From: Panacibacter microcysteis
Lineage (GTDB): Bacteria; Bacteroidota; Bacteroidia; Chitinophagales; Chitinophagaceae
DNA length: 64,000 bases
Direction of reading: 5' to 3'
NCBI RefSeq assembly: GCF_015831355.1
Contig: NZ_JADWYR010000001.1
Coordinates: 558,001-622,000, forward strand
This document shows positions 1 through 64,000 of this stretch, one piece after another. Numbering within the stretch: the first letter of the stretch is position 1; every line of letters starts with the position of its first letter. Made by a program: the position numbers and the translations under genes. The notes below the pieces were generated by a model that was not told where the DNA came from, did not search any database, and was given only the letters and a program-made list of their open reading frames with translations.

Positions 1-303
1 ATCGGCAGCCGCGTAATAGCTGAAGTTGGCAACAATGGTTCTTTCTATTATCCCAAACTGGATCTTATAGCCACGGCAGTGGTGCTGGAAGACTCACTGA
101 ACTTGCCAGGTGCCCAGCCAAGGGAAAAAAGTAAGATAAAATTACTGCGCGAAAACCCGAACCTTGTAGGACAGGAAAAATCCCCTTTCAAAAACCTTTT
201 ACTCGACGTACATTACAATCTTCAACTGGGCAATGCAAACCCCCTGGAATTTGTACAGCACAAACATGCTGAAGCAGAAGAAAAAGTATATACAGCTATA
301 TAA
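1..303 (+). CDS. 3' end of an unrecognised gene (partial)
   Basis: The reading frame is open from the first base of the window to a TAA at 301-303, so this is the last 100 codons of a gene that begins upstream. An internal ATG at 79 is unlikely to be the start, because the same frame continues in-frame to position 1. The visible part is soluble-looking and ends in a charged helix (residues like HAEAEEK) with no membrane segment. No family is recognised. It lies 18 bp before the E1-like/nitroreductase fusion gene on the same strand, so the two are probably co-transcribed. Confidence 0.6.
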   Translation: MGSRVIAEVGNNGSFYYPKLDLIATAVVLEDSLNLPGAQPREKSKIKLLRENPNLVGQEKSPFKNLLLDVHYNLQLGNANPLEFVQHKHAEAEEKVYTAI

Positions 304-321
304 TTTTAAAAATCCCTTATC

Positions 322-2649
322 ATGGACGATTCCTCGAATGACTTATCTAAGATGATAAAGTCAAAAACCACTATTTCATTAAAGGCCAACCAGCATTACA
401 AACCACTTTTTTTCAGGGCCTCAGACAAAGACGAAAAACAGGCATTATTACATCTGATCGGCAGTGAGCCTTCGCTAGTCATTTACGACACGCTGGAACA
501 GCAATTACAGGAACTGGTTAAATGCAGGTTCCCGGCATTTGTTCCCACACCGGAAAACATGCAGAAAGCCGTAAGCGATATATTAAATGGTACTCCGGCC
601 GAAGATTATGGTGTTTGGGTATATTACCCCTGGAGTAAAAAACTGGTTCACCTTACTGATGAAGACGAGTTTATAGAAATACGTACCAGCCGCAACAAAC
701 AAAAAATTACAACGCCCGAACTGCAAACACTGCTTAAAAAGAAGATCGGCATTATTGGTTTATCTGTAGGCCAGTCTGTGGCACTTACAGTAGCCATGGA
801 AAGAATATGCGGCGAGTTGAGAATAGCAGATTTTGATACACTGGAATTAACGAATGTAAACAGGATAAGAACAGGCCTGCACAACCTGGGTTTACCCAAG
901 ATTGTGATTGCAGCAAGGGAAATTGCAGAAATAGACCCCTTTTTAAAAGTGGTTTGTTATACATCGGGCATTACAGAAGACAATATAGATAGCTTTCTTA
1001 CCGAAAACGGCAAACTCGATTTGCTGATAGAAGAATGCGACAGCCTCGATATTAAAGTACTCAGCCGGCAAAGGGCCAAAGCACACCAGGTACCCGTAAT
1101 AATGGATACCAACGACAGGGGCATGGTAGATATAGAACGCTACGATCTTACGCCCGACTACCCCATTTTTCACGGGTTACTTAAAAATATAGATTACAAC
1201 GGGCTGAAGAACCTTGATACAAAGCAGAAGATACCGTTCCTGCTGCAACTGATCAGCGTAAACACTGCGTCTAAAAGATCAAGGGTTTCGCTGATTGAAC
1301 TTGGCAGCAGCATCGGCAATTTTCCACAACTTGCTTCTTCGGTTGTGCTGGGTGGCGCGGTAGCTACTGATGTTGCCCGCAGAATTTTACTTAACCAGTT
1401 GCATATATCCGGCAGGTTTCATATAGATCTTGATGCGATGATTGCAGATGAACAGCCGGTTGATCATTTGTACAGGCCCAAAACGTTTGAGCCATTGCGG
1501 CTTGATGACATGCTGAGCATTGCTGCTGCAGTGCCTGCCGACGCAGGTGATGCGGTACAACCTTCTTTTGAAACGCTTAAAAAGATTGTAACCGATGCGG
1601 GCCTGGCGCCCTCTTCGGGCAATGACCAGCCATGGCGGTTTTTATACAAAGATGGCAGGGTGCTGCTTTTTCACGATATCAGCCGGTCTTATTCTTTTGG
1701 CGATTACAGGAACATGGCTGCCTATACCTCACTGGGCTCTGCCATAGAAAATTTTGTACTCAGTGCACAGCAATCGGGGCTGGGCGTTTCAACCACGCTC
1801 TTTCCGCTAAAAGACAACCAGCAACTGATTGCCAGCCTTACGTTTGCCGATGCAAACCACAAAGACGTGGAGAGCAATGAATTTACCGGTCTTGCAGATT
1901 ATTTAGACAAACGTTGCACCAACAGGAAGGTCACGCAACGGCAGGCCATTTCCCTGCCCGATCTTGATAAACTGTCTAAAATGGTGCCCTGGTTCTCCGG
2001 TGCAAACCTGCAATGGGTTACCGATGTACACCAACTTACACAGGTTGGTAAAATCATTTCTGCGGTAGACAGGATGCGGCTTATGCACCCACATGGCCAC
2101 TACGATTTCTTTCACCGCGAAATGCGGTGGTCTGACAAAGAAGCCATGGAAAAAAGAAACGGTATGGATGTGCATACCCTCGAACTGCCGCCCGAAGCAC
2201 TCATTGCACTTAACATTATGAAAGATCCTGAAGTGATTAAGACGGTGCGGGAAATTGATGGCGCACAGGCGCTGCGCAGTGCTTCGCTGCCACATGCAGC
2301 CACATCTTCTGCCATTGGCCTGCTCAGCATGCCTTCTTATACACCGGCAGATTTTGTAATTGGTGGCAGAATTGCGCAAAGACTCTGGCTGCAGTCTACA
2401 GAAATGAATATAGCTTTTCAGCCACTTATTGCACCGCTCTATCTTTTTCCTCGTATTATTTTTGGTAACGGAGAAGATTTGCCGCCATACATGATAGATG
2501 AACTGCAGATTTTAAGACAACAGTTTTTGCAGATCTTCCCCGGCAGTAATGAACGCGGCGAGGTTTTTCTCTTCAGGATATTTAAGGCGGCAGATGTTGA
2601 AAAACGTTCTTTGCGCCTTAAGCTGGAAGATATTTTGCACGTAGTTTAA
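322..2649 (+). CDS. Rv1355c-type fusion: ThiF/E1-like adenylyltransferase + nitroreductase-like domain
   Basis: This is a 775-aa cytoplasmic protein with two parts. Residues about 135-360 form a ThiF/MoeB/E1-type Rossmann domain. It has a glycine-rich nucleotide loop (KKIGIIGLSVGQS) followed by the acidic/asparagine stretch DFDTLELTNVNR that binds ATP in E1-like enzymes. The region after it has no obvious catalytic Cys. Residues about 410-760 look like an FMN nitroreductase, beginning near LAPSSGNDQPWRF. This architecture is known as the Rv1355c family (annotated MoeY in mycobacteria); the substrate is not established. The ATG at 322 follows the upstream partial gene by 18 bp. The assignment to the family is good; any reaction (adenylation coupled to flavin redox chemistry) is inference. 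Confidence 0.8.
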   Translation: MDDSSNDLSKMIKSKTTISLKANQHYKPLFFRASDKDEKQALLHLIGSEPSLVIYDTLEQQLQELVKCRFPAFVPTPENMQKAVSDILNGTPAEDYGVWVYYPWSKKLVHLTDEDEFIEIRTSRNKQKITTPELQTLLKKKIGIIGLSVGQSVALTVAMERICGELRIADFDTLELTNVNRIRTGLHNLGLPKIVIAAREIAEIDPFLKVVCYTSGITEDNIDSFLTENGKLDLLIEECDSLDIKVLSRQRAKAHQVPVIMDTNDRGMVDIERYDLTPDYPIFHGLLKNIDYNGLKNLDTKQKIPFLLQLISVNTASKRSRVSLIELGSSIGNFPQLASSVVLGGAVATDVARRILLNQLHISGRFHIDLDAMIADEQPVDHLYRPKTFEPLRLDDMLSIAAAVPADAGDAVQPSFETLKKIVTDAGLAPSSGNDQPWRFLYKDGRVLLFHDISRSYSFGDYRNMAAYTSLGSAIENFVLSAQQSGLGVSTTLFPLKDNQQLIASLTFADANHKDVESNEFTGLADYLDKRCTNRKVTQRQAISLPDLDKLSKMVPWFSGANLQWVTDVHQLTQVGKIISAVDRMRLMHPHGHYDFFHREMRWSDKEAMEKRNGMDVHTLELPPEALIALNIMKDPEVIKTVREIDGAQALRSASLPHAATSSAIGLLSMPSYTPADFVIGGRIAQRLWLQSTEMNIAFQPLIAPLYLFPRIIFGNGEDLPPYMIDELQILRQQFLQIFPGSNERGEVFLFRIFKAADVEKRSLRLKLEDILHVV

Positions 2650-2673
2650 CCAACAGTTTGATAAAGCAGTTTA

Positions 2674-2905
2674 TGAGCCGGGCATTGGTACATATGGCAT
2701 CGCCTGTTGCCACGCTCGGTTCATGGTTCCACTTTTATGGCGGCTGCAGCGCAGCGTATTACCGGCTGCGCAGCAGCACCAATGTTGTTACCAAAACACG
2801 ATTGCGTTGTTACAAACCTGTTTTGCCCGGCGCTGCCGATCATTTGCCCCGGCAGTACAAGTGAGTGACACAACAGGCGATGCCATGAAATACAGCAGCT
2901 TGTAA
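2674..2905. repeat. Inverted-repeat element 1 (complete pair)
   Basis: The left arm starts at about 2695 and is degenerate after GGCATCGCCTGTTG. The well-conserved right arm is at 2855-2885 (GTACAAGTGAGTGACACAAC, then AGGCGATGCC). The inner ATGGCGGCTGCAGCG block follows the left arm. It fills most of the 380-bp gap between the fusion gene and the 7TMR kinase; nothing else is seen there. Confidence 0.75.
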
Positions 2906-3029
2906 CAAGAGAAAACAAACCGAAATATTCAGCGGTAACAATATTTTTAAATTCCTGTATTTTAATGGAATGGATAATATACATTCATCAAATACCGTTT
3001 TTAGAGCGCAGGCTTTTAAAGAAGTTTCC

Positions 3030-5195
3030 ATGAGGTTCAATATCCGCAGTTTTTTCATTGTAGTAATACTTGCATTTTGCACTGCAGGCTCATCTGCACA
3101 GCACCTGGTTAAACTGGACCGGGAAAAAATAAACATACCTGAGCAAAGCGTGGCCTTTTACCGGGATACCTCATCCAGCCTTACCATTCAAGATGTACTG
3201 GCGCTAAAGAAATTTAAGGTTAGCAAAGCGGCTATACCAAGTTTTTATGATACGCGCAACAGGACATTCTGGTTTCACATAAAAGTGCATAATACATCTA
3301 ACCGCAACAGGTTGTTCTTAAACATCGATTATCCTATCCTGAACAAGGTAACCTGCTACACGGTTAAAAATAACCGCGTGATGGATTCTGCGGAAAATGG
3401 TTTACTTACCAAAATATCCGGCCGTGCGCTGGAAAGCCAGGGTATATTGTTTAACCTGAGCATGGCACAGGGAGATACGCTTGACTTTTACCTGAAAATA
3501 AACAGTGATGCGCCTTTGTTCCTGCCCATGAAGATCGGCACTTACGAGAATGTAATGCTCGATCTTTCGGGCGATGGTGCGCTGGTGGCGATGTATGTAG
3601 GGATAATACTTGCATTGTTCCTGTATAATATTTTTATATATTTTACAGTAAGAGACGTTAGTTACATCTACTATGTAATCTATATTTTCTTTATGGGCTT
3701 AACGCAGGTAACGTTGAGCGGCTATACGTCGAAGTTTCTGTGGCCTGAGTACCCGGAACTTACCCGGTATGCTATTATTCTCTTCCCGGCCATTGCGGGC
3801 ATATCATCGCTTAAGTTTGTAGAGATCTTTCTTGAAACGAAGAAGTATTACCCACGTACGAGAATTGTGTTCAATGCATTTGGCTTAATGTACATTATTG
3901 CCGTGCTGCTCGTGTTCCTCGATAATTTCTACGCCAGCTACCGCATTATTGATGTGGGCGTGTTTATACTGGCAAACTTTGGGATCATTATTGCTGTGGC
4001 CATAGCCCGCAAAGGAAGCCGGCCCGCTATTTTGTTTCTTATTTCGTGGATGGTGCTCATCATCTTTGCCGTGGCATTTTCATTGCGCAACTTTAATGTA
4101 CTGCCCTACAACAAGCTTACCTCGTACCTGCTTTATGTAGGTTCTGCACTGCAGGCTATTTTACTTTCCATAGCCCTGGCAGACCGCATTAATACCTATA
4201 AAAAAGAGAAAGAAATATCGCAGGCTGCAGCTTTGCGTGTTTCTCTCGAAAATGAAAAACTGATCAAAGAACAGAACATTGTATTGGAAGAAAGGGTAAA
4301 CGAACGCACCAACGAACTGGTAATAACCAATAACCAGCTTAGTAAAACCCTTACTGACCTTAAAGACGCTCAGTTACAACTGGTAGAGGCAGAAAAGATG
4401 GCATCGCTTGGTCAGCTAACAGCCGGTATAGCACATGAAATCAACAACCCGATCAACTTTGTAAAGTCGAACATTAAACCGCTTAACCTTGACATCAATG
4501 ATCTTTTTGAAGTAGTTGACATGTATAACCAGTTGCACAACATAAACGGCGACGACTATAAACCATGGCTGAAAAAGATTACGCAAAAACAGGAAGAGAT
4601 CGATCTTGATTTTGTAAAGAATGAGATACGGCTGCTGATAAAAGGTATTGAAGACGGCGCAGACCGCACTGCTGTAATTGTACGTGGCTTAAGAACATTC
4701 AGCAGGCTTGATGAAGGCGAACTGAAAACCGCCAGTGTACATGACGGGCTTGATTCCACACTTGTGCTGCTGCGCAACAGTATGCCGCCTTACCTGCGCA
4801 TCATTAAGCACTTTCAATCGAAAGGAGATATTGAATGTTTCCCCGGTAAACTAAACCAGGTGTTTATGAACATCATCAACAACTCCATACAGGCTATTGA
4901 AGAAAAACCGGAAAAAGACGAAACAGAATCAATAATTATCTCTACATTGGATGTTCCCGGCGATAAAATAGAGATAAGAATTAAAGATAGTGGCACCGGC
5001 ATGACGGAGCAGGTGAAACATAAAATATTCGAACCTTTCTTTACCACAAAATCTGTTGGCGTTGGAACCGGTCTTGGAATGGCCATCGTATTTAAAATCA
5101 TAGAAGAACATCGTGGCAAGATCGAAGTGGAGTCAGAACCCGGAAAAGGAGCTGAATTTATTCTAACTTTACCACACATTCATCCCGTTACTTAA
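3030..5195 (+). CDS. 7TMR-DISM sensor histidine kinase
   Basis: This is an inner-membrane sensor kinase of 721 aa. From N to C it has a signal peptide (MRFNIRSFFIVVILAF..., cut near SSAQ), a periplasmic beta-rich 7TMR-DISMED2-type domain to about residue 180, seven membrane spans to about residue 385, a coiled coil, a HisKA dimerisation box with H469 in GIAHEINNP, and a HATPase domain with the N box (NQVFMNIINNSIQA) and G boxes (KDSGTGM; GVGTGLGMAIV). An in-frame ATG exists at 2970, but the ATG at 3030 places the signal peptide at the N terminus and is preferred. It is followed after 19 bp by a receiver-kinase gene and likely forms a phosphorelay with it. The ligand is unknown. Confidence 0.9.
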   Translation: MRFNIRSFFIVVILAFCTAGSSAQHLVKLDREKINIPEQSVAFYRDTSSSLTIQDVLALKKFKVSKAAIPSFYDTRNRTFWFHIKVHNTSNRNRLFLNIDYPILNKVTCYTVKNNRVMDSAENGLLTKISGRALESQGILFNLSMAQGDTLDFYLKINSDAPLFLPMKIGTYENVMLDLSGDGALVAMYVGIILALFLYNIFIYFTVRDVSYIYYVIYIFFMGLTQVTLSGYTSKFLWPEYPELTRYAIILFPAIAGISSLKFVEIFLETKKYYPRTRIVFNAFGLMYIIAVLLVFLDNFYASYRIIDVGVFILANFGIIIAVAIARKGSRPAILFLISWMVLIIFAVAFSLRNFNVLPYNKLTSYLLYVGSALQAILLSIALADRINTYKKEKEISQAAALRVSLENEKLIKEQNIVLEERVNERTNELVITNNQLSKTLTDLKDAQLQLVEAEKMASLGQLTAGIAHEINNPINFVKSNIKPLNLDINDLFEVVDMYNQLHNINGDDYKPWLKKITQKQEEIDLDFVKNEIRLLIKGIEDGADRTAVIVRGLRTFSRLDEGELKTASVHDGLDSTLVLLRNSMPPYLRIIKHFQSKGDIECFPGKLNQVFMNIINNSIQAIEEKPEKDETESIIISTLDVPGDKIEIRIKDSGTGMTEQVKHKIFEPFFTTKSVGVGTGLGMAIVFKIIEEHRGKIEVESEPGKGAEFILTLPHIHPVT

Positions 5196-5214
5196 ACAAT
5201 TACGGCACTTTATC

Positions 5215-6339
5215 ATGAGACAGGACGAGAAAATATCAGTATTGTTCATAGATGATGAAAGTAATAACCTTTTATCCTTCCAGGCAAGCTTCAGGCGCAA
5301 GTACAAAATATTCCTGGCAAATTCTCCTGCGGAAGGAATGGGTATACTTAGCAAAGAACAGGTACAGGTAATTATTGCAGACCAGCGTATGCCGCAAACT
5401 ACAGGTGTTGAATTTTTCCAGATTGTAAGAAAAGCACATCCTGACCCCATAAGGATTTTACTAACGGGCTACACAGATGCGGAAGCAATTATCGATGCCA
5501 TCAACAAAGGAGAAATTTACCGGTACATCAAAAAACCATGGGATGAATTTGAACTGCAGAATGCTATTCAGAACGCTTATGAAATTTATGTAACACGCGA
5601 AAAACTGAACCGCAAAATAAGTGAACTGGAAAAAACGAACGATGAGCTCAACCGTTTTGTATACAGCACCTCGCACGATCTTCGCTCACCACTGGCTTCG
5701 GTAATGGGTATTCTCAACCTTGCCAAGATGGAAAACTCTGTGCAGGACCCCAATGGCTACCTCGGCATGATAGAAACATGCGTAAACAAAATGGATACCT
5801 TCATCCAGAAGATCATTGAATATTATAAAAGCATACGGGTAGAGCAGGAGCATACAAGGATCGACTTCAATGTATTGCTCGATGAGAGCATACAACTGTT
5901 TAAAATGCAGCGCCCGGATATTACCTACAACCTCAATGTAGACCAGGACGGTGTGTTTATGAATGATGCTTTCCGCATGTCTGTGATCATCGATAACCTT
6001 ATTTCAAACGCGGTTAAATACCAGAAACCTACAGAGCCAAACCCGAAGGTAGAAGTAACAGTAAAATCTGATGACAGAAAGGCTACCATAAAAATAGAAG
6101 ACAATGGTGTAGGCATTCTCGATAATCACCTGAATAATATTTTTAAAATGTTCTTCCGCAGCAACAACACGGTAAACGGCCTGGGTATTGGTTTGTATAT
6201 TGTGAAAGAGGCGCTTACACGTATAGGCGGCGAAATCTCTGTACACTCCACGCACGGTGAAGGCACCGCATTCTACCTGCAGATTCCAAACTTTGTAACC
6301 TCGCCCAATGCCGGCAACCCTAAAAAGGAAGCCGCTTAA
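5215..6339 (+). CDS. Receiver-histidine kinase hybrid (REC-HisKA-HATPase)
   Basis: This is a cytoplasmic 374-aa protein with the receiver at the N terminus and the kinase at the C terminus. REC spans residues 8-120 and has the acid pocket D13/D14, phospho-acceptor D56 (IIADQRMP), T84 and the KKPW lysine. A short coiled coil leads to HisKA with H154 (STSHDLRSPL). The HATPase domain has DNLISNAVKYQ, IEDNGVGI and GLGIGLYIV. There are no membrane segments. It directly follows the 7TMR-DISM kinase in an operon, so the receiver probably takes phosphate from that kinase and passes the signal to its own transmitter. The final output regulator is not in this operon. A strong terminator follows. Confidence 0.88.
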   Translation: MRQDEKISVLFIDDESNNLLSFQASFRRKYKIFLANSPAEGMGILSKEQVQVIIADQRMPQTTGVEFFQIVRKAHPDPIRILLTGYTDAEAIIDAINKGEIYRYIKKPWDEFELQNAIQNAYEIYVTREKLNRKISELEKTNDELNRFVYSTSHDLRSPLASVMGILNLAKMENSVQDPNGYLGMIETCVNKMDTFIQKIIEYYKSIRVEQEHTRIDFNVLLDESIQLFKMQRPDITYNLNVDQDGVFMNDAFRMSVIIDNLISNAVKYQKPTEPNPKVEVTVKSDDRKATIKIEDNGVGILDNHLNNIFKMFFRSNNTVNGLGIGLYIVKEALTRIGGEISVHSTHGEGTAFYLQIPNFVTSPNAGNPKKEAA

Positions 6340-6357
6340 ACATCATTACAGATACAC

Positions 6358-6391
6358 AAACAAAACGGATGCATGTGCATCCGTTTTGTTT
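6358..6391. terminator. Bidirectional hairpin terminator
   Basis: A perfect 16-bp inverted repeat (AAACAAAACGGATGCA at 6358-6373 pairing with 6376-6391) separated by two bases lies between convergent genes, just after the two-kinase operon. The A-rich foot gives a T-rich 3' side on both strands. Confidence 0.8.
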
Positions 6392-6472
6392 ATTAAAAGC
6401 ATTTTTTCGATTTGAATACTGCCCTGCCTGCCCTTGCGTTCATCGCCGCGTTTGCTCAATCATGCTTCCACA

Positions 6473-6526
6473 GTACAAGAGTGCGACGCAAGTAAAGCTA
6501 CATAGTAGTACTGTAGCCGGGCTACA
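6473..6526. repeat. Solo right arm of the inverted-repeat family
   Basis: GTACAAGAGTGCGACGCAA (C subtype) runs from 6473 to 6491. The outer part forms its own hairpin, GCTACA (6497-6502) with TGTAGC (6512-6517), before the terminal CCGGGC. No left arm is seen; it sits between convergent genes. Confidence 0.75.
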
Positions 6527-6532
6527 AAAAAG

Positions 6533-8062
6533 TTACATGGTTAATTCTATTGCGGTTACAGATGCCGGCAAGAACTTATATGCTTCACCTGGTTGTATTT
6601 CCTTTTTAACAGGCTTTAAAATATCGTTTTGGTAAGACATGATTTCGAACGTTGGGTCAGCCGCAATCTCATAGGCAATACCTTTTGTAAATGTTGCGCC
6701 GGCAATGCTTAGCGCTGCGGTAACAGCATTTATACGATCTGTATTTACCACATGCAAATAGCAGGTATTACCTGTTTTACTTGCCGTAACATCCAGCGCA
6801 GGCGGGGTTTTAGTGGTTTTAATAAATTCTTTGCCGGTATGCTGTTTATATAGCTGCATAACTTTTGCGGCAGGCATCAGAAATGCTTCACCGCCGGGTA
6901 CCGGAATCATTAATGCATTTACCTGCCAGCGTGTACCACAAAAGTCTGCCATGGTTGCTATTTTCAGCACATCGCCATTTCTTTCGTGCAGGTTCATGAT
7001 TCTTGCATACGAAACACCGGCAGCCCACGAAGAGAGTACTTCGCACCTGTTGCGGCCTTCTATGCTGTAATGACATTCGGTTAATGCAAGTGGCAGTTTA
7101 TAAGCTGCCGTCTCTGTGCGTAGTTTATTGATCTTTTGCTCGTGTATTGTATAACCGCGCATTAAAACATCCCAGGTGGCAGCAATATCTTTCCTGTATT
7201 CATTATTGCGTACGGGTGAATTGCTCAACCCCTGCCCCGGATCGAACATATGATGAAAGGCTATGTAATCGATCTGGTCACCGGCTTCTTCAAAAAGTAT
7301 TTTATTCCATCCATCATCTCCCCAGCCTATCAGTTTTAATGATGGGTCTACCGCACGCATGGCTTTGGCAAATTCAACAGTTTTTTTTGCAGCGGTAAGG
7401 TTATCGAAACCTTTACCCGGGCGATAAGATGTTTCATTGCCCAATTGCCAGTACCTGATGGTTAAAGGGTCTTTATGGCCGTGAGATAGCCTTAACCTGT
7501 TTGATGGGTTATTGCAGTAATCTACCCAGGCGGCCGCTTCTGCGGCATTGCCGGAGCGTTTTTCTCCTCTAGGGTTTACAGCATACCTTGGCAAACCATC
7601 AGACTCAAAGTTTACACACATCAACGGATCTGCATTGCCTACGCGCCTGCAAAAGTCTACAAACTCTGCAGTACCAACCTGGCTTGTTTCTATGCCGCCC
7701 CAGTCTGTATTAAACAGGGGCACTCTTTTATGTCTTGGCCCTACACCCTCCTGCCATTTATAGTATGCACTAAGGTTACCTCCCCAGCGCATCATACCAG
7801 GTGCAAGCTCCTTTGTGGCTTTTATTACGGTCTCTTTCCAGTCGTTCTTTCCATGATCCCATGCGGCTTCTACAGAACTGTCTGTTGTACCCAGCGGCTC
7901 CATAAACTGCATATACAAATGTTTGCTTAGCTCAAACAACGGTGTGGGCACTATTTCAATGATTGCGTCGTTTTGCTTTACAAAAGCTGCAGCCGCATTC
8001 CCGGCCAGTGCAAGTGAGGTACTGCCTAAACCGGTCATTTTAAGAAACTTTCTTCTTTGCAT
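6533..8062 (-). CDS. GH51-type alpha-L-arabinofuranosidase, Tat-like signal
   Basis: This is a secreted glycoside hydrolase of about 509 aa. The N terminus MQRRKFLKMTG has a twin-arginine-type motif followed by an Ala-rich hydrophobic stretch. The fold is a (beta/alpha)8 barrel of clan GH-A. The acid/base E210 lies in WQLGNETSY and the probable nucleophile E329 in LPLALTECHYS. A C-terminal beta domain follows from about residue 400. These features match the GH51-like arabinofuranosidases that remove alpha-L-arabinofuranosyl side groups. ATGs at 8074 and 8065 are alternative starts; 8062 is chosen because the RR motif follows at once. It is the last gene of the PUL, 26 bp after the GH43 gene. 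Confidence 0.8.
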   Translation of the reverse strand: MQRRKFLKMTGLGSTSLALAGNAAAAFVKQNDAIIEIVPTPLFELSKHLYMQFMEPLGTTDSSVEAAWDHGKNDWKETVIKATKELAPGMMRWGGNLSAYYKWQEGVGPRHKRVPLFNTDWGGIETSQVGTAEFVDFCRRVGNADPLMCVNFESDGLPRYAVNPRGEKRSGNAAEAAAWVDYCNNPSNRLRLSHGHKDPLTIRYWQLGNETSYRPGKGFDNLTAAKKTVEFAKAMRAVDPSLKLIGWGDDGWNKILFEEAGDQIDYIAFHHMFDPGQGLSNSPVRNNEYRKDIAATWDVLMRGYTIHEQKINKLRTETAAYKLPLALTECHYSIEGRNRCEVLSSWAAGVSYARIMNLHERNGDVLKIATMADFCGTRWQVNALMIPVPGGEAFLMPAAKVMQLYKQHTGKEFIKTTKTPPALDVTASKTGNTCYLHVVNTDRINAVTAALSIAGATFTKGIAYEIAADPTFEIMSYQNDILKPVKKEIQPGEAYKFLPASVTAIELTM

Positions 8063-8088
8063 CATAACACACATTTGGTTAACATTCT

Positions 8089-9129
8089 TTATGGTGCCTG
8101 TTCAGCCGGTATGGGCAATGCCACGCCCTCTGCTACAGGCTCGCCAAAATCGGGTGTACCATCTGTATTCCAGGTAAATGGCTGTGCACGTGGGCTGCGC
8201 TTGTTGCCGCATCCGTCACCAGGGTTGCTGTTGGCATGGTATAATATCCAGTTTTCTTTGCCGTTGGGCGATACAAAAAAACTGTTATGACCTGTTGCAT
8301 AAACTTTGTTCTTCAGCGATTGCTTAAAAACAGGCTCGGCAGACTTCTTCCACGAGGAAGCGTTTAATAAATCAGCACCGGCATCTGCGGTAAGCATGCC
8401 GAGTGCGTAAGTATCCGTCCAGCATGCGCTGGCAGAGTATATAACAAATACTTTATCGCCATGCACCAGGAACTGCGGACCTTCATTTACATTAATGTGC
8501 GCCGGGTTGTCCGTCGGTTTAAGATCGCCCTGTTTTTCCCACGCGTATTCCGGCTTCGAAATTTTTACCCGCTCCCCTTCTATCGTCCACGGGTTTTTCA
8601 TAGCAGCTATATAAATATCCTGCTCACCATTTTTATCACCTTCCCAGCCAGACCATATTGCATACATCCTGCCTTTATACTCCATTACAGAGCCATCAAT
8701 GCTCCACTTATCTTCCGGCGTGGTAAACTTTCCTTTCATCATCCATTCACCTTCCAATGGGTTGGCTGCACTGTTTTCAAGCACCCATATCCTGTGATCG
8801 TTGTTGTTGCCACTGTCAGCAGAAAAGTAGATGTACCACTTGTTTTGAAAATAATGTATTTCAGGCGCCCATATTTCTTTGGAGTACGGGCCCGTTGCCG
8901 GTGGTGTCCACACAATTTTATGCGCGGCCGCTGCAATGTTGGCAATATTCTTTGTGCGCCACAACCTCAGATCGCGACCGGTTGTATGCATGTAGTAGTA
9001 ATAACCATCTTTATATATGCACCACGGGTCTGGCCCGGATGACAGTAAAGGATTTGTAAATGTTTCTTGTGCCTGCGCACCAAAACTTATGCAGAGGGCA
9101 AGCAGCAAAAGCCGTAATATTTTTTTCAT
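8089..9129 (-). CDS. GH43 family arabinosidase/xylosidase
   Basis: This is a 346-aa secreted five-bladed beta-propeller enzyme. The signal peptide is MKKILRLLLLALCISFGAQA. The three GH43 catalytic acids are visible: base D34 (SGPDPWCIY), pKa-modulating D145 (WSIDGSV) and acid E216 (NVNEGPQF). Other propeller signatures include EIWAPEIHYF and GHNSFFVSP. GH43 enzymes of this kind release arabinose or xylose from plant side chains. The ATG at 9129 is preferred to the upstream in-frame ATG at 9150, because the signal peptide begins there. A repeat element separates it from the preceding PUL gene. Confidence 0.88.
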   Translation of the reverse strand: MKKILRLLLLALCISFGAQAQETFTNPLLSSGPDPWCIYKDGYYYYMHTTGRDLRLWRTKNIANIAAAAHKIVWTPPATGPYSKEIWAPEIHYFQNKWYIYFSADSGNNNDHRIWVLENSAANPLEGEWMMKGKFTTPEDKWSIDGSVMEYKGRMYAIWSGWEGDKNGEQDIYIAAMKNPWTIEGERVKISKPEYAWEKQGDLKPTDNPAHINVNEGPQFLVHGDKVFVIYSASACWTDTYALGMLTADAGADLLNASSWKKSAEPVFKQSLKNKVYATGHNSFFVSPNGKENWILYHANSNPGDGCGNKRSPRAQPFTWNTDGTPDFGEPVAEGVALPIPAEQAP

Positions 9130-9185
9130 AAAAATTGCTTTTTTGGCCATTGTATTTTGCTATTGATGCAGCTTTGGAGCCCTGT

Positions 9186-9443
9186 GGCATCGCCTGTTGT
9201 GTCACTCCCTTGTGCGTTCGGTTATTATGGCGGCTGCAGCGTTCCGGTATGTGGCCGCGCTATATGTCTTTCTTTAGCTCTTTCACAAAAAGGCATTGTT
9301 CATCACAACATATATACCACACCCACCCAACACCTGTTTGTGGTTGATAGTGCTGTTACACCCGCAGCCTGCAGCCCAAAAAAAGTTCTGCCGTACAAGT
9401 GAGTGACACAACAAAAGCCCAATAGCATTCCCTAGCCGGCTAC
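9186..9443. repeat. Inverted-repeat element 2 (complete pair)
   Basis: The left arm 9186-9215 and right arm 9393-9420 are both of the T subtype (GTGTCACTC / GAGTGACAC). The left arm is followed by ATGGCGGCTGCAGCG at 9227-9241, as in element 1. It occupies the 318-bp gap between the galM-like and GH43 genes. Confidence 0.8.
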
Positions 9444-9447
9444 ATCA

Positions 9448-10605
9448 TTATTGTTTTACAGAAAAACTGTACAAAGAACTTGTTTTATATACTTTACCCG
9501 GCTCCAGCACAGTTGATGGAAACTGCGGCTGGTTGGGACTGTCGGGAAAATGCTGGGTTTCCAGGCAAAACGCGGTGCGGTATGCATCTTTTGTTCCACC
9601 CTTCATATTGTTTTTGCTTTGCATAAAATTGCCGCCATAAAACTGCAGGCCCGGTTCCTGCGTAAACACATCCATCCTGATACCGGTTTTATCTGCTATA
9701 ACGCTTGCGGCTTTATGCATATCAGCAGTGCTGTCGTTTAATACAAAATTATGATCGTATCCGCCGCCATTCTTCAGTTGGGGATCGTCGGTATTTACAC
9801 GCTCACCAATTTTTGTTGCGGTTCTAAAATCGAATGGTGTGTTTTCTACCGGTGCGTGTATGCCCAGCGGTATAAGGGTAGTATCTACCGGTGTATAGTT
9901 GTCTGCATAAATGGTAAGCAAATGATCGTTGATGGTACCACTGCCGTAACCGTTCAGGTTAAAGAATGCATGATTGGTAAGGTTAACCACTGTTTTTTTA
10001 TCAGTAGTGGCTTCGTAATGTATAGCAAGGCCGTCTTGCGCAGTTAATGCATACGTAACTTTTACAGCCAGGTTTCCGGGGAAACCCTCCTCACCATCTT
10101 TGCTTAGATAAGTAAAAACAACGGCTGTATCACCCTGCATTTGCGCATCCCACACTACATCCTGGTAACCCTTTTTACCACCGTGCAGAGCGTTTGCACC
10201 GTTGTTGGTAAAGATGCTGTACTGTTTACCATCAAGTGTAAATTTTCCTTTGGCAATGCGGTTTCCGTAGCGGCCGATGGTTGCACCAAAATATGGTTCA
10301 GTGGAATTTTTAAAACCCATCACATTGTCAAACCCAACAATTACATCAACAGGGTTATTGTCTTTGCCCGGCACTATAAGACTTACCAGCCGGCCGCCAT
10401 AATTGGTAAAAGCTGCCTGCAGGTTGCCGTTCTTTAACACATAGAGTGCGGTTTGCCTGCCATCTATTGTTGCTTCAAAATTTTTTTTATCAACCATAGC
10501 TGTTTTTTTAGCGGTTGCAGTTTCTGTTTCGTTGTTTGCTGTGTTGTTGCAGGCCATTATTGCAGCTACAGCAAAAGCAAAGACGGTTATTTTTTGAATG
10601 GTCAT
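9448..10605 (-). CDS. galM: Aldose 1-epimerase (galactose mutarotase), lipoprotein
   Basis: It interconverts the alpha and beta anomers of galactose or related aldoses, and here probably prepares released sugar for galactokinase. The protein is 385 aa with a lipobox ending at C19 (FAVAAIMAC), so it is expected to be membrane-anchored outside the cytoplasm. Family signatures are the GATIGRYGNRIAKGKF stretch, the TNHAFFNL region carrying the catalytic His, and FCLETQHFPDSPNQP near residue 345 carrying the catalytic Glu. It is encoded within the PUL, 31 bp after the GH76 gene. Confidence 0.92.
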   Translation of the reverse strand: MTIQKITVFAFAVAAIMACNNTANNETETATAKKTAMVDKKNFEATIDGRQTALYVLKNGNLQAAFTNYGGRLVSLIVPGKDNNPVDVIVGFDNVMGFKNSTEPYFGATIGRYGNRIAKGKFTLDGKQYSIFTNNGANALHGGKKGYQDVVWDAQMQGDTAVVFTYLSKDGEEGFPGNLAVKVTYALTAQDGLAIHYEATTDKKTVVNLTNHAFFNLNGYGSGTINDHLLTIYADNYTPVDTTLIPLGIHAPVENTPFDFRTATKIGERVNTDDPQLKNGGGYDHNFVLNDSTADMHKAASVIADKTGIRMDVFTQEPGLQFYGGNFMQSKNNMKGGTKDAYRTAFCLETQHFPDSPNQPQFPSTVLEPGKVYKTSSLYSFSVKQ

Positions 10606-10636
10606 ATAAAATGTGTTTTAAAAAAGAGCGGCTTAA

Positions 10637-11728
10637 TCAAAGCATTCCCAGCAGTCTTGCATAGATTTCAATCATGGCTGCCTGGTCTATCATAGCATAG
10701 TTTTTCTGCGTACCCACGAGGTTGTCTGCGTTGCGCTTCCGGGCCCATATTCTCTCTGCATCTTTTGCAAACCATTCTATGTGCGCCCGGTTGTGGTCTT
10801 CCCTGTACAGGTCCTGCAGCCCTCTTAACAATACGGCATTGAACCAGTAATTGCCGGGTAGTTTATTGTGCCTGTAAAAATATTGCCGGGCTGCGGCGGC
10901 AATACGCTGCGCTTCTGAGAGGTATTGCTGATCTTTTGTAATCCTGTACAACAACACATTTGCCTGCAGCATGGTGCCGGTGTTGTATGTATATTTTGCT
11001 GAATCAATTTTCAGCGATGGTATTTTGATGTGATCGTAATAAAGGCCATCTGCAGACTGCAGATGCTGATTGACCCACTTATAAAGCAACATGGCTGTAT
11101 CAAGGTAATTTTTTTGCCCTGTTATGCTGTATAACTGCAAGGCAATAAGTATACCCGGCCCGTTGGAGCACGTGTTCTTGGTAGTTTTCTCATCTTCTTT
11201 CCAATACAACCCACCACCCGAGATGGTGTCGAAACCCGTCATCATAAAACGGTAAATCTCTTTCGGTTTATCCAGGTAGTAATCCTTGCGGGTTCTGTTA
11301 TAGGCATCGAGGCAGGCAATTGCAATCCACTGGTTGTCGTCGTAAAACCGGCTGTCATGTTCTTCTGCGGTAACGTAAGCCTGGTAACCATTTGCAGGAG
11401 CATCTGTGTTGTAGTATTGTTCAATGGCTCTTACTACCGGTTCCATAGCATCATTGTCCTGCATGATCGCTTCCTGTTCGTTGGCGGCCTGTACCAAAGC
11501 ACAGAGCGGCCACATATAAGAGTGCAGTTTATCGTTTGCCTTTTTAGGATAATGCTCGTAGTAAAGGCCTTTGGCAGCATCGTAAAAATGTGCGTCAATA
11601 TTCTTTTGCAGTAGATTGATGCGCCTGGCATATTCCTCTTTTTGCTGCCCTGCAACAGGAAAGAAGAATAACAGGCCCACCGCTGCACATAACAAAAGCC
11701 GGATAAATGTATTGTTGCTGTAATTCAT
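10637..11728 (-). CDS. GH76-like glycoside hydrolase
   Basis: This is a 363-aa secreted (alpha/alpha)6-barrel protein. The signal peptide starts at MNYSNNTFIRLLLCAAVG. The paired acidic residues typical of GH76 are in RFYDDNQWIAIA, and the downstream NTCSNGPG motif also fits the family. Characterised GH76 members are endo-alpha-1,6-mannanases. In this arabinose/galactose-oriented locus the true substrate may differ. The ATG at 11728 is preferred over 11788, which would overlap the galactokinase gene; the chosen start leaves a 52-bp gap. Confidence 0.72.
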   Translation of the reverse strand: MNYSNNTFIRLLLCAAVGLLFFFPVAGQQKEEYARRINLLQKNIDAHFYDAAKGLYYEHYPKKANDKLHSYMWPLCALVQAANEQEAIMQDNDAMEPVVRAIEQYYNTDAPANGYQAYVTAEEHDSRFYDDNQWIAIACLDAYNRTRKDYYLDKPKEIYRFMMTGFDTISGGGLYWKEDEKTTKNTCSNGPGILIALQLYSITGQKNYLDTAMLLYKWVNQHLQSADGLYYDHIKIPSLKIDSAKYTYNTGTMLQANVLLYRITKDQQYLSEAQRIAAAARQYFYRHNKLPGNYWFNAVLLRGLQDLYREDHNRAHIEWFAKDAERIWARKRNADNLVGTQKNYAMIDQAAMIEIYARLLGML

Positions 11729-11780
11729 TTGTTGTTTTTCCAGGTTAAGCAAAGAATGGCCGGTACGGTTTTTAAAAATG

Positions 11781-12947
11781 TCAGGCATTGATCAATCCAT
11801 GCATTACTTCCGTACCATTTTCAATTGAAGCAATATACACCTGCAGGTCCCGGCCGGTTGCTCCTTTGTATTTTGCCGTGGTTTCATGCACCAGCGTATG
11901 GATCATATCTTTTTTTACCAGGTTGATGGTGCAACCGCCAAACCCCCCGCCCATCATACGTGCACCCATTACAGCATGATTATTTTTAACCGATTCCACC
12001 AGCACATCAAGTTCCGGGCAGCTTACTTCATACAACCGGCTAAGGCCTGCATGCGTTTCAAACATACGCTTACCAAAAGCACTGATGTCATTATGCTGCA
12101 GATCATTACAGGCATCCTGCAGGCGCTGGATCTCTGCCACAATAAAGCTGCAGCGGTTATACACCACAGCATCATGCTTTACACAGGCATCGAGCATCTC
12201 CATCGTTGCATCGCGCAGGCTATGCACACCGGTATAATGCTTTTGTATCATTGCCACACCGGCTTCGCATTGCTGCCGGCGTACATTATATTCCGTAGAT
12301 GCCAGCGAATGTTTTATGCCCGTGTCGAACAATACGATGGCAATATCATCAAAATCAAAAGGCACATATGCATACTCCAGCGAGCGGCAGTCGAGTTTTA
12401 TTACATGATCTTTTTTGCCAAACACACTGGCAAACATGTCCATGATACCGCACTTAACACCGGCAAATTCATGTTCTGCGGCCTGTGCCATTTTTACCAT
12501 ATCGAGCTTTGAGAGGCCAGGTGCAAACAGTTCACTCAATGCTTTTGCAGTGGCGCATTCTACGGCTGCAGAAGAAGACATTCCTGCACCGATCGGCACA
12601 TTACCATCCAATACCATATTAAAACCACTGATGGTTAAACCCTGTTTCTGAAACTGGTCTGCCACGCCCAAAATATAGTCGGGCCATCGTTCTTTATTGG
12701 GTGCCAGTGTATGTATATCTGTAGTAAAATGCTGATCAAATTCTGCCGCATACAACAAGATTTTATCATCTTCTCTTTTAGATATGCCTGCGTAAACGGC
12801 CTTGTTTACTGCAGCAGGCAGTACAAAACCGCTATTATAATCCGTATGCTCACCAATCAGGTTCACCCTGCCCGGTGAACGTACAATAACAGGTTCGTCA
12901 TTGTACAACTCTTTAAATCGTTTATAAACCTTGCCGGTAAAACTCAT
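11781..12947 (-). CDS. galK: Galactokinase
   Basis: This cytoplasmic GHMP kinase of 388 aa phosphorylates galactose to galactose 1-phosphate, the first step of the Leloir pathway. The signature RSPGRVNLIGEHTDYN lies near the N terminus. The ATP-binding motif PIGAGMSSSAAVE is in the middle and the third GHMP motif MMGGGFGGC near the C terminus. The frame stays open upstream to a TTG at 12974, but the ATG at 12947 (MSFTGKVYKRF) fits family length and avoids overlap with the GH2 gene. No galT or galE was seen in this window. Confidence 0.95.
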   Translation of the reverse strand: MSFTGKVYKRFKELYNDEPVIVRSPGRVNLIGEHTDYNSGFVLPAAVNKAVYAGISKREDDKILLYAAEFDQHFTTDIHTLAPNKERWPDYILGVADQFQKQGLTISGFNMVLDGNVPIGAGMSSSAAVECATAKALSELFAPGLSKLDMVKMAQAAEHEFAGVKCGIMDMFASVFGKKDHVIKLDCRSLEYAYVPFDFDDIAIVLFDTGIKHSLASTEYNVRRQQCEAGVAMIQKHYTGVHSLRDATMEMLDACVKHDAVVYNRCSFIVAEIQRLQDACNDLQHNDISAFGKRMFETHAGLSRLYEVSCPELDVLVESVKNNHAVMGARMMGGGFGGCTINLVKKDMIHTLVHETTAKYKGATGRDLQVYIASIENGTEVMHGLINA

Positions 12948-12975
12948 TGCATTTTTTTTAGGACTACTGGACAAA

Positions 12976-14814
12976 TTACTCTTTCACCACGCCAATTTTT
13001 TTGCTGTATAGCTTGCTGTGTATGGCGTTCAGCTTTTCAGCCGGCATCTTTATTACTTTCCGGTCGTATGTCATTAAACCGTTCGTTTCTACCTCTACAT
13101 CTGTTGTTTGCGTGTACACTGCTGCAGACAAGCCTTTCCGGATCAATGGTTGCAGGGCTTCTATAAATTCCGCATACTTCATGTACATGGTATCAGCATC
13201 TTTAAAACTCTGGTAGCCCCAGTTGTTTTTACCCTGCCATGTATGCCCTTCAAGTGGTAATCCAAGTCCGCCAAATTCTCCTAATACAAGTGCCTGCTTT
13301 GCACCAAAAAGATCAACCTTTGGCATTGCCGGTGCCGGGTAATTGTGCAAATCCATGATATCGCCTGTGACATAAAAATTACCACCGCTTGCGCTGTTTA
13401 CAAGCCTTGAAGGATCTTTTTGCTTTGTCCATTCAGTTATCTCAATGGTCTTGAACTGGCCCCATGCTTCATTAAAGGGCGTCCATACCACTATGCTGGG
13501 AAAGTTGTGCAGGCTCTCCATAATAGCGTTCCATTCTGTACGGTAGATTTTTTCCGATTCCGGTGTACGATCCATTTCATTACCGCCTTCATAACCGGGG
13601 CGTGAGTTCCAGCGTGCACCAAGATCTCCGCTTGGCATATCCTGCCATACAAGCATGCCTACGGAATCGCAATAGCGGTACCAGCGTGCCGGTTCTGTTT
13701 TTACATGTTTACGAATAAGGTTAAAGCCCATCTCCTTTGTCTTTACAATATCAAACAGCAGTGCTTCATCTGTTGGCGCGGTATATAAACCATCAGGCCA
13801 CCAACCCTGGTCGAGCGGGCCCAGTTGAAAAACAAATTCATCATTCAGCATCATGCGCAATACCCCATGCTGATCTGCTTTAACAGAAGATTTGCGCATC
13901 GCGAAATAACTCTTCACTTCATCAACTACTTTTCCTTTTCTTACAACCGCTATTTTAAGATCATACAGGAAAGGACTTTTAACTGACCACAATTTCGGGT
14001 TACCGATCGCAAGCTTTGCTTCAGCAGCGCCTGCAGCAGTTGTTTCGGCTATTACTGAGGAGCCATCCCATGCGCTGATCTTGATACTATCGCCCGGCTG
14101 CAGGTTCTTAACATCTGTTGTAACGCTTAAGCGTTTGTTATCTACATCCGGCGTTTGTATGGTTGCAGCAATGTAAGTCTGCGGTACAGCTTCAACCCAA
14201 ACCGTTTGCCAGATGCCGGTAACAGGTGTGTACCAGATACCATGCGGCCTGTTTACCTGTTTACCTCTTGGCTGCGGGCCATCATCAGTAGGGTCCCATA
14301 CTTTTACTTCGAGCTGCTGCTTACCTTTTGTAATAAAGCCGGTAATATCAAAGCTGAAAGGATCGTAACCACCTTCATGTATACCAACTGATCTGCCGTT
14401 GACAAATACTTCTGTACGCCAGTCAACAGCACCAAAATGCAACAAGTATGTTGCATTCTTTTTCTTTGGCAAATCGAAAGATGTTGCGTACCACAATAAA
14501 CTGTCTTTACCCACTGTTTTGCCAACGCCCGACAATGCAGATTCAATGGCGAAAGGCACCAGTATCTTTCCCTGGTAGGCTGATGGTTTTGCTTCACTTT
14601 TTGGCAGCACTGCATAGTTCCATAAACCGTTCAGGTTCTTCCAGTCGCCACGCACCATTTGCGGTCTCGGATATTCCGGCAATGGCATTGACGGATCTAC
14701 TTTCGCTGCCCATGGCGTTGCAATTTTACCTTCCACCATTTTCCAACCATCCTGCGCAACTGCACAGGCGCATACACAGGTAAAGCCTGCTGCGGCTAAG
14801 ATTTTTTTCATCAT
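12976..14814 (-). CDS. GH2 family glycoside hydrolase (beta-galactosidase/glucuronidase-like)
   Basis: This secreted 612-aa enzyme has a signal peptide (MMKKILAAAGFTCVCACAVA). A sugar-binding jelly-roll follows at about 40-215 (LHFGAVDWRTEVFVNG), then an Ig-like domain, then a TIM barrel from about 330. The catalytic acid/base is the Glu in TPFNEAWGQ and the nucleophile the Glu in VLGEFGGLG. IRKHVKTEPARWY is the usual barrel entry motif. It is shorter than LacZ and lacks the C-terminal beta-sandwich domain. The exact linkage cannot be read from sequence; cleavage of beta-galactoside or a related linkage fits the locus. It sits 28 bp before galactokinase. Confidence 0.85.
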   Translation of the reverse strand: MMKKILAAAGFTCVCACAVAQDGWKMVEGKIATPWAAKVDPSMPLPEYPRPQMVRGDWKNLNGLWNYAVLPKSEAKPSAYQGKILVPFAIESALSGVGKTVGKDSLLWYATSFDLPKKKNATYLLHFGAVDWRTEVFVNGRSVGIHEGGYDPFSFDITGFITKGKQQLEVKVWDPTDDGPQPRGKQVNRPHGIWYTPVTGIWQTVWVEAVPQTYIAATIQTPDVDNKRLSVTTDVKNLQPGDSIKISAWDGSSVIAETTAAGAAEAKLAIGNPKLWSVKSPFLYDLKIAVVRKGKVVDEVKSYFAMRKSSVKADQHGVLRMMLNDEFVFQLGPLDQGWWPDGLYTAPTDEALLFDIVKTKEMGFNLIRKHVKTEPARWYRYCDSVGMLVWQDMPSGDLGARWNSRPGYEGGNEMDRTPESEKIYRTEWNAIMESLHNFPSIVVWTPFNEAWGQFKTIEITEWTKQKDPSRLVNSASGGNFYVTGDIMDLHNYPAPAMPKVDLFGAKQALVLGEFGGLGLPLEGHTWQGKNNWGYQSFKDADTMYMKYAEFIEALQPLIRKGLSAAVYTQTTDVEVETNGLMTYDRKVIKMPAEKLNAIHSKLYSKKIGVVKE

Positions 14815-14875
14815 ACAATCATTGGTTTATTGAAGCAATGTTATTTTATGTTTGTTGACAAGCTGCATTACTACT

Positions 14876-15110
14876 ATCATCGCCTGTTGTGTCACTCACT
14901 TGTACGTTCTGTCCGCTGTTCACCACTGCGAAGCGCTTTCACCTGCACGGTACATTGGCAAATATTGTAACAGCCATACAGCCGGCGTTGCAGGCAGCGC
15001 ATGCAACACCAGGGTAAAAACACACGTTGTTGCCTTCGCTGTGCCGCAATACCTACTGGCGTACAAGAGTGCGACGCAACAAAAGCCTCATGCATGTACT
15101 ACTGCCCGGC
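14876..15110. repeat. Inverted-repeat element 3 (complete pair)
   Basis: The left arm 14876-14905 is T subtype (GTGTCACTCACTTGTAC). The right arm starts at 15061 and is C subtype (GTACAAGAGTGCGACGCAAC). The right end closes with ACTGCCCGGC at 15101-15110. It fills the 304-bp gap between the DUF4965 and GH2 genes. Confidence 0.8.
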
Positions 15111-15118
15111 CCCAACAA

Positions 15119-17569
15119 TTATTGCTTCCACTTATCTGCGAGTACTTTTATAAAATAACCACCCACCACACTGCGTGCCTGGAAGCCAACCTGTTTACCG
15201 TCTGTTGTTTCGTGCCAGTCGCTGAGTGGAACACGTGTGGGTGTTTCCGTTGCATATTTATAGACAGGATCTACAAAAGTTGTAAAGTCGTTTTCATTGT
15301 TTGTAAGCACTGCCGTCCACAAGATCCAGTCAGACTTTGTATATGTTTTACGACTATCTAGCGGGAGACCAAAAGTTTGCTGCTTTGTCAAGTAATAAGC
15401 AATCTCTTTCTTATACACTTCGTCGGGAAAAAGATTAAGACCAAGCAGTTTATCCCAGATCATATTGTACTTCTGGCTCCAGGTATTTTTATCGTTATAG
15501 GTAAGCGCATAATGATCGCCTGCATCTGCAAGAGACATCCACTTTGTGGCCATATCTTTTGCAATGGCGTTGTATTTATCTGCGGTAGCTTTGTCGCCCA
15601 TCATATCGGCCATCATGGCATAGGCGCCAACGCCGCAAATAGCTTTGACAGCAAGGTTTGCGTTGCGTGCAAGGTGGCCGGCAAAATCATCGGTACACAA
15701 TTGGTTGGCAGGATCGAGGCCTTCCTTTACAAGAAACGCTACCCATTTTGTCAATGTTTCCCAATGTTGTTTTGCATATGCAATATTCCCATCTGCCTTA
15801 CTGATGGCACCTGCAAGACACATCATGTTTCCACACTCTTCCACGGGCATATCTTCACCATATGTTTGCCCGTTTGCAAGCGGGTAAGTACCGATATCGT
15901 GTGCAGGAAAAGGCTTGGTCCATTTACCGCTTTCGCTGTAGTAGAAAATACCATTCAGCATTCCTTTCATCAGTTCTGTGTTATAAGCAAGAAAAAGCGG
16001 TGCTGACGGGTAAGTAACATCTACAGTATTTATAGAACCATTACTGTAATTTTCTTTTGACAGAAACAAAGTTTCGCCCTGGGGACTTTTCAACACTTTG
16101 TGCGCCGCTATTGATTGCCTGTAAGCCATTACACAAAGCTTTGCATAATTTTCTCCGCCGGCTCTCTTTGCATCTTCGAAGATCATTTGATCTGTTGCTT
16201 CGCATTTGGCAAGCACAGTAGTATAATCTTTTGCTGCAGCAGCCAGTTCGCCTTCTATGGTTGCATTGCCTTTTTTCCACCATGCTTTAAGGTTCTGCTG
16301 AAAATATTGAACCGCATACAGATCATCGTAGCCGAGCATTACCGTTTGCTCGCTGGCACCCGTTATCTTACCAAAAGGAATAATGGTATTTAACCATAAG
16401 CCTTTGCCTGTAGTAAGATTTATTTTATTTGGTGCAAATGCGGTAAGCGCAGATGTAGCCTGGCTGATCGTTTGTATAGCGTTGGAAGATTCTGGTATGG
16501 CCACATAAAGGTAACCCCAGTCTATACGCAGGTCGTCACCTTTCTTTTGCAGTACCGGCTGCTCTGTGGTGCCTGCTTTTAAAATGTTTAAACCGCCGGA
16601 TGTGTAGCTGCCTGCTTTTACTTCCTGTGCCCTTACGTTTACGGCAAGATCAGTAGATGTACCAAAGTAAACCTGTGCATCGTGCGCCTTGCCATCATTT
16701 GGTTTTACTTTAAACGTTACATAAGAAACGGGCCTGGCAAGTAAGTCAATATCAGAAATAACCAGCGGGCTTACAAAAGACAGGTCAACATCTACAGCGC
16801 CACATGTGAATGCATATTTTGTTTGCGTAGCTGTAACGTTTACAGATTGCTGCACTGCATCTTCTACTGCCTGCGGGTCGGGCTTTGGTTTAGGCTTGTC
16901 AGCAAAACCGGCATCGAGCCATGAACCGCCTGCGGTATTGGCAATATGGATGGCCAAAACATTCTTTCCTTTTTTTAGCCTGCTTTTTACAGCGTCATCC
17001 ATTTTATAATTTTCTATTTTGCCATTCCAGCAGTTGCAATTGTAAATCTCTTCACCGTTCAGGTACACCTGCACATTATCATCATGCTGCATTCTGAGAT
17101 AAAGCTCATTGATGTCTGTATTTGCAAGATCAAAAGACCTGCGCACCCACAGGTCACCTTCTGTCCATCTTGTTTTGGCACGTTCATTATCGCCAAAAGG
17201 TGCCTGTGTTGTTTTCCATTTACCATCATCAAAATTTTCTTTCATCCAGCCTTCTGCCGGTGCTGCTGTAACATACTTTACCGTGTAGGCGGTTTCATCG
17301 CCAACAGGCACAATAGGTTTAAGCGGCAAAGACTCTTTACCAAGTAACCGATAAATTTTACCATCTACCTTTATTAAACCGATCAACGACTGTTCGGAGC
17401 CTGTCCAGTGTTTTGTAGGAGATGCGTTCAGCTGATCTGTGAATGACCATACACTGAGGTATGGATCATGTGTAATCAACGGGTATGCCGGCGCCTTATT
17501 AACCTGGGCGCTTAACTGCTGCGAAAAAAATAAACAGGTTACTGCTTTTATTAAACCTTTAAAATTCAT
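15119..17569 (-). CDS. Glutaminase-type protein (DUF4964/DUF5127/DUF4965/DUF1793)
   Basis: This is a secreted protein of 816 aa. The order is a signal peptide, an N-terminal DUF4964-like segment (PLITHDPYLSVWSF), a DUF5127 beta domain at about 245-430, and an (alpha/alpha)6-type DUF4965/DUF1793 region at about 440-815. An extra beta-sandwich-like insert at about 100-230 (LYLRMQHDDNVQVYLNGEEI) resembles the sugar-binding domains of glycosidases. The family is named after a fungal glutaminase (GtaA), but Bacteroidota homologues usually sit in PULs, so a carbohydrate-related role is likely. The function remains uncertain. It lies 57 bp downstream of the GH5-like gene. Confidence 0.8.
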   Translation of the reverse strand: MNFKGLIKAVTCLFFSQQLSAQVNKAPAYPLITHDPYLSVWSFTDQLNASPTKHWTGSEQSLIGLIKVDGKIYRLLGKESLPLKPIVPVGDETAYTVKYVTAAPAEGWMKENFDDGKWKTTQAPFGDNERAKTRWTEGDLWVRRSFDLANTDINELYLRMQHDDNVQVYLNGEEIYNCNCWNGKIENYKMDDAVKSRLKKGKNVLAIHIANTAGGSWLDAGFADKPKPKPDPQAVEDAVQQSVNVTATQTKYAFTCGAVDVDLSFVSPLVISDIDLLARPVSYVTFKVKPNDGKAHDAQVYFGTSTDLAVNVRAQEVKAGSYTSGGLNILKAGTTEQPVLQKKGDDLRIDWGYLYVAIPESSNAIQTISQATSALTAFAPNKINLTTGKGLWLNTIIPFGKITGASEQTVMLGYDDLYAVQYFQQNLKAWWKKGNATIEGELAAAAKDYTTVLAKCEATDQMIFEDAKRAGGENYAKLCVMAYRQSIAAHKVLKSPQGETLFLSKENYSNGSINTVDVTYPSAPLFLAYNTELMKGMLNGIFYYSESGKWTKPFPAHDIGTYPLANGQTYGEDMPVEECGNMMCLAGAISKADGNIAYAKQHWETLTKWVAFLVKEGLDPANQLCTDDFAGHLARNANLAVKAICGVGAYAMMADMMGDKATADKYNAIAKDMATKWMSLADAGDHYALTYNDKNTWSQKYNMIWDKLLGLNLFPDEVYKKEIAYYLTKQQTFGLPLDSRKTYTKSDWILWTAVLTNNENDFTTFVDPVYKYATETPTRVPLSDWHETTDGKQVGFQARSVVGGYFIKVLADKWKQ

Positions 17570-17581
17570 TTGCTTTTTTTG

Positions 17582-17626
17582 AGGTGAATGGTCAATAGTG
17601 AATGGAAAATCGTCAACGGTGAATGT
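17582..17626. repeat. Low-complexity GTGAATGG tandem
   Basis: GGTGAATGGTCAATAGTGAA and further GTGAATG copies fill the short gap between the GH5-like and DUF4965 genes. The same kind of tract, in the complementary orientation, appears at about 45100-45150. Confidence 0.55.
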
Positions 17627-18694
17627 CTATTTTTTACCAGTGAGCGATTTGATCAGGTCGACTTCTTCTTTGCTATACGGTGAGCCGTCTTTCCTGAATA
17701 TATCGTGAAACCACACTTTTGGTTCTGAGCCATCGGGTATTGGTGTATCCCACGCATAAATGGTATTTGTTTTGCCGGCCACGAAACCCCAGTTGATGGC
17801 GCCTACATTTTTTTGTTTCATCATCGGCATGATATTCTGAAACTTGCTGCCCCTTGTACGTGCCATGTATTCGGTACAGATGAGCGGACGGCCGTATTTC
17901 TGTAAAGAGTCTATTACTTCTGCATGCACTTTTTCATCATCGTAATTGTGGTATGTAATGATATCTGAGTTGGCAAGCTGAAATGTATTCAGCTCTGTTA
18001 GGTCTTTGGCCCAAACGCCTGCAGACAGTGGCTGCACGGGATTTATCTGCCTGCCCCACCTGAACACCAGTGATAACAGGTAAAGACTTTTACCTTTATA
18101 ACCGCTGTTACCGGGTTCATTATATACATCCCACATCAATATGCGATGATCATTTTTAAATGTTGTAAGTATGTCTTTTACATACTTCTCCAGCGTGGCC
18201 ACCACTGCGGGATTTGTTTCGTAGAAAAGCTTTCCCGGGTCTCTTATCCAGCCTGAATTGTGTACCCCTGGTTTTGGTTCGCGTTGTTTTCCTGCTGCAT
18301 AGTTTTCATCCCATACATCATCAAAGAAAACAAACATTGTTTTGATGTGGTGTTTGTCTGCAATAGCAAGGTATTCATTCACTCTTTTTTTAAAACCTTC
18401 GGGGTCAACTTCCCATGCCACATGATGAAGGAACACACGCATGGTATTAAAACCAATGCCTTCTGCAAAACCAAGCTCCTTATCGATTGTTGCCGGGTCA
18501 AACGTTTCTTTCTGCCACATCTCCAACTGGTTGATGGCGCTGCCCGGTGTAAAATTGCTGCCGCGTATCCAGCCCTGTTTACTGTACCATTCATTGGCTT
18601 GCTCTTTTGTCCATACAGCTCTTTCGCTTTGTGCATTTGCATTTGCTGCCACCAGGCATAACAACACAGCAAATAAGGAGGTCAGTTTCTTCAT
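17627..18694 (-). CDS. GH5-like (clan GH-A) glycoside hydrolase
   Basis: This secreted 355-aa TIM-barrel enzyme starts with a signal peptide (MKKLTSLFAVLLCLVAANANA). The acid/base Glu is in WDVYNEPGNSG and the nucleophile Glu in PLICTEYMAR, spaced as in clan GH-A cellulase-type enzymes. The N-terminal WIRGSNFTPGSAINQ and the HNY motif before the nucleophile also fit. Close relatives are usually annotated as cellulase-family or 1,4-beta-xylanase proteins; the real specificity is unknown. A hairpin lies between it and the GH127 gene upstream in the operon. Confidence 0.78.
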   Translation of the reverse strand: MKKLTSLFAVLLCLVAANANAQSERAVWTKEQANEWYSKQGWIRGSNFTPGSAINQLEMWQKETFDPATIDKELGFAEGIGFNTMRVFLHHVAWEVDPEGFKKRVNEYLAIADKHHIKTMFVFFDDVWDENYAAGKQREPKPGVHNSGWIRDPGKLFYETNPAVVATLEKYVKDILTTFKNDHRILMWDVYNEPGNSGYKGKSLYLLSLVFRWGRQINPVQPLSAGVWAKDLTELNTFQLANSDIITYHNYDDEKVHAEVIDSLQKYGRPLICTEYMARTRGSKFQNIMPMMKQKNVGAINWGFVAGKTNTIYAWDTPIPDGSEPKVWFHDIFRKDGSPYSKEEVDLIKSLTGKK

Positions 18695-18736
18695 GATAAT
18701 TTTCAGTTTATATTCAAATCGGTCTTTTAAAAAAAT

Positions 18737-18794
18737 GAGGGAAGAAAATTAGTTAATAAGACTAAGAACTAATGGATTGCTGTATTCTTCCCTC
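18737..18794 (-). other. Two-part intercistronic hairpin inside the PUL
   Basis: GAGGGAAGAA (18737-18746) pairs perfectly with TTCTTCCCTC (18785-18794). Inside it TTAGTT (18749-18754) pairs with AACTAA (18767-18772). It lies in the 210-bp gap after the GH127 stop, between two same-strand PUL genes. No U-tract follows on the transcribed (-) strand, so an mRNA-stabilising or processing structure is as likely as a terminator. Confidence 0.5.
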
Positions 18795-18904
18795 CCATAA
18801 CTAACTGCTGCTGAGAAATTTTAAAAACCTTTAAACCTGCTAACAGGGAACATGACTGCAGCAAAACATGTAACCGCGGTAAGCAAGGCTGATAGTAATT
18901 TCTT

Positions 18905-20971
18905 TTATTCTACTACCGGGAAAGCCGAGATCCTTAATCTTGCAGCTCCCATCGGTATCAATGTAATCTCTGTCTCTTTTGTATTCACGTTTACAGGGCT
19001 CTGCGGCAGCGTATCACACAAACCGTATTTGTCAATTGTCCACTGTGGTATCATTTTGCCTTTAGCCTTTATCAGAACCGGTACATCATTTAGTGTAAAA
19101 GGAAAATTGCTTGCAGGCCATTCTTTTTTTACTACTTCAAATTGTTGAGCCAATGGTTTACTGTTTATAAGCAGGCCATAGTTCCACATTGACAAAGGAT
19201 AAATATCGTAGGCCGGCCACTTACTCTGGTCTGCATTGGCCTGCCATTTTGCATCCCACACGGCTGCTTTGGTAGCATCTACCTTCGTATAATTTTCTTC
19301 GATCTTTAAGGAGTAAGTGAGTGGCCCATAATTCAGGCTTACACTGTTCTTGTTTTTGTTCCATGTACGCAATGCAAGCTGCATCGGAAAAGTTAGTTCA
19401 ATCTTGTCCCCGTTACTCCACTTTCTTTCAATGCGTGCATATGAACCTGCTTCGAAATTGCCTGTAACAGGCTTCCCGTTGATACTTAAAGCGGAACGTG
19501 TGCACCAGCCCGGGATACGCATGTATAAAGGGAACTCACCGCTACCGTTTACTTCGATCATAATTTTTTCATCAAACGGGTAATTGGTCGTCTGCTTCAG
19601 TGTTACTTCTTTGCCGTTACCAACCTTCGCAGTTACCTCGCTGCTGCTGTATAACATGGCGGCAATACCATTATCAGGCGTGGCCATCCATAAATGTTCT
19701 GCATAATAAGGCCAGCCCTGGGCATGATTGTGTTGACAGCACCTGCTGCTAAACGGGTTCATGCTGAGAAAAGGCCCTTCGTTTTGTAAACCGGGTGAAT
19801 GATTTTTACTGTCACTGATCACCATATTCGGAGCAGTGAGGTAACGCAAACCTTTAAAATCGGGCATTACAGCCGCAGGGTATGTGTTGAAGGCTACGTC
19901 TTCGCAATTGTCTGCCCACATTGGGTCGCCGGTAATACCAATAAGCAATTCATCAGATGCCATCTGCTCCACCATTCCGCATGTTTCAACGGCCTGCCTG
20001 GGATCGTCGTAACCTTTACGGGCATTTTCATCTGCGCCAAACATACCACCGGGCACCTGGCCATAGATGTTGCGTATAAGACTGAAGTTGTTGTAAGTAG
20101 CTTTTAAATGCGCAGAATCTTTTGTCTGCAGGTAATAAGTGGCCGGCTCACGAAAGCATTGGGCAACGTTTACATTGTGCCAGTTGGGCAGGTTATTGGC
20201 CTGCGTCCAGTCTGCCGTATTGTTGTGAATTTTATGGGCAAGCTCCAGCAACCAGGACTCGCCGGTGCGGTTATACAACCAGTAAATGCTGTAAAGATTA
20301 TCTCCGCCGCGGCTGTTCTCCCAATAGGTTTGCAATAATTTATTGTCTGGTACTGCAGACTGCCATTTGAAATATTTTGTCATGAAGGGAATAACACGTG
20401 CATCCTTACTGTATTCGTAATATGATTGCATGGTCCACAACATGATCATATTTGACCAGAGATCTGTATACTCACCTTCTTTGATGGTTGGGCCAAAGTA
20501 ACCGTCTGCACGCTGGCTTTCAAAAACTTTCTCCAGCCACCTTTTTGTTTCGGCAATCATTTTTTCATCATGCAATATGTAGCCGATATCACCATACCCT
20601 TTCAGCCAGTATGGAACCTCTTCCCATCCATGATCGCCCTGGCCTGTACCACTATACCAGGCATTGTTGTGCTTATCGAGCCAGGCACTTATTTCGCCAA
20701 GATTGCCCGTTAAACCATCCCGCTGCAGTTCGAGATATTTCAGCACCCAACCCTGTGGCTTTATACTGCCCGCCGGCAGCTTAATAAACTGCGATGGAAC
20801 AAGTGGTGCCTTATTGGACACATAATATTTGCTGGAAGTTGTTGCTGTAATGCGCTTAACAACTGTTACGCTATCTGAAGCAGGCATATTCCAGTTTATA
20901 AAAAGCAGGGCCGCAACAATACCGGCACTTATTGTACTGATCTGTTTCAGACTGAAATATTTTCTCTTCAT
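18905..20971 (-). CDS. GH127/DUF1680 beta-L-arabinofuranosidase-like protein
   Basis: This is a 688-aa exported protein (an N-terminal hydrophobic anchor at residues about 10-28). An (alpha/alpha)6 barrel at about 55-470 carries GDHGWEEVPYWLKGYGDI. It is followed by beta-sandwich domains. The paired cysteines in SRCCQHNHAQGW match the GH127 site where a zinc-bound Cys acts as nucleophile. Family members cleave beta-L-arabinofuranosides, as in hydroxyproline-linked arabino-oligosaccharides and arabinogalactan side chains; GH146 is a close alternative. It sits between the GH43-like and GH5-like genes. Confidence 0.85.
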   Translation of the reverse strand: MKRKYFSLKQISTISAGIVAALLFINWNMPASDSVTVVKRITATTSSKYYVSNKAPLVPSQFIKLPAGSIKPQGWVLKYLELQRDGLTGNLGEISAWLDKHNNAWYSGTGQGDHGWEEVPYWLKGYGDIGYILHDEKMIAETKRWLEKVFESQRADGYFGPTIKEGEYTDLWSNMIMLWTMQSYYEYSKDARVIPFMTKYFKWQSAVPDNKLLQTYWENSRGGDNLYSIYWLYNRTGESWLLELAHKIHNNTADWTQANNLPNWHNVNVAQCFREPATYYLQTKDSAHLKATYNNFSLIRNIYGQVPGGMFGADENARKGYDDPRQAVETCGMVEQMASDELLIGITGDPMWADNCEDVAFNTYPAAVMPDFKGLRYLTAPNMVISDSKNHSPGLQNEGPFLSMNPFSSRCCQHNHAQGWPYYAEHLWMATPDNGIAAMLYSSSEVTAKVGNGKEVTLKQTTNYPFDEKIMIEVNGSGEFPLYMRIPGWCTRSALSINGKPVTGNFEAGSYARIERKWSNGDKIELTFPMQLALRTWNKNKNSVSLNYGPLTYSLKIEENYTKVDATKAAVWDAKWQANADQSKWPAYDIYPLSMWNYGLLINSKPLAQQFEVVKKEWPASNFPFTLNDVPVLIKAKGKMIPQWTIDKYGLCDTLPQSPVNVNTKETEITLIPMGAARLRISAFPVVE

Positions 20972-21041
20972 GCTTTATACGTTCACTTTTTTACCGGCGA
21001 TAAAAAGTAATAAAAAAACCACGTTCAACAATACTGTATCG

Positions 21042-22073
21042 TCACTTATTCTTCAATGCAGGCAAAGAAAATACAAAGGGCCTGCTCCTGTCGCTTACAA
21101 GCGTTCCGTTTGCAAATTGCAATGGCGCTACCTGTATCGATGATCTTCTTTCGCTGAAAGGATAAATACCATTCGCATCCATGTGTGCTTCGCCATGTTT
21201 TATCCTGCCGGGGTGTGTAAAGTAAAACACCCATGCCTTATCATTTACCACAACCACATCTCCATGTGCACCGCCTGGTTGATCATCTTTTCTTGCCGAC
21301 GCGCTGTCTAATATAAGCCCCTGTTTTTCCCAATGTATAGCGTCGGCCGATCTGTATACACGCATGCCGCGCCATTCATCTGTCAGCATCCAGTAATAAT
21401 GGTTATATGCAAACACTTTCGGACCTTCCTGGGCGGTGTTGCCAAGTACGGGCTCGTTATTGTATGTCCACGTAAAAAGATCTTTGCTTTCTGCCATCAT
21501 AATTGCGGCGTTGCGTGCATCATCTTTATACCACATACGCCAGGTACCATCGGGCATTTGCATAAGCGACGCGTCTATGACTTGCTCTGACGAAAGCGTT
21601 ACAAACCCAATAAACTTCCACTGCCATAGTTCATTGCTTGTATAATGTGCCATGCGTGCCTTACCACCCCACTCACTTCTTACACCTTGTATATACACCA
21701 CAAACATGTGGTAAACACCTTCATGATAAACAACCTCAGGAGCCCAGTAGGTATTACGCCCTTCTTCAAATGCAAGATTCAGCGTGCCGCGGTAAACCCA
21801 TGTGCGGCCACTGTCTTCCCCACAGGCCACCGCAATATCATTACCATAGCAGAAGGATACACCCGGCGCTTCCGTATTTGCACGGCGCTGTGTGTACAAC
21901 ATCCACCATTTTTGTGCTGCACGGTTCCATACCATTACAGGGTCGGCGGCCCCATCTGTAACAGGATCACGGTAGAGCGGCGCAGGTGCCGTGTGTGTAA
22001 CATCCTGCGCCATTACCGTGTTAACCACTGCCATAAATAAAACCACTAAATATGAAACCAAAAAAATCTTCAT
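21042..22073 (-). CDS. GH43-like five-bladed propeller hydrolase
   Basis: This secreted 343-aa protein begins with MKIFLVSYLVVLFMAVVNTVMAQ. Repeating propeller signatures are clear: GAADPVMVWN, NTYWAPEVVYHEG, IDASLMQMPDGTW, TAQEGPKVFAYN and the C-terminal GDVVVVNDKAWVFYF. The acidic residues in ADP, VIDAS and QEGP take the places of the GH43 catalytic triad. It is more divergent than the GH43 protein encoded at 8089-9129, and GH117-type or other clan propellers are possible. It is the first hydrolase gene after the SusCD-DUF3823 genes, separated from them by a repeat element. Confidence 0.72.
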   Translation of the reverse strand: MKIFLVSYLVVLFMAVVNTVMAQDVTHTAPAPLYRDPVTDGAADPVMVWNRAAQKWWMLYTQRRANTEAPGVSFCYGNDIAVACGEDSGRTWVYRGTLNLAFEEGRNTYWAPEVVYHEGVYHMFVVYIQGVRSEWGGKARMAHYTSNELWQWKFIGFVTLSSEQVIDASLMQMPDGTWRMWYKDDARNAAIMMAESKDLFTWTYNNEPVLGNTAQEGPKVFAYNHYYWMLTDEWRGMRVYRSADAIHWEKQGLILDSASARKDDQPGGAHGDVVVVNDKAWVFYFTHPGRIKHGEAHMDANGIYPFSERRSSIQVAPLQFANGTLVSDRSRPFVFSLPALKNK

Positions 22074-22116
22074 GCGCTTATGCATTGCACGTTCAGTTAA
22101 TGAAAGCTTTTATCAT

Positions 22117-22345
22117 TGTTTGCCGGCTGCAGTACTCATGGCATCTCCTGTTGTGTCACTCACTTGTACTGCAGGAACTTTGGGCGACAGCAGAACAGCC
22201 ACCGATTGGCGCCGGAGGAAGCGCAACATTTCAACAGACCGGGGTTTTAAAAATCCGCTTCGGTCTTCGCATTGCTCAATAATGCTGCTGCCGTACAAGA
22301 GTGCGACGCAACAAAAGCCCAATGCTTATACTGCTGCCCGGCACA
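22117..22345. repeat. Inverted-repeat element 4 (complete pair)
   Basis: The T-subtype left arm (22139-22169, with GGCATCTCC instead of GGCATCGCC) is paired with a C-subtype right arm (22293-22320). The outer ends are TGCCGGC on the left and TGCCCGGC on the right. It fills the 337-bp gap between the DUF3823 and GH43-like genes. Confidence 0.8.
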
Positions 22346-22410
22346 TAACAATATTTCAAACAACTACACATTGTATTACCAGGCCGTTACACACAGCCCG
22401 GTAATATTCA

Positions 22411-23106
22411 TTAAAAGGTAAGCTTTACAAGCTGTGAAAAGATCATGTCTTCCACACCTGCAATCTTAATACCTACCCTTGCAAAAACATAGTCCTGGCT
22501 AAGCGTTGGCAAAGCAACAGACAGGCTGATGTTATCAGGATCTGTAATGTCGGCACCTGCTTTATCAGCCCGTGCTACATTGTTTGTACCTGATACATAC
22601 ACCGTGTTGTTTACAAACAACGTTACACTTTCAATGTCTTTTGCATTGGCATCGGTTATAATTTTTTCTGCCTTAAAAGTTGCATTAACCGTGGTACCGC
22701 TAACGCTGATGTTTGCGTTGCGTATCATGTAATATGGCGTTACTTCTATATCAACCGTTTTGCTGCCGGCAACTGATATAGCCAGTGAGTCTGGTGTGCC
22801 TGCTGCTGTTTTAGGCCACATGAAAGGGCCCTGGCCTGTTGGAACAATGAATTTATAATCACCGTCAAACAGCAAGGCATTCATCTGTCCATCTTGTGTG
22901 AATACACCATTAATGGCACCAACTTTACCAAAACCGGATTGATACAACTGAAATGGCACACGTTCGTACTCTACATAAATGGTATCACCGTTATACAACA
23001 GCCCGCCTGTAATCTGAGATGATGGCGGTGCATAGTTATCTTTTTTACAGGAATACAAAGCACCTGTTAAAACACAACCTGCAACTATATAAGAAAGGAT
23101 CTTCAT
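22411..23106 (-). CDS. DUF3823 lipoprotein of a SusCD locus
   Basis: This 231-aa outer-membrane lipoprotein has its lipobox ending at C20 (GALYSCKKDN). The body is all beta. A carboxypeptidase-regulatory-like first domain (ITGGLLYNGDTIYVEYERV, FDGDYKFIVPTG) is followed by a second Ig-like domain. This matches DUF3823, a family found next to SusCD pairs in place of SusE/F. A role in binding glycan at the cell surface is likely from context. It lies 20 bp after susD. Confidence 0.82.
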   Translation of the reverse strand: MKILSYIVAGCVLTGALYSCKKDNYAPPSSQITGGLLYNGDTIYVEYERVPFQLYQSGFGKVGAINGVFTQDGQMNALLFDGDYKFIVPTGQGPFMWPKTAAGTPDSLAISVAGSKTVDIEVTPYYMIRNANISVSGTTVNATFKAEKIITDANAKDIESVTLFVNNTVYVSGTNNVARADKAGADITDPDNISLSVALPTLSQDYVFARVGIKIAGVEDMIFSQLVKLTF

Positions 23107-23126
23107 GTCTGAATAATTTAAAGTTG

Positions 23127-25055
23127 TTATTGGTTAGGTTGCTTTACAATTTTTGGATTGGCAGAAATCACATCATCGCCAATAAGGGAGTAGTAATTAC
23201 CCAACTGGAACAGGTTGTTTCCTGTAACAGGGCCGGGCAATACTTCTTTAAACAACCACTTGCCATTATCGGGGCTGGCAGGGTTATAGTATTTGTAAGG
23301 CCACAAACCCCATGGCTGCGTACTTGTTTTTGTAGCCTGGCCAATATTGCTTACGAGTTCTGTTTTTGTAAGCGGAGAACCATCCCATACAATGTGTGCA
23401 AGTCTCCAGCGTTTCATGTCGTATAAGATATGCCCTTCAAAAGCAAGCTCTACGCGGCGCTCATGCACTACGCGGTCAAAAGTTATTTCTCCTGCAGTTA
23501 AAGCGGTGGTAAGGCCGGCCCTTGCGCGAACCTGGTTCATATAATCTGCTGCAAGCTGTGTTTGACCAAGTTCGAATGCTGCTTCTGCAGCATTTAACAA
23601 TACTTCTGCATAACGGTAACGGATATACGCAACATCACTGCCGCGGCCTCTTCTGCCAGAACCAACCTGCGGGTCTAACCATTTCCTGATGTAAAACCCG
23701 GTTTGTGTTCTGTATTGCAAACCACTGATAGGCCCGTCTTTACCAACTACAGGCACCGGTGTTTCTGTGCCGGGCAGCGGCTTGGTGTTTACGGCGTTGT
23801 CGCTTGTGAGTATTGAGCCGTCGGCCAGCTGGTAGCCCGCCCATATATCTGTAACACCGGATTTGAATACAGCGTTTGGCAGTAGTACGGTGCCTGCAAG
23901 ACGTGCATCGCGGCCCGCAAATATGCCCTGTATGTCATCGTAGAAAACAGGGTTGCCTGAGCCATCTGTTGTAGCAAGCGGCGCGTATGTATTATCAAGG
24001 TTTTCGAAAGCTTCCACCAGGTTTAGTGATGGATTCAAACGACCTGCATCGTCTCCTTCATCAGACAAAGAGAAAGGCTGATCATTGGTGGTGAAAGCGT
24101 GTGTTTTACCACCATTTACCCTAAAGTCTTCTATAAACATAGATTCCTGGTTTACGCTTGTTTTGTCCAGGAACAATGCGGCAAAATTGTCTGACAGGTT
24201 TGGCAATACCTGGTAAAGTTTGTAAGCACCGGCCTGCCCGTTGATAATTTCCTGCGCAGCAGTAAGCGCTTTTGTATAGTATTCAGTTGCTTTTTCTGCA
24301 GGAATACCTACTTCATTACCTGGCAGGGTAACCTGCGGCGTTCTGATGTTTCCATACTTTGCAATAGATGCAGCATACAATGCAGCCCTTGCTTCCATGG
24401 CCAATGCAGCGCCTTTTGATGCCCTTGATTTTGTATTGGCATCTGCAGGAAGATCGTTCTTGATTGCTTCTGCCTCGCTGATAATAAAGTCGTAAATATC
24501 TGACTCTTTTGCACGGGGCGTTTGCAGGTAAGTAGGATCACCTTTCAGGTCGTAAATCAATTGCTGTAAAATCAATGGTACGCCGCCATATCTTTTTACC
24601 AGTTCGAAATAGAAGCTGGCGCGGATGAACCTGCCCTCTGCCATAAAGCGTGCTTTATCTGCTGCACTCAATTCTGTAGAGGCGCTGTCACGTGCTATAA
24701 AAAGATTAAGGTCTCTTATGTAAGCATAACTATCGTACCAGTTTAAACCCCAGGAGTCGAAGCCCCAACCGGTTCTCTGCACAATATAGTAGCTGCCATT
24801 TTCAGAAGGGAAGCTTTCGCTAAAATCTGCAAAAGATCTCCATCCCGGGTCTGACGGTGTTCCGTCAAGCGCAGAGAAATCAATCATCCTGTTATACAGG
24901 TCTCCCAATATAGAAAGTACCAGTGCAGGATCAGAGAATGCCGTTTCTTCCGGTATTACCTGCGTGGGCGGGATGTTTAAAAATTCATCGTCTTTCCGGC
25001 ATCCTGCCAATACAACAAGACAGGCAACCGGCAGTATAATCAAAAGTTTTTTCAT
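23127..25055 (-). CDS. susD: SusD/RagB nutrient-binding outer-membrane lipoprotein
   Basis: This 642-aa surface lipoprotein has a lipobox at C19 (CLVVLAGCRKDD). The N-terminal FLNIPPTQVIPEETAFSDP is typical of SusD. TPR-like helices and the C-terminal VAYIRYRYAEVLLNAAEAAF and VHERRVELAFEGH motifs complete the family. It binds the polysaccharide at the cell surface and acts as lid on the SusC-type transporter encoded 26 bp upstream. Confidence 0.95.
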   Translation of the reverse strand: MKKLLIILPVACLVVLAGCRKDDEFLNIPPTQVIPEETAFSDPALVLSILGDLYNRMIDFSALDGTPSDPGWRSFADFSESFPSENGSYYIVQRTGWGFDSWGLNWYDSYAYIRDLNLFIARDSASTELSAADKARFMAEGRFIRASFYFELVKRYGGVPLILQQLIYDLKGDPTYLQTPRAKESDIYDFIISEAEAIKNDLPADANTKSRASKGAALAMEARAALYAASIAKYGNIRTPQVTLPGNEVGIPAEKATEYYTKALTAAQEIINGQAGAYKLYQVLPNLSDNFAALFLDKTSVNQESMFIEDFRVNGGKTHAFTTNDQPFSLSDEGDDAGRLNPSLNLVEAFENLDNTYAPLATTDGSGNPVFYDDIQGIFAGRDARLAGTVLLPNAVFKSGVTDIWAGYQLADGSILTSDNAVNTKPLPGTETPVPVVGKDGPISGLQYRTQTGFYIRKWLDPQVGSGRRGRGSDVAYIRYRYAEVLLNAAEAAFELGQTQLAADYMNQVRARAGLTTALTAGEITFDRVVHERRVELAFEGHILYDMKRWRLAHIVWDGSPLTKTELVSNIGQATKTSTQPWGLWPYKYYNPASPDNGKWLFKEVLPGPVTGNNLFQLGNYYSLIGDDVISANPKIVKQPNQ

Positions 25056-25081
25056 CGTTAATTTTTTAATCGTTAGAAGCG

Positions 25082-28000
25082 TTAGAGCGATAGATTGATA
25101 CCTACGTTAAATACCCTGTTTTGAGGAAACTGTAAACCATTGTCGTCAATTACTTCAGGGTCTATACCGTACTGGCTAAGATTGTCAATAGAGAACAGGT
25201 TGTACACGTTCAGGTAAATTCTTGTATTCTGTATCCGCACTCTTTTCAGCCAGTCCTGTGGCAGCCTGTAGCCCAGCTCAATCGTCCTGGCCCTGATCTG
25301 TTTAACGTTGTGTGCCCAGAAGGTGGAATTCTTATTGTAATTACTATGACCGGTACCCGGGTTGTAACGGTTGGCAGGGTATTTACCTGGGATCCACTCG
25401 CTGTTGGGGTCAAACGGATCTGCTTTGTGCCACCTGTCTGTAAAGATTTCATTCAGGTTGCCATTACCCTGGAACGCCCAGCGCATTTCCCAGTTTTGAA
25501 ACCATGTATAGCCTGCAGCACCTGAGAAGTCTGCGTGGAAATCGAAATTCCTGTAATTGAGTGCTATCGATAAACCGAAGTTGATATTCGGCTGCTGGCC
25601 ATAACCATAACCGATAGGTCTTTCATCAAGCCCGTCGATCTTTCCGTCTTTGTTTACATCTTCGTAGATGAGGTCTCCGGGCAGTAATGTCCTGTTACCC
25701 TGCCCGTCAATATTTACAGGGTAATTATTGATCTGCTCCTGCGAGCTGAACTGGCCTAACACATTGTAGCCCCAGCTTATGTTGTTAAACCTGTCTTCAG
25801 AAGAATTGCGGTACTGATCAAATGAATTAAAGAACAGCGGGTTATAAGAGTTAAGCGATTTACCGCGGGTGATAGAAAAGTTACCGGTAACATTAAAATT
25901 CAACTGGCTGATCTTTCCGTTATAACCCAGTGAAAACTCAGCACCATACTGCGCATCGCTGTTGATGTTTTCCCTTGGCAACTGGTAACCGATCTCAATA
26001 GGCGTAAGCACATCGTTCTTTGCACCCAGCAATCCTGTACGTTTCCGGTAGAAGTAATCCACTGTACCGGTTATCTTTCCCCTGAATAGCGAGAAATCCA
26101 TACCGATATCCATTATCTTACTTTTTAACCATGTAATGTTGGTAGTAGGCACACCTTTATCTCTCGAAACGGTAATACTGTTACCATCGAGAATGGCAAT
26201 ACCCTGGTTGTAGTTATAACCCTGCAGGTATGCATACGGCGCAACAATAGGATTGCTGTTGTCATACGGATTTGTATCATCACCGAGTACACCATAAGAC
26301 GCCCTGAATTTCAGATCACTTAAGATATAGTCGTTATCACCCAAAAGGCTCTTAAAAAATGGTTCATTGGTAATGCGCCAGCCGATTGAACCGCCGGGGA
26401 AATAACCAACACGATAACCGGGAGCAAACAGGTATGATGCATCTCTTCTTACAGACGCTTCCAGGAAATACCTGTTAGCGTAGTTATAAGTTACGCGGCC
26501 AATATAGCCCACCCTTGAAGTCCTGTCATCACTGTCATCATAACGGTCTGCTGTAGGAAAGTAGATCAGCGGCAGGTTATTGGAAACTGGTGATGCATGT
26601 ATCCAGTTTCTTAAACGTGTGGTCTTTAGCCTTTCTGCCACAACTGTTGCTCCAATGGTATGATCACCGAAGGTGTTGTTGTAATTGATCTGTCCCTGTA
26701 AGGTTGTATTGATCTGTTTAATCTGCTCTCTTTCGCGCCATGGGTTAGTGCTGCCTCCGGACGGTATGTAAGTATCGTTGGCTTCATCATACCTGTAACC
26801 GTTATAAGTGTATTCATGGTTATTGAGCAGGTAATCTGCTATATAGTAAGAGAACAGACCACGCACCGTTAAACCTTTTATGCCCGGTACCTGGTAGTCT
26901 GCATGAAAGTTTGTTTGCAGCACACGCCAGTCTCCGCGGTAAAGCCCTGCAATGGTTTTATTGAGGTATGCATAGTTTGTTTCAATGTGCCCGATATCAT
27001 TCAGGTAGGCAGGATTGTCATTGGCATACGGTCTTTCTATGGGCGTATTTCTTAATACGGCATAACGCGCCAGCCAGTAGTCGTCCAGGCCAGGTACACC
27101 GGGGTTTTCACGGCTTTCTATCCTGCCGTTAATGTCCACACCCACTTTAAGGCCACTGGTTAATTTAGCAGTAATGTTAGACTGTATGTTTGTCCTGTTA
27201 AACTTGTACTCAGAACCCATTACAGAATTCTGAAAAAAGTTGGTGGCCGATACATAATAATTTACTTTATCTGAACCACCGTTGATGTTTACGTTTACCG
27301 AATTCTGCGGGGCATTGTTATTACTCGTAATAAATTTTCTCCAGTCGAAGCTGCGGTACTGCGGGCCTGCGCTTTCGCCCTGTTTGTATTTTTCCAGTTC
27401 TTCCTGTGTAATGTTCGTGTTGCCAAAGCTGTTTATTTCAGCCTCGGCACGGTAGTACATATAATCGTAAGAGTTATTAACGACTTCAGGAAAACGAAAC
27501 CATTGCTGCCAGCCTGCATACGCATCTACATTAATAGCGTTTTTGCCGGTTGCACCGCGTTTGGTAGTTACCACCACCACACCGTTTGCGGCGCGCACAC
27601 CATAAATGGCAGCAGAACCATCTTTCAATACAGTAATGCTTTCAATGTCGTTTGGCGCCAGGTTGTTGAACTGGCCTGCATCCTGCTGTATACCATCAAT
27701 TACATACAAAGGGTTGCCCATGTTGCGTATCTGTATGCCTGCAGATGCACCGGGCCTGCCATCGGCCATCCTGAATGTAACACCGGGCAGTTTGCCAGCC
27801 AGCGTGGTACTTACAGTGGCGCCGCCATGCACACGGTCTATGTCTTTACTGGTAACGGTTGCAATAGAACCTGTAACAGACCCTTTGCGCTGCGTACCAT
27901 ACCCAATTACCACTACTTCGCCGAGGTCTGATGCTGAACCCTCGAGCGTTACCGTAATATTTTTCTGCCCGGTTATACCTACGCGCTGCTCCTTCATACC

Positions 28001-28270
28001 CACATAAGTAAAGACGAGGAACTTGTCAGCCGCCGTTACCGTTATGGTAAAGGCGCCTTTTGCATCTGAAAGTGTATTGGCTTTGCTTTGATCAGTAGCT
28101 ATACTTACACCTTCTACAGGTGCTTTGTCTGAGCCAAGCACAACGCCCGAAATAACGGAATTATCCTGTGCTGTAACAGCAGATGAAATAAGTAAGAGTA
28201 AACTCAGCAGTGTGCTGAAAAGTGAAAAGCTGCTCCTGCCGGGCAGCCATGTGGCTTTCGTTTTTTTCAT
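25082..28270 (-). CDS. susC: SusC/RagA TonB-linked outer-membrane transporter
   Basis: This 1062-aa outer-membrane protein has a signal peptide, an N-terminal carboxypeptidase-like domain (ISGVVLGSDKAPVEGVSIAT), a TonB-box region near LGEVVVIGYGTQRKGSVTG, a plug (GVRAANGVVVVTTKRG) and a 22-strand-type barrel ending in an aromatic/Leu C terminus (NVGINLSL). It imports oligosaccharides captured by its SusD partner using TonB energy. The ATG at 28270 is preferred over 28291, because KKTKATWLPGRSSF and the hydrophobic signal follow. It is the first gene of the PUL, with a LacI-type palindrome 57 bp upstream. Confidence 0.95.
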   Translation of the reverse strand: MKKTKATWLPGRSSFSLFSTLLSLLLLISSAVTAQDNSVISGVVLGSDKAPVEGVSIATDQSKANTLSDAKGAFTITVTAADKFLVFTYVGMKEQRVGITGQKNITVTLEGSASDLGEVVVIGYGTQRKGSVTGSIATVTSKDIDRVHGGATVSTTLAGKLPGVTFRMADGRPGASAGIQIRNMGNPLYVIDGIQQDAGQFNNLAPNDIESITVLKDGSAAIYGVRAANGVVVVTTKRGATGKNAINVDAYAGWQQWFRFPEVVNNSYDYMYYRAEAEINSFGNTNITQEELEKYKQGESAGPQYRSFDWRKFITSNNNAPQNSVNVNINGGSDKVNYYVSATNFFQNSVMGSEYKFNRTNIQSNITAKLTSGLKVGVDINGRIESRENPGVPGLDDYWLARYAVLRNTPIERPYANDNPAYLNDIGHIETNYAYLNKTIAGLYRGDWRVLQTNFHADYQVPGIKGLTVRGLFSYYIADYLLNNHEYTYNGYRYDEANDTYIPSGGSTNPWREREQIKQINTTLQGQINYNNTFGDHTIGATVVAERLKTTRLRNWIHASPVSNNLPLIYFPTADRYDDSDDRTSRVGYIGRVTYNYANRYFLEASVRRDASYLFAPGYRVGYFPGGSIGWRITNEPFFKSLLGDNDYILSDLKFRASYGVLGDDTNPYDNSNPIVAPYAYLQGYNYNQGIAILDGNSITVSRDKGVPTTNITWLKSKIMDIGMDFSLFRGKITGTVDYFYRKRTGLLGAKNDVLTPIEIGYQLPRENINSDAQYGAEFSLGYNGKISQLNFNVTGNFSITRGKSLNSYNPLFFNSFDQYRNSSEDRFNNISWGYNVLGQFSSQEQINNYPVNIDGQGNRTLLPGDLIYEDVNKDGKIDGLDERPIGYGYGQQPNINFGLSIALNYRNFDFHADFSGAAGYTWFQNWEMRWAFQGNGNLNEIFTDRWHKADPFDPNSEWIPGKYPANRYNPGTGHSNYNKNSTFWAHNVKQIRARTIELGYRLPQDWLKRVRIQNTRIYLNVYNLFSIDNLSQYGIDPEVIDDNGLQFPQNRVFNVGINLSL

Positions 28271-28326
28271 TGTAAACAAGCAATAATTCATAACAGTTTA
28301 TTTTGGAATTTCTAAATTTTTATATT

Positions 28327-28344
28327 TGTGCAATCGTTTACACA
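28327..28344. promoter_or_regulatory. LacI/GalR-type operator palindrome upstream of susC
   Basis: TGTGCAATCGTTTACACA fits TGTGNAANCGNTTNCACA exactly and has the central CG of LacI-family operators. It lies 57 bp before the susC start on the (-) side and over 500 bp from the regulator gene. No LacI-family gene was found in the window. Confidence 0.5.
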
Positions 28345-28560
28345 AAAAGCCAAAAAAATCAGCTCGAGTTGTTGCTTGTTTGTTTAGATGCAGTCATAAT
28401 GATTTTTTGATTTGAGTGTTATGGTGTCTGGTAGTGTACATAAGCAAATAGCTTAGCGGTGTACACATCATAATGGCAAGTACAGTCCGGCATAAGCAAT
28501 CATCCGGTTGGAATGATAACGTGAAGAAAAATCAATTATCAAAGATGATCGTTTTATTTT

Positions 28561-28588
28561 GTCTCATTATTTTATCAAAATGTCTCAA
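28561..28588 (+). promoter_or_regulatory. GTCTCA direct-repeat box A
   Basis: Two GTCTCA copies (28561 and 28582) are 21 bp apart, with TTATCAAAA between them. The same arrangement recurs at 34486-34511. It lies 269 bp before the PUL sensor kinase and about 290 bp before susC, so it could serve either direction. Two helical turns of spacing suit a dimeric AraC-type activator; that is inference. Confidence 0.5.
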
Positions 28589-28634
28589 AGTTTTTTTGAC
28601 TGCGTGTTAGCTATAAAGAAAGAAAAACATGATG

Positions 28635-28831
28635 AGCCGTGCTGCAGTGCAGGTAGCATCACCTGTTGCGTCGCACACTTGTGCGGCAGTAACATTGCGC
28701 AGCATGCTGCGGTTACAGTCAGCCTGCAAAACGCAAACGTACACAGCAACGCGGCAGATTAAGCTGAATATAGATATACAGTACAAGAGTGCGACGCAAG
28801 GAACGATGCGCAGCGCTCAAATGCCCGGCCC
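28635..28831. repeat. Inverted-repeat element 5 (complete pair)
   Basis: The left arm is 28654-28684 and the right arm 28781-28799, both C subtype. The right outer end is ATGCCCGGCC. It is the shortest complete pair. It lies between the GTCTCA box and the start of the PUL sensor kinase in the 586-bp divergent region, which otherwise holds only the LacI-type palindrome. Confidence 0.78.
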
Positions 28832-28856
28832 ATAAATAAAAAACGATTGCCATAGC

Positions 28857-31800
28857 TTGAACTACAAGACCCCGATAGTATTGCTCATACTGCTGCAACT
28901 TGGTGTAACTGCACTAAGCCAGACTTATTATTTCAGGCATTACCAGGTAGAAGACGGGCTTGCCAACAGCACCGTGCATTGTTGTATACAGGACAAAAAA
29001 GGTTTTATATGGATGGGTACCAAAGGTGGCCTCAACCGCTTTGATGGTTATACATTCAAAGTATTCAGGCACGATGAAGATGACACGACCAGTATTGGCA
29101 GTAATTTCCTGCGCAGCCTTTACGAAGATGAAGAAGGTGTAATCTATGCCGGCACCATTAATGGTTTGTACAGGTACAACGACATCGCCGAAAACTTTAC
29201 AACAATAAGAACAGGTGGTGAAGTAAGAGACATTAAAAGAGATGGCCTTAACAACCTGTGGTTTATTATTGGCGGCCGGCTGGTAAAGTACAACCTTGCA
29301 ACAGGTAAGACGTTTGATTTTATGCAGGGCGATTATTTTGATGCCACTTCTGTTTGTATTACCGCAGGCAAAGAGGTGTGGGTATCTACGTCAAACGGCA
29401 CTATTGAGCATTACAATCCTGCAAAAAACAACTTTACATCTGTTAAAGTATTTCCAGACGGCGCCGCAAACAGGTGGATTGAAAAAATCTATTACAGCGC
29501 TGCCAATAAAATTTTTATTGGCACATCTACCCACGGGGTAAAAGTATATGAGCTTGCTACCGGCAAATGGTATAACATTATAACAAACAATACAGACAAA
29601 ACGGGCATTTTTGCCAGAGACTTTATACAAACAAAAAGTGACGAATACTGGATAGCAACTGAATCGGGCATATTTATTTACAATACAACAGACAGCAGTT
29701 TTGTAAACCTGAAAAAGCAATACAACAATCCTTACTCGCTTTCAGACAATGCCGTTTACACATTGTGCAAAGACAAAGAAGGCGGCATTTGGGCAGGTAC
29801 ATTTTTTGGTGGCATTAATTATTACCCCAGGCCATACACCTCGTTTCAAAAGTTTTTCCCGGATAACAGCTTTAATGCCCTCAGCGGAAACGCTGTACGC
29901 GAAATATGCCGGGACAGGTACGGCAATTTCTGGATTGGAACAGAAGATGCAGGTTTAAATAAGTTTGATAAGCATACACAAACCTTTACCGCGTTTAAAC
30001 CGACAGGCAACAAAACGGATATTACTTATTACAACATACACGCTTTGCTGGCAAACGATCATGAACTGTGGGTAGGCACTTTTGAACATGGCCTCGACAT
30101 ACTGGATATTAAAAGCGGTAAAGTGGTAAAGCATTACGGTGCAGACGCAAAGGGCGGGCTGGTAAGTAATTTTATTATCTCCATCATTAAAACAACGGAC
30201 AATACCATATATGTGGGCACACGGAACGGCCTGCAAAAATACAATGCTGCCACAGATATGTTTGAACGTGTGCCACAGGTGCCTCCCAATTTTATATATA
30301 CTTTATGCGAAGATCACAACGGAACAGTATGGGCCGGCACCACCGATAATGGTGTATATTATTTCAATACCAAAACGAATACAAAAGGCGAACTTAAATA
30401 TGACCCCAAAAACAAAAACAGTCTCTCTACCAATTTTGTAATTGATGTATACGAAGACAGCCGCGGCACCATCTGGATTGGAACAGAAGGTGGTGGCCTG
30501 TGCAGGTACAACCCGCTTACCAAAACTTTTAAAAGATACAATGCTAAAAACGGGTTTCCCTCAACTACTGCATTGCGCATACTCGAAGATGACCAGCACA
30601 TGATGTGGATAACAACCACCCGTGGTCTTACAAAACTCGACCCCGCAACAGATGCAATTATTACGTATACAAAATCTAACGGTCTGTTGAATGACCAGTT
30701 TAATTACAGTTCTGGTTTCAAAGATGAAGATGGTACAATTTATTTTGGAAGTGTACGGGGCATGATAAGCTTTAACCCCAGCTCATTTGCACCAAATAAT
30801 TACACGTCGCCCATATACATTACAGGGCTAGAAATAAACAATGAACCGCTTACCGTGCATGCAGGAACAGTGTTGGAAAAATCGATTGCTTATACAAAGA
30901 AAATAACGCTTGCTTACAACCAGTCTTATGTAAGCATCGGCTTTGCGGCGCTGGCATACACGTCACCGGAGATGGTTGAGTATGCCTACATCATGGAAGG
31001 GCTGGATAATGAATGGACCTATCTTAAATCTAACCGCAAAGTTTATTTTACAGACGTGCCACCCGGCAACTACACGTTTAAAGTAAAAGCCAAAACGGGC
31101 AGCGGCAACTGGAGCAGCCAGCCCGCAGTGCTGAATATTGAAATACTTCCGCCCATATGGGCAGGCACGTGGGCCTACGCGTTGTACATTACCGCTGCCT
31201 TGCTGTTGATCTTTTATATCATCCGCAGCTATAACCAGCGCCTTATTGCAAGAAACCAACGCAAGATGGAGTTGTTTCAACACGAAAAGGAAAAAGAGAT
31301 TTACGAGGCAAAAATCGAATTCTTTACCAACGTGGCGCATGAGATACGCACACCGCTTACACTTATAAAGGCCCCGCTGGAAAAAGTGCTTAAGCAAACA
31401 GATGCCCGTGCAGATATTGTACCCAACCTGCGGCTGATGGAAAAAAATACCAACAGGCTGGTAGACCTTACCAGCCAGTTACTCGACTTCAGGAAAACGG
31501 AAACAAAAGGCTTTAGCCTGAATTTTGTACACACAGACATTAACGAACTGGTAAAAGAAACCTGCTCTCATTTTGCAGCCGCAGCAGAACAGAAACAGCT
31601 AAGCTGCCACATGGATTTGCCTGGCGAAAATATACATGCTTATGTTGATGAAGAAGCATTGAAAAAGATACTGAGTAACCTTATCAGCAATGCCATCAAG
31701 TTTGCAAAACACACAGCTATACTGGAGCTTGCTTATTACAACAATGAAAAAAGACGTTTTGTAATTAAAGTGAAGAGCGATGGCAATATGATACCGGCAC

Positions 31801-32003
31801 ACCTGGGCGAAAAAATATTTGAGCCGTTTTACCAGGTGCAGCAGATAGAAAACCAGAAAGGAACAGGCATCGGTCTTGCCCTGGCGCGGTCCCTGGCAGA
31901 GCTGCACAAAGGTGCACTGTATGTAGATAAGTCTGCCACAACCATTAACACATTTGTATTAATACTGCCTGTACACCAGGCCATAGAGTTTGACCTAAGA
32001 TAA
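28857..32003 (+). CDS. PUL sensor kinase: two-component propeller, Y_Y_Y, HisKA, HATPase
   Basis: This 1048-aa sensor resembles the first two-thirds of a hybrid two-component system (HTCS). A signal peptide is followed by Reg_prop beta-propeller repeats at about 25-690 (recurring IWxGT, GLxxYN motifs such as GTIWIGTEGGGLCRYN), a Y_Y_Y domain at about 695-765, a single membrane span at about 778-797, HisKA with H828 (NVAHEIRTPLTL) and a HATPase domain (KGTGIGLALARSL). It senses breakdown oligosaccharides in the periplasm. The start is TTG at 28857: no ATG occurs earlier in the frame before a stop at 28833, and the signal peptide begins right here. The receiver/AraC part is a separate gene 11 bp later. 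Confidence 0.88.
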   Translation: MNYKTPIVLLILLQLGVTALSQTYYFRHYQVEDGLANSTVHCCIQDKKGFIWMGTKGGLNRFDGYTFKVFRHDEDDTTSIGSNFLRSLYEDEEGVIYAGTINGLYRYNDIAENFTTIRTGGEVRDIKRDGLNNLWFIIGGRLVKYNLATGKTFDFMQGDYFDATSVCITAGKEVWVSTSNGTIEHYNPAKNNFTSVKVFPDGAANRWIEKIYYSAANKIFIGTSTHGVKVYELATGKWYNIITNNTDKTGIFARDFIQTKSDEYWIATESGIFIYNTTDSSFVNLKKQYNNPYSLSDNAVYTLCKDKEGGIWAGTFFGGINYYPRPYTSFQKFFPDNSFNALSGNAVREICRDRYGNFWIGTEDAGLNKFDKHTQTFTAFKPTGNKTDITYYNIHALLANDHELWVGTFEHGLDILDIKSGKVVKHYGADAKGGLVSNFIISIIKTTDNTIYVGTRNGLQKYNAATDMFERVPQVPPNFIYTLCEDHNGTVWAGTTDNGVYYFNTKTNTKGELKYDPKNKNSLSTNFVIDVYEDSRGTIWIGTEGGGLCRYNPLTKTFKRYNAKNGFPSTTALRILEDDQHMMWITTTRGLTKLDPATDAIITYTKSNGLLNDQFNYSSGFKDEDGTIYFGSVRGMISFNPSSFAPNNYTSPIYITGLEINNEPLTVHAGTVLEKSIAYTKKITLAYNQSYVSIGFAALAYTSPEMVEYAYIMEGLDNEWTYLKSNRKVYFTDVPPGNYTFKVKAKTGSGNWSSQPAVLNIEILPPIWAGTWAYALYITAALLLIFYIIRSYNQRLIARNQRKMELFQHEKEKEIYEAKIEFFTNVAHEIRTPLTLIKAPLEKVLKQTDARADIVPNLRLMEKNTNRLVDLTSQLLDFRKTETKGFSLNFVHTDINELVKETCSHFAAAAEQKQLSCHMDLPGENIHAYVDEEALKKILSNLISNAIKFAKHTAILELAYYNNEKRRFVIKVKSDGNMIPAHLGEKIFEPFYQVQQIENQKGTGIGLALARSLAELHKGALYVDKSATTINTFVLILPVHQAIEFDLR

Positions 32004-32014
32004 ACATACACCAT

Positions 32015-32785
32015 ATGAAACCAGGTATTTTATTAGTAGACGACCATGAAGATATACTGCAATTTCTCAGCAGTGATCTGGAAGACAAATACAGCATTTA
32101 CACCGCTGCAAATGGCAGAGAGGCCCTGAATATACTGGAGAAAGAAAGCGTTCAGCTGGTGATCAGCGATGTAATGATGCCGGTAATGGATGGGTTTGAA
32201 TTGTGTAAGGCCATTAAAACAAATTTCAACATCAGCCATATACCGGTAATTCTCCTCACCGCCAAAAACACCCTGCAGTCTAAGATTGAAGGGCTTGAAA
32301 CAGGTGCAGATGCATACATTGAAAAGCCATTCTCGCCGGGGCACCTGCATGCGCAGATAACAAGCCTGCTTAGCAACAGGAACAAACTAAAAGAGCATTT
32401 TGCCAACTCGCCGCTGGTGCACATCAACAGCATTGCATACACCAGGGCCGATGAAAAATTCCTGGAAGACCTGAACAATGCCATTGTAAGCAATCTTGAA
32501 AATGCCGAGCTTGATGTTGAGCAACTGGCAAAAATGATGAACATGAGCAGGCCAACTTTTTACAGGAAGATCAAAGCAGTGTCAGACCTTACACCCAACG
32601 ATCTCATCAATATTACAAGATTGAAAAAAGCCGCAGCTTTACTGCTTACCGGCGGTTACAAAATATATGAAGTGGCAGACATGGTAGGCTTTAACTCGCA
32701 GACAAATTTTGCAAGAAGTTTTTTAAAGCAATTCGGCGTTACACCATCAGACTATGTAAACCTCAAAGGCAGCAGGCAGAACTAA
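32015..32785 (+). CDS. Response regulator, REC + AraC-type HTH
   Basis: This 256-aa cytoplasmic transcription factor has a receiver at 1-120 with D9/D10, phospho-acceptor D52 (VISDVMMPVMDG), T82 and K104 (IEKPFSP). A linker follows, then an AraC-type double HTH at about 150-252 (LAKMMNMSRPTFYRKIKAV; VADMVGFNSQTNFARSFLKQFG). In single-chain HTCS proteins these domains follow the kinase. Here they are a free gene in another reading frame 11 bp after the kinase stop. The likely job is to activate the adjacent PUL and perhaps the GTCTCA-box genes. Its end almost meets the convergent haloperoxidase gene. Confidence 0.92.
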   Translation: MKPGILLVDDHEDILQFLSSDLEDKYSIYTAANGREALNILEKESVQLVISDVMMPVMDGFELCKAIKTNFNISHIPVILLTAKNTLQSKIEGLETGADAYIEKPFSPGHLHAQITSLLSNRNKLKEHFANSPLVHINSIAYTRADEKFLEDLNNAIVSNLENAELDVEQLAKMMNMSRPTFYRKIKAVSDLTPNDLINITRLKKAAALLLTGGYKIYEVADMVGFNSQTNFARSFLKQFGVTPSDYVNLKGSRQN

Positions 32786-32797
32786 CAGATAAACCTG

Positions 32798-34120
32798 TTA
32801 CTTTCCTGTTCTGATGGCAGCAATGATGAAGTGCCCGATTTTTTCTCCTTCATCATAACCGTTGTTAATGGCGGGCATATAATGTATGCCACCATAAAAC
32901 CGGCTGATAGCCGCTTCTTTCGCCGCCTGTTTAAACGAAGTAAAACTGCGTGGCGCCAGGTCAAATTCAGTTTCAGTTGAGTCTGTATAAGCAAAGTTGT
33001 CGCCAAACATATTGGTCAATACAACGGCACACGCAGCCGATACAACGCTGTGCCCGCTTGTATATTCCGGGAAGGGCGGTGTTTGCAGCAAAGGCATCCA
33101 GGCCTCATCAATATACTGGTTGATGTATGTTTCAGGTCTTATTACACGGCTCCTGTATTTCTCATCCCAGCAACTGATAAAGGCATCAGCAAGCGTTATA
33201 GCCACGCAGGCATAGGCTTCTGCAGACTGCACAAAACTATAACCTACTTTGTTACAAGCTACCGCGGTTATGTTTATCCAGTGGCCACCCGGCGAGATCT
33301 TCTTTGTTGCATACATTACATGCCCGTTTACATTCATCTTAAAAGGATTACAATCCCAGAAACTGGCAATTGCTTTTTGTTCTTCATCCAGTTGCACACC
33401 TGCTGTATAAACCGCTCTTGCTTCTTTATAAAACGCGCTGGTACTGTCTGCCGAAAAAGGCAATGCCGGCAGGGGTTTAAACTGTTGCGCAGAATCAACC
33501 AGGAATGTGCGCATCTTTCCCCAGTGCGGCTCTATTGCTTTGATGTATGCCGGTGGCGTTGGCTTCCACGATCCGTCATCTTCCATTACAGCATATTTTG
33601 CATACGACCGCGTTTCTTTATAGTTATCCTTAGCCGCCCAGGCAAGCACAGCATCTGCAACCTGGCGGCCATACGTTAAAGCATGCTCATAAACATCTTT
33701 GCGCATATTGCTGCTGTACGTTTGCAGCAACGCGTTGTGAAAATCCTGTACCTGTTGTTCAGAAATTACCAATGCTTTTGCAACAAGCAACATGGCATGC
33801 ACTGCGGCCAGTTCGTTGCTGTAAGCCAATCCTGCAGTGGGTTTGGGCAGGCTGCTCAATCCGTGTAACCGGCCGGCAAAAGATCGGTACTGGTTATTGC
33901 CGCTTATTGCCGCTTCATACCCCGCAATACTTACATATGCATATATGCGGCTGGCAACAGGCGGCGAATAAATATCGTGCACAATAACATCCGTCACTTT
34001 TTTCATGGTACGGTGTAGTGTAGCAGCACCTGGTACGGCTGCGGTATCGCTTACGTAATCTAATGCCCGGGCATTGAAGAAGGTAATAATGCAAAACAAA
34101 AATAAACATGCACGTTTCAT
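32798..34120 (-). CDS. Vanadium-dependent haloperoxidase / PAP2-superfamily protein
   Basis: This exported 440-aa all-alpha protein has a signal peptide (MKRACLFLFCIITFFNARA). The C-terminal half carries the vanadate/phosphate-binding motifs of the family: PEYTSGHSVVSAAC (motif 2, with His) and AISRFYGGIHY (motif 3, with Arg and His). The Lys/Arg motif 1 is probably in the KYRSRVIRPETY region. Family members oxidise halides with peroxide or act as acid phosphatases; sequence alone does not decide. It is transcribed away from the large FG-GAP protein gene, a pairing that suggests a joint function. Confidence 0.85.
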   Translation of the reverse strand: MKRACLFLFCIITFFNARALDYVSDTAAVPGAATLHRTMKKVTDVIVHDIYSPPVASRIYAYVSIAGYEAAISGNNQYRSFAGRLHGLSSLPKPTAGLAYSNELAAVHAMLLVAKALVISEQQVQDFHNALLQTYSSNMRKDVYEHALTYGRQVADAVLAWAAKDNYKETRSYAKYAVMEDDGSWKPTPPAYIKAIEPHWGKMRTFLVDSAQQFKPLPALPFSADSTSAFYKEARAVYTAGVQLDEEQKAIASFWDCNPFKMNVNGHVMYATKKISPGGHWINITAVACNKVGYSFVQSAEAYACVAITLADAFISCWDEKYRSRVIRPETYINQYIDEAWMPLLQTPPFPEYTSGHSVVSAACAVVLTNMFGDNFAYTDSTETEFDLAPRSFTSFKQAAKEAAISRFYGGIHYMPAINNGYDEGEKIGHFIIAAIRTGK

Positions 34121-34163
34121 ATAGCTCTATCTGTTACACGCTGTAAACTTAGTCTAATAATGA

Positions 34164-34418
34164 TGAGCCCGGCAGTATTACTACTATTGGGCTTCCGTTG
34201 CGTCGCACTCTTGTACGGCAGCAGCACTTTTCAACATAGCAAAGGCTTCTTTCGTTTTGTATGCTGCACCATCTGTAACAAACGCATGAACCGAAACAAT
34301 GCGCCTGCGACGGTTTGGTTAAACGCAGCCCGTATAAAAAGCTTCGCAAAGATGAGCGCAGCACCGAACGTACAAGTGAGTGACACAACAGGCGATGCCA
34401 CATGTACTGTTGCCGGCC
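34164..34418. repeat. Inverted-repeat element 6 (complete pair)
   Basis: The C-subtype left arm (34191-34216) has the outer end GAGCCCGGCAGTATTACTAC. The T-subtype right arm is 34370-34400, ending TGCCGGCC. It lies in the 459-bp divergent gap between the haloperoxidase and FG-GAP genes, upstream of GTCTCA box B. Confidence 0.82.
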
Positions 34419-34485
34419 ACCAACACTACTTCGCCATGTCGGCCGTTGAAGAAAAAGATATTCCCGCAACCCGGTTTGCACATTT

Positions 34486-34511
34486 GTCTCAAAAATTATC
34501 AAAAACGTCTC
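34486..34511 (+). promoter_or_regulatory. GTCTCA direct-repeat box B
   Basis: GTCTCA copies at 34486 and 34506 (20 bp apart) flank ATTATCAAAA, matching box A at 28561 apart from a one-base gap. It ends 69 bp before the start of the FG-GAP/ASPIC gene. Confidence 0.55.
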
Positions 34512-34579
34512 AATCTTTGTGCTTAAAACCTGAAAGCCGCAATTAATACTAATTTTCCCTCATTGAAATAACGACACTT

Positions 34580-37500
34580 ATGTTTACCGTGCTTTTGCGC
34601 CTGCTGCCATTGATTGCCCTGTTTGCCACATTACAAAGTTCTGCTCAAAATACTGCCACACTTTTCAGGTTATTACCCGGCCGGCAAACCGGCATCACTT
34701 TCAATAACAGGCTTACAGAAAGCGACAGCCTGAACATACTTAACCAGGCCAATATTTATAATGGCGGTGGTGTGGGCATAGGAGACTTTAATAACGATGG
34801 TTTACCTGATGTATATTTTGCAGGCAACATGGTAAGCAACAAACTCTACCTCAATAAAGGCAATCTCCGGTTTACTGACATTACAGCTATAGCATCCGTT
34901 GGCGGCAGCGGGCATTGGTGTACCGGCGTTGCTGTAATTGATATTAATGCAGATGGCTGGCTGGATATTTATGTATCGGCATCATTCAGAAAATCGAGCC
35001 CGCTGCTTCGTACCAACCTGTTGTACATTAACCAGGGTTTAAACCAGGAAGGCATCCCGGTATTTAAAGAATCTGCTAACGCTTACGGACTTGCGGATGA
35101 AGGTTTTAGTACGCAGGCGTATTTTTTCGATTATGACAAAGATGGCGATCTTGATATGTACCAGGTTACCAATGAACTTTATGACAGCAAAACACCCATA
35201 CGCTTCAGGCCAAAAGTAAAAGACGGCAGCGCATTAAATACCGACCGGTTGTACCGTAACAATGGCGACGGCACCTTTACAAACGTTTCCAGGCAGGCGG
35301 GTATACTGATGGAGGGTTGGGGCCATGCAGCGTGCATCACAGACTTTAATATGGATGGCTGGCCGGATGTGTATGTGGCCAATGATTTTGTATCGAACGA
35401 TTTATTGTACATCAACAATCATGACGGAACATTTACCAACCGCCCCGGCGAATATTTTAAACATACCGCATGGAACGCAATGGGTACAGATGCAGTGGAC
35501 ATTAACAACGATGGCTTTGTTGACATTATCTCGCTTGAAATGTTGCCGGAAACAAACATGCGCAAAAAACGCATGCTTAGCGGCAACGAATATTATAACT
35601 ACACAAACAGTGCTAAGTATGGCTATGAACACCAGTATGTACGCAATGTATTACAACTAAACAGCGGTTACATAAAAAACAGCCACCCTGTATTCAGTGA
35701 TGTTGGTTACCTGGCAGGCGTGTACCAGACAGACTGGAGCTGGTGCCCGCTGGTAGCAGATTTTGACAACGATGGCCTGCGCGACATCATTATTTCCAAT
35801 GGTTTGCCAAGAGATGTGACCGACCTTGATTACATAGCATACAATAACGGGCAGGGTGGCAAAGGCGGTAATTATACATTGGCCATGACAGATTCTCTTC
35901 CCGTTGTAAAACTGGCCAACTATGCTTTTAAAAACACCAATGGGCTGCAGTTTAAAGATGTATCGAAAGACTGGGGCTTTACATTAGCACTCTTTTCAAA
36001 CGGGGCCGCTTATGCTGACCTTGATAATGATGGCGATCTTGATGTACTCATCAATAATATAAATGATGAAGCAAGTGTGTATGAAAATACATTGCAAAAA
36101 AACGATCACTGGTTAAGGATTCAATTTGAAGGGCCACCGCAAAATAAAACAGGTATAGGTGCAAAAGTGGTTGTGCATAACGGCGAAAAGAAAATATACT
36201 ACGAGCAATACCCAACCCGCGGTTATTTATCTACCGACGATGTAAGAGCCCATGTTGGTCTTGGCGCAAATGCTTCCGCCATAGCAATCGACATTACATG
36301 GCCCGATGGCAAAACACAGCAGCTACATAACATACCTGCCGGTCGCGAAATAACGCTTGCCTATAAAGATGCAACAAATGCTTCCGGTAGTGCCTATGGC
36401 GGGCCCTCTGCCTGGTTAAAAGATGCATCGGCACTAACCGGTATTCATTACAAACCCAAAGAGCGTGATTTTGTGGACTACAACATACAGGCCACCTTAC
36501 CACATAAGCTTAGCCAATACGGACCGGGAATTGCAGTGGGAGACATTGACAAAAACGGCTTTGATGACCTGTACATTGGTGGTTCATCAGGCAATGCAGG
36601 CATATTTTTTATGCAGGATGCATCGGGGAAATTTAAAGCAGATTCCACCAGGTTTATACAGAAAGACGATCCGTTGTATGAAGATATGGGTGCCATCTTT
36701 TTCGATGCAGACAACGACAACGATCCTGACATGTACATTGTAAGCGGCAGTTATGAAATTCCGCCTAACCACACCATCAGCAGCGACCGCCTGTTTATAA
36801 ACGACGGCAAAGGACGTTTTGCAAAATCAAAGAATGCGCTGCCAAAAGACTCCAGCAATGGCTCGTGCGTAAGAGCTGCAGATTTTGATGGCGACGGCGA
36901 TCTTGATCTTTTTATCGGCGGACGTGTAATATCCGGCTCTTACCCCAACCCGCCACAAAGCATGCTGCTTAAAAACGACAAGGGTGTATTTACAGATGTA
37001 ACCGCAACAGTTTGTCCGCAACTAAAAAATATCGGCATGATCACAGATGCGCTGTGGAGCGATTTTGACAACGATGGCAAACCTGATCTTATATTGGCCG
37101 GTGAATGGATGCCGCTTACCTTTTTCAAAAACAACGGCAAAACCTTTACCAAAGCCGCCACCGGCATTGAAAATAACATTGGCTGGTGGAACAGTTTAAC
37201 AGCCGGTGATTTTGACAACGACGGCGATATAGACTACATAGCCGGCAATCTTGGTCTTAATACCAATTACAATGCTACTGCCGCACAGCCACTCACGATT
37301 TATGCAAAAGATATGGATGCCAATGGCTCAATGGATGCTATGGTATTTTGTTATATGAAAGCAGAAGATGGCAGCATGAAGCTCTTCCCTATGTCAACAA
37401 AAGATGACATGACGAGCCAGTTAATAGCCATACGCAAAAGATTCCCTACCTATAAATCTTATGGTGCTGCAACGATAGACGACCTGCTTACCAAAAATGA

Positions 37501-38107
37501 TCTTGCAGGCGCGCTTATGCTGGAAGCCAATTACATGAGCAGTGCATACATTGAAAATAAAGGCGGTGGCCACTTTACAATAACTACTCTGCCAACAGAA
37601 GCGCAGACAGCGCCTGTTTACGGCATGCTGGCAGAAGACGTTGACCATGACGGCAACCTCGACATACTTTTAACGGGCAACGATTATGGTATGGAACCGT
37701 ATAGCGGCAGGCATGATGCATTTATGGGCTTATGCCTCAAAGGCGACGGCAAAGGAAACTTTAATCCACTTTCTCTTTCCGCATCGGGGTTTGTGGTAAA
37801 AGGAGATGGTAAAGGACTGGCCAAAGTTGCCGGCGCCAATCATACAAACTTGTATGTTGCATCTCAAAACCAGGATAGTTTACTTACCTTCTCCGGTACA
37901 CAACATACTGCCATAAATAACATTGCTGTTAAGCCGCAGGAGTTTGCCGCCACCATCACGTATAAGGATGGCAGGAAAAGATATACCGAGTTCTATTATG
38001 GCTCCACTTTTCTATCGCAAAGTTCCAGGGTAATCAGCGTAGACGAATCAATTTCGAACATCATCATTACAGATTTCAGGGGTAACAAAAGAACGATCAC
38101 TTTTTAA
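34580..38107 (+). CDS. Large FG-GAP/VCBS repeat protein with ASPIC/UnbV domain
   Basis: This exported 1175-aa protein has a signal peptide (MFTVLLRLLPLIALFATLQS). Many FG-GAP/VCBS-type calcium-binding blades follow, with the pattern DxNxDGxxD (GDFNNDGLPDVY, VDINNDGFVDI, DFDGDGDLDLFIGG, EDVDHDGNLDI). An ASPIC/UnbV segment sits at about 515-600 (GIGAKVVVHNG, VGLGANASAIAIDITWPDG), and a second set of propeller blades runs to the end. Such proteins are beta-propeller adhesins or ligand-binding proteins on the surface or in the periplasm, and often accompany PULs in Bacteroidota. It shares a regulatory box with the PUL sensor gene. Confidence 0.88.
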   Translation: MFTVLLRLLPLIALFATLQSSAQNTATLFRLLPGRQTGITFNNRLTESDSLNILNQANIYNGGGVGIGDFNNDGLPDVYFAGNMVSNKLYLNKGNLRFTDITAIASVGGSGHWCTGVAVIDINADGWLDIYVSASFRKSSPLLRTNLLYINQGLNQEGIPVFKESANAYGLADEGFSTQAYFFDYDKDGDLDMYQVTNELYDSKTPIRFRPKVKDGSALNTDRLYRNNGDGTFTNVSRQAGILMEGWGHAACITDFNMDGWPDVYVANDFVSNDLLYINNHDGTFTNRPGEYFKHTAWNAMGTDAVDINNDGFVDIISLEMLPETNMRKKRMLSGNEYYNYTNSAKYGYEHQYVRNVLQLNSGYIKNSHPVFSDVGYLAGVYQTDWSWCPLVADFDNDGLRDIIISNGLPRDVTDLDYIAYNNGQGGKGGNYTLAMTDSLPVVKLANYAFKNTNGLQFKDVSKDWGFTLALFSNGAAYADLDNDGDLDVLINNINDEASVYENTLQKNDHWLRIQFEGPPQNKTGIGAKVVVHNGEKKIYYEQYPTRGYLSTDDVRAHVGLGANASAIAIDITWPDGKTQQLHNIPAGREITLAYKDATNASGSAYGGPSAWLKDASALTGIHYKPKERDFVDYNIQATLPHKLSQYGPGIAVGDIDKNGFDDLYIGGSSGNAGIFFMQDASGKFKADSTRFIQKDDPLYEDMGAIFFDADNDNDPDMYIVSGSYEIPPNHTISSDRLFINDGKGRFAKSKNALPKDSSNGSCVRAADFDGDGDLDLFIGGRVISGSYPNPPQSMLLKNDKGVFTDVTATVCPQLKNIGMITDALWSDFDNDGKPDLILAGEWMPLTFFKNNGKTFTKAATGIENNIGWWNSLTAGDFDNDGDIDYIAGNLGLNTNYNATAAQPLTIYAKDMDANGSMDAMVFCYMKAEDGSMKLFPMSTKDDMTSQLIAIRKRFPTYKSYGAATIDDLLTKNDLAGALMLEANYMSSAYIENKGGGHFTITTLPTEAQTAPVYGMLAEDVDHDGNLDILLTGNDYGMEPYSGRHDAFMGLCLKGDGKGNFNPLSLSASGFVVKGDGKGLAKVAGANHTNLYVASQNQDSLLTFSGTQHTAINNIAVKPQEFAATITYKDGRKRYTEFYYGSTFLSQSSRVISVDESISNIIITDFRGNKRTITF

Positions 38108-38169
38108 TGACCATACAGATTTTTTACCGGTAATGCAACGGGAAAGTGAACGGCATTGTCTGGTACCAT

Positions 38170-38742
38170 ATGAAAAAAATATGGCTGGTTGCAGGCCTGC
38201 TGTTTTCAGTAAGTGCCTTTGCACAAACAAAGAAAATTGAATTGAGAAGTTCTGTTGGCTATTTGTCAGATGCACACATCTACACCGCGCTTGATAAAAG
38301 CACGTATTCTTTTTTTGGGTCGCTGTTTAGCAAAGACACTAAAAACTACCGGCTTACAGATTATGGTTCTTTTGCGCAGGACCTCCTGATCTCTTTAAAT
38401 AACCCGCATTTCCAGGTTACCGGCGCTTATGTTTTTGAGCGTTTGAAAATAACCGACTATAGCGGAGAGCAGGAAAGCACCTATAAAAGAAACATGAACA
38501 CCGTTCTTACAGGTTTGCATTACAACTATGTGATGAGAAGAAATTTCAGTGTTTATTCCGGTTTCGAAGCGGGCCTGAGGTTTAATAGCTATACCGGTGA
38601 AACTGATAAAACTGCCATTACACAATTTGCTTACCAAATCGTTGGTGGTGGCATACGTTATGGCAGCACATTTGCCGGTTTTACCGAACTGGGTTTTGGT
38701 GCCAAAGGCTGGATACGAACAGGTATCTCACTGGCTTTCTGA
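38170..38742 (+). CDS. Small outer-membrane barrel-like protein, hypothetical
   Basis: This 190-aa protein has a clear signal peptide (MKKIWLVAGLLFSVSAFAQ). Its alternating hydrophobic strands and aromatic end (GWIRTGISLAF) resemble small outer-membrane beta-barrels. No family is recognised. The ATG at 38170 is chosen over an upstream in-frame GTG at 38146, because the signal peptide starts there. It follows the FG-GAP gene by 62 bp and converges with the GNAT gene. Confidence 0.7.
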   Translation: MKKIWLVAGLLFSVSAFAQTKKIELRSSVGYLSDAHIYTALDKSTYSFFGSLFSKDTKNYRLTDYGSFAQDLLISLNNPHFQVTGAYVFERLKITDYSGEQESTYKRNMNTVLTGLHYNYVMRRNFSVYSGFEAGLRFNSYTGETDKTAITQFAYQIVGGGIRYGSTFAGFTELGFGAKGWIRTGISLAF

Positions 38743-38749
38743 GCAGGCG

Positions 38750-39304
38750 TTACAAGGTAAGCACCATATCAATATTGTCTTTGTCATCGTGCCAGAAATG
38801 GGCAACAGGCGTAAAGCCAAACTTCCCGTAAAAATGCACTGCCCGGCTGTTTGTTGCCTGCACCCCACCCCATAATATTATACTTGTACAACCCTGTTCT
38901 TTCAACGCATCCACAATTATTGTAAACATAGCAGAACCAAGCCCTGTATTTTGAAAGTCATCTGCTACAGACGGCGCATAGGTTACTGTGGTAGCTGCAT
39001 CAAAATGCATGTGCAGTTGCGCATACCGCTCTGCATCAAACGCTATCATACCGCGCTTTACAAGCATGTACGCTTTAATGTCATTACCCAGCCACGCCAC
39101 GTACCGCGCTGTATCATCACCAGGTAAATGATTACAAATATCATTTACCGTAGCTTCGTCAAACGCATGCGGGCCAAACCTTGATTTACTTGCTGCAGAT
39201 AAAGCGTTGAGATATTGTAATAATGCAGGTGCATCGTGCTCATGCAACAAACGCATGTCAACAGAACGGCCATCTTTTAGTAATATCATACCCGGGGCAA
39301 ACAT
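38750..39304 (-). CDS. GNAT family N-acetyltransferase
   Basis: This is a 184-aa cytoplasmic protein of the acetyl-CoA-dependent GNAT fold. Motif A is DDFQNTGLGSAMFTIIVDAL (Q-x-x-G-x-G for the pyrophosphate of CoA). Motif B follows as NSRAVHFYGKFGFTPVAHFW. The N-terminal beta strand (ILLKDGRSVDMRLLHEHDAP) also fits. The substrate is unknown. It ends 7 bp from the convergent barrel gene. Confidence 0.85.
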   Translation of the reverse strand: MFAPGMILLKDGRSVDMRLLHEHDAPALLQYLNALSAASKSRFGPHAFDEATVNDICNHLPGDDTARYVAWLGNDIKAYMLVKRGMIAFDAERYAQLHMHFDAATTVTYAPSVADDFQNTGLGSAMFTIIVDALKEQGCTSIILWGGVQATNSRAVHFYGKFGFTPVAHFWHDDKDNIDMVLTL

Positions 39305-39386
39305 ATCGCAGTTGTTTTAGTGTGTTCAATATAGCATTTATACCAACATGGTGCATCACCCGCTAAAACGATAAACGAAAGCATGA

Positions 39387-39681
39387 TGAACCCGGCAGCA
39401 TTGCTACTATGTAGCTGCTGTTGCGTCGCACTCCTGTACTTTCAAAACAATATGCAGCAACTGCTGCATTGCTTTGTTTTTACAGGCAATGCTTTTGGGT
39501 AAATCAACATATCATTACGCGGCTTATATTCGAACTTGCTTCCAGAATCATGTTGTATGCCGTTTACCACCTGTCTGCATCCGGCAATGAAGCACCACAG
39601 ACCGCTGCGAACAGATGCCATAAAAAACTACCGTACAAGTGAGTGACACAAGGGACGATGCCATAAAATACCGCTGCCTGT
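39387..39681. repeat. Inverted-repeat element 7 (complete pair)
   Basis: The C-subtype left arm (39411-39439) has the outer end AACCCGGCAGCATTGCTACT. The T-subtype right arm starts at 39633 and is preceded by ATGCCATAAAAAACTACC. It occupies most of the 474-bp gap between the GNAT gene and the Cys-framed protein gene; nothing else is evident there. Confidence 0.82.
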
Positions 39682-39778
39682 AAAAACATATTTCCATCTT
39701 ACTAACGAAGCCACCAGCAAACAAAAAAGCTGCCACAGCAATAACGCGAATGGCAGCTATAATAAGAGGGCTGGTGAA

Positions 39779-41050
39779 TTATTCTTCTGTAACCGGTGCA
39801 GGGCAGCAACGGTATTCCTGCGATTGCTCTAAGAGCTCAATTTGTTTTTTGAGTAACTCATTCTGCAGGTGTTTGTGCTGCAGATCAAGTTCCCTTTCGC
39901 GCTGTACTTCGGGTTCGCAAATACCGCAATCATCCATGCAACCCTTTACCATTACACCGGGTGTAGGCAATGCCATGCTGGTATGAAAGCCGTATTCAAT
40001 CTTTGCTTTTTCTGACACACTGCCATCGTCGTTGAGCAGGCCTTCATGCACCAGTTCTTTTTTCACCATGGCTTCCACCACTTCTATTGCACCGGCATTC
40101 AGTGTTGTATCGGTTATACCGGGATTGAATGCAAAAGCGGCCGTGTTGAACAACAACGGAGATACTGCCACATTGCTTACAGGTTTAAACTCTGCTTTTG
40201 TAGCCAGCACCTGTGTAGACAGCAAGCCTATACCGTTACTGCGGCTGTAAGGTGTGGAAGCAATTCTTGTATTGTCAGACTGGCGGTTGTAAACACGGAT
40301 ACTGATACTTTCCAGTTCAAAATCTATATGGTAAACTTTATCGAGCTGGTAAAACAAAAATGTAACGGCATGGCAGTAATTCGGGTTTTTGAATTCGCGG
40401 GAAGAAGATTCGTATTGCTCTTCTGAACTGCCTTCTGCATGTGTTCTGGAAATTGACTCGCCGATTGATATACTGTTTGCTTTGCGGGTACTCATTACAC
40501 TCTCGTTGTGTTTTGATACTGCATGCTGGGTAAGTTCCCTGGCAAATGATGAGCTGCCTTTGGCATTGAAGTTTCCGCTCATATTGGCATCTCCGCCAAA
40601 ACCAAGTATATCTATCCCTGCATCAGCATGGCCATCTACATGCGAGCTGTTCTGGTAACTGGAGTTGGCCGCATCCCTGCTGCTGAAATCAAACATGGTA
40701 TCGCTCATTTGCTGTGCCTGCATGCTTTCTTCGCTCGACTGCACATTGCGGTTGGCAGAAGCGCTGGCGGTATCGTAAGTAAATTTCGAACGCCTGTCAG
40801 ACGTAAAGAGTTTTACTTTTTCGTCAGGCAGTAAGGTGTTGGTATATACAAGGTCTCCCTGTACAAGATCTCCGGGGCAGCGCTTATACACGAAGTTGAA
40901 TTTTACCTCTACCCCAACAGGAAGGTTGGCAAATTTTTCATTGAATTCAGGGCTTTCAGGGCGATAGTTGAGGCGGTAGTTGAAATGCATTGTTTCGCAC
41001 AACTGCTTTCTGTCAACAACAGGGCAGCATTCGGTTGATGATGTTTTCAT
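39779..41050 (-). CDS. Unrecognised 423-aa protein with terminal Cys motifs and coiled coil
   Basis: No family is recognised. There is no signal peptide. The N terminus has a Cys pair (STECCPVV) and a further Cys at 18. A beta-rich domain follows (VYKRCPGDLVQGDLVYTNTL; DEKVKLFTSDRRSKF). Residues about 90-225 are Ser/Asn-rich and probably flexible. A second beta domain begins near NPNYCHAVTFLFYQ. The C-terminal tail has GCMDDCGICEPE, then a heptad-like helix (about 380-410) and a final Cys pair (EYRCCPAP). The Cys clusters could bind metal or form disulfides. It stands alone, with a repeat element downstream of its 3' end. Codon use looks like that of its neighbours. Confidence 0.75.
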   Translation of the reverse strand: MKTSSTECCPVVDRKQLCETMHFNYRLNYRPESPEFNEKFANLPVGVEVKFNFVYKRCPGDLVQGDLVYTNTLLPDEKVKLFTSDRRSKFTYDTASASANRNVQSSEESMQAQQMSDTMFDFSSRDAANSSYQNSSHVDGHADAGIDILGFGGDANMSGNFNAKGSSSFARELTQHAVSKHNESVMSTRKANSISIGESISRTHAEGSSEEQYESSSREFKNPNYCHAVTFLFYQLDKVYHIDFELESISIRVYNRQSDNTRIASTPYSRSNGIGLLSTQVLATKAEFKPVSNVAVSPLLFNTAAFAFNPGITDTTLNAGAIEVVEAMVKKELVHEGLLNDDGSVSEKAKIEYGFHTSMALPTPGVMVKGCMDDCGICEPEVQRERELDLQHKHLQNELLKKQIELLEQSQEYRCCPAPVTEE

Positions 41051-41217
41051 TTGGTTGTTATTTTATAAAAGTTGGTAAAACACAGCAGGGCTGCGTTAAC
41101 GGGTACAAAATAAAACCACAAACATTTGCTTTGCAAGCGTACAAGTACGTGTTTGAACAGCTATTTTTCACCGCGGTTATGCAGTTGCAGTTGTACTTTT
41201 ATTGTATAAAATGCAGT

Positions 41218-41871
41218 ATGAAAAAGAAAGCGCTCACCATAAAAATTTCACCGGAAACGGGCAATGTTTCTGCAACATATTTTTTACCGGAAGATTGTAT
41301 TTGCATGATCGTGCTGGCACATGGTGCAGGTGCTGACATGCACCACAGTTTTATGGAAACACTGGCTGCTGCCTTAGCGGAAAAGAAGATCGGTACACTG
41401 CGTTTCAATTTTCCGTTCATGGAAAACAAAAAGGGCCGACCAGACAAGCCGGAAGTGGCACATGCAACAATAGCCGCTGCCATTGGTAAAGCTTGTACAC
41501 TGTTTCCTGCGTTGCCATTGTTTATTGCCGGTAAATCTTTTGGTGGCAGGATGGGTTCACAATACCTGGCGCTACATAAAGCACCAAACGTAAAAGGAAT
41601 AATTTTTTATGGCTTTCCATTGCATCCTGCAGGCAAACCCTCCACAGAGCGTGCCACGCATTTAAAAGACGTACAACAGCCCATGTTGTTTTTACAGGGC
41701 ACAAAAGATACACTCGCCACATTGCATCTCATTGAAGAAGTGTGCAATGATTTGAAAAACGCAACACTTATTAAACTGGAAGGTGCCGATCATTCATTCA
41801 AAGCAGGTAAACAAGACACGATGACTATGCTTGTGAAAGAAACTGCGGAATGGCTCTATAAACATTTATGA
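41218..41871 (+). CDS. KANL3/TEX30-like alpha/beta hydrolase
   Basis: This is a 217-aa cytoplasmic alpha/beta hydrolase. The N-terminal LAHGAGADMHH is the oxyanion-hole region and LRFNFPFMEN is characteristic of the KANL3/TEX30-type dienelactone-hydrolase relatives. The triad is S107 (AGKSFGGR), probable D164 (GTKDTL) and H192 (GADHSF). The ORF extends upstream to 40990, but the ATG at 41218 matches family start and length. The bacterial substrate is unknown. It converges with an SDR gene, 18 bp apart. Confidence 0.85.
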   Translation: MKKKALTIKISPETGNVSATYFLPEDCICMIVLAHGAGADMHHSFMETLAAALAEKKIGTLRFNFPFMENKKGRPDKPEVAHATIAAAIGKACTLFPALPLFIAGKSFGGRMGSQYLALHKAPNVKGIIFYGFPLHPAGKPSTERATHLKDVQQPMLFLQGTKDTLATLHLIEEVCNDLKNATLIKLEGADHSFKAGKQDTMTMLVKETAEWLYKHL

Positions 41872-41889
41872 TTGCAATTGTTGCTGTCG

Positions 41890-42696
41890 TTAACCGTTGT
41901 CTTCAAAGCCCGGGTATAACGTCATGCCACCGTCAACAAACAACGTAGTACCATTTACATAGTCAGCATCATCACTCGCCAGCCATACAGCAGCTTTGGC
42001 AACGTCTTCCACTACGCCAATACGTTTTTGCGGTATAAGCTTCAGCAGTTTCTGCACATCTTCTTTCGTATCCCATGCATCTTCATTAATTGATGTCTTG
42101 ATAGCACCCGGTGCAATACTGTTGATTCGGATCTTTTTTGGCGCAAACTCCTGCGCAAGACTTTTCATCATCAGCATAACACCACCTTTACTGGCGGCAT
42201 AATTTACATGGCCCGCCCATGGTATCACTTCATGTACGCTGCTCATGCAAATGATCTTGCCGATAGCCTTAGACAAATCTGTTTTGCCCCGGCGCAAAAA
42301 TTCTTTTATCGCTTCACGGGCACACAGAAACTGCCCGGTAAGGTTTACGCCTATCACAAAGTTCCAGTCTTCCAGCGTCATGTCTGTAAAGCTTGCATCA
42401 CGCTGCAGTCCGGCATTATTAACGAGTATATCTACCGTTCCATATTGCTCAACCACTTTGCGGAACATCTCAATCACTTCTGCTTCTTTGCTTACATCGC
42501 ATTGAATGCCTGAAGCCTTCCCACTTTCTTTGTGTATGTCACTTACCACTTTATCTGCCGTCTCCTTACTTTTCGCTGAAGGGTAATTGATGATCACTGT
42601 TGCGCCTGCCTTTGCCATCTCTTTTGCGCACGCTGCACCAATACCCCTGCTGCTGCCTGTAATAATAGCTACCTGCCCGTTAAGTTTCTTTTCCAT
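41890..42696 (-). CDS. Short-chain dehydrogenase (glucose 1-dehydrogenase-like)
   Basis: This classical SDR of 268 aa uses NAD(P). The cofactor loop is TGSSRGIG (13-20), followed by NNAG near 94, the catalytic Ser in MSSVHEV and the YAASK pair. The C-terminal VNGTTLFVDGGMTLYPGF is typical of glucose 1-dehydrogenase-type members. The substrate is not certain. A solo repeat arm lies upstream of its start. Confidence 0.88.
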   Translation of the reverse strand: MEKKLNGQVAIITGSSRGIGAACAKEMAKAGATVIINYPSAKSKETADKVVSDIHKESGKASGIQCDVSKEAEVIEMFRKVVEQYGTVDILVNNAGLQRDASFTDMTLEDWNFVIGVNLTGQFLCAREAIKEFLRRGKTDLSKAIGKIICMSSVHEVIPWAGHVNYAASKGGVMLMMKSLAQEFAPKKIRINSIAPGAIKTSINEDAWDTKEDVQKLLKLIPQKRIGVVEDVAKAAVWLASDDADYVNGTTLFVDGGMTLYPGFEDNG

Positions 42697-42731
42697 GAGT
42701 ATCTGTTGAATAATTTTTGTAAGATTTTGAT

Positions 42732-42780
42732 ACCGGCTGCATTGCTGCTATGAAGCTTTTGTTGTGTCACTCACTTGTAC
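42732..42780. repeat. Solo left arm of the inverted-repeat family
   Basis: The T-subtype arm (GTTGTGTCACTCACTTGTAC at 42761-42780) has ACCGGCTGCATTGCTG at its outer end and no right arm before the tRNA. The rest of the 655-bp gap holds the tRNA, its terminator and the promoter of the next gene. Confidence 0.72.
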
Positions 42781-42974
42781 TGCAACAAGCATTGCAGCAT
42801 AGTGAATCCCGCTTGTGTTCACTCAAAGAACCATATCACACTACGCAACAAAAGTTATCATTGATTAAGGTTACAAATACTCTGCCTTTTGTTAGTGCAA
42901 TGAGTTTCAACGACGGACAAAAAGAAAAGTGTGGAGAATAATGGATAAGATTAGTAATCGATAAGAAAAAAGAA

Positions 42975-42996
42975 AAAGCCGCTTTGCAGCGGCTTT
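42975..42996 (-). terminator. Intrinsic terminator of tRNA-Lys
   Basis: AAAGCCGCT (42975-42983) pairs with AGCGGCTTT (42988-42996) over a 4-base loop. The (-) strand then continues TCTTTTTTC, a U-tract. It lies just after the tRNA 3' end. Confidence 0.8.
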
Positions 42997-43004
42997 ACTT
43001 TTTG

Positions 43005-43077
43005 TGATCCCGTTGGGACTCGAACCCAAGACCCATACATTAAAAGTGTATTGCTCTACCAACTGAGCTACGGAATC
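43005..43077 (-). tRNA. tRNA-Lys (TTT anticodon)
   Basis: On the (-) strand the cloverleaf folds fully. Acceptor GATTCCG pairs with CGGGATC, the D arm is GCTC...GAGC, and the anticodon arm is ATACA-CTTTTAA-TGTAT with anticodon TTT. The T arm TTGGG-TTCGAGT-CCCAA is standard. The discriminator base is A and CCA is not encoded. It is 73 nt long. Confidence 0.96.
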
Positions 43078-43302
43078 TCCTTGTACTTTGCAGTACCCCT
43101 TTGTTTTGGGAGTGCAAAAATAGGCCAAAACACTATTCCCCCAAACTTTTACTCATTTTTTTTCTGGCCTGCTAAAAAAATCCCATCGTCGCGTATAGTA
43201 ACACACGCATTTCATTTTTGTTCACCCGGCTATTTTCTTTGCTGCAACTTTATCTCTCACTAAACATACAACACACTGCATAAATTGAAAGTCTTAAAAC
43301 CA

Positions 43303-43332
43303 TTTCAGTCATGGGATTAACATTTACTTTTG
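43303..43332 (+). promoter_or_regulatory. Candidate Bacteroidota promoter of the SDR gene
   Basis: TACTTTTG (43325-43332) matches TAnnTTTG and lies 19 bp before the ATG at 43352. TTTC at 43303-43306 approximates the TTTG element, 18 bp upstream. Confidence 0.4.
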
Positions 43333-43351
43333 CCATCATTAAACAAAGTAT

Positions 43352-44158
43352 ATGTCTTATTTCAGCAATAAGGTAGTCATTGTAACGGGAGGCTCAGACG
43401 GTATAGGAAAAGCATTGGTAGAATCATTGCTGCAGCAAGGTGCCAGGGTGGCTACATGTGCCCGCAATTTTGATAAGCTGTACCAGCTTGGAAAAATGCA
43501 TGCGGGCAAATCATTGTTTACATCTGCCATGGATGTAAGTAATGAAAATGAATGCAAACTTTTTATTGATGATGTGATCAAAACATATGGGGCTATCGAT
43601 ATACTCATTAACAATGCTGGCATTTCCATGCGTGCCATGTTTAAAGACGTTGCCATAGATACCATGAGAAAAGTGATGGACATCAATTTTTGGGGTACTG
43701 TATATTTCAGCAAGTATGCCCTGCCATATATTACCAAACAACAGGGTACCATTGTAGCGGTTTCTTCTATAGCCGGTTTCCGTGGTTTGCCCGGCCGCGC
43801 AGGCTATTCGGCTTCTAAATTTGCCATGAACGGTTTTATGGAGGCCTTGCGCACAGAGCTGCTTGAAACCGGAGTGCATGTGATGTGGGTATCACCTGGC
43901 TTTACCGCTTCCAACATCCGCAATGCCGCACTTACCAAAGACGGTACACCACAGGGCGCCTCTCCGCTGGAAGAGGGCATCCTGATGAGTGCCGAAGACT
44001 GCGCCACACAAATACTGGATGCCATACAAAAGAAAAAACGCACACTCATCTTTTCGTCAGATGATAAACGTACCGTTTTATTGAACAAACTGATTCCCTC
44101 TTTAACTGATAAACTCGTTCATAAATTCTTTTTTAAAAACGGTGAGTTGGTTAAATAA
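43352..44158 (+). CDS. Short-chain dehydrogenase/reductase
   Basis: This 268-aa SDR has the cofactor motif TGGSDGIG (12-19), NNAG near 88-91, catalytic Ser in AVSSIAGF and the YSASK pair. The extended C terminus (KLIPSLTDKLVHKFFFKNG) resembles ketosphinganine-reductase-like/DHRS7-type SDRs, which reduce lipid-type ketones. The specific substrate is inference. It lies 24 bp upstream of the SAM hydrolase gene. Confidence 0.86.
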   Translation: MSYFSNKVVIVTGGSDGIGKALVESLLQQGARVATCARNFDKLYQLGKMHAGKSLFTSAMDVSNENECKLFIDDVIKTYGAIDILINNAGISMRAMFKDVAIDTMRKVMDINFWGTVYFSKYALPYITKQQGTIVAVSSIAGFRGLPGRAGYSASKFAMNGFMEALRTELLETGVHVMWVSPGFTASNIRNAALTKDGTPQGASPLEEGILMSAEDCATQILDAIQKKKRTLIFSSDDKRTVLLNKLIPSLTDKLVHKFFFKNGELVK

Positions 44159-44182
44159 CCGGTTCACATTTGTACTATCTGC

Positions 44183-44992
44183 ATGCCTGTAATAACTCTC
44201 TCAAGCGATATCGGCCTGAATGATTACCTGGTTGGCGCAATAAAAGGCCAGCTTCTAACTGCTATGCCTGACTGCGCTATTGCAGACATCTCTCACCAGT
44301 TAACAGCGTTTGACTACCAGCAGGCTGCTTACATCTGTGGCAATGCTTTCGGCTATTTTCCCGGCGACACCTTTCATATTATCATCGTAAACTTCTTTGA
44401 CCAACACCCGAAACGCATGCTGCTGGCTGAATACAACAGCCAGTACATTATTTGCCCGGACAATGGCATCCTTACCATGATCACTCAATCGAAACCGGTT
44501 GATATAAAAGCAATACCTATACCGGCCACTGCCAAAAGCCTGCTTGATGCCACAAAGCTGATTGCAGATTGTATAAAGCAAATGATCACGGGTAAAAAAC
44601 CAGACACTACAGAAGTCAAAGACATTGAAGAAAAATATCCCATGCGCTCTGCCGTGGGTACAGATTGGATTGACAGCCAGATCATCTTTATTGACAACTT
44701 TGAGAATGTGGTATTGAACGTTACCAAAAGTGAATTTGAAGAAATACGGGCGGGCAGAAGTTTCCGGATTGTACTGATGCGCAACAGTGAATTCATTACA
44801 AGGATCAGCGATAATTATGCTGCCGTACAACCCGGCGAAAACCTGGCCTTTTTCAATGCTGGAGGTTACCTTGAAATTGCCATCAACAAAGGCAACGTGG
44901 CGGGTTTATTCGGCCTGCAGCGCTATGCCAATGCTTCCAACATGCAAAACAGGCTGCTTTACCAGACGGTAAGGATTTTGTTTGAATCATGA
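44183..44992 (+). CDS. SAM hydroxide adenosyltransferase (DUF62 family)
   Basis: This 269-aa cytoplasmic enzyme belongs to the fluorinase-like family whose common members hydrolyse S-adenosylmethionine to adenosine and methionine. The N-terminal ITLSSDIGLNDYLVGAIKG, the ADISHQL segment and the C-terminal beta-barrel with DNFENVVLNV and LAFFNAGGYLEIAINKGN are characteristic. The long halide-binding loop of fluorinases is not evident. The protein has no membrane part. It is probably co-transcribed with the preceding SDR. Confidence 0.9.
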   Translation: MPVITLSSDIGLNDYLVGAIKGQLLTAMPDCAIADISHQLTAFDYQQAAYICGNAFGYFPGDTFHIIIVNFFDQHPKRMLLAEYNSQYIICPDNGILTMITQSKPVDIKAIPIPATAKSLLDATKLIADCIKQMITGKKPDTTEVKDIEEKYPMRSAVGTDWIDSQIIFIDNFENVVLNVTKSEFEEIRAGRSFRIVLMRNSEFITRISDNYAAVQPGENLAFFNAGGYLEIAINKGNVAGLFGLQRYANASNMQNRLLYQTVRILFES

Positions 44993-45150
44993 GACGTGAG
45001 ACGTGAAACGTGAGGCGGGAAACGTAAAACGCTTAAAGCTAATTTCCTTCAATAAAATTCCCTCCGCTTCAGTCTTCGTTTCACACCTCAAATCTACTAC
45101 TCACCATTCACCCTTCACCCTTCACCCCTCACCATTGCCCATTCACCTTC
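44990..45150. repeat. Low-complexity GTGARAC and TTCACC tandem tracts
   Basis: Directly after the SAM hydrolase stop are about six degenerate copies of GTGAGAC/GTGAAAC (44992-45030). From about 45090 there are seven or more TTCACC/CTCACC copies. They make up most of the 226-bp gap. No coding frame fits. Confidence 0.65.
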
Positions 45151-45171
45151 CGCCGCCGCCTGGCTCAAAAA

Positions 45172-45197
45172 AAAGCCGGCACGAGTGTACCGGCTTT
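45172..45197 (-). terminator. Intrinsic terminator of icd
   Basis: AAAGCCGG (45172-45179) pairs with CCGGCTTT (45190-45197) around a 10-base loop. On the (-) strand the hairpin runs into TTTTTTGAG. It lies 21 bp after the icd stop and may also stop (+) transcripts. Confidence 0.82.
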
Positions 45198-45218
45198 ATA
45201 AAATATCGATTGGCTGCA

Positions 45219-46451
45219 TTACTTTACCAACTTAGCTTTCAGGTTGGTATCAAGTGCATCCAGGAACTCTTCTGTATACAGATAATGTTCGCCGTGGTTA
45301 ACCTTGTTGCCGTATATACATACCGCAAGGTCTTTAGTCATTTTCCCGCTTTCCACTGTTTCAATACAAACAGCTTCCAGTGCATGACAAAAATCGATAA
45401 GCTCCTGGTTGTTATCCAGCTTACCACGAAACTCCAAACCTCTTGTCCATGCAAAGATGGAAGCAATCGGGTTGGTAGAGGTTGGCTTACCTTTCTGGTG
45501 CTCGCGGTAGTGGCGTGTAACGGTACCGTGCGCAGCTTCAGCTTCCATCACTTTACCATCAGGCGTTACAAGTGTAGAAGTCATTAAACCCAATGATCCA
45601 AAACCCTGTGCCACCGTATCGCTCTGCACATCGCCATCGTAGTTCTTACAGGCCCATACAAAATTGCCATTCCATTTCAATGCAGAAGCAACCATGTCAT
45701 CAATCAAACGGTGCTCATACGTAATGCCTGCAGCATCAAAATCTTTTTTGAATTCATTCTGGTAAATGTCTTCAAAAATATCTTTAAAGCGACCATCGTA
45801 TTTCTTAAGAATGGTATTCTTTGTTGAAAGATACAAAGGCCATTTCTTCTGTAATGCAGTGTTAAAGCAGCTTCTCGCAAAACCTTTAATGCTTTCATCT
45901 GTGTTGTACATAGCAAGCGCAACACCATCACCTTTAAAGTTGAATACTTCAAACTCCTGTGTTGTGCCATCTTCGCCTTCAAACTTTATGGTAAGCTTAC
46001 CCTTGCCTTTGGTCACAAAATCTGTAGCACGGTACTGGTCTCCAAAAGCGTGGCGGCCAATACAAATCGGTGCTGTCCAGTTAGGCACCAGGCGTGGTAC
46101 GTTTTTACAAACGATCGGCTCACGAAATACTGTACCATCAAGTATGTTACGAATGGTGCCGTTAGGGCTCTTCCACATTTGTTTCAGCTTAAACTCTTCC
46201 ACGCGTGCCTCATCGGGCGTAATGGTGGCGCATTTAATACCTACACCATATTGCCTTATTGCATTGGCTGCATCAACCGTAACCTGGTCGTTTGTTTCAT
46301 CGCGATATTCCATACCAAGGTCATAGTACTTTATATCAACGTCTATATAGGGAAGGATCAGTTTCTCTTTGATAAATTTCCAGATGATGCGTGTCATCTC
46401 ATCTCCGTCCAGTTCAACAACGGGATTGGCAACTTTAATTTTTTGACTCAT
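45219..46451 (-). CDS. icd: NADP-dependent isocitrate dehydrogenase
   Basis: This TCA-cycle enzyme of 410 aa oxidises isocitrate to 2-oxoglutarate with NADP. It belongs to the homodimeric, eukaryote-like subfamily. Typical signatures are [50 protein letters not shown] and [16 protein letters not shown]. Mg-binding aspartates lie in the [10 protein letters not shown] region and the Asp-rich segment nearby. It stands alone with its own terminator, and a repeat arm lies upstream. Confidence 0.97.
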
Positions 46452-46487
46452 GCTCGTTCGATTTTTTTTGGTTGGTTAAACGGACTG

Positions 46488-46495
46488 CAAATGTA
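46488..46495 (-). promoter_or_regulatory. Candidate -7 element of icd
   Basis: On the (-) strand this reads TACATTTG, an exact TAnnTTTG match, 36 bp before the start codon. A CAAA (TTTG on -) lies 23 bp further upstream, a looser spacing than usual. Confidence 0.35.
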
Positions 46496-46558
46496 AATGT
46501 TTAGCGATTTACAAGCTGCAAACAATTTTACGTTTAAACTAACGCCAGTTAATGTATG

Positions 46559-46632
46559 AACCCGGCATCAGCACTTTGTGGCATCGCCTGTTGCGTCGCA
46601 CACTTGTACGGTAGTTTCTCATGGCGGCAGGT
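46559..46632. repeat. Solo left arm of the inverted-repeat family
   Basis: A perfect C-subtype arm (46579-46609) has the outer end AACCCGGCATCAGC and the inner extension CGGTAGTTT...ATGGCGGCAG. No right arm follows before the S33 hydrolase gene. It lies about 130 bp upstream of icd in a 304-bp gap that otherwise holds only the icd promoter candidate. Confidence 0.75.
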
Positions 46633-46755
46633 TGCTGAGTACACTGTGTTCGTCTTATTTTTTTCAACCACAGAGGTAAAGAAGTAATGCGCGGAGTGAT
46701 ATGAGTTTAGTTTAATAGAAAAATGCACATGACTTTTAATTGCAGAACAAATCAT

Positions 46756-47790
46756 TTATTCGTTCAGAAAACCGAGTATGTAAGATGTATACAGTTGTGG
46801 TTGTTCAATAAAAATAAAATGCCCCGCACCAGGAATAAACATCAGCCGGCTATTTTTAAAGAGTGCCAGGTACTCATTTGTTGCATCCCACGGCTGGTTA
46901 TCGCATGCTCCTTTCATAACAAGCATCTTAGTACCGGTGTTTCTAAAAATATTGCGTTTATCAGTAATTTTTGTCAGGTTCAGGTATGTCATTAATTGCG
47001 CATAATAACCGTTTCCCGCTTCTCGATTCAGTTTACTGATGTTCGCCGTATCACAAACACAAGATCTGTTTACAAGCGCATTGCTATAAGCAGCAAAAGC
47101 ATCAGCTTCTGCATCACCGGCAAGCTTTTTACCAAAATTTGTTGCCATAAATGCCATTGCATCTGTTCTCAGGTTAGCTGCCAGTATATTGCCATCTTTA
47201 TTGGAATAATGAGGCGTTTTGAAATGCAGGCTGTCAGGTATTTTTTCCTTTACGGCTCTATCGTTATAAGGATAAATGGGGCCGGGACAGGTGAGAATTA
47301 TTTTATCAACTTTATCACTATGGTCAACCAAATATAGAGTTCCCAAAATAGCACCCCATGATTGACCTATAAGAATAACTTTTTCTGCTCCTGTTTTTTC
47401 AATTACTTCTTCCAGTTCTGCAATATGCCTTTGCACAGTATAATCCCGAATATGTTCAAGCCTCGAAGAGTTTCCACCGCCAACCTGGTCGTATAGGTAC
47501 ACCGTATAACCACTGTCTGCCAAAACCTGAAGCGTAGCAATATTATCGTTTGAATAATGTCCGCCCGGACCTCCATGCAGGTATATTACAGGATAAGGTT
47601 TTTGTGTACCCTTTGCATTAAGCTTTGTATATGCTATAGCAGAACCACTATGCATTTGCCAAAAGCTTACGTTTTTATTTGTGTTTGCTTTTGGCACATC
47701 GTAAGTACGTGGAATAAAAATGAGGCATAAAAAAACACCTGTGCAAAATAGCAAGGTGTATAAAATTATGATTCGTATTTTCTTCATCAC
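46756..47790 (-). CDS. Peptidase S33-type alpha/beta hydrolase (proline iminopeptidase-like)
   Basis: This 344-aa protein has an N-terminal membrane anchor (residues about 5-26). The alpha/beta hydrolase fold follows: oxyanion motif LHGGPGGHYSND, strand YLYDQVGGGNSS, nucleophile Ser in IGQSWGAILG, Asp in CDNQPWD and His in GAGHFIF. HGGPGG and DQxGxGxS are hallmarks of the proline iminopeptidase (S33) group. The actual peptide or ester substrate is unknown. It lies 38 bp after the OmpA gene. Confidence 0.85.
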   Translation of the reverse strand: MMKKIRIIILYTLLFCTGVFLCLIFIPRTYDVPKANTNKNVSFWQMHSGSAIAYTKLNAKGTQKPYPVIYLHGGPGGHYSNDNIATLQVLADSGYTVYLYDQVGGGNSSRLEHIRDYTVQRHIAELEEVIEKTGAEKVILIGQSWGAILGTLYLVDHSDKVDKIILTCPGPIYPYNDRAVKEKIPDSLHFKTPHYSNKDGNILAANLRTDAMAFMATNFGKKLAGDAEADAFAAYSNALVNRSCVCDTANISKLNREAGNGYYAQLMTYLNLTKITDKRNIFRNTGTKMLVMKGACDNQPWDATNEYLALFKNSRLMFIPGAGHFIFIEQPQLYTSYILGFLNE

Positions 47791-47828
47791 GCGATTGTTA
47801 TTATCGCTATCACGTTCAGAAAGTCTTT

Positions 47829-48647
47829 TTATTGTTCCAGCAGTTTATACAATTCATCCAGTTTGGGAGATAAGATAATTTCTGTACGCCTGTTTCTTGC
47901 GCGGCCTTCATTGGTGGCATTACTTTCTACAGGGTCATACTCACTGTGGCCTGATGCAACGATTCTTACAGGATCTACACTGTAATCTTTGGTAAGTATT
48001 CTTACAATGGAGGCAGAGCGTGCAAGGCTCAATGCCCAGTTATCTTCATATGTTCTGCGGATAGGAATAGAGTCTGTATGGCCCTCAATGTTTATACTGA
48101 TATCAGGATTGGCATTTAACACGCCGGCCAGTTTACCAAGCGCTTCTTTGCCCTGTACATTTACAACAGCACTGCCTGATGGAAACAGCAGGTTCTCACT
48201 AAGGCTTACATACACCTTGCCGTTCTTTTGAGCAACAGTAAGATCACTTGCTGCAAAGCCGCTGAGCGCATCGGTCATTTTCTTGCGCAGCGCTTCAGAT
48301 TTTTGCTTTTGCTGATCCAGCAAACTTTGCAGTTGATTAAGTTTCTGCTGCTGCTCTGCCAATTCTTTTTGCCGCTGCGATAATTCAGTCTGCGTGAACG
48401 AAGCAGACGCCTGCAGGTCTGCATTTTTCTTTTGCAATTCATCAATCAGTTTTTTCTGGTCTGCCACCTGCAGCTGCAGATCAGCTACAGTGGTGGTAAG
48501 GCTGCTTACTTTATTGGCAAGTTGTGTACTATCGTACCGGAGGTAACGTATGGCCACCTGTGATTCAAGGTATTTCTTCTTGCTAACGCAGCTTACCGTT
48601 AATAACGTAACCAATGCTGCTGCCAATATTATCAACTGCCTGTTCAT
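47829..48647 (-). CDS. OmpA-family lipoprotein with coiled coil
   Basis: This 272-aa envelope lipoprotein has its lipobox ending at C20 (LLTVSC). Residues about 35-125 form a long coiled coil, and 140-262 the OmpA-like peptidoglycan-binding domain (FPSGSAVVN; INIEGHTDSIPI; LSLARSASIVRIL; ARNRRTEII). The layout suggests a Pal-like tether between outer membrane and cell wall. A solo right repeat arm lies upstream of its start. Confidence 0.92.
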   Translation of the reverse strand: MNRQLIILAAALVTLLTVSCVSKKKYLESQVAIRYLRYDSTQLANKVSSLTTTVADLQLQVADQKKLIDELQKKNADLQASASFTQTELSQRQKELAEQQQKLNQLQSLLDQQKQKSEALRKKMTDALSGFAASDLTVAQKNGKVYVSLSENLLFPSGSAVVNVQGKEALGKLAGVLNANPDISINIEGHTDSIPIRRTYEDNWALSLARSASIVRILTKDYSVDPVRIVASGHSEYDPVESNATNEGRARNRRTEIILSPKLDELYKLLEQ

Positions 48648-48779
48648 TTGTATCTGATTATGACGGTGAAAAAATTTATACTACGCCTGTTAACTTACAT
48701 GAAAGATGCGCAAACACATTAAGTATTACGGGCAACTGTTGCGCTGTTGCACCCGGAGCTGCTGCCATAAAAAACTACC

Positions 48780-48829
48780 GTACAAGTGTGCGACGCAACG
48801 GAAGCCTCATGCATATTCAACTGCCGGGC
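48780..48829. repeat. Solo right arm of the inverted-repeat family
   Basis: GTACAAGTGTGCGACGCAAC starts at 48780, preceded by CTGCCATAAAAAACTACC and ending CTGCCGGGC. A left arm is not recognisable, though GGCAACTGTTGCG at 48731 could be a decayed remnant. Confidence 0.72.
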
Positions 48830-48864
48830 AACCAAACAAAACCATGCCAATACCGCTATGCAGT

Positions 48865-51375
48865 TTAGAATAATTCTGCCTGCTGTTTATTGCTTTCTTC
48901 TTCGCGCTTTTCCCATTCCATTTCCACAGACTTGCTATAATCCATAAGTTTTGCGCCAATTGCTTTCCAGCCCATTACTTCTACCATCTTGCTTATCTTG
49001 AACTTTGCTTTGCGTACCTGCTGGCCCCGCCCTGTTTGCACTACGAGTATCGGTTCGTCAAGTGTTGTTACGGCTTCAATACGGTTGCCGTCACCTTCTT
49101 TGATGAAGAAGAATTTGCTATGCAAAGTGGTGGTCTCAATCCTGAATCTTTTTACGTTGTACTGCTGCTTTTCGTTTTCCAGGTAAACAGCGGTGATAAC
49201 TTTACCAGGGTTGAACTTTTCTATGAGCACGATCTTGTCTGCATCAAAGCGCTGGGTAAGTTCAGTGTCGGTTAACTCGTAATTGCCATCGCTGTATACC
49301 ACAAGAATTTTTTCGTCTTCGAACGTGCCGAGGTATGTTCCTTTTTCTTCGTTATTCAGCCTGCCATACACATCATCGAACCAAAGCTTGCGGCCTTCGA
49401 GTGTTGACCTGCCTTTTTCTTTTAGTTTAACCGTGCGCACCGGATATTTTGTAACCTGGTTGCCGATGCTGCTGCGGCCTTTTATTTCGAGCTCTTCAAA
49501 ATAAAAATCGAACTCTTTATTGCGGGCGGTGCAGTTGGGGCTGAGTGTAATCTTTACCACTTCTGCCTCGCCATTGGGGTTGGCGGTAAAATATTGCACT
49601 TTGCTTTTTTCACCTTTGGTAAGATCATATTCTTTATCGCGGGTAATACCGGTAACGTTGAAGCGCTTGGCATAACTGGTTCCTGAGTTGTGGTCTGTAT
49701 AGATCATGTTATACGTGGTGCGTTCATCATTTTTAAGAAACACTGCCGCATGTATGATGTCTTTACCAATAAAAACTTTATCCGCCACTTTCACGATCTT
49801 CATGATACCGCGTTTTGTAAACACGATGATGTCATCAAGATCTGAACATTCGGTAAGCAGCTCATCTTTCTTCAAACCCGTACCTATAAAGCCTTCTGCG
49901 CGGTTTACATATATCCTGGTATTGGCAATGGCCACCTGTTTTGCCGTAATGGTATCAAACGGCCTTATCTCGGTTTTACGTTCCCTGCCTTTACCATATT
50001 TTTTGATGAGGTTTTCAAAATATGCTACGGCATAATCTGTAAGATGGTCGAGGTCGAATTGTACCTGTTTTATCTCGGCTTCAATTCCTTTGATCTGTTC
50101 ATTCAGTTCATTAATATCGAGGCGATAAATTCTTCTCACCGGTTTTTCAGTAAGCTTTATAATATCTTCTCTTTTTATCTCTCTCTTCAGCTTCTTTTTA
50201 TAAAGCCCAAAAGCTTTGTCGATCGCAGCAATCACTTTATCCCAGGTTTCATGCTTTTGCTCCAGCTCTTTGTATATTTTTTCTTCAAAGAATATTTTCT
50301 CCAGCGAAGTATAATGCCATTTGTCTTCGAGCTCTGCCAGTTTAATTTCCAGTTCTTTCTGCAGCAGGTTGCGGGTATTATCAGCAGAAATTTTCAGCAA
50401 CTCATGCACGCCAACAAAACGCGGTTTCTGGTCTACAATAACGCAGCAGTTGGGCGAAATACTTACCTCACAATCTGTAAACGCATACAACGCATCAATG
50501 GTTATATCCGGGGAAATACCGGCAGCCAGTTCTATTTGTATCTCCACATCTTTAGCGGTGGCATCTGTTACCTTTTTAATTTTTAGTTTACCCTGGTCAT
50601 TGGCTTTTACAATAGAATCCATCAATGAGGAAGTGGTTACCCCATACGGCACGCTTTTGATCACCAGTGTTTTTTTATCCACCTCTTCCACAATGGCTCT
50701 TACACGTACTTTACCGCCGCGTTTACCTTCGTTGTAGTTGGTGGCATCCATCATACCGCCGGTAAGAAAATCGGGGTAAAGTTCAAACTTCCTGCCGCGC
50801 AGGTATTTGATTGAAGCCTCGCACAGCTCCAGGAAATTATGTGGTAATATTTTGGTAGACAACCCTACCGCAATACCATCTGCACCCTGTGCCAGCACCA
50901 GCGGAAACTTCATAGGCAGCACAACAGGCTCCAGCTTACGGCCATCATAACTCAACTGCCATTCGGTGGTCTTGGCATTGAATGCCACTTCCAGCGCAAA
51001 CTTCGAAAGCCGTGCCTCGATATACCTTGGCGCAGCAGCGTCATCGCCTGTTCTTACATCGCCCCAGTTTCCCTGTGTTTCTATCAGCAGGTCTTTTTGC
51101 CCCATATTTACCAGCGCTTCTCCAATGCTGGCATCGCCATGCGGGTGGTATTGCATAGACTGGCCAATAATGTTGGCCACTTTATTAAAACGGCCATCGT
51201 CCATTTCTTTCATGGCGTGGAGAATGCGGCGCTGCACGGGCTTCAGGCCGTCTTCTACAGCAGGCACGGCACGTTCGAGTATTACATAAGAGGCATAATC
51301 GAGAAACCAGTTTTTATACTGGCCCTGTACGCCATTTTCGTTAGAGAGGTCTATTTCTTTTCTTTCTTTCGCCAT
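48865..51375 (-). CDS. parC: DNA topoisomerase IV subunit A
   Basis: This 836-aa subunit breaks and rejoins DNA in chromosome decatenation. The N-terminal YASYVILERAVPAVEDGLKP and the CAP-like domain contain catalytic Y118 (APRYIEARLS). The coiled-coil tower is at about 330-460 and a divergent beta-propeller C-terminal domain at about 490-800. The quinolone-region Ser of E. coli is an Ala here (HPHGDASIGEAL). The ORF stays open to 51465 only because it runs into a repeat arm; the ATG at 51375 (MAKERKEIDLSN) is the real start. The partner ParE gene lies two genes upstream. Confidence 0.94.
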   Translation of the reverse strand: MAKERKEIDLSNENGVQGQYKNWFLDYASYVILERAVPAVEDGLKPVQRRILHAMKEMDDGRFNKVANIIGQSMQYHPHGDASIGEALVNMGQKDLLIETQGNWGDVRTGDDAAAPRYIEARLSKFALEVAFNAKTTEWQLSYDGRKLEPVVLPMKFPLVLAQGADGIAVGLSTKILPHNFLELCEASIKYLRGRKFELYPDFLTGGMMDATNYNEGKRGGKVRVRAIVEEVDKKTLVIKSVPYGVTTSSLMDSIVKANDQGKLKIKKVTDATAKDVEIQIELAAGISPDITIDALYAFTDCEVSISPNCCVIVDQKPRFVGVHELLKISADNTRNLLQKELEIKLAELEDKWHYTSLEKIFFEEKIYKELEQKHETWDKVIAAIDKAFGLYKKKLKREIKREDIIKLTEKPVRRIYRLDINELNEQIKGIEAEIKQVQFDLDHLTDYAVAYFENLIKKYGKGRERKTEIRPFDTITAKQVAIANTRIYVNRAEGFIGTGLKKDELLTECSDLDDIIVFTKRGIMKIVKVADKVFIGKDIIHAAVFLKNDERTTYNMIYTDHNSGTSYAKRFNVTGITRDKEYDLTKGEKSKVQYFTANPNGEAEVVKITLSPNCTARNKEFDFYFEELEIKGRSSIGNQVTKYPVRTVKLKEKGRSTLEGRKLWFDDVYGRLNNEEKGTYLGTFEDEKILVVYSDGNYELTDTELTQRFDADKIVLIEKFNPGKVITAVYLENEKQQYNVKRFRIETTTLHSKFFFIKEGDGNRIEAVTTLDEPILVVQTGRGQQVRKAKFKISKMVEVMGWKAIGAKLMDYSKSVEMEWEKREEESNKQQAELF

Positions 51376-51393
51376 GTTGTATCTATCAAAATT

Positions 51394-51401
51394 CAAATGT
51401 A
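51394..51401 (-). promoter_or_regulatory. Candidate -7 element of parC
   Basis: On the (-) strand this is TACATTTG, 18 bp before the parC ATG. The expected position of the TTTG element falls at the edge of the repeat element starting at 51421. Confidence 0.3.
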
Positions 51402-51420
51402 TACTATTCAGAAAATTATG

Positions 51421-51662
51421 GGCCGGGCTTTTGCATTTTGTGGCATCGCCTGTTGCGTCGCACACTTGTACAGCATCTCATTATGCAACAGTTCCAGGTG
51501 CCATCTTCGCAATAATGATACACTATTCTAATAATCTTTTTCCCAGCCGTAAAGAAGCTTATACCCCCTGCAATGCCGCATTGAGGAACGCCGCAGCTGC
51601 CATGAAAACAGAACGTACAAGTGAGTGACACAACAGCAGATGCCATATGTACTGCTGCCTGC
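51421..51662. repeat. Inverted-repeat element 8 (complete pair)
   Basis: The C-subtype left arm (51441-51471) has the outer end GGCCGGGC. The T-subtype right arm is 51615-51645, preceded by CGCAGCTGCCATGAAAAC. It fills nearly all of the 290-bp gap between the VOC gene and parC. Confidence 0.83.
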
Positions 51663-51666
51663 TACC

Positions 51667-52056
51667 TTATATTTCATACAGCTCCAGCGGCTGACCGTTT
51701 GGGTCCAGGAAGAACACAAACTTTTTTCCTGTTAATTCATCAATACGCACATCCTGCACTGCAACACTTCTGCTCTTTAAATATGCGGCGGCACTTTCAA
51801 CATTTTCTACCGCGAATGCCAGGTGGCGCAGGCCTTTTGCTTCGGGGTAAGAGCCGCGCTCCCTGTAATCGGGAAAAGAAAAAAGCTCTACCTGGTACAA
51901 GCCGTTTATGGCAAGATCGAGTTTATATGAATCTCTTTCTGCCCGGTATGTTTCGGCAATGATTTCGAAACCGAGAATATCGGTATAAAACTGCTTACTC
52001 AACAAATAATTGTCGGTAAGTATGGCCACATGATGTATATATTTGATGTGTATCAT
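51667..52056 (-). CDS. VOC (glyoxalase/YaeR-like) family protein
   Basis: This 129-aa protein is of the vicinal-oxygen-chelate fold with two beta-alpha-beta-beta-beta modules. Probable metal ligands are His in YIHHVAILT, Glu in LYQVELFSF, His in GLRHLAFAVE and the C-terminal Glu in QPLELYEI. It is close to the YaeR/SMU1112c group, whose function is unknown. The ATG at 52056 is chosen because family homology starts there; the upstream frame extension looks non-coding. Confidence 0.85.
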   Translation of the reverse strand: MIHIKYIHHVAILTDNYLLSKQFYTDILGFEIIAETYRAERDSYKLDLAINGLYQVELFSFPDYRERGSYPEAKGLRHLAFAVENVESAAAYLKSRSVAVQDVRIDELTGKKFVFFLDPNGQPLELYEI

Positions 52057-52135
52057 TTGCTTATTACCCGGTCTTGTGCAGTTGTGCTGCCGCCACATGT
52101 TGCAGCCTGTGGCTACACAGTACCATGCAGCCATA

Positions 52136-52972
52136 TTATGGCGCCGTAGCTGGTTCGCTTACCGGCGCGCCGGCCAGCCGAATGGTCATTTCTTTCCAGC
52201 CTTTGGCCCAGTCTCCTGTTGCCTCAAGTTTTCCTGCGGCAACCAGTTCTTTTATGCGCCACACAAGAAACACATCACCTGTTCTTACTTTCATTTTGCC
52301 CAATATGGTGGTAAGTATTCTGGCAAGCTTCTGCGGTTCTGCAGTTACAGCGCTTAGTATGTCTTTATCATAGTAGTCTGCTGTTTTACTTACGATCTTC
52401 TTACCACCATCAAGTATGCGCACCACGCCATTTTCGGTACACAGTTTTTTCCACTCATCAGGGTCCACTTCAAACTCGCTGAGCGTTATTGGCCTGGCAA
52501 GTTTTTTAGCTTTCAGGAATTCTTTTGGCTGAATTTCATGCAAGGCCACAGGGTAAAATATACCGCCCTTCTCATTGATGAATGGCAGGTTATTCATGTA
52601 CAACACGTGCACCCTGCCCTGGTAATTTTTTAGCTGGCTCATTAACCAGTAGTAGCCGCACACATCATGCTGGTTCTGGCCCATCCATATCCACAGGTCG
52701 GCGGCAGGTTCTTCGTCCATTTTCTTTAGCAGGTTATGTACGGTCATTTTATCGTCTACCAGATCGATCTGTTCAGTGTAGGGAGAAGATTCCAACAATG
52801 CCTTCCACCAGTCTCTGCGCGCCTGGTAACCATCAGTATCGTATATGTTGCTGACAGGGCCAACAGCAAAATCATCTTTAATGATCCAGACCTCACCAGC
52901 CATTGTTTCATCTAACTCAATGGCCTTTTGTAAAACGGCTATATCTGCTTCCTGGAAAACGATGTGTAACAT
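52136..52972 (-). CDS. DUF1835 domain protein
   Basis: This 278-aa cytoplasmic protein starts with MLHIVFQEADIAVLQKAI and shows DDFAVGPV and DLWIWMGQNQHDVCGYYWL, which match DUF1835. The C-terminal part probably belongs to the accompanying DUF3658. No enzymatic residues are established for the family. It lies between the VOC and parE genes on the same strand, 79 bp from the former. Confidence 0.8.
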   Translation of the reverse strand: MLHIVFQEADIAVLQKAIELDETMAGEVWIIKDDFAVGPVSNIYDTDGYQARRDWWKALLESSPYTEQIDLVDDKMTVHNLLKKMDEEPAADLWIWMGQNQHDVCGYYWLMSQLKNYQGRVHVLYMNNLPFINEKGGIFYPVALHEIQPKEFLKAKKLARPITLSEFEVDPDEWKKLCTENGVVRILDGGKKIVSKTADYYDKDILSAVTAEPQKLARILTTILGKMKVRTGDVFLVWRIKELVAAGKLEATGDWAKGWKEMTIRLAGAPVSEPATAP

Positions 52973-53240
52973 GTATACTTAATAATTAAAAATTAATAAC
53001 GCATGATTACGAAGAACGAAGAATTGCAGTAAGACTATCAATAACTTTTCGCAATCAATGTTGACAGATGCTGCAGGTTATTCATCCAGTAAACCTGATT
53101 CCTGTAAAATGCCTAAAGCGCTTGTGCTACCTTTCTTTCAGTTGAAGAAATAATGCAACAATTCTTCCGCCAAATAGAAATGACTTTTCAACGATGACGT
53201 TGTTTTCTTTTATTCAATTCCTGGCGGTGAATGTACATTG

Positions 53241-55142
53241 TTAATGCTTGTCGGTTTCCTCTACCAGGTCTAATTCTACCCGTAGATTATCAATGATAAA
53301 CTCCTGTCTTTCGGGCGTGTTTTTACCCATAAAATATTCCAGCAGGTTCTGAATATGATCTCCCTGCTCCAGTATCACGGGTTGTGTACGCATGTCTTCA
53401 CCAATGAATCTTCCAAACTCTTCCGGAGATATTTCGCCCAACCCTTTAAAACGGGTTATCTCGGGCTTGCCACCCAGTTTTTTTATCGCGGCCTTTTTTT
53501 CTGCTTCATCGTAACAATAGATCGTCTCCTGTTTATTACGCACCCGGAACAGCGGTGTTTCAAGTATATGTACATGGTTCTGCTTCACCAGGTCTGGAAA
53601 GAACTGCAAAAAGAAGGTCATTATCAACAGTCGTATGTGCATACCATCTACGTCTGCATCTGTTGCAATAACAATGTTATTATAGCGCAAACCTTCCAAA
53701 CCGTCTTCTATATTCAAAGCATGCTGCAGCAGGTTAAACTCTTCATTCTCGTATACAATCTTTTTGGTTAGTCCAAAACAGTTGAGCGGCTTACCACGCA
53801 AACTAAACACAGCCTGTGTTTCTACGTGCCTGCTTTTGGTAATGCTTCCGCTGGCGCTGTCGCCTTCGGTAATAAAAATGGTAGAGTTGTTTTGCAATGC
53901 CACAAAAGCTTCTTTCCCTTTTGTGGGCGGCTCTTCGTTATAATGCACTTTGCAGTCGCGCAGCTTTTTATTATGCAGGTTGGCTTTTTTGGCTCTTTCG
54001 TTGGCCAGCTTTTTTATACCAGCCAGTTCTTTTCTTTCTTTCTCACTTTGTTCTATCCTTTTTTTCAAACCTTCTGCCACTGCCGGATTTCTGTGCAGGT
54101 AATTATCCAGTTCCCTGGAGAAAAAATCGCTTACAAAATTCTTCATCGTAGGCCCGCCCTCGTATACTACAGAGCTGCCAAGTTTTGTTTTTGTCTGGCT
54201 CTCAAATACAGGCTCCTGTACACGCACAGCAATGGCAGCAACAATACTCTGGCGAATATCTGCTGCATCATAGTCTTTCTTAAAAAATTCCCTTACCGTT
54301 TTTACAAATGCCTCCCTGAAAGCCTGCTGGTGTGTACCACCCTGCGTGGTATACTGCCCGTTTACAAAAGAGAATATGTCTTCGCCGTAGTCATTGTTGT
54401 GTGTTATGGCTACTTCAATATCCTCGCCTTTTAAATGAATGATCGGGTAGCGGATCTCGTCTTCATTTGTTTTGCGTTTCAGCAGGTCCAGCAAACCATT
54501 TCGGCTCACGTATCTTTTACCGTTGAACAAAATGGTAAGCCCCGCATTAAGGTAGCAGTAGTTCCATAAAAGGTTATCGAGATACTCGTGTATAAAATGA
54601 AAGTTTTTAAATACCGTATCGTCCGGTATAAATGTTACCATGGTGCCATTTGATTCACCGGTCTTTGCTTCCTTGTGATCTTTTACCAGCACACCTTTTT
54701 CAAACTCTGCCGCTTTAGCTTTTCCATCGCGGTAGCTTTCTACTTTAAAATAATGGCTCAGCGCATTCACGGCTTTGGTACCCACCCCGTTCAAACCCAC
54801 GCTTTTCTGAAATGCCTTACTGTCGTACTTGGCGCCGGTATTTATTTTACTTACCACATCCACCACTTTGCCCAGCGGTATGCCACGGCCATAATCACGC
54901 ACTGTTACACCTTTTCCTTCAATGGTAATTTCGATCTGTTTACCATACCCCATCATGTGTTCATCAATACAGTTATCGAGCACCTCTTTTACCAGCACGT
55001 AAATACCATCGTCAGGCGCAGAGCCGTCGCCAAGTTTACCAATATACATACCCGGCCGCAACCTGATATGCTCACGCCAGTCAAGACTCCTGATGCTGTC
55101 TTCGGTATATTCAAACAGGTTTGTATCTTTCGATTCTGCCAT
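53241..55142 (-). CDS. parE: DNA topoisomerase IV subunit B
   Basis: This 633-aa ATPase subunit partners ParC. The GHKL ATPase domain has [30 protein letters not shown] and [14 protein letters not shown]. The transducer domain is at about 225-390. The TOPRIM domain has TEGDSASGS and [12 protein letters not shown], which bind catalytic metal. The C-terminal [20 protein letters not shown] is the conserved tail. Length is that of ParE rather than a larger GyrB. The 268-bp gap between it and the DUF1835 gene holds no recognisable feature. Confidence 0.95.
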
Positions 55143-55164
55143 ATGTGTAAGTCCTGATTTTTAT

Positions 55165-55220
55165 GTATGAACCAAACTGTATTACTACTATTGAGCTGCC
55201 GTTGCGTCGCACTCCTGTAC
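55165..55220. repeat. Left arm of the inverted-repeat family, partner decayed
   Basis: The C-subtype arm GTTGCGTCGCACTCCTGTAC is at 55201-55220. A possible decayed right arm is GTACAAGTTAG at 55376. It lies directly upstream of parE in a 423-bp gap whose remainder shows only the promoter candidate at 55517. Confidence 0.65.
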
Positions 55221-55516
55221 TGTAAAAACATTACGCAGCATGGTGCAACCCGCTTTACTGAATGAAGCACATTTAACTGCAAAGTGGTAAACCCGGAGGC
55301 CTGCAAACGCCAGAGGTATATTTCCAACACCGTACAGGTAATGCACCGTGGCAGCTATTTCGTGCAAATTTAGCCGTACAAGTTAGTTTTTCAGGTTTAC
55401 TTTTCTACAAAACCGCCATGGCTGTGGATAAAACATTTTTCGGCTGTAACATAATACACACGTGAATTTTAACGTATTTACATGCGTACAAAAACCGGTT
55501 CGCAGGCGGCTGGTTT

Positions 55517-55524
55517 TAAATTTG
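55517..55524 (+). promoter_or_regulatory. Candidate -7 element of the transglutaminase-like gene
   Basis: TAAATTTG matches TAnnTTTG. It lies downstream of the first in-frame ATG (55482) but 41 bp upstream of the ATG at 55566, which supports the later start. Confidence 0.35.
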
Positions 55525-55565
55525 TAAAGTATAACGTCAAAAGAAAACAGATCGTAAAAAGCCTA

Positions 55566-56483
55566 ATGAGTCCTGAAGCAGTAAAAAAGCATTATACAAC
55601 AACACAGCAAATTTTAATAAACATTGCCGGTATATTGTGTATTATACCCCTGGCTCCGTTTCTGTGCAGGTTTATTCCGCCGGTTTTTATCGGCGACTGG
55701 AATGTAGACCTGATTATTGCCCTGGTAGTTTCCATCATCATCATCCGTCTAATGCAATGGCTGGTAAAACCACTGGTAATACCTGCATTCCTGGTAGTTT
55801 TGGGCATACTGGTCTATAACCAGTTCAACAGTAATTACACTTTTACAAACATAGCCAGCGGTTACAAAACCCTCGTTAACCAAAACTGGAGCATACGCGA
55901 AAAAAAACAGGTAGATGAATTAAGCTTTAACCCTCACTTATTTGAAAACAGCGAGCAAAAAGTGATCAGGCTGGTTAAAGCAAAAGTGCAATACCAGGAT
56001 TCTCTTGTACGTAATTTTTCGGTTACTCATTCGCTCGATTATTTTGATGAATACAATTACAAATACCGGGCACTTACCCGTTATTTTTCCTTGTTTAAAT
56101 ACATTAACCTTAGTTTTAAATATGTGTCAGACTTTCAGCGGGATGAATATTACGCCACACCCCGGGAAACAATCCTGAATGGTCTTGGCGGAGACTGTGA
56201 CGACCACAGTATACTCATGGCCGCCTGCCTCATGAGCATTGGCGCCACATGCAGGCTGGTTATTGTAGATGGCCACATGTACCCGGAAATGTATATCGGT
56301 GATAAGAATGATTTCGAAATAGCCCAGGCCGCCATTATACAGTTTTTCGAGTACGATAAAATCAACCGCATTTATTACCACGAAAATGATGGTGAATACT
56401 GGCTTAACCTCGACTACACGGCACACTACCCCGGCGGGCCATACATGAATGACAATGTAAGGCTGGTGATCAACTTTCCCTGA
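55566..56483 (+). CDS. Membrane-anchored transglutaminase-like protein
   Basis: This 305-aa protein has three N-terminal membrane spans at about 15-37, 46-64 and 71-85. A transglutaminase/cysteine-protease-like domain follows at about 125-305. The probable triad is C211 (GLGGDCDDHSILMA), H237 (VDGHMYPEM) and Asp in WLNLDYTAH. Such domains act as peptidases, amidases or crosslinkers; the partner is unknown. An in-frame ATG at 55482 would add 28 residues without hydrophobic character. It precedes ykgJ by 25 bp. Confidence 0.78.
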   Translation: MSPEAVKKHYTTTQQILINIAGILCIIPLAPFLCRFIPPVFIGDWNVDLIIALVVSIIIIRLMQWLVKPLVIPAFLVVLGILVYNQFNSNYTFTNIASGYKTLVNQNWSIREKKQVDELSFNPHLFENSEQKVIRLVKAKVQYQDSLVRNFSVTHSLDYFDEYNYKYRALTRYFSLFKYINLSFKYVSDFQRDEYYATPRETILNGLGGDCDDHSILMAACLMSIGATCRLVIVDGHMYPEMYIGDKNDFEIAQAAIIQFFEYDKINRIYYHENDGEYWLNLDYTAHYPGGPYMNDNVRLVINFP

Positions 56484-56508
56484 AATATTATACTACCTTG
56501 CACGCCAC

Positions 56509-57027
56509 ATGCCAGTTACAGACCTTGCAGTACTTGCACTTACAGCGGCTGAAAAAGAAACAGAAAACGATCTTTTCAAACAGTTTTTACAGGAACAGGA
56601 TGTTGCTGCAATAGATGCAGCCGTTTTTGCACTTGATAAAGAAATTACTCCACAAATAGATTGTACGGCGTGTGGCAACTGCTGCCGCAGTCTTATGATC
56701 AATGTAGACGGGCAGGATGCAGAGCGCCTGGCCCGGCACCTTCATATGCACACAGACGATTTTTATGAACGTTATGTAGAGCGCTCATCGCAGGGCACGC
56801 TGGCCGTTATGAACAACATTCCCTGCCACTTTCTGGCAGATAACAAATGTACTGTGTACGAAGCAAGGCCTGCTGAGTGCCGCGAATTTCCCGGCCTGCA
56901 CCATGCGGGCTTTACCAAAAGGCTGTTTGCCATTTTTATGCATTACCAGCGCTGCCCGATTATTTTTAACGTGGTGGAACAATTGAAAGATGTCACCGGC
57001 TTTTCAACAGTTAACATGCACCTGTAA
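56509..57027 (+). CDS. YkgJ-family cysteine cluster protein
   Basis: This is a 172-aa cytoplasmic protein. The family motif is C52-x2-C55-x2-C58-C59 (DCTACGNCCRS). Further cysteines lie in NIPCHFL, NKCTVYEARPAECREFPG and QRCPIIF, consistent with metal binding. The family's function is not established. The spacing suggests co-transcription with the upstream transglutaminase-like gene. Confidence 0.87.
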   Translation: MPVTDLAVLALTAAEKETENDLFKQFLQEQDVAAIDAAVFALDKEITPQIDCTACGNCCRSLMINVDGQDAERLARHLHMHTDDFYERYVERSSQGTLAVMNNIPCHFLADNKCTVYEARPAECREFPGLHHAGFTKRLFAIFMHYQRCPIIFNVVEQLKDVTGFSTVNMHL

Positions 57028-57034
57028 TATAGCG

Positions 57035-57126
57035 GTGACAGGCCCGGAGCGCTGCAGCCGCCATACAAACGGAACGCACAAGTGAGTGACACAACCGCCG
57101 ATGCCATGAAAACTACTGCCTGCCAC
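57035..57126. repeat. Solo right arm with long inner extension
   Basis: GCACAAGTGAGTGACACAAC runs from 57076, preceded by GCGCTGCAGCCGCCATACAA at 57049. That is the complement of the inner block after left arms at 2730 and 9227. The outer end is CTGCCTGCCACC. It lies between convergent genes. Confidence 0.72.
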
Positions 57127-57135
57127 CAATAAAAA

Positions 57136-57159
57136 AAGCCCTGCATTGCTGCAAGGCTT
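57136..57159 (-). terminator. Intrinsic terminator of citrate synthase
   Basis: On the (-) strand a 10-bp stem (AAGCCTTGCA with TGCAGGGCTT, one G-U pair) closes a GCAA tetraloop and is followed by TTTTTATTGG. It lies 23 bp after the citrate synthase stop. Confidence 0.82.
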
Positions 57160-57182
57160 GTATAACGAAATGTTTTTATGGA

Positions 57183-58505
57183 TTAATCCCAGATTTCTTC
57201 TTTGCCCTCGAGCCACATTTTTACGGCATTTGTTGTAACGCTTTTTGGCCTTTCGAGCGGGAAACCCAAGGCCCTGTCCCAGATAAGACTTGCCAATACA
57301 CCCAACGCACGGCTAACGGCAAACAATACAGTATAAAACTCGTATTCTTTTAAGCCGAAATGCACGAGCAGCGCACCGCTGTGGGCATCTACATTTGGCC
57401 ATGGGTTTTTAATTTTGCCAAGTGACTGTAAGATTGGCGGCACTGTTTCGTATATTTTCCAAACAGTTTTTACCAGTTTATCATCGGGCATATGTTTTTT
57501 ACCAAACTCCATTTGCGCAGTAAAGCGGGGATCTGTTTTGCGCAATACAGCGTGGCCGTAACCGGGCACTACTTTGCCGGATTTTAGTGTTTGCTGTACA
57601 TAGTCGGCTATCTGCTCCGGTGTAGGGTCGTCCGAGCCAATTTCTGCCTGCATTTCGAATATCCATTTGATCACTTCCTGGTTGGCCAGGCCATGCAGCG
57701 GACCGGCAAGCCCGTTCATACCGGCAGCATAAGAAAGATAGCTGTCGCTTAATGCAGAACCTACCAGGTGCGTAGTATGTGCAGATACGTTGCCACCTTC
57801 ATGGTCTGCATGTATGGTCATGTACAAACGCATGAGTTCATGAAACCGCTCATCGTTAAAACCCATCATGTGGGCAAGATTGCCAGACCAGTCGAGCAGG
57901 CCATTGGGCTGTATATGTTCACTGTTTTTATACTTACGGCGATAGATATATGCTGCAATGCGTGGCAGGCGGGCAATCAATGTAAGTGCATCATCAAAAG
58001 TAGCATCCCAGTAGTCCTTTTTATTAAGGCCTTCTGCATATTTTTTTGCAAACACACTTTCTGTCTGCAGTGCCATTACACCCACAACATACATCGTCAT
58101 CGGGTGCGTGGTTATAGGCAGCGCATCAATAGCATCGAACACGTGTGCAGGCACATGGCTGCGGCGCTGTAAAATGGAAGTTATTTTATTGGTATCTTCT
58201 TCAGAAGGCAGTTCTCCCAGTAACATCAGGAAGAAAAGGCCTTCGGGCAAAGGTTCGCTGCCGTCTTTTGCTTTTGGCAGTTTCTCCTGCAGTTCCGGAA
58301 TGGAATAGCCGCGAAAACGAATACCTTCCTGCGCATCCAAAAGGCTGGTCTCTGTTACAAGACCGGTAATGCCGCGCATGCCCTGGTAAACCTGTGATAA
58401 TGTAACCTCTCCTACTTTTTTATTGCCATGTTCTTTCAGCAAGTCCTTGATCTCTGCTGCTGCTGCATCTGCTTTTGCTTTGAAACGCTCCTTTAAAATA
58501 TCCAT
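57183..58505 (-). CDS. gltA: Citrate synthase
   Basis: This 440-aa enzyme condenses acetyl-CoA and oxaloacetate at the entry of the TCA cycle. Active-site residues are the His in GPLHGLANQEV, the His in PGYGHAVLRKTDPR and the Asp in NVDAHSGALL. The sequence type is the eukaryote-like form used by Bacteroidota (VTLSQVYQGMRGITGL; GIRFRGYSIPELQ). A solo repeat arm is the only element in its 361-bp upstream gap apart from the terminator of the lptG gene. Confidence 0.96.
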   Translation of the reverse strand: MDILKERFKAKADAAAAEIKDLLKEHGNKKVGEVTLSQVYQGMRGITGLVTETSLLDAQEGIRFRGYSIPELQEKLPKAKDGSEPLPEGLFFLMLLGELPSEEDTNKITSILQRRSHVPAHVFDAIDALPITTHPMTMYVVGVMALQTESVFAKKYAEGLNKKDYWDATFDDALTLIARLPRIAAYIYRRKYKNSEHIQPNGLLDWSGNLAHMMGFNDERFHELMRLYMTIHADHEGGNVSAHTTHLVGSALSDSYLSYAAGMNGLAGPLHGLANQEVIKWIFEMQAEIGSDDPTPEQIADYVQQTLKSGKVVPGYGHAVLRKTDPRFTAQMEFGKKHMPDDKLVKTVWKIYETVPPILQSLGKIKNPWPNVDAHSGALLVHFGLKEYEFYTVLFAVSRALGVLASLIWDRALGFPLERPKSVTTNAVKMWLEGKEEIWD

Positions 58506-58571
58506 TGCCGTGTATATATTTTAGTTGGTGATATATTCCGGGAAATTAATACGGGTAAAAATAATTTTTGG

Positions 58572-58622
58572 GACCGGGCTTTGGCATTCTATGGCATCGC
58601 CTGTTGCGTCGCACTCTTGTAC
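58572..58622. repeat. Solo left arm of the inverted-repeat family
   Basis: A C-subtype arm (58592-58622) has the outer end GACCGGGCTTTGGC. No right arm is found before the lptG 3' end. It is about 90 bp upstream of the citrate synthase start. Confidence 0.74.
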
Positions 58623-58710
58623 TTCAGATCGTTACTCATCACGGTGCGATTGCGGTAAAGGTAAAACAACTTGCCTTTGAATTACAAAAGAAATATAATA
58701 ATGTTATCAA

Positions 58711-58735
58711 AAAAACACAGCCGCATTTTATGCGG
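58711..58735 (-). terminator. Probable terminator of the tgt-lptG operon
   Basis: CCGCAT (58721-58726) pairs with ATGCGG (58730-58735). On the (-) strand the hairpin is followed within five bases by TTTTTTTG. It lies about 130 nt after the lptG stop. Confidence 0.5.
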
Positions 58736-58866
58736 TACAACACCACTAAAACAAAAGCTGCCATACACGCCTCAAAGGCTTTACCAGCCTGCATTGCAGC
58801 ATTGAAATTTACTTTCTAACTGCATTCTAATAACAGCAGTATTTATGCAATTGTTGGTTAAAACCA

Positions 58867-59958
58867 TTACTTAGGCGCTTTGCGGTAAATATAAACGGCA
58901 ATAAATGTAAACGTTACATCAGGTATCCACGCTGCTATAACAGGCGGCAGGTTGCCCTTGGTAGAAAAGATGGTTGAAAAGCGGTCCATTAATATAAAAG
59001 TTACAGCCAGTACAATGCCCAACGCAATATGCGCACCGCTGCCGCCACGCACTTTCCGGCTGGCAATAGCCGCACCAATAATGGTGAGAATGATTACCGC
59101 AAGCGGCGTGGTAAGCCGCTTATATTGTTCGATCTCCAGTGCATTCAGCCCTTCTGAGCCACGCAGCCTTTCCAGTGCCATAAACTCTTTTAGCTCGGGT
59201 GTGGTCAGTTTATCTTTGGCGTATTCATCACGGCTTAGATCGAAAGGTTTAAAGTTGAACTGCATATCTTTCTTTTGCATAAACGCCACTTTTTCCTTCA
59301 TGCCATTGATGTTACGCTCAATCACCGTTTGCAGGCGCCAGTTTTTAATGGCCGTATCCCACTTTATATTTTCGGCACGCAGGTTATATACCAGTTCATC
59401 ATTTTTTATGCGGTGCATAAAGAATGGACCGCCGGCTTTTGCAGCAGTATCGTAATTACGGATGCCTGCGTATGTAAAAGAGTCTATCCTGAAATAAATG
59501 CTGCGGCTGCTGCGCACCAGCGGGTCGTAGCTGGAGTTTACGTTTACATATTTTGCCTCGAATGTTGTTCTGATGGTATTGGCCACAGGCAGGTAAAAGT
59601 TAGCGCCAACTGCCAGTAAAATGCCAAGCGTAATGCCCCCAACCCAATAAGGGCGCATCATTCTGTTGAAGCTGGTACCGCTGGCCAATATGGCAATCAG
59701 CTCACTTTTAAGCGCCAGTTTGGAAGTAAAAAAGATAACGGCTATAAATACAAACAATGGAAAAAGCAATGCAATGATGTATGGTACAAAGCCCAGGTAA
59801 TACTTCATGATAATATCTGTGGCACCGAGCTTAGAGGCAACAAAATCATCGGTCTTCTCGCTGATGTCTACTGCCACGGCGATTACCGTAAAGAGAAAGA
59901 TGGAAAAAAAGAAAGTAGTAAAAAACTTTTTGAGTATGTACCAGTCGAGTTTTTTCAT
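58867..59958 (-). CDS. lptG: LptF/LptG-family permease
   Basis: This 363-aa inner-membrane protein is of the YjgP/YjgQ family, the transmembrane part of the LPS export ABC transporter. It has six predicted spans, three before and three after a periplasmic beta-jellyroll domain (about 125-270). The N terminus LDWYILKKFFTTFFFSIFL and the segment ALKSELIAILASGTSFNRM are family hallmarks. LptG versus LptF is assigned by resemblance only. It follows tgt by 60 bp and is probably co-transcribed. Confidence 0.88.
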   Translation of the reverse strand: MKKLDWYILKKFFTTFFFSIFLFTVIAVAVDISEKTDDFVASKLGATDIIMKYYLGFVPYIIALLFPLFVFIAVIFFTSKLALKSELIAILASGTSFNRMMRPYWVGGITLGILLAVGANFYLPVANTIRTTFEAKYVNVNSSYDPLVRSSRSIYFRIDSFTYAGIRNYDTAAKAGGPFFMHRIKNDELVYNLRAENIKWDTAIKNWRLQTVIERNINGMKEKVAFMQKKDMQFNFKPFDLSRDEYAKDKLTTPELKEFMALERLRGSEGLNALEIEQYKRLTTPLAVIILTIIGAAIASRKVRGGSGAHIALGIVLAVTFILMDRFSTIFSTKGNLPPVIAAWIPDVTFTFIAVYIYRKAPK

Positions 59959-59987
59959 GAAGCTGCCTGCTTTATGGCAATTACCGC

Positions 59988-59995
59988 CAAATGTA
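59988..59995 (-). promoter_or_regulatory. Candidate -7 element of lptG
   Basis: The (-) strand reads TACATTTG, 29 bp before the lptG ATG, with TTTG (CAAA at 60011) 15 bp further upstream, shorter than the usual spacing. It could be an internal promoter in the tgt-lptG unit. Confidence 0.3.
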
Positions 59996-60018
59996 TAGGA
60001 AAACGTGTTGCAAAGTTG

Positions 60019-61158
60019 TTATAAACGCTGTTTAAGTACTTCTATGGTGGAAGTTTTCCATGCCTGAAAATCTCCGGCTGTAATGTGTTTTCTTGCTTCA
60101 CCCACCAGCCACAGGTAGAATGCCAGGTTGTGTATGCTGGCAATCTGTAACCCCAGTATTTCATCGGCCACAAACAGGTGGCGCAGGTAGGCTTTGCTGT
60201 AATAGTTGCTGGTTTCGCATTGTAGCCCGTCGTCTATTACTGAAAAATCTGTAGCCCATTTTTTATTGCGGATGTTGATGACACCTTTGGTAGTAAACAA
60301 CATACCATTTCTGCCGTTGCGTGTGGGCATTACACAGTCAAACATATCTACCCCCAGGCTAATGCACTCCAGGATGTTCCAGGGTGTGCCTACGCCCATG
60401 AGGTAACGCGGTTTATCGTAAGGCAGGTTTTCGGTGCAGCGTTGTGTAAGGTCGTACATCATTGCTTCGGGTTCTCCTACGCTTAGGCCGCCAATGGCAT
60501 TACCTGCTGCCTCTTTCGAGGCAATGTATTTGCAGGAGGCAACCCGGAGGTCTTCATAAGTACTGCCTTGCACGATGGGGAAAAGATTTTGCGTATAGCC
60601 ATATTTATCTTCCGTACTGTTAAAACGCGTGAAACACCTGTCGAGCCAGCGGTGTGTAAGGTCCATGCTTTTTTTGGCATATGTATAGTCGCTGGGATAA
60701 GGAGGGCATTCATCAAATGCCATTACGATATCTGCACCAATACTGCGCTGTATATCCATTACATTTTCGGGTGTAAACAGGTGCCTGCTGCCGTCTATGT
60801 GCGACTGGAACAATGCGCCTTCTTCTGTAAGCTTACGGTTTTCGGCAAGGGAAAAAACCTGGTACCCCCCACTGTCTGTAAGTATTGGTTTATGCCAGCC
60901 ATTGAACCGGTGCAAACCACCCGCTGCTTCAATAACGGCAGTGGTGGGGCGCAGGTATAAGTGATAAGTATTTCCAAGAATGATCTGTGCGCCTATCTCA
61001 TCTTTTAACTGTTGTTGCGTTACGGCTTTTACGCTGCCAATGGTACCTACGGGCATAAAAATAGGTGTGGCTATCTGCCCGTGATCGGTGGTAATGGTGC
61101 CGGCTCTTGCTTTGCTGCTGTTATCAGTATGTTCCAGTGTAAACGTTAGTGCTGCCAT
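60019..61158 (-). CDS. tgt: tRNA-guanine (queuine) transglycosylase
   Basis: This 379-aa enzyme exchanges guanine-34 of certain tRNAs for a queuosine precursor. The TIM barrel shows TPIFMPVGTIGSVKAV, catalytic D95 in LTDSGGYQVFSL, and GVDMFDCVMPTRNGRNG with the nucleophile Asp. The usual zinc site is C-x-C-x2-C-x25-H. Here the aligned residues are L312, C314, S317 and H343, so two cysteines are missing. The rest of the core is intact, so the protein is probably active, with weak or no zinc binding. It forms an operon with lptG. Confidence 0.95.
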   Translation of the reverse strand: MAALTFTLEHTDNSSKARAGTITTDHGQIATPIFMPVGTIGSVKAVTQQQLKDEIGAQIILGNTYHLYLRPTTAVIEAAGGLHRFNGWHKPILTDSGGYQVFSLAENRKLTEEGALFQSHIDGSRHLFTPENVMDIQRSIGADIVMAFDECPPYPSDYTYAKKSMDLTHRWLDRCFTRFNSTEDKYGYTQNLFPIVQGSTYEDLRVASCKYIASKEAAGNAIGGLSVGEPEAMMYDLTQRCTENLPYDKPRYLMGVGTPWNILECISLGVDMFDCVMPTRNGRNGMLFTTKGVINIRNKKWATDFSVIDDGLQCETSNYYSKAYLRHLFVADEILGLQIASIHNLAFYLWLVGEARKHITAGDFQAWKTSTIEVLKQRL

Positions 61159-61348
61159 AAAAGGCGCAAAGATATTGCGTTTTAAAGGTTTAATGCAGCC
61201 TGTGTTGTATACACGCCGCTCCGGTGATGGTTACATGCAGCCAGGTAAAGCAGTGTAATGCCATGCGGCTGACATTTTTTACCTGCGCTACCGGTACAGG
61301 CTGTTGAAACCAACACCCGGCCGCACCATGCCGAAAAGCGATCTTACC

Positions 61349-61400
61349 GTACAAGTGTGCGACGCAACGGAAGCCACATAGCAGCAATACTGCCGGGCAC
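61349..61400. repeat. Solo right arm of the inverted-repeat family
   Basis: GTACAAGTGTGCGACGCAAC starts at 61349. The outer part reads GGAAGCCACATAGCAGCAAT then ACTGCCGGGC, the exact kind of end seen (reversed) on element 6. No clear left arm is seen in the 573-bp gap upstream of tgt. Confidence 0.75.
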
Positions 61401-61516
61401 CTAAAAAAGAAAAAACTGTACACAAATGACATAAGCATAATGAAAAAACGGGTAAAATATCAATAGCGCACAAAAACAGGCCATTACAAGTGTAGAAAAC
61501 AGCCCGTTGACAACAG

Positions 61517-61524
61517 TACTTTTG
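61517..61524 (+). promoter_or_regulatory. Candidate -7 element upstream of the small ORF and PhyH gene
   Basis: TACTTTTG matches TAnnTTTG. It lies 19 bp before the small ORF's ATG at 61544. No good TTTG element is visible at the expected distance upstream. Confidence 0.3.
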
Positions 61525-61543
61525 AATAACCAACAACAGCCGT

Positions 61544-61720
61544 ATGAACAAGCTTTCCACAAACCTCCGCGAACTGTTACAGAAAAATGCTGCACTTACC
61601 AATACGGAAGTGATGCAGAAAACCACCCCTGTAAAGGTTTGCAAGCACCGCACTACAACCGGGTTTTGCAACAAAAGCCACAGGCCGTGTGTGCTGCTCA
61701 ATTTATCCATCAACAAATAA
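61544..61720 (+). CDS. Possible 58-aa small protein
   Basis: An ATG-initiated frame (MNKLSTNLRELLQKNAALT...) ends at TAA 61718-61720, 11 bp before the PhyH gene. The N-terminal half is amphipathic-helix-like; the rest is basic with three cysteines (VCKH, GFCN, RPCV). No family is recognised. It is supported by a TAnnTTTG element just upstream and by codon use like neighbouring genes. It could equally be untranslated leader of the dioxygenase gene. Confidence 0.35.
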   Translation: MNKLSTNLRELLQKNAALTNTEVMQKTTPVKVCKHRTTTGFCNKSHRPCVLLNLSINK

Positions 61721-61731
61721 AAAAACGCTAT

Positions 61732-62715
61732 ATGGAACAACAAACCATGGCAGCCACGATGGCGCCCACCATGATACCAAACAATGCGCACAAAGACATT
61801 CCCGGCAACCCGTCTACCGCAAAAAGCAGTACCACGAAACTCAATGACAGGAGTAATGGCAAACCATTACGTGTGTTAAGCGAAGCGGACTGGCAATTCT
61901 GGATAAACAACGGATACATCGTGGTGAAAAATGCCGTGCCAAAGGAACAGGCAAAAGCTACAGCAGATTTTTTGTGGGAGTTTGAAGAGAAAGACCCGAA
62001 CGACCCGTCTACCTGGTATACGGCACCGCGTGCAGAAATGAAAATGAAAGAACTTACCAATACCGGCATGGTAGAAGTGTACAATAACCAGCACCTCTGG
62101 AACAACCGGCAAATGCAAAAAGTGTACGATGCTTTTGTAGACATCTGGGGCACAGAAAAACTGTGGGTAACGATTGACCGTGCAAACCTTAATTTTCCCA
62201 TACGCCCCGGTTTTGAATACAAAGGTTTTATACACTGGGATTATGACCCGGAAACAAAACCTGTAAACGTGCAGGGCGTGCTTGCACTGGCAGACCAGAC
62301 AGATGAAAACATGGGCGGCTTTCAATGCATTCCTGAACTCTTCAGAACTTACGACACCTGGAAGCTTACGCAGCCGGAAGACCGCAACCATTTTCAACCA
62401 GACACAACCGGTTTTACTTTTGATAAAGTAAAAATGGAAGCAGGCGATCTGCTGATCTTCAACAGCCTGCAGCCACATGGCATAAGACCAAACATGAGCG
62501 ACAATAAAGTGCGTATAGCACAATATATTTCCATGATGCCTGCAGAAGAAGACAATGAAGCATTGAAAGAATGGCGCATCAACTCGTGGAAGCAGCGCAT
62601 TGCGCCGCAGGGCTACGCTTTTCCGGGAGACCCACGCAACTGGGAACAGACAAAATATGACACCGCCGTGCTGAGTGAACTGGGCGAAAAATTACTGGGA
62701 TTGAAAAACTGGTAA
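61732..62715 (+). CDS. Phytanoyl-CoA dioxygenase (PhyH)-family protein
   Basis: This 327-aa Fe(II)/2-oxoglutarate-type oxygenase has a double-stranded beta-helix core. Iron ligands are H168 and D170 (KGFIHWDYDP) and H249 (LQPHGIRPN), and the following Arg probably binds 2-oxoglutarate. The N-terminal 45 residues are low complexity. The substrate is unknown; relatives act on lipids or small secondary metabolites. The ATG at 61732 is chosen; the frame is open further upstream to 61507 but that part looks non-coding. A hairpin follows. Confidence 0.86.
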   Translation: MEQQTMAATMAPTMIPNNAHKDIPGNPSTAKSSTTKLNDRSNGKPLRVLSEADWQFWINNGYIVVKNAVPKEQAKATADFLWEFEEKDPNDPSTWYTAPRAEMKMKELTNTGMVEVYNNQHLWNNRQMQKVYDAFVDIWGTEKLWVTIDRANLNFPIRPGFEYKGFIHWDYDPETKPVNVQGVLALADQTDENMGGFQCIPELFRTYDTWKLTQPEDRNHFQPDTTGFTFDKVKMEAGDLLIFNSLQPHGIRPNMSDNKVRIAQYISMMPAEEDNEALKEWRINSWKQRIAPQGYAFPGDPRNWEQTKYDTAVLSELGEKLLGLKNW

Positions 62716-62740
62716 AGTAATTGTGTGCATAACAGCCAAC

Positions 62741-62792
62741 GCAAAAACGCAAACAGGTACAAGACGCAAAGACTTGTTCTTTGCGTTTTTGC
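62741..62792 (+). terminator. Long hairpin after the PhyH gene
   Basis: GCAAAAACGCAAA (62741-62753) pairs perfectly with TTTGCGTTTTTGC (62780-62792). The 26-base loop contains a smaller ACAAG/CTTGT hairpin. It starts 25 bp after the stop codon. The stem itself supplies the T-run, so terminator activity is likely but not certain. Confidence 0.6.
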
Positions 62793-62864
62793 ATTGTTGT
62801 TTATTTTGTGTAAACAAAGGCTCTTTGGTATTTTCATGGCTCCTTCAACAATCATATTTATACA

Positions 62865-63689
62865 ATGAATGCAGTACAACAACCATATACAACACTGAAT
62901 AACGGCACTAAGATGCCATTGCTTGGCCTTGGCGTGTACGACATGTACGAAGCTGAAGCAAAAGCCGCGGTTATAAAGGCTTTGGAAACAGGTTACCGTT
63001 TAATTGATACTGCCGCTGCTTACAATAACGAACCCGAAATAGGCAGCGCCATAAGAGAAAGCGGTATTGCCAGGCACGAGGTTTTTGTAACAACCAAAGT
63101 GGCCAACCCAGACCAGGGTTACGACAATACCATGCGTGCTTTTGATACAAGCATGAAAAAACTGAACATCGGTTACATCGACCTTTACCTGGTGCACTGG
63201 CCGGTAAAAGGCAAACGCAAAGAAACCTGGAAGGCACTGGAAACATTGTACAAAGAAAAAAGGGTTAAATGCATTGGCGTGGCAAACTACCTCGTGCCTT
63301 TTCTGTATGAACTCGAAACCTATGCAAACATTCAGCCTGTTGTAAACCAAATAGAATTTACACCATGGTTGTTTGTAAAGGATGCCCTCGATTTTTGTAA
63401 AGACAAAAACATTCAGTTGCAGTCTTATTCTCCCATTACACGTGGTAAAAAGTTTGATGATGAGCGCTTGCAAAGCCTTTGCAAAAAGTACAATAAAACA
63501 CCTGCACAGATCATACTCCGGTGGAACATTGAACATGGTGTATCTACCATACCAAAATCTGCCAATCCTGCACGCATACAGGAGAACTTCAACATATTCG
63601 ATTTTACGCTTACCAAAGAAGATATAGCTGTAATAGATGGCTTTAACGAAGGCTTCCGCATTTGCGAAAACCCGATGGATATGTGGTAA
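62865..63689 (+). CDS. Aldo/keto reductase
   Basis: This 274-aa NADPH-dependent (beta/alpha)8 reductase has the full catalytic tetrad: D48 and Y53 (LIDTAAAYNNE), K78 (VTTKV) and H111 (YLVHWP). The cofactor segment is STIPKSANPARIQEN near the C terminus. It resembles the AKR5-type 2,5-diketo-gluconate reductase group, though the physiological substrate cannot be told. It is followed by a solo repeat arm. Confidence 0.92.
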   Translation: MNAVQQPYTTLNNGTKMPLLGLGVYDMYEAEAKAAVIKALETGYRLIDTAAAYNNEPEIGSAIRESGIARHEVFVTTKVANPDQGYDNTMRAFDTSMKKLNIGYIDLYLVHWPVKGKRKETWKALETLYKEKRVKCIGVANYLVPFLYELETYANIQPVVNQIEFTPWLFVKDALDFCKDKNIQLQSYSPITRGKKFDDERLQSLCKKYNKTPAQIILRWNIEHGVSTIPKSANPARIQENFNIFDFTLTKEDIAVIDGFNEGFRICENPMDMW

Positions 63690-63719
63690 AAAATTTTTGT
63701 TACAGGCTTTTGTACTTCG

Positions 63720-63775
63720 TGGCATCGCCTGTTGTGTCACTCACTTGTGCGTTCCTTTTTTATGGCAGCTTTGGC
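63720..63775. repeat. Solo left arm of the inverted-repeat family
   Basis: GGCATCGCCTGTTGTGTCAC (63721-63740), then TCACTTGTGC, is T subtype, followed by the inner remnant TTTTATGGCAGC. No right arm is seen before the next gene. Confidence 0.74.
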
Positions 63776-63832
63776 GATCAGTGTACAGATAAACGTTTTT
63801 AGAAACCGAACCGGTTTATCTTTACGGCTGCC

Positions 63833-64000
63833 ATGGCAAAAACGCATCTTTATACAGGTTATGTAGCAACAGCGGCAACTATAATACAGCACTATGATGG
63901 TGCCACACCGCTCAATGATTTCCTGAAAAAATATTTTGCATTACATAAAAAGTTTGGATCGAGAGACCGCAGGCAAATAACCAATCTCTGCTATTGCTAT
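63833..64000 (+). CDS. RsmB/Fmu-type 16S rRNA methyltransferase (5' part)
   Basis: Only the first 56 codons are present; the gene runs off the window. The N terminus (MAKTHLYTGYVATAATIIQH; FLKKYFALHKKFGSRDRR; QITNLCYCY) matches the NusB-like RNA-binding start of Bacteroidota Fmu/RsmB family proteins, where a KKFGSRDRRQI segment is typical. The methyltransferase domain is outside the window. A short palindrome (AAACCG at 63803, CGGTTT at 63812) precedes it. Confidence 0.7.
   Translation, partial: MAKTHLYTGYVATAATIIQHYDGATPLNDFLKKYFALHKKFGSRDRRQITNLCYCY

Follow-up and report, generated by a model that had tools for sequence, protein, structure and literature searches.

Organization of the locus

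The window, i.e. the whole 64-kb stretch of DNA analysed, contains a glycan locus in which a sensor kinase and a response regulator are encoded beside susC, susD and a run of further minus-strand genes. The features are as follows.

6533–23106, minus strand: remainder of the locus (DUF3823, GH43, GH127, GH2-type, glutaminase-A-like, galactokinase, GH76, aldose epimerase, GH43, arabinofuranosidase-type)
23127–25055, minus strand: SusD/RagB lipoprotein
25082–28291, minus strand: SusC/RagA-type TonB-linked outer-membrane transporter, divergent from the kinase gene
28561–28587, plus strand: box 1, GTCTCA-N15-GTCTCA, GTCTCATTATTTTATCAAAATGTCTCA, with inner TTATCAAAA, in the divergent susC/sensor-kinase gap
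28857–32003, plus strand: sensor histidine kinase (Reg_prop propeller, Y_Y_Y, HisKA, HATPase_c), with a TTG start as mechanically called
32015–32785, plus strand: response regulator with receiver and AraC-type HTH (HTH_18), identified by domain match and SHIP motif; proposed reader of the boxes
32552–32554, plus strand: codon of regulator residue 180 (Pro), the second residue of helix 179–190 (coordinates by arithmetic)
32798–34120, minus strand: PAP2-superfamily protein, a frequent neighbour of FG-GAP genes
34486–34512, plus strand: box 2, GTCTCA-N15-GTCTCA, GTCTCAAAAATTATCAAAAACGTCTCA, in the divergent PAP2/FG-GAP gap
34580–38107, plus strand: FG-GAP repeat and ASPIC/UnbV protein

The kinase combines a propeller sensor (PF07494, PF07495), predicted to be periplasmic, with a HisKA and HATPase_c kinase core (PF00512, PF02518). 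The regulator matches HTH_18 (E 8.9e-21), and its receiver carries the sequence ISHIPVILL, which holds the S/CHIP motif of the alpha3-beta4 loop. In the structural model (mean pLDDT 86.6), helices 168–174/179–190 and 217–223/229–240 are predicted to form the two HTH motifs of an AraC/XylS-type protein, linked by the long helix 194–212; the predicted recognition helices are 179–190 (first) and 229–240 (second). Residues 5–249 matched PDB 12aw, a 'hybrid two-component system protein', by sequence (E 8.7e-56); in a fold search with the regulator the 50 matches listed were mostly to receiver domains, and 12aw was absent from them. NCBIfam profiles gave no match to the FG-GAP and PAP2 proteins. From the gene content, our guess is that the inducing glycan is arabinogalactan.

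This arrangement resembles the HTCSs of Bacteroides (Ravcheev et al. 2013, PMC3878776), of which B. thetaiotaomicron has 36: a propeller-type periplasmic sensor, a histidine kinase and a receiver with AraC-type HTH, encoded, as often there, next to susC/susD. The operators predicted in that study are direct repeats whose sites are on average 21 bp apart, and the window has a conserved direct repeat of about this period near susC as a putative operator. Unlike the Bacteroides HTCSs described there, kinase and regulator are separate ORFs, lying in different frames, as they are in 18 of the 68 relatives with an adjacent kinase that were examined. As two ORFs replace the single polypeptide, we describe a split HTCS-like pair, which would work like an HTCS. 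The response-regulator parts of BT4124 and BT4663, which bind susCD promoters by EMSA (PMC11253607), share with the window regulator the receiver-DBD layout and the S/CHIP motif as defined in that paper (SHIP here), although both come from fused HTCSs. A paper on a Vibrio XylR-type regulator, as far as its available text goes, was set aside (PMC12125979).

Two copies of a direct-repeat box

The original prediction placed a GTCTCA direct-repeat box ahead of two operons, and both copies are present. Its spacer had been given as 14 or 15 bases; it is 15 in both boxes, which therefore end at 28587 and 34512 and both have a repeat period of 21 bp. Direct counting without gaps gave 19 matches over the 27 positions. 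The internal TTATCAAAA does occur in both, but in registers that differ by 1 bp (offset 11 in box 1, 10 in box 2). Box 1 does precede the sensor gene and box 2 the FG-GAP gene, an incomplete description in that both gaps are divergent: box 1 starts 270 bp upstream of the susC start and is separated by 269 bp from the kinase start as called (median among boxed relatives, 69 bp), while box 2 lies 67 bp from the FG-GAP start codon and starts 366 bp upstream of the PAP2 gene. A look by eye for a Bacteroidetes-type promoter near the boxes gave none that we would claim.

The pattern GTCTCA-N12..17-GTCTCA matched twice in the 64-kb window and never in 100 dinucleotide shuffles. The exact pattern GTCTCA-N15-GTCTCA has only these two copies in the 5.21-Mb genome, so that the box is not widespread at random positions. 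Allowing spacers of 8 to 25 bases added four places, all with other spacers, of which at least three sit in tandem arrays of the GTCTCACG/GTTTCACG type. With a matrix built from related loci, box 1 scored 30.5 when left out of training (p=0.005, the floor with 200 shuffles) and box 2, absent from the training set, 25.5.

Conservation of the box beside related regulators

We ranked 4096 hexamers at 27 spacings de novo, with background correction, upstream of the sensor genes of 30 related loci, leaving out the window. GTATCA-N15-GTATCA came first (14 of 30 upstreams, 0.4 expected) and GTCTCA-N15-GTCTCA second (11 of 30, 0.3 expected). This ranking replaced a plain hexamer count in which, for lack of background correction, AT-rich words stood level with the box and the minus-strand list was merely the reverse complement. 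When spacers 10–20 were compared on both strands, enrichment was confined to spacer 15 on the plus strand.

The leave-one-out matrix found a site on the plus strand in 32 of 69 loci including the window (31 of 68 without it), against 2 of 69 on the minus strand. A matrix from one collection, applied to 94 further systems, found it in 78 on the predicted (plus) strand and in none on the minus strand; the remaining 16 had no significant site by matrix. Presence of the box followed response-regulator identity: 16/18 at 60% or above, 7/12 at 55–60%, 7/15 at 50–55% and 1/23 at 40–50%. The SusC proteins of boxed relatives are often only distantly similar to that of the window. By simple ORF calls the left neighbour was divergent at 32 of 32 boxed loci, against 22 of 37 unboxed.

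The exact pattern of 16 defined bases had 8 matches in 195 genomes of the family, this genome among them, and its reversed control had 5, a weak test alone; four of the seven non-own matches lay directly ahead of a kinase homolog. GTNTCA-N15-GTNTCA occurred at 67 places in five relatives against 29 for its reversed control, most of them unlike the box. A chance origin of the boxes is rejected. On the sequence comparisons, GTCTCA-N15-GTCTCA is a conserved site, kept in other genera at the corresponding position, that tracks the response regulator.

The box ahead of the FG-GAP gene

Orthologs of the FG-GAP gene carried the box in 8 of 18 cases, compared with 0 of 10 paralogs; by matrix the other 10 orthologs had no significant site. 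The distance to the gene was 68 and 69 bp in orthologs L133 and L302, close to the 67 bp of the window. In 7 of the 18 cases a relative of the 32015 regulator is encoded on the same contig, no more than about 30 kb away. The layout is found again in genome G007: a box precedes the kinase of the orthologous locus, and another precedes the FG-GAP ortholog, which lies on a different contig and has no PAP2 homolog next to it. In genome G060 the ortholog (L161) sits inside the orthologous susCD gene run; sites at the susC there score 13 at most, and the stretches of G060 examined held no kinase or regulator homolog. These comparisons suggest that box 2 serves the FG-GAP gene, the PAP2 gene or both, and that both would belong to the locus.

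Covariation between regulator and box

Among 110 systems, regulator residue 180 varied with base 24 of the box (half-site base 4): Pro occurred with T in 58/58, Thr with C in 7/8, Val with A in 9/13 and Ile with A in 6/12. None of 1000 columns simulated on the tree reached the observed value, and residue 180 ranked 1 of 194 variable residues for this base; for half-site base 3 its value was reached by 15 of 1000 simulations. Independent evolutionary contrasts were few: each test had 1 or 2 pairs when confined to supported branches, and the numbers were 2, 3, 3 and 11 when all branches were used. Pairs with a differing base were all concordant and too few for a sign test to reach 0.05. Single covarying pairs are noisy: when all pairs were scanned, the highest z belonged to receiver-domain residue H110 with column 20, and for base 3 S107 outranked T181; 6 of the top 25 pairs, the top pair not among them, involve recognition-helix residues.

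The covariation of residue 180 with base 4 points to the 32015–32785 product as the reader of the box. At even odds in our judgement, residue 180 sets the fourth base of GTMTCA in this HTCS branch (Pro: T; Thr: C; Val or Ile: often A) and adjacent AraC-type domains set the 21-bp register, so that operators and regulons could be read from the protein.

Proposed regulation and alternative explanations

We consider it very probable (roughly 0.86) that both boxes serve as operators for the two-component pair whose genes lie between them. This reading draws on what the sequences show: the site is conserved, keeps its spacing and strand, depends on regulator identity and covaries with the regulator. 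The original prediction that one AraC-type regulator, encoded at 32015, lies behind both boxes thus gains computational support from strand-specific recurrence, regulator identity, covariation and the FG-GAP orthologs.

In the scheme that we infer for binding, dimer geometry, activation over repression, the ligand and the responding side of each divergent gap, the kinase would sense a periplasmic oligosaccharide and phosphorylate the response regulator. Two regulator molecules would then bind head-to-tail on one DNA face at a distance of two helix turns (21 bp). Each would read GTMTCA through its first recognition helix, and the first of the two would also read the TCAA-type element between the half-sites through its second helix. 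Control by box 1 would extend to the susC operon on one side, to the kinase and regulator genes on the other, or to both sides; through box 2 the FG-GAP gene, and possibly the PAP2 gene divergent from it, would join the same regulon.

It is unlikely, though the least so of the alternatives, that the box governs the sensor/regulator genes only, with susC and the hydrolases controlled elsewhere. Such autoregulation would fit the orientation of the box, which reads towards the kinase, and a box-kinase distance that is fairly narrow (outliers of -145 to 269 bp arise partly from start calls), while the divergent susC lies anywhere between 4 and 432 bp away in 21 loci; the second HTCS of this genome also has a box ahead of it (L160, 9601) with a same-strand, not divergent, left neighbour. 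Against this, the left neighbour is divergent at every one of the 32 boxed loci, box 2 precedes the FG-GAP gene, and in relatives boxes also stand ahead of genes for enzymes or transporters, away from any kinase start (L072, 15598; L076, 12678; L160, 14092–14139). A further improbable reading is that the main reader of the boxes is the other, fused HTCS of the genome (C2), or that they are shared with it, box 2 perhaps being a cross-talk site. The response-regulator part of C2 is 59% identical to the 32015 regulator, and its boxes are very similar (GTGCCAAATTGTTGTCAAATCGTCTCA ahead of the C2 gene itself, a tandem run ahead of its susC), so that cross-binding may occur. The window boxes, however, adjoin the 32015 regulator, and the FG-GAP orthologs close to relatives of that regulator argue the same way; residue 180 is Pro in the 32015 regulator, and the 58 systems with Pro all have T at base 24, whereas it is Gly in C2, a residue not found there among the 110 systems.

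The DNA around the boxes had been described as unrelated. The boxes do lie outside repeats, but both gaps contain a dispersed repeat (28665–28689 and 34197–34221, 23/25 identical). Repeats of the GTCRCNCACTTGTACGG type number in the hundreds in this genome, some of them close to both boxes, and there are also GTCTCAC/GTTTCAC tandem arrays; the boxes might have arisen as by-products of such repeats. With exactly two copies, both outside the repeats, and conservation at the corresponding position in other genera, this origin was ruled out and we regard it as extremely improbable.

Significance

The proposed operators of the split pair are ordinary in kind, because many related bacteria have this site next to related regulators, and 21-bp direct repeats of HTCS type are already known in kind. 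The window box is based on GTMTCA with a conserved inner TCAA, whereas the motifs in PMC3878776 were predicted for Bacteroides species; it may coincide with one of the 16 HTCS motifs of that paper. The match between protein and DNA is unusually readable, and the available text of PMC11253607 describes no such residue-base match for BT4124/BT4663. It could be tested by single substitution.

HTCS-type regulators control glycan use in Bacteroidetes, where one genome can hold dozens of them. The analysis provides a candidate operator for 110 related systems, mostly outside Bacteroides, and ties the FG-GAP/PAP2 pair to a glycan locus. If the residue-to-base match is true, the operators and regulons of many uncharacterised sugar-sensing systems would be readable from protein sequence.

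Boxes and their gene setting

The candidate operators and the genes beside them are as follows.

25082-28291, minus strand: susC
28561-28587: box 1, GTCTCA-N15-GTCTCA, read in the sequence
28857-32003, plus strand: sensor kinase gene
32015-32785, plus strand: AraC-type response regulator gene
32798-34120, minus strand: PAP2 gene
34486-34512: box 2, GTCTCA-N15-GTCTCA, read in the sequence
34580-38107, plus strand: FG-GAP/UnbV gene

Box 1 is flanked by susC (minus strand; susD, DUF3823 and glycosidase genes lie beyond it on that strand) and by the kinase gene (plus strand), with the regulator gene next after the kinase; box 2 is flanked by the PAP2 gene (minus) and the FG-GAP/UnbV gene (plus). 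The GTCTCA word has a period of 21 bp in both boxes. The original prediction had allowed spacers of 14 or 15 bases; both boxes are present and the spacer is 15 in each. GTCTCA pairs at spacers of 12-17 gave 0 matches in 100 shuffles. The genome search that had been proposed returned boxes 1 and 2 as the only exact GTCTCA-N15-GTCTCA copies in 5,208,671 bases (11 contigs). When up to two mismatches were allowed there were 131 places versus 168 for the reversed control, and these loose matches are therefore attributable to chance. Adding the inner TCAA made the pattern stricter: at up to two mismatches it matched 13 places versus 5 in the control, and the 13 include both boxes and three sites of the genome's second hybrid two-component system (HTCS).

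The DNA around the boxes had been described as unrelated. This holds apart from one dispersed repeat common to both gaps, GTCRCNCACTTGTACGG (28665-28689 and 34197-34221); otherwise only short words are shared. The repeat has 318 forward and 324 reverse genome copies at up to one mismatch (reversed control, 0). Heptamer tandem arrays, (GTCTCAC/GTTTCAC)n, occur outside the boxes at 44990-45031 and in loci L005 and L015-L020; arrays of this type explain many GTCTCA clusters.

Conservation upstream of related kinases

Using the regulator protein as query we collected loci of named species; 588 were confirmed, and the 80 best of these were used. In 68 of the 80 a kinase ORF lies directly upstream, giving 69 systems with the window. 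By the rule used, 11 loci had no adjacent kinase ORF (L036, L038, L052, L053, L059, L061, L066, L069, L081, L086 and L101), although L038 and L061 nonetheless have a site ahead of a kinase or regulator gene; L089, where the kinase ORF begins as early as base 187, was left out for that reason. Between -500 and +150 around the kinase start, GTMTCA-N15-GTMTCA was found on the plus strand in 10/69, 8/69 and 14/69 systems at 0, 1 and 2 mismatches (window included), versus none at 0 mismatches and at most two at 1 mismatch on the minus strand or at any other spacer between 10 and 20. A leave-one-out matrix (p<0.01) found sites in 32/69 systems on the plus strand and 2/69 on the minus strand. The two box forms ranked 1 and 2 de novo among all hexamers at spacers 4-30 (30 loci with at least 55% regulator identity, window left out). 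Beyond the training sites, 11 places scored >18 in 1.45 Mb (80 loci), compared with 1 in reversed sequence.

A regulator search of 394 genomes of the family gave a match at E<=1e-82 in 100. From 100 regions of listed matches and three fetched earlier we excluded eight whose regulator was identical to one already included and one that was too short, leaving 94 systems, which still include close, non-identical relatives. The matrix from the first collection, window site included, found sites (p<0.01) in 78/94 on the plus strand and 0/94 on the minus strand.

The box ends a median of 69 bp before the called kinase start (32 loci), and simple ORF calls gave a divergent left neighbour in 32/32 boxed loci. 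In the window the distance from box 1 is 269 bp, with a copy of the dispersed repeat in between, which may explain it. The genome's second HTCS is fused and has one box before its own gene (L160 9601-9627), there without a divergent left neighbour; its susC is preceded by three half-sites in tandem, spaced at 21 bp (L160 14092-14139). Boxes ahead of enzyme or transporter genes, there in the opposite orientation and with no kinase start near, occur in some relatives (L072 and L076) and, as this tandem run, in L160.

Among 68 loci, box presence dropped from 16/18 to 1/23 as regulator identity fell; identity and site score correlate with a Spearman coefficient of 0.63. The box was kept though the nearest SusC was often just 26-40% identical. 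To judge from these comparisons, it is the regulator that the box follows.

Genes beside box 2

Of five ortholog neighbourhoods fetched whole, four (G060, G064 and both G077 copies) have the FG-GAP and PAP2 genes side by side; in the fifth, G007, no PAP2 gene adjoins. In G060 the pair lies inside an orthologous susC-susD-DUF3823-GH2 run (SusD 76% identical). This conserved pairing and placement suggest that box 2 serves genes belonging to the glycan locus.

Besides the window's own, at least 19 FG-GAP orthologs matched at 61-71%, and 18 of those listed were examined (the partial G222:C5 was left out). A box at p<=0.01 lay near 8/18, forward at L133, L302, L305 and L309 and reverse at L306, L308 (621 bp off), L309, L311 and L313; 10/18 were without. 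Forward distances to the FG-GAP gene agree closely at 67 (window), 68 and 69 bp, the latter two being from a single genus code, g8. No box was found at the 10 paralogs examined (~50%, L315-L324). The genome itself has at least seven FG-GAP matches at E<=1e-100, window's included (7 of 21 candidates scored).

Residue-base covariation

Across 110 boxed systems, regulator residue 180 goes with base 24 of the box (base 4 of the GTMTCA half-site), which is T in 58/58 systems with Pro; C in 7 and T in 1 with Thr; A in 9 and T in 4 with Val; A in 6, T in 5 and G in 1 with Ile; T in 12 and G in 3 with Ala; T in 2 and C in 1 with Ser; and A in 1 with Gln. Base 3 is C in 8/8 with Thr180, T in 14 and C in 1 with Ala180, and T with all remaining residues. 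Base columns were simulated on a tree from which the helix columns had been left out; 0/1000 reached the observed value for base 24 and 15/1000 did for base 3. For base 24, residue 180 came top among the 194 variable residues; in the same run residues 181 and 182 took ranks 1 and 2 for base 3. Some limits apply: the tree has about 13 changes of residue class, and supported branches gave 1 or 2 independent pairs per test and 0 opposite pairs. A second scan (4462 pairs) had its top z for receiver-domain H110 with column 20, placed S107 slightly above T181 for base 3, and had T230 and A233 of the second helix in the lead at column 12. The structure prediction puts residue 180 at the second position of the first recognition helix (179-190), with 229-240 as the second recognition helix.

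Relation to hybrid two-component systems

Regulators of Bacteroides HTCSs have been shown to bind susCD promoters (PMC11253607), and PMC3878776 describes predicted operators of these systems as direct repeats on average 21 bp apart. No paper on this box was found in the literature searched, chiefly open-access articles, with PMC3878776 compared by its text. Fused systems make up 50/69 of the first collection; the window kinase and regulator are split (28857-32785), and the box is present in 16/19 split pairs (window included) versus 16/50 fused HTCSs. Because its kinase and regulator are separate ORFs the window pair is not strictly an HTCS, but by analogy, in its parts and in the layout of its candidate operator, a 21-bp direct repeat, it works like those of Bacteroides.
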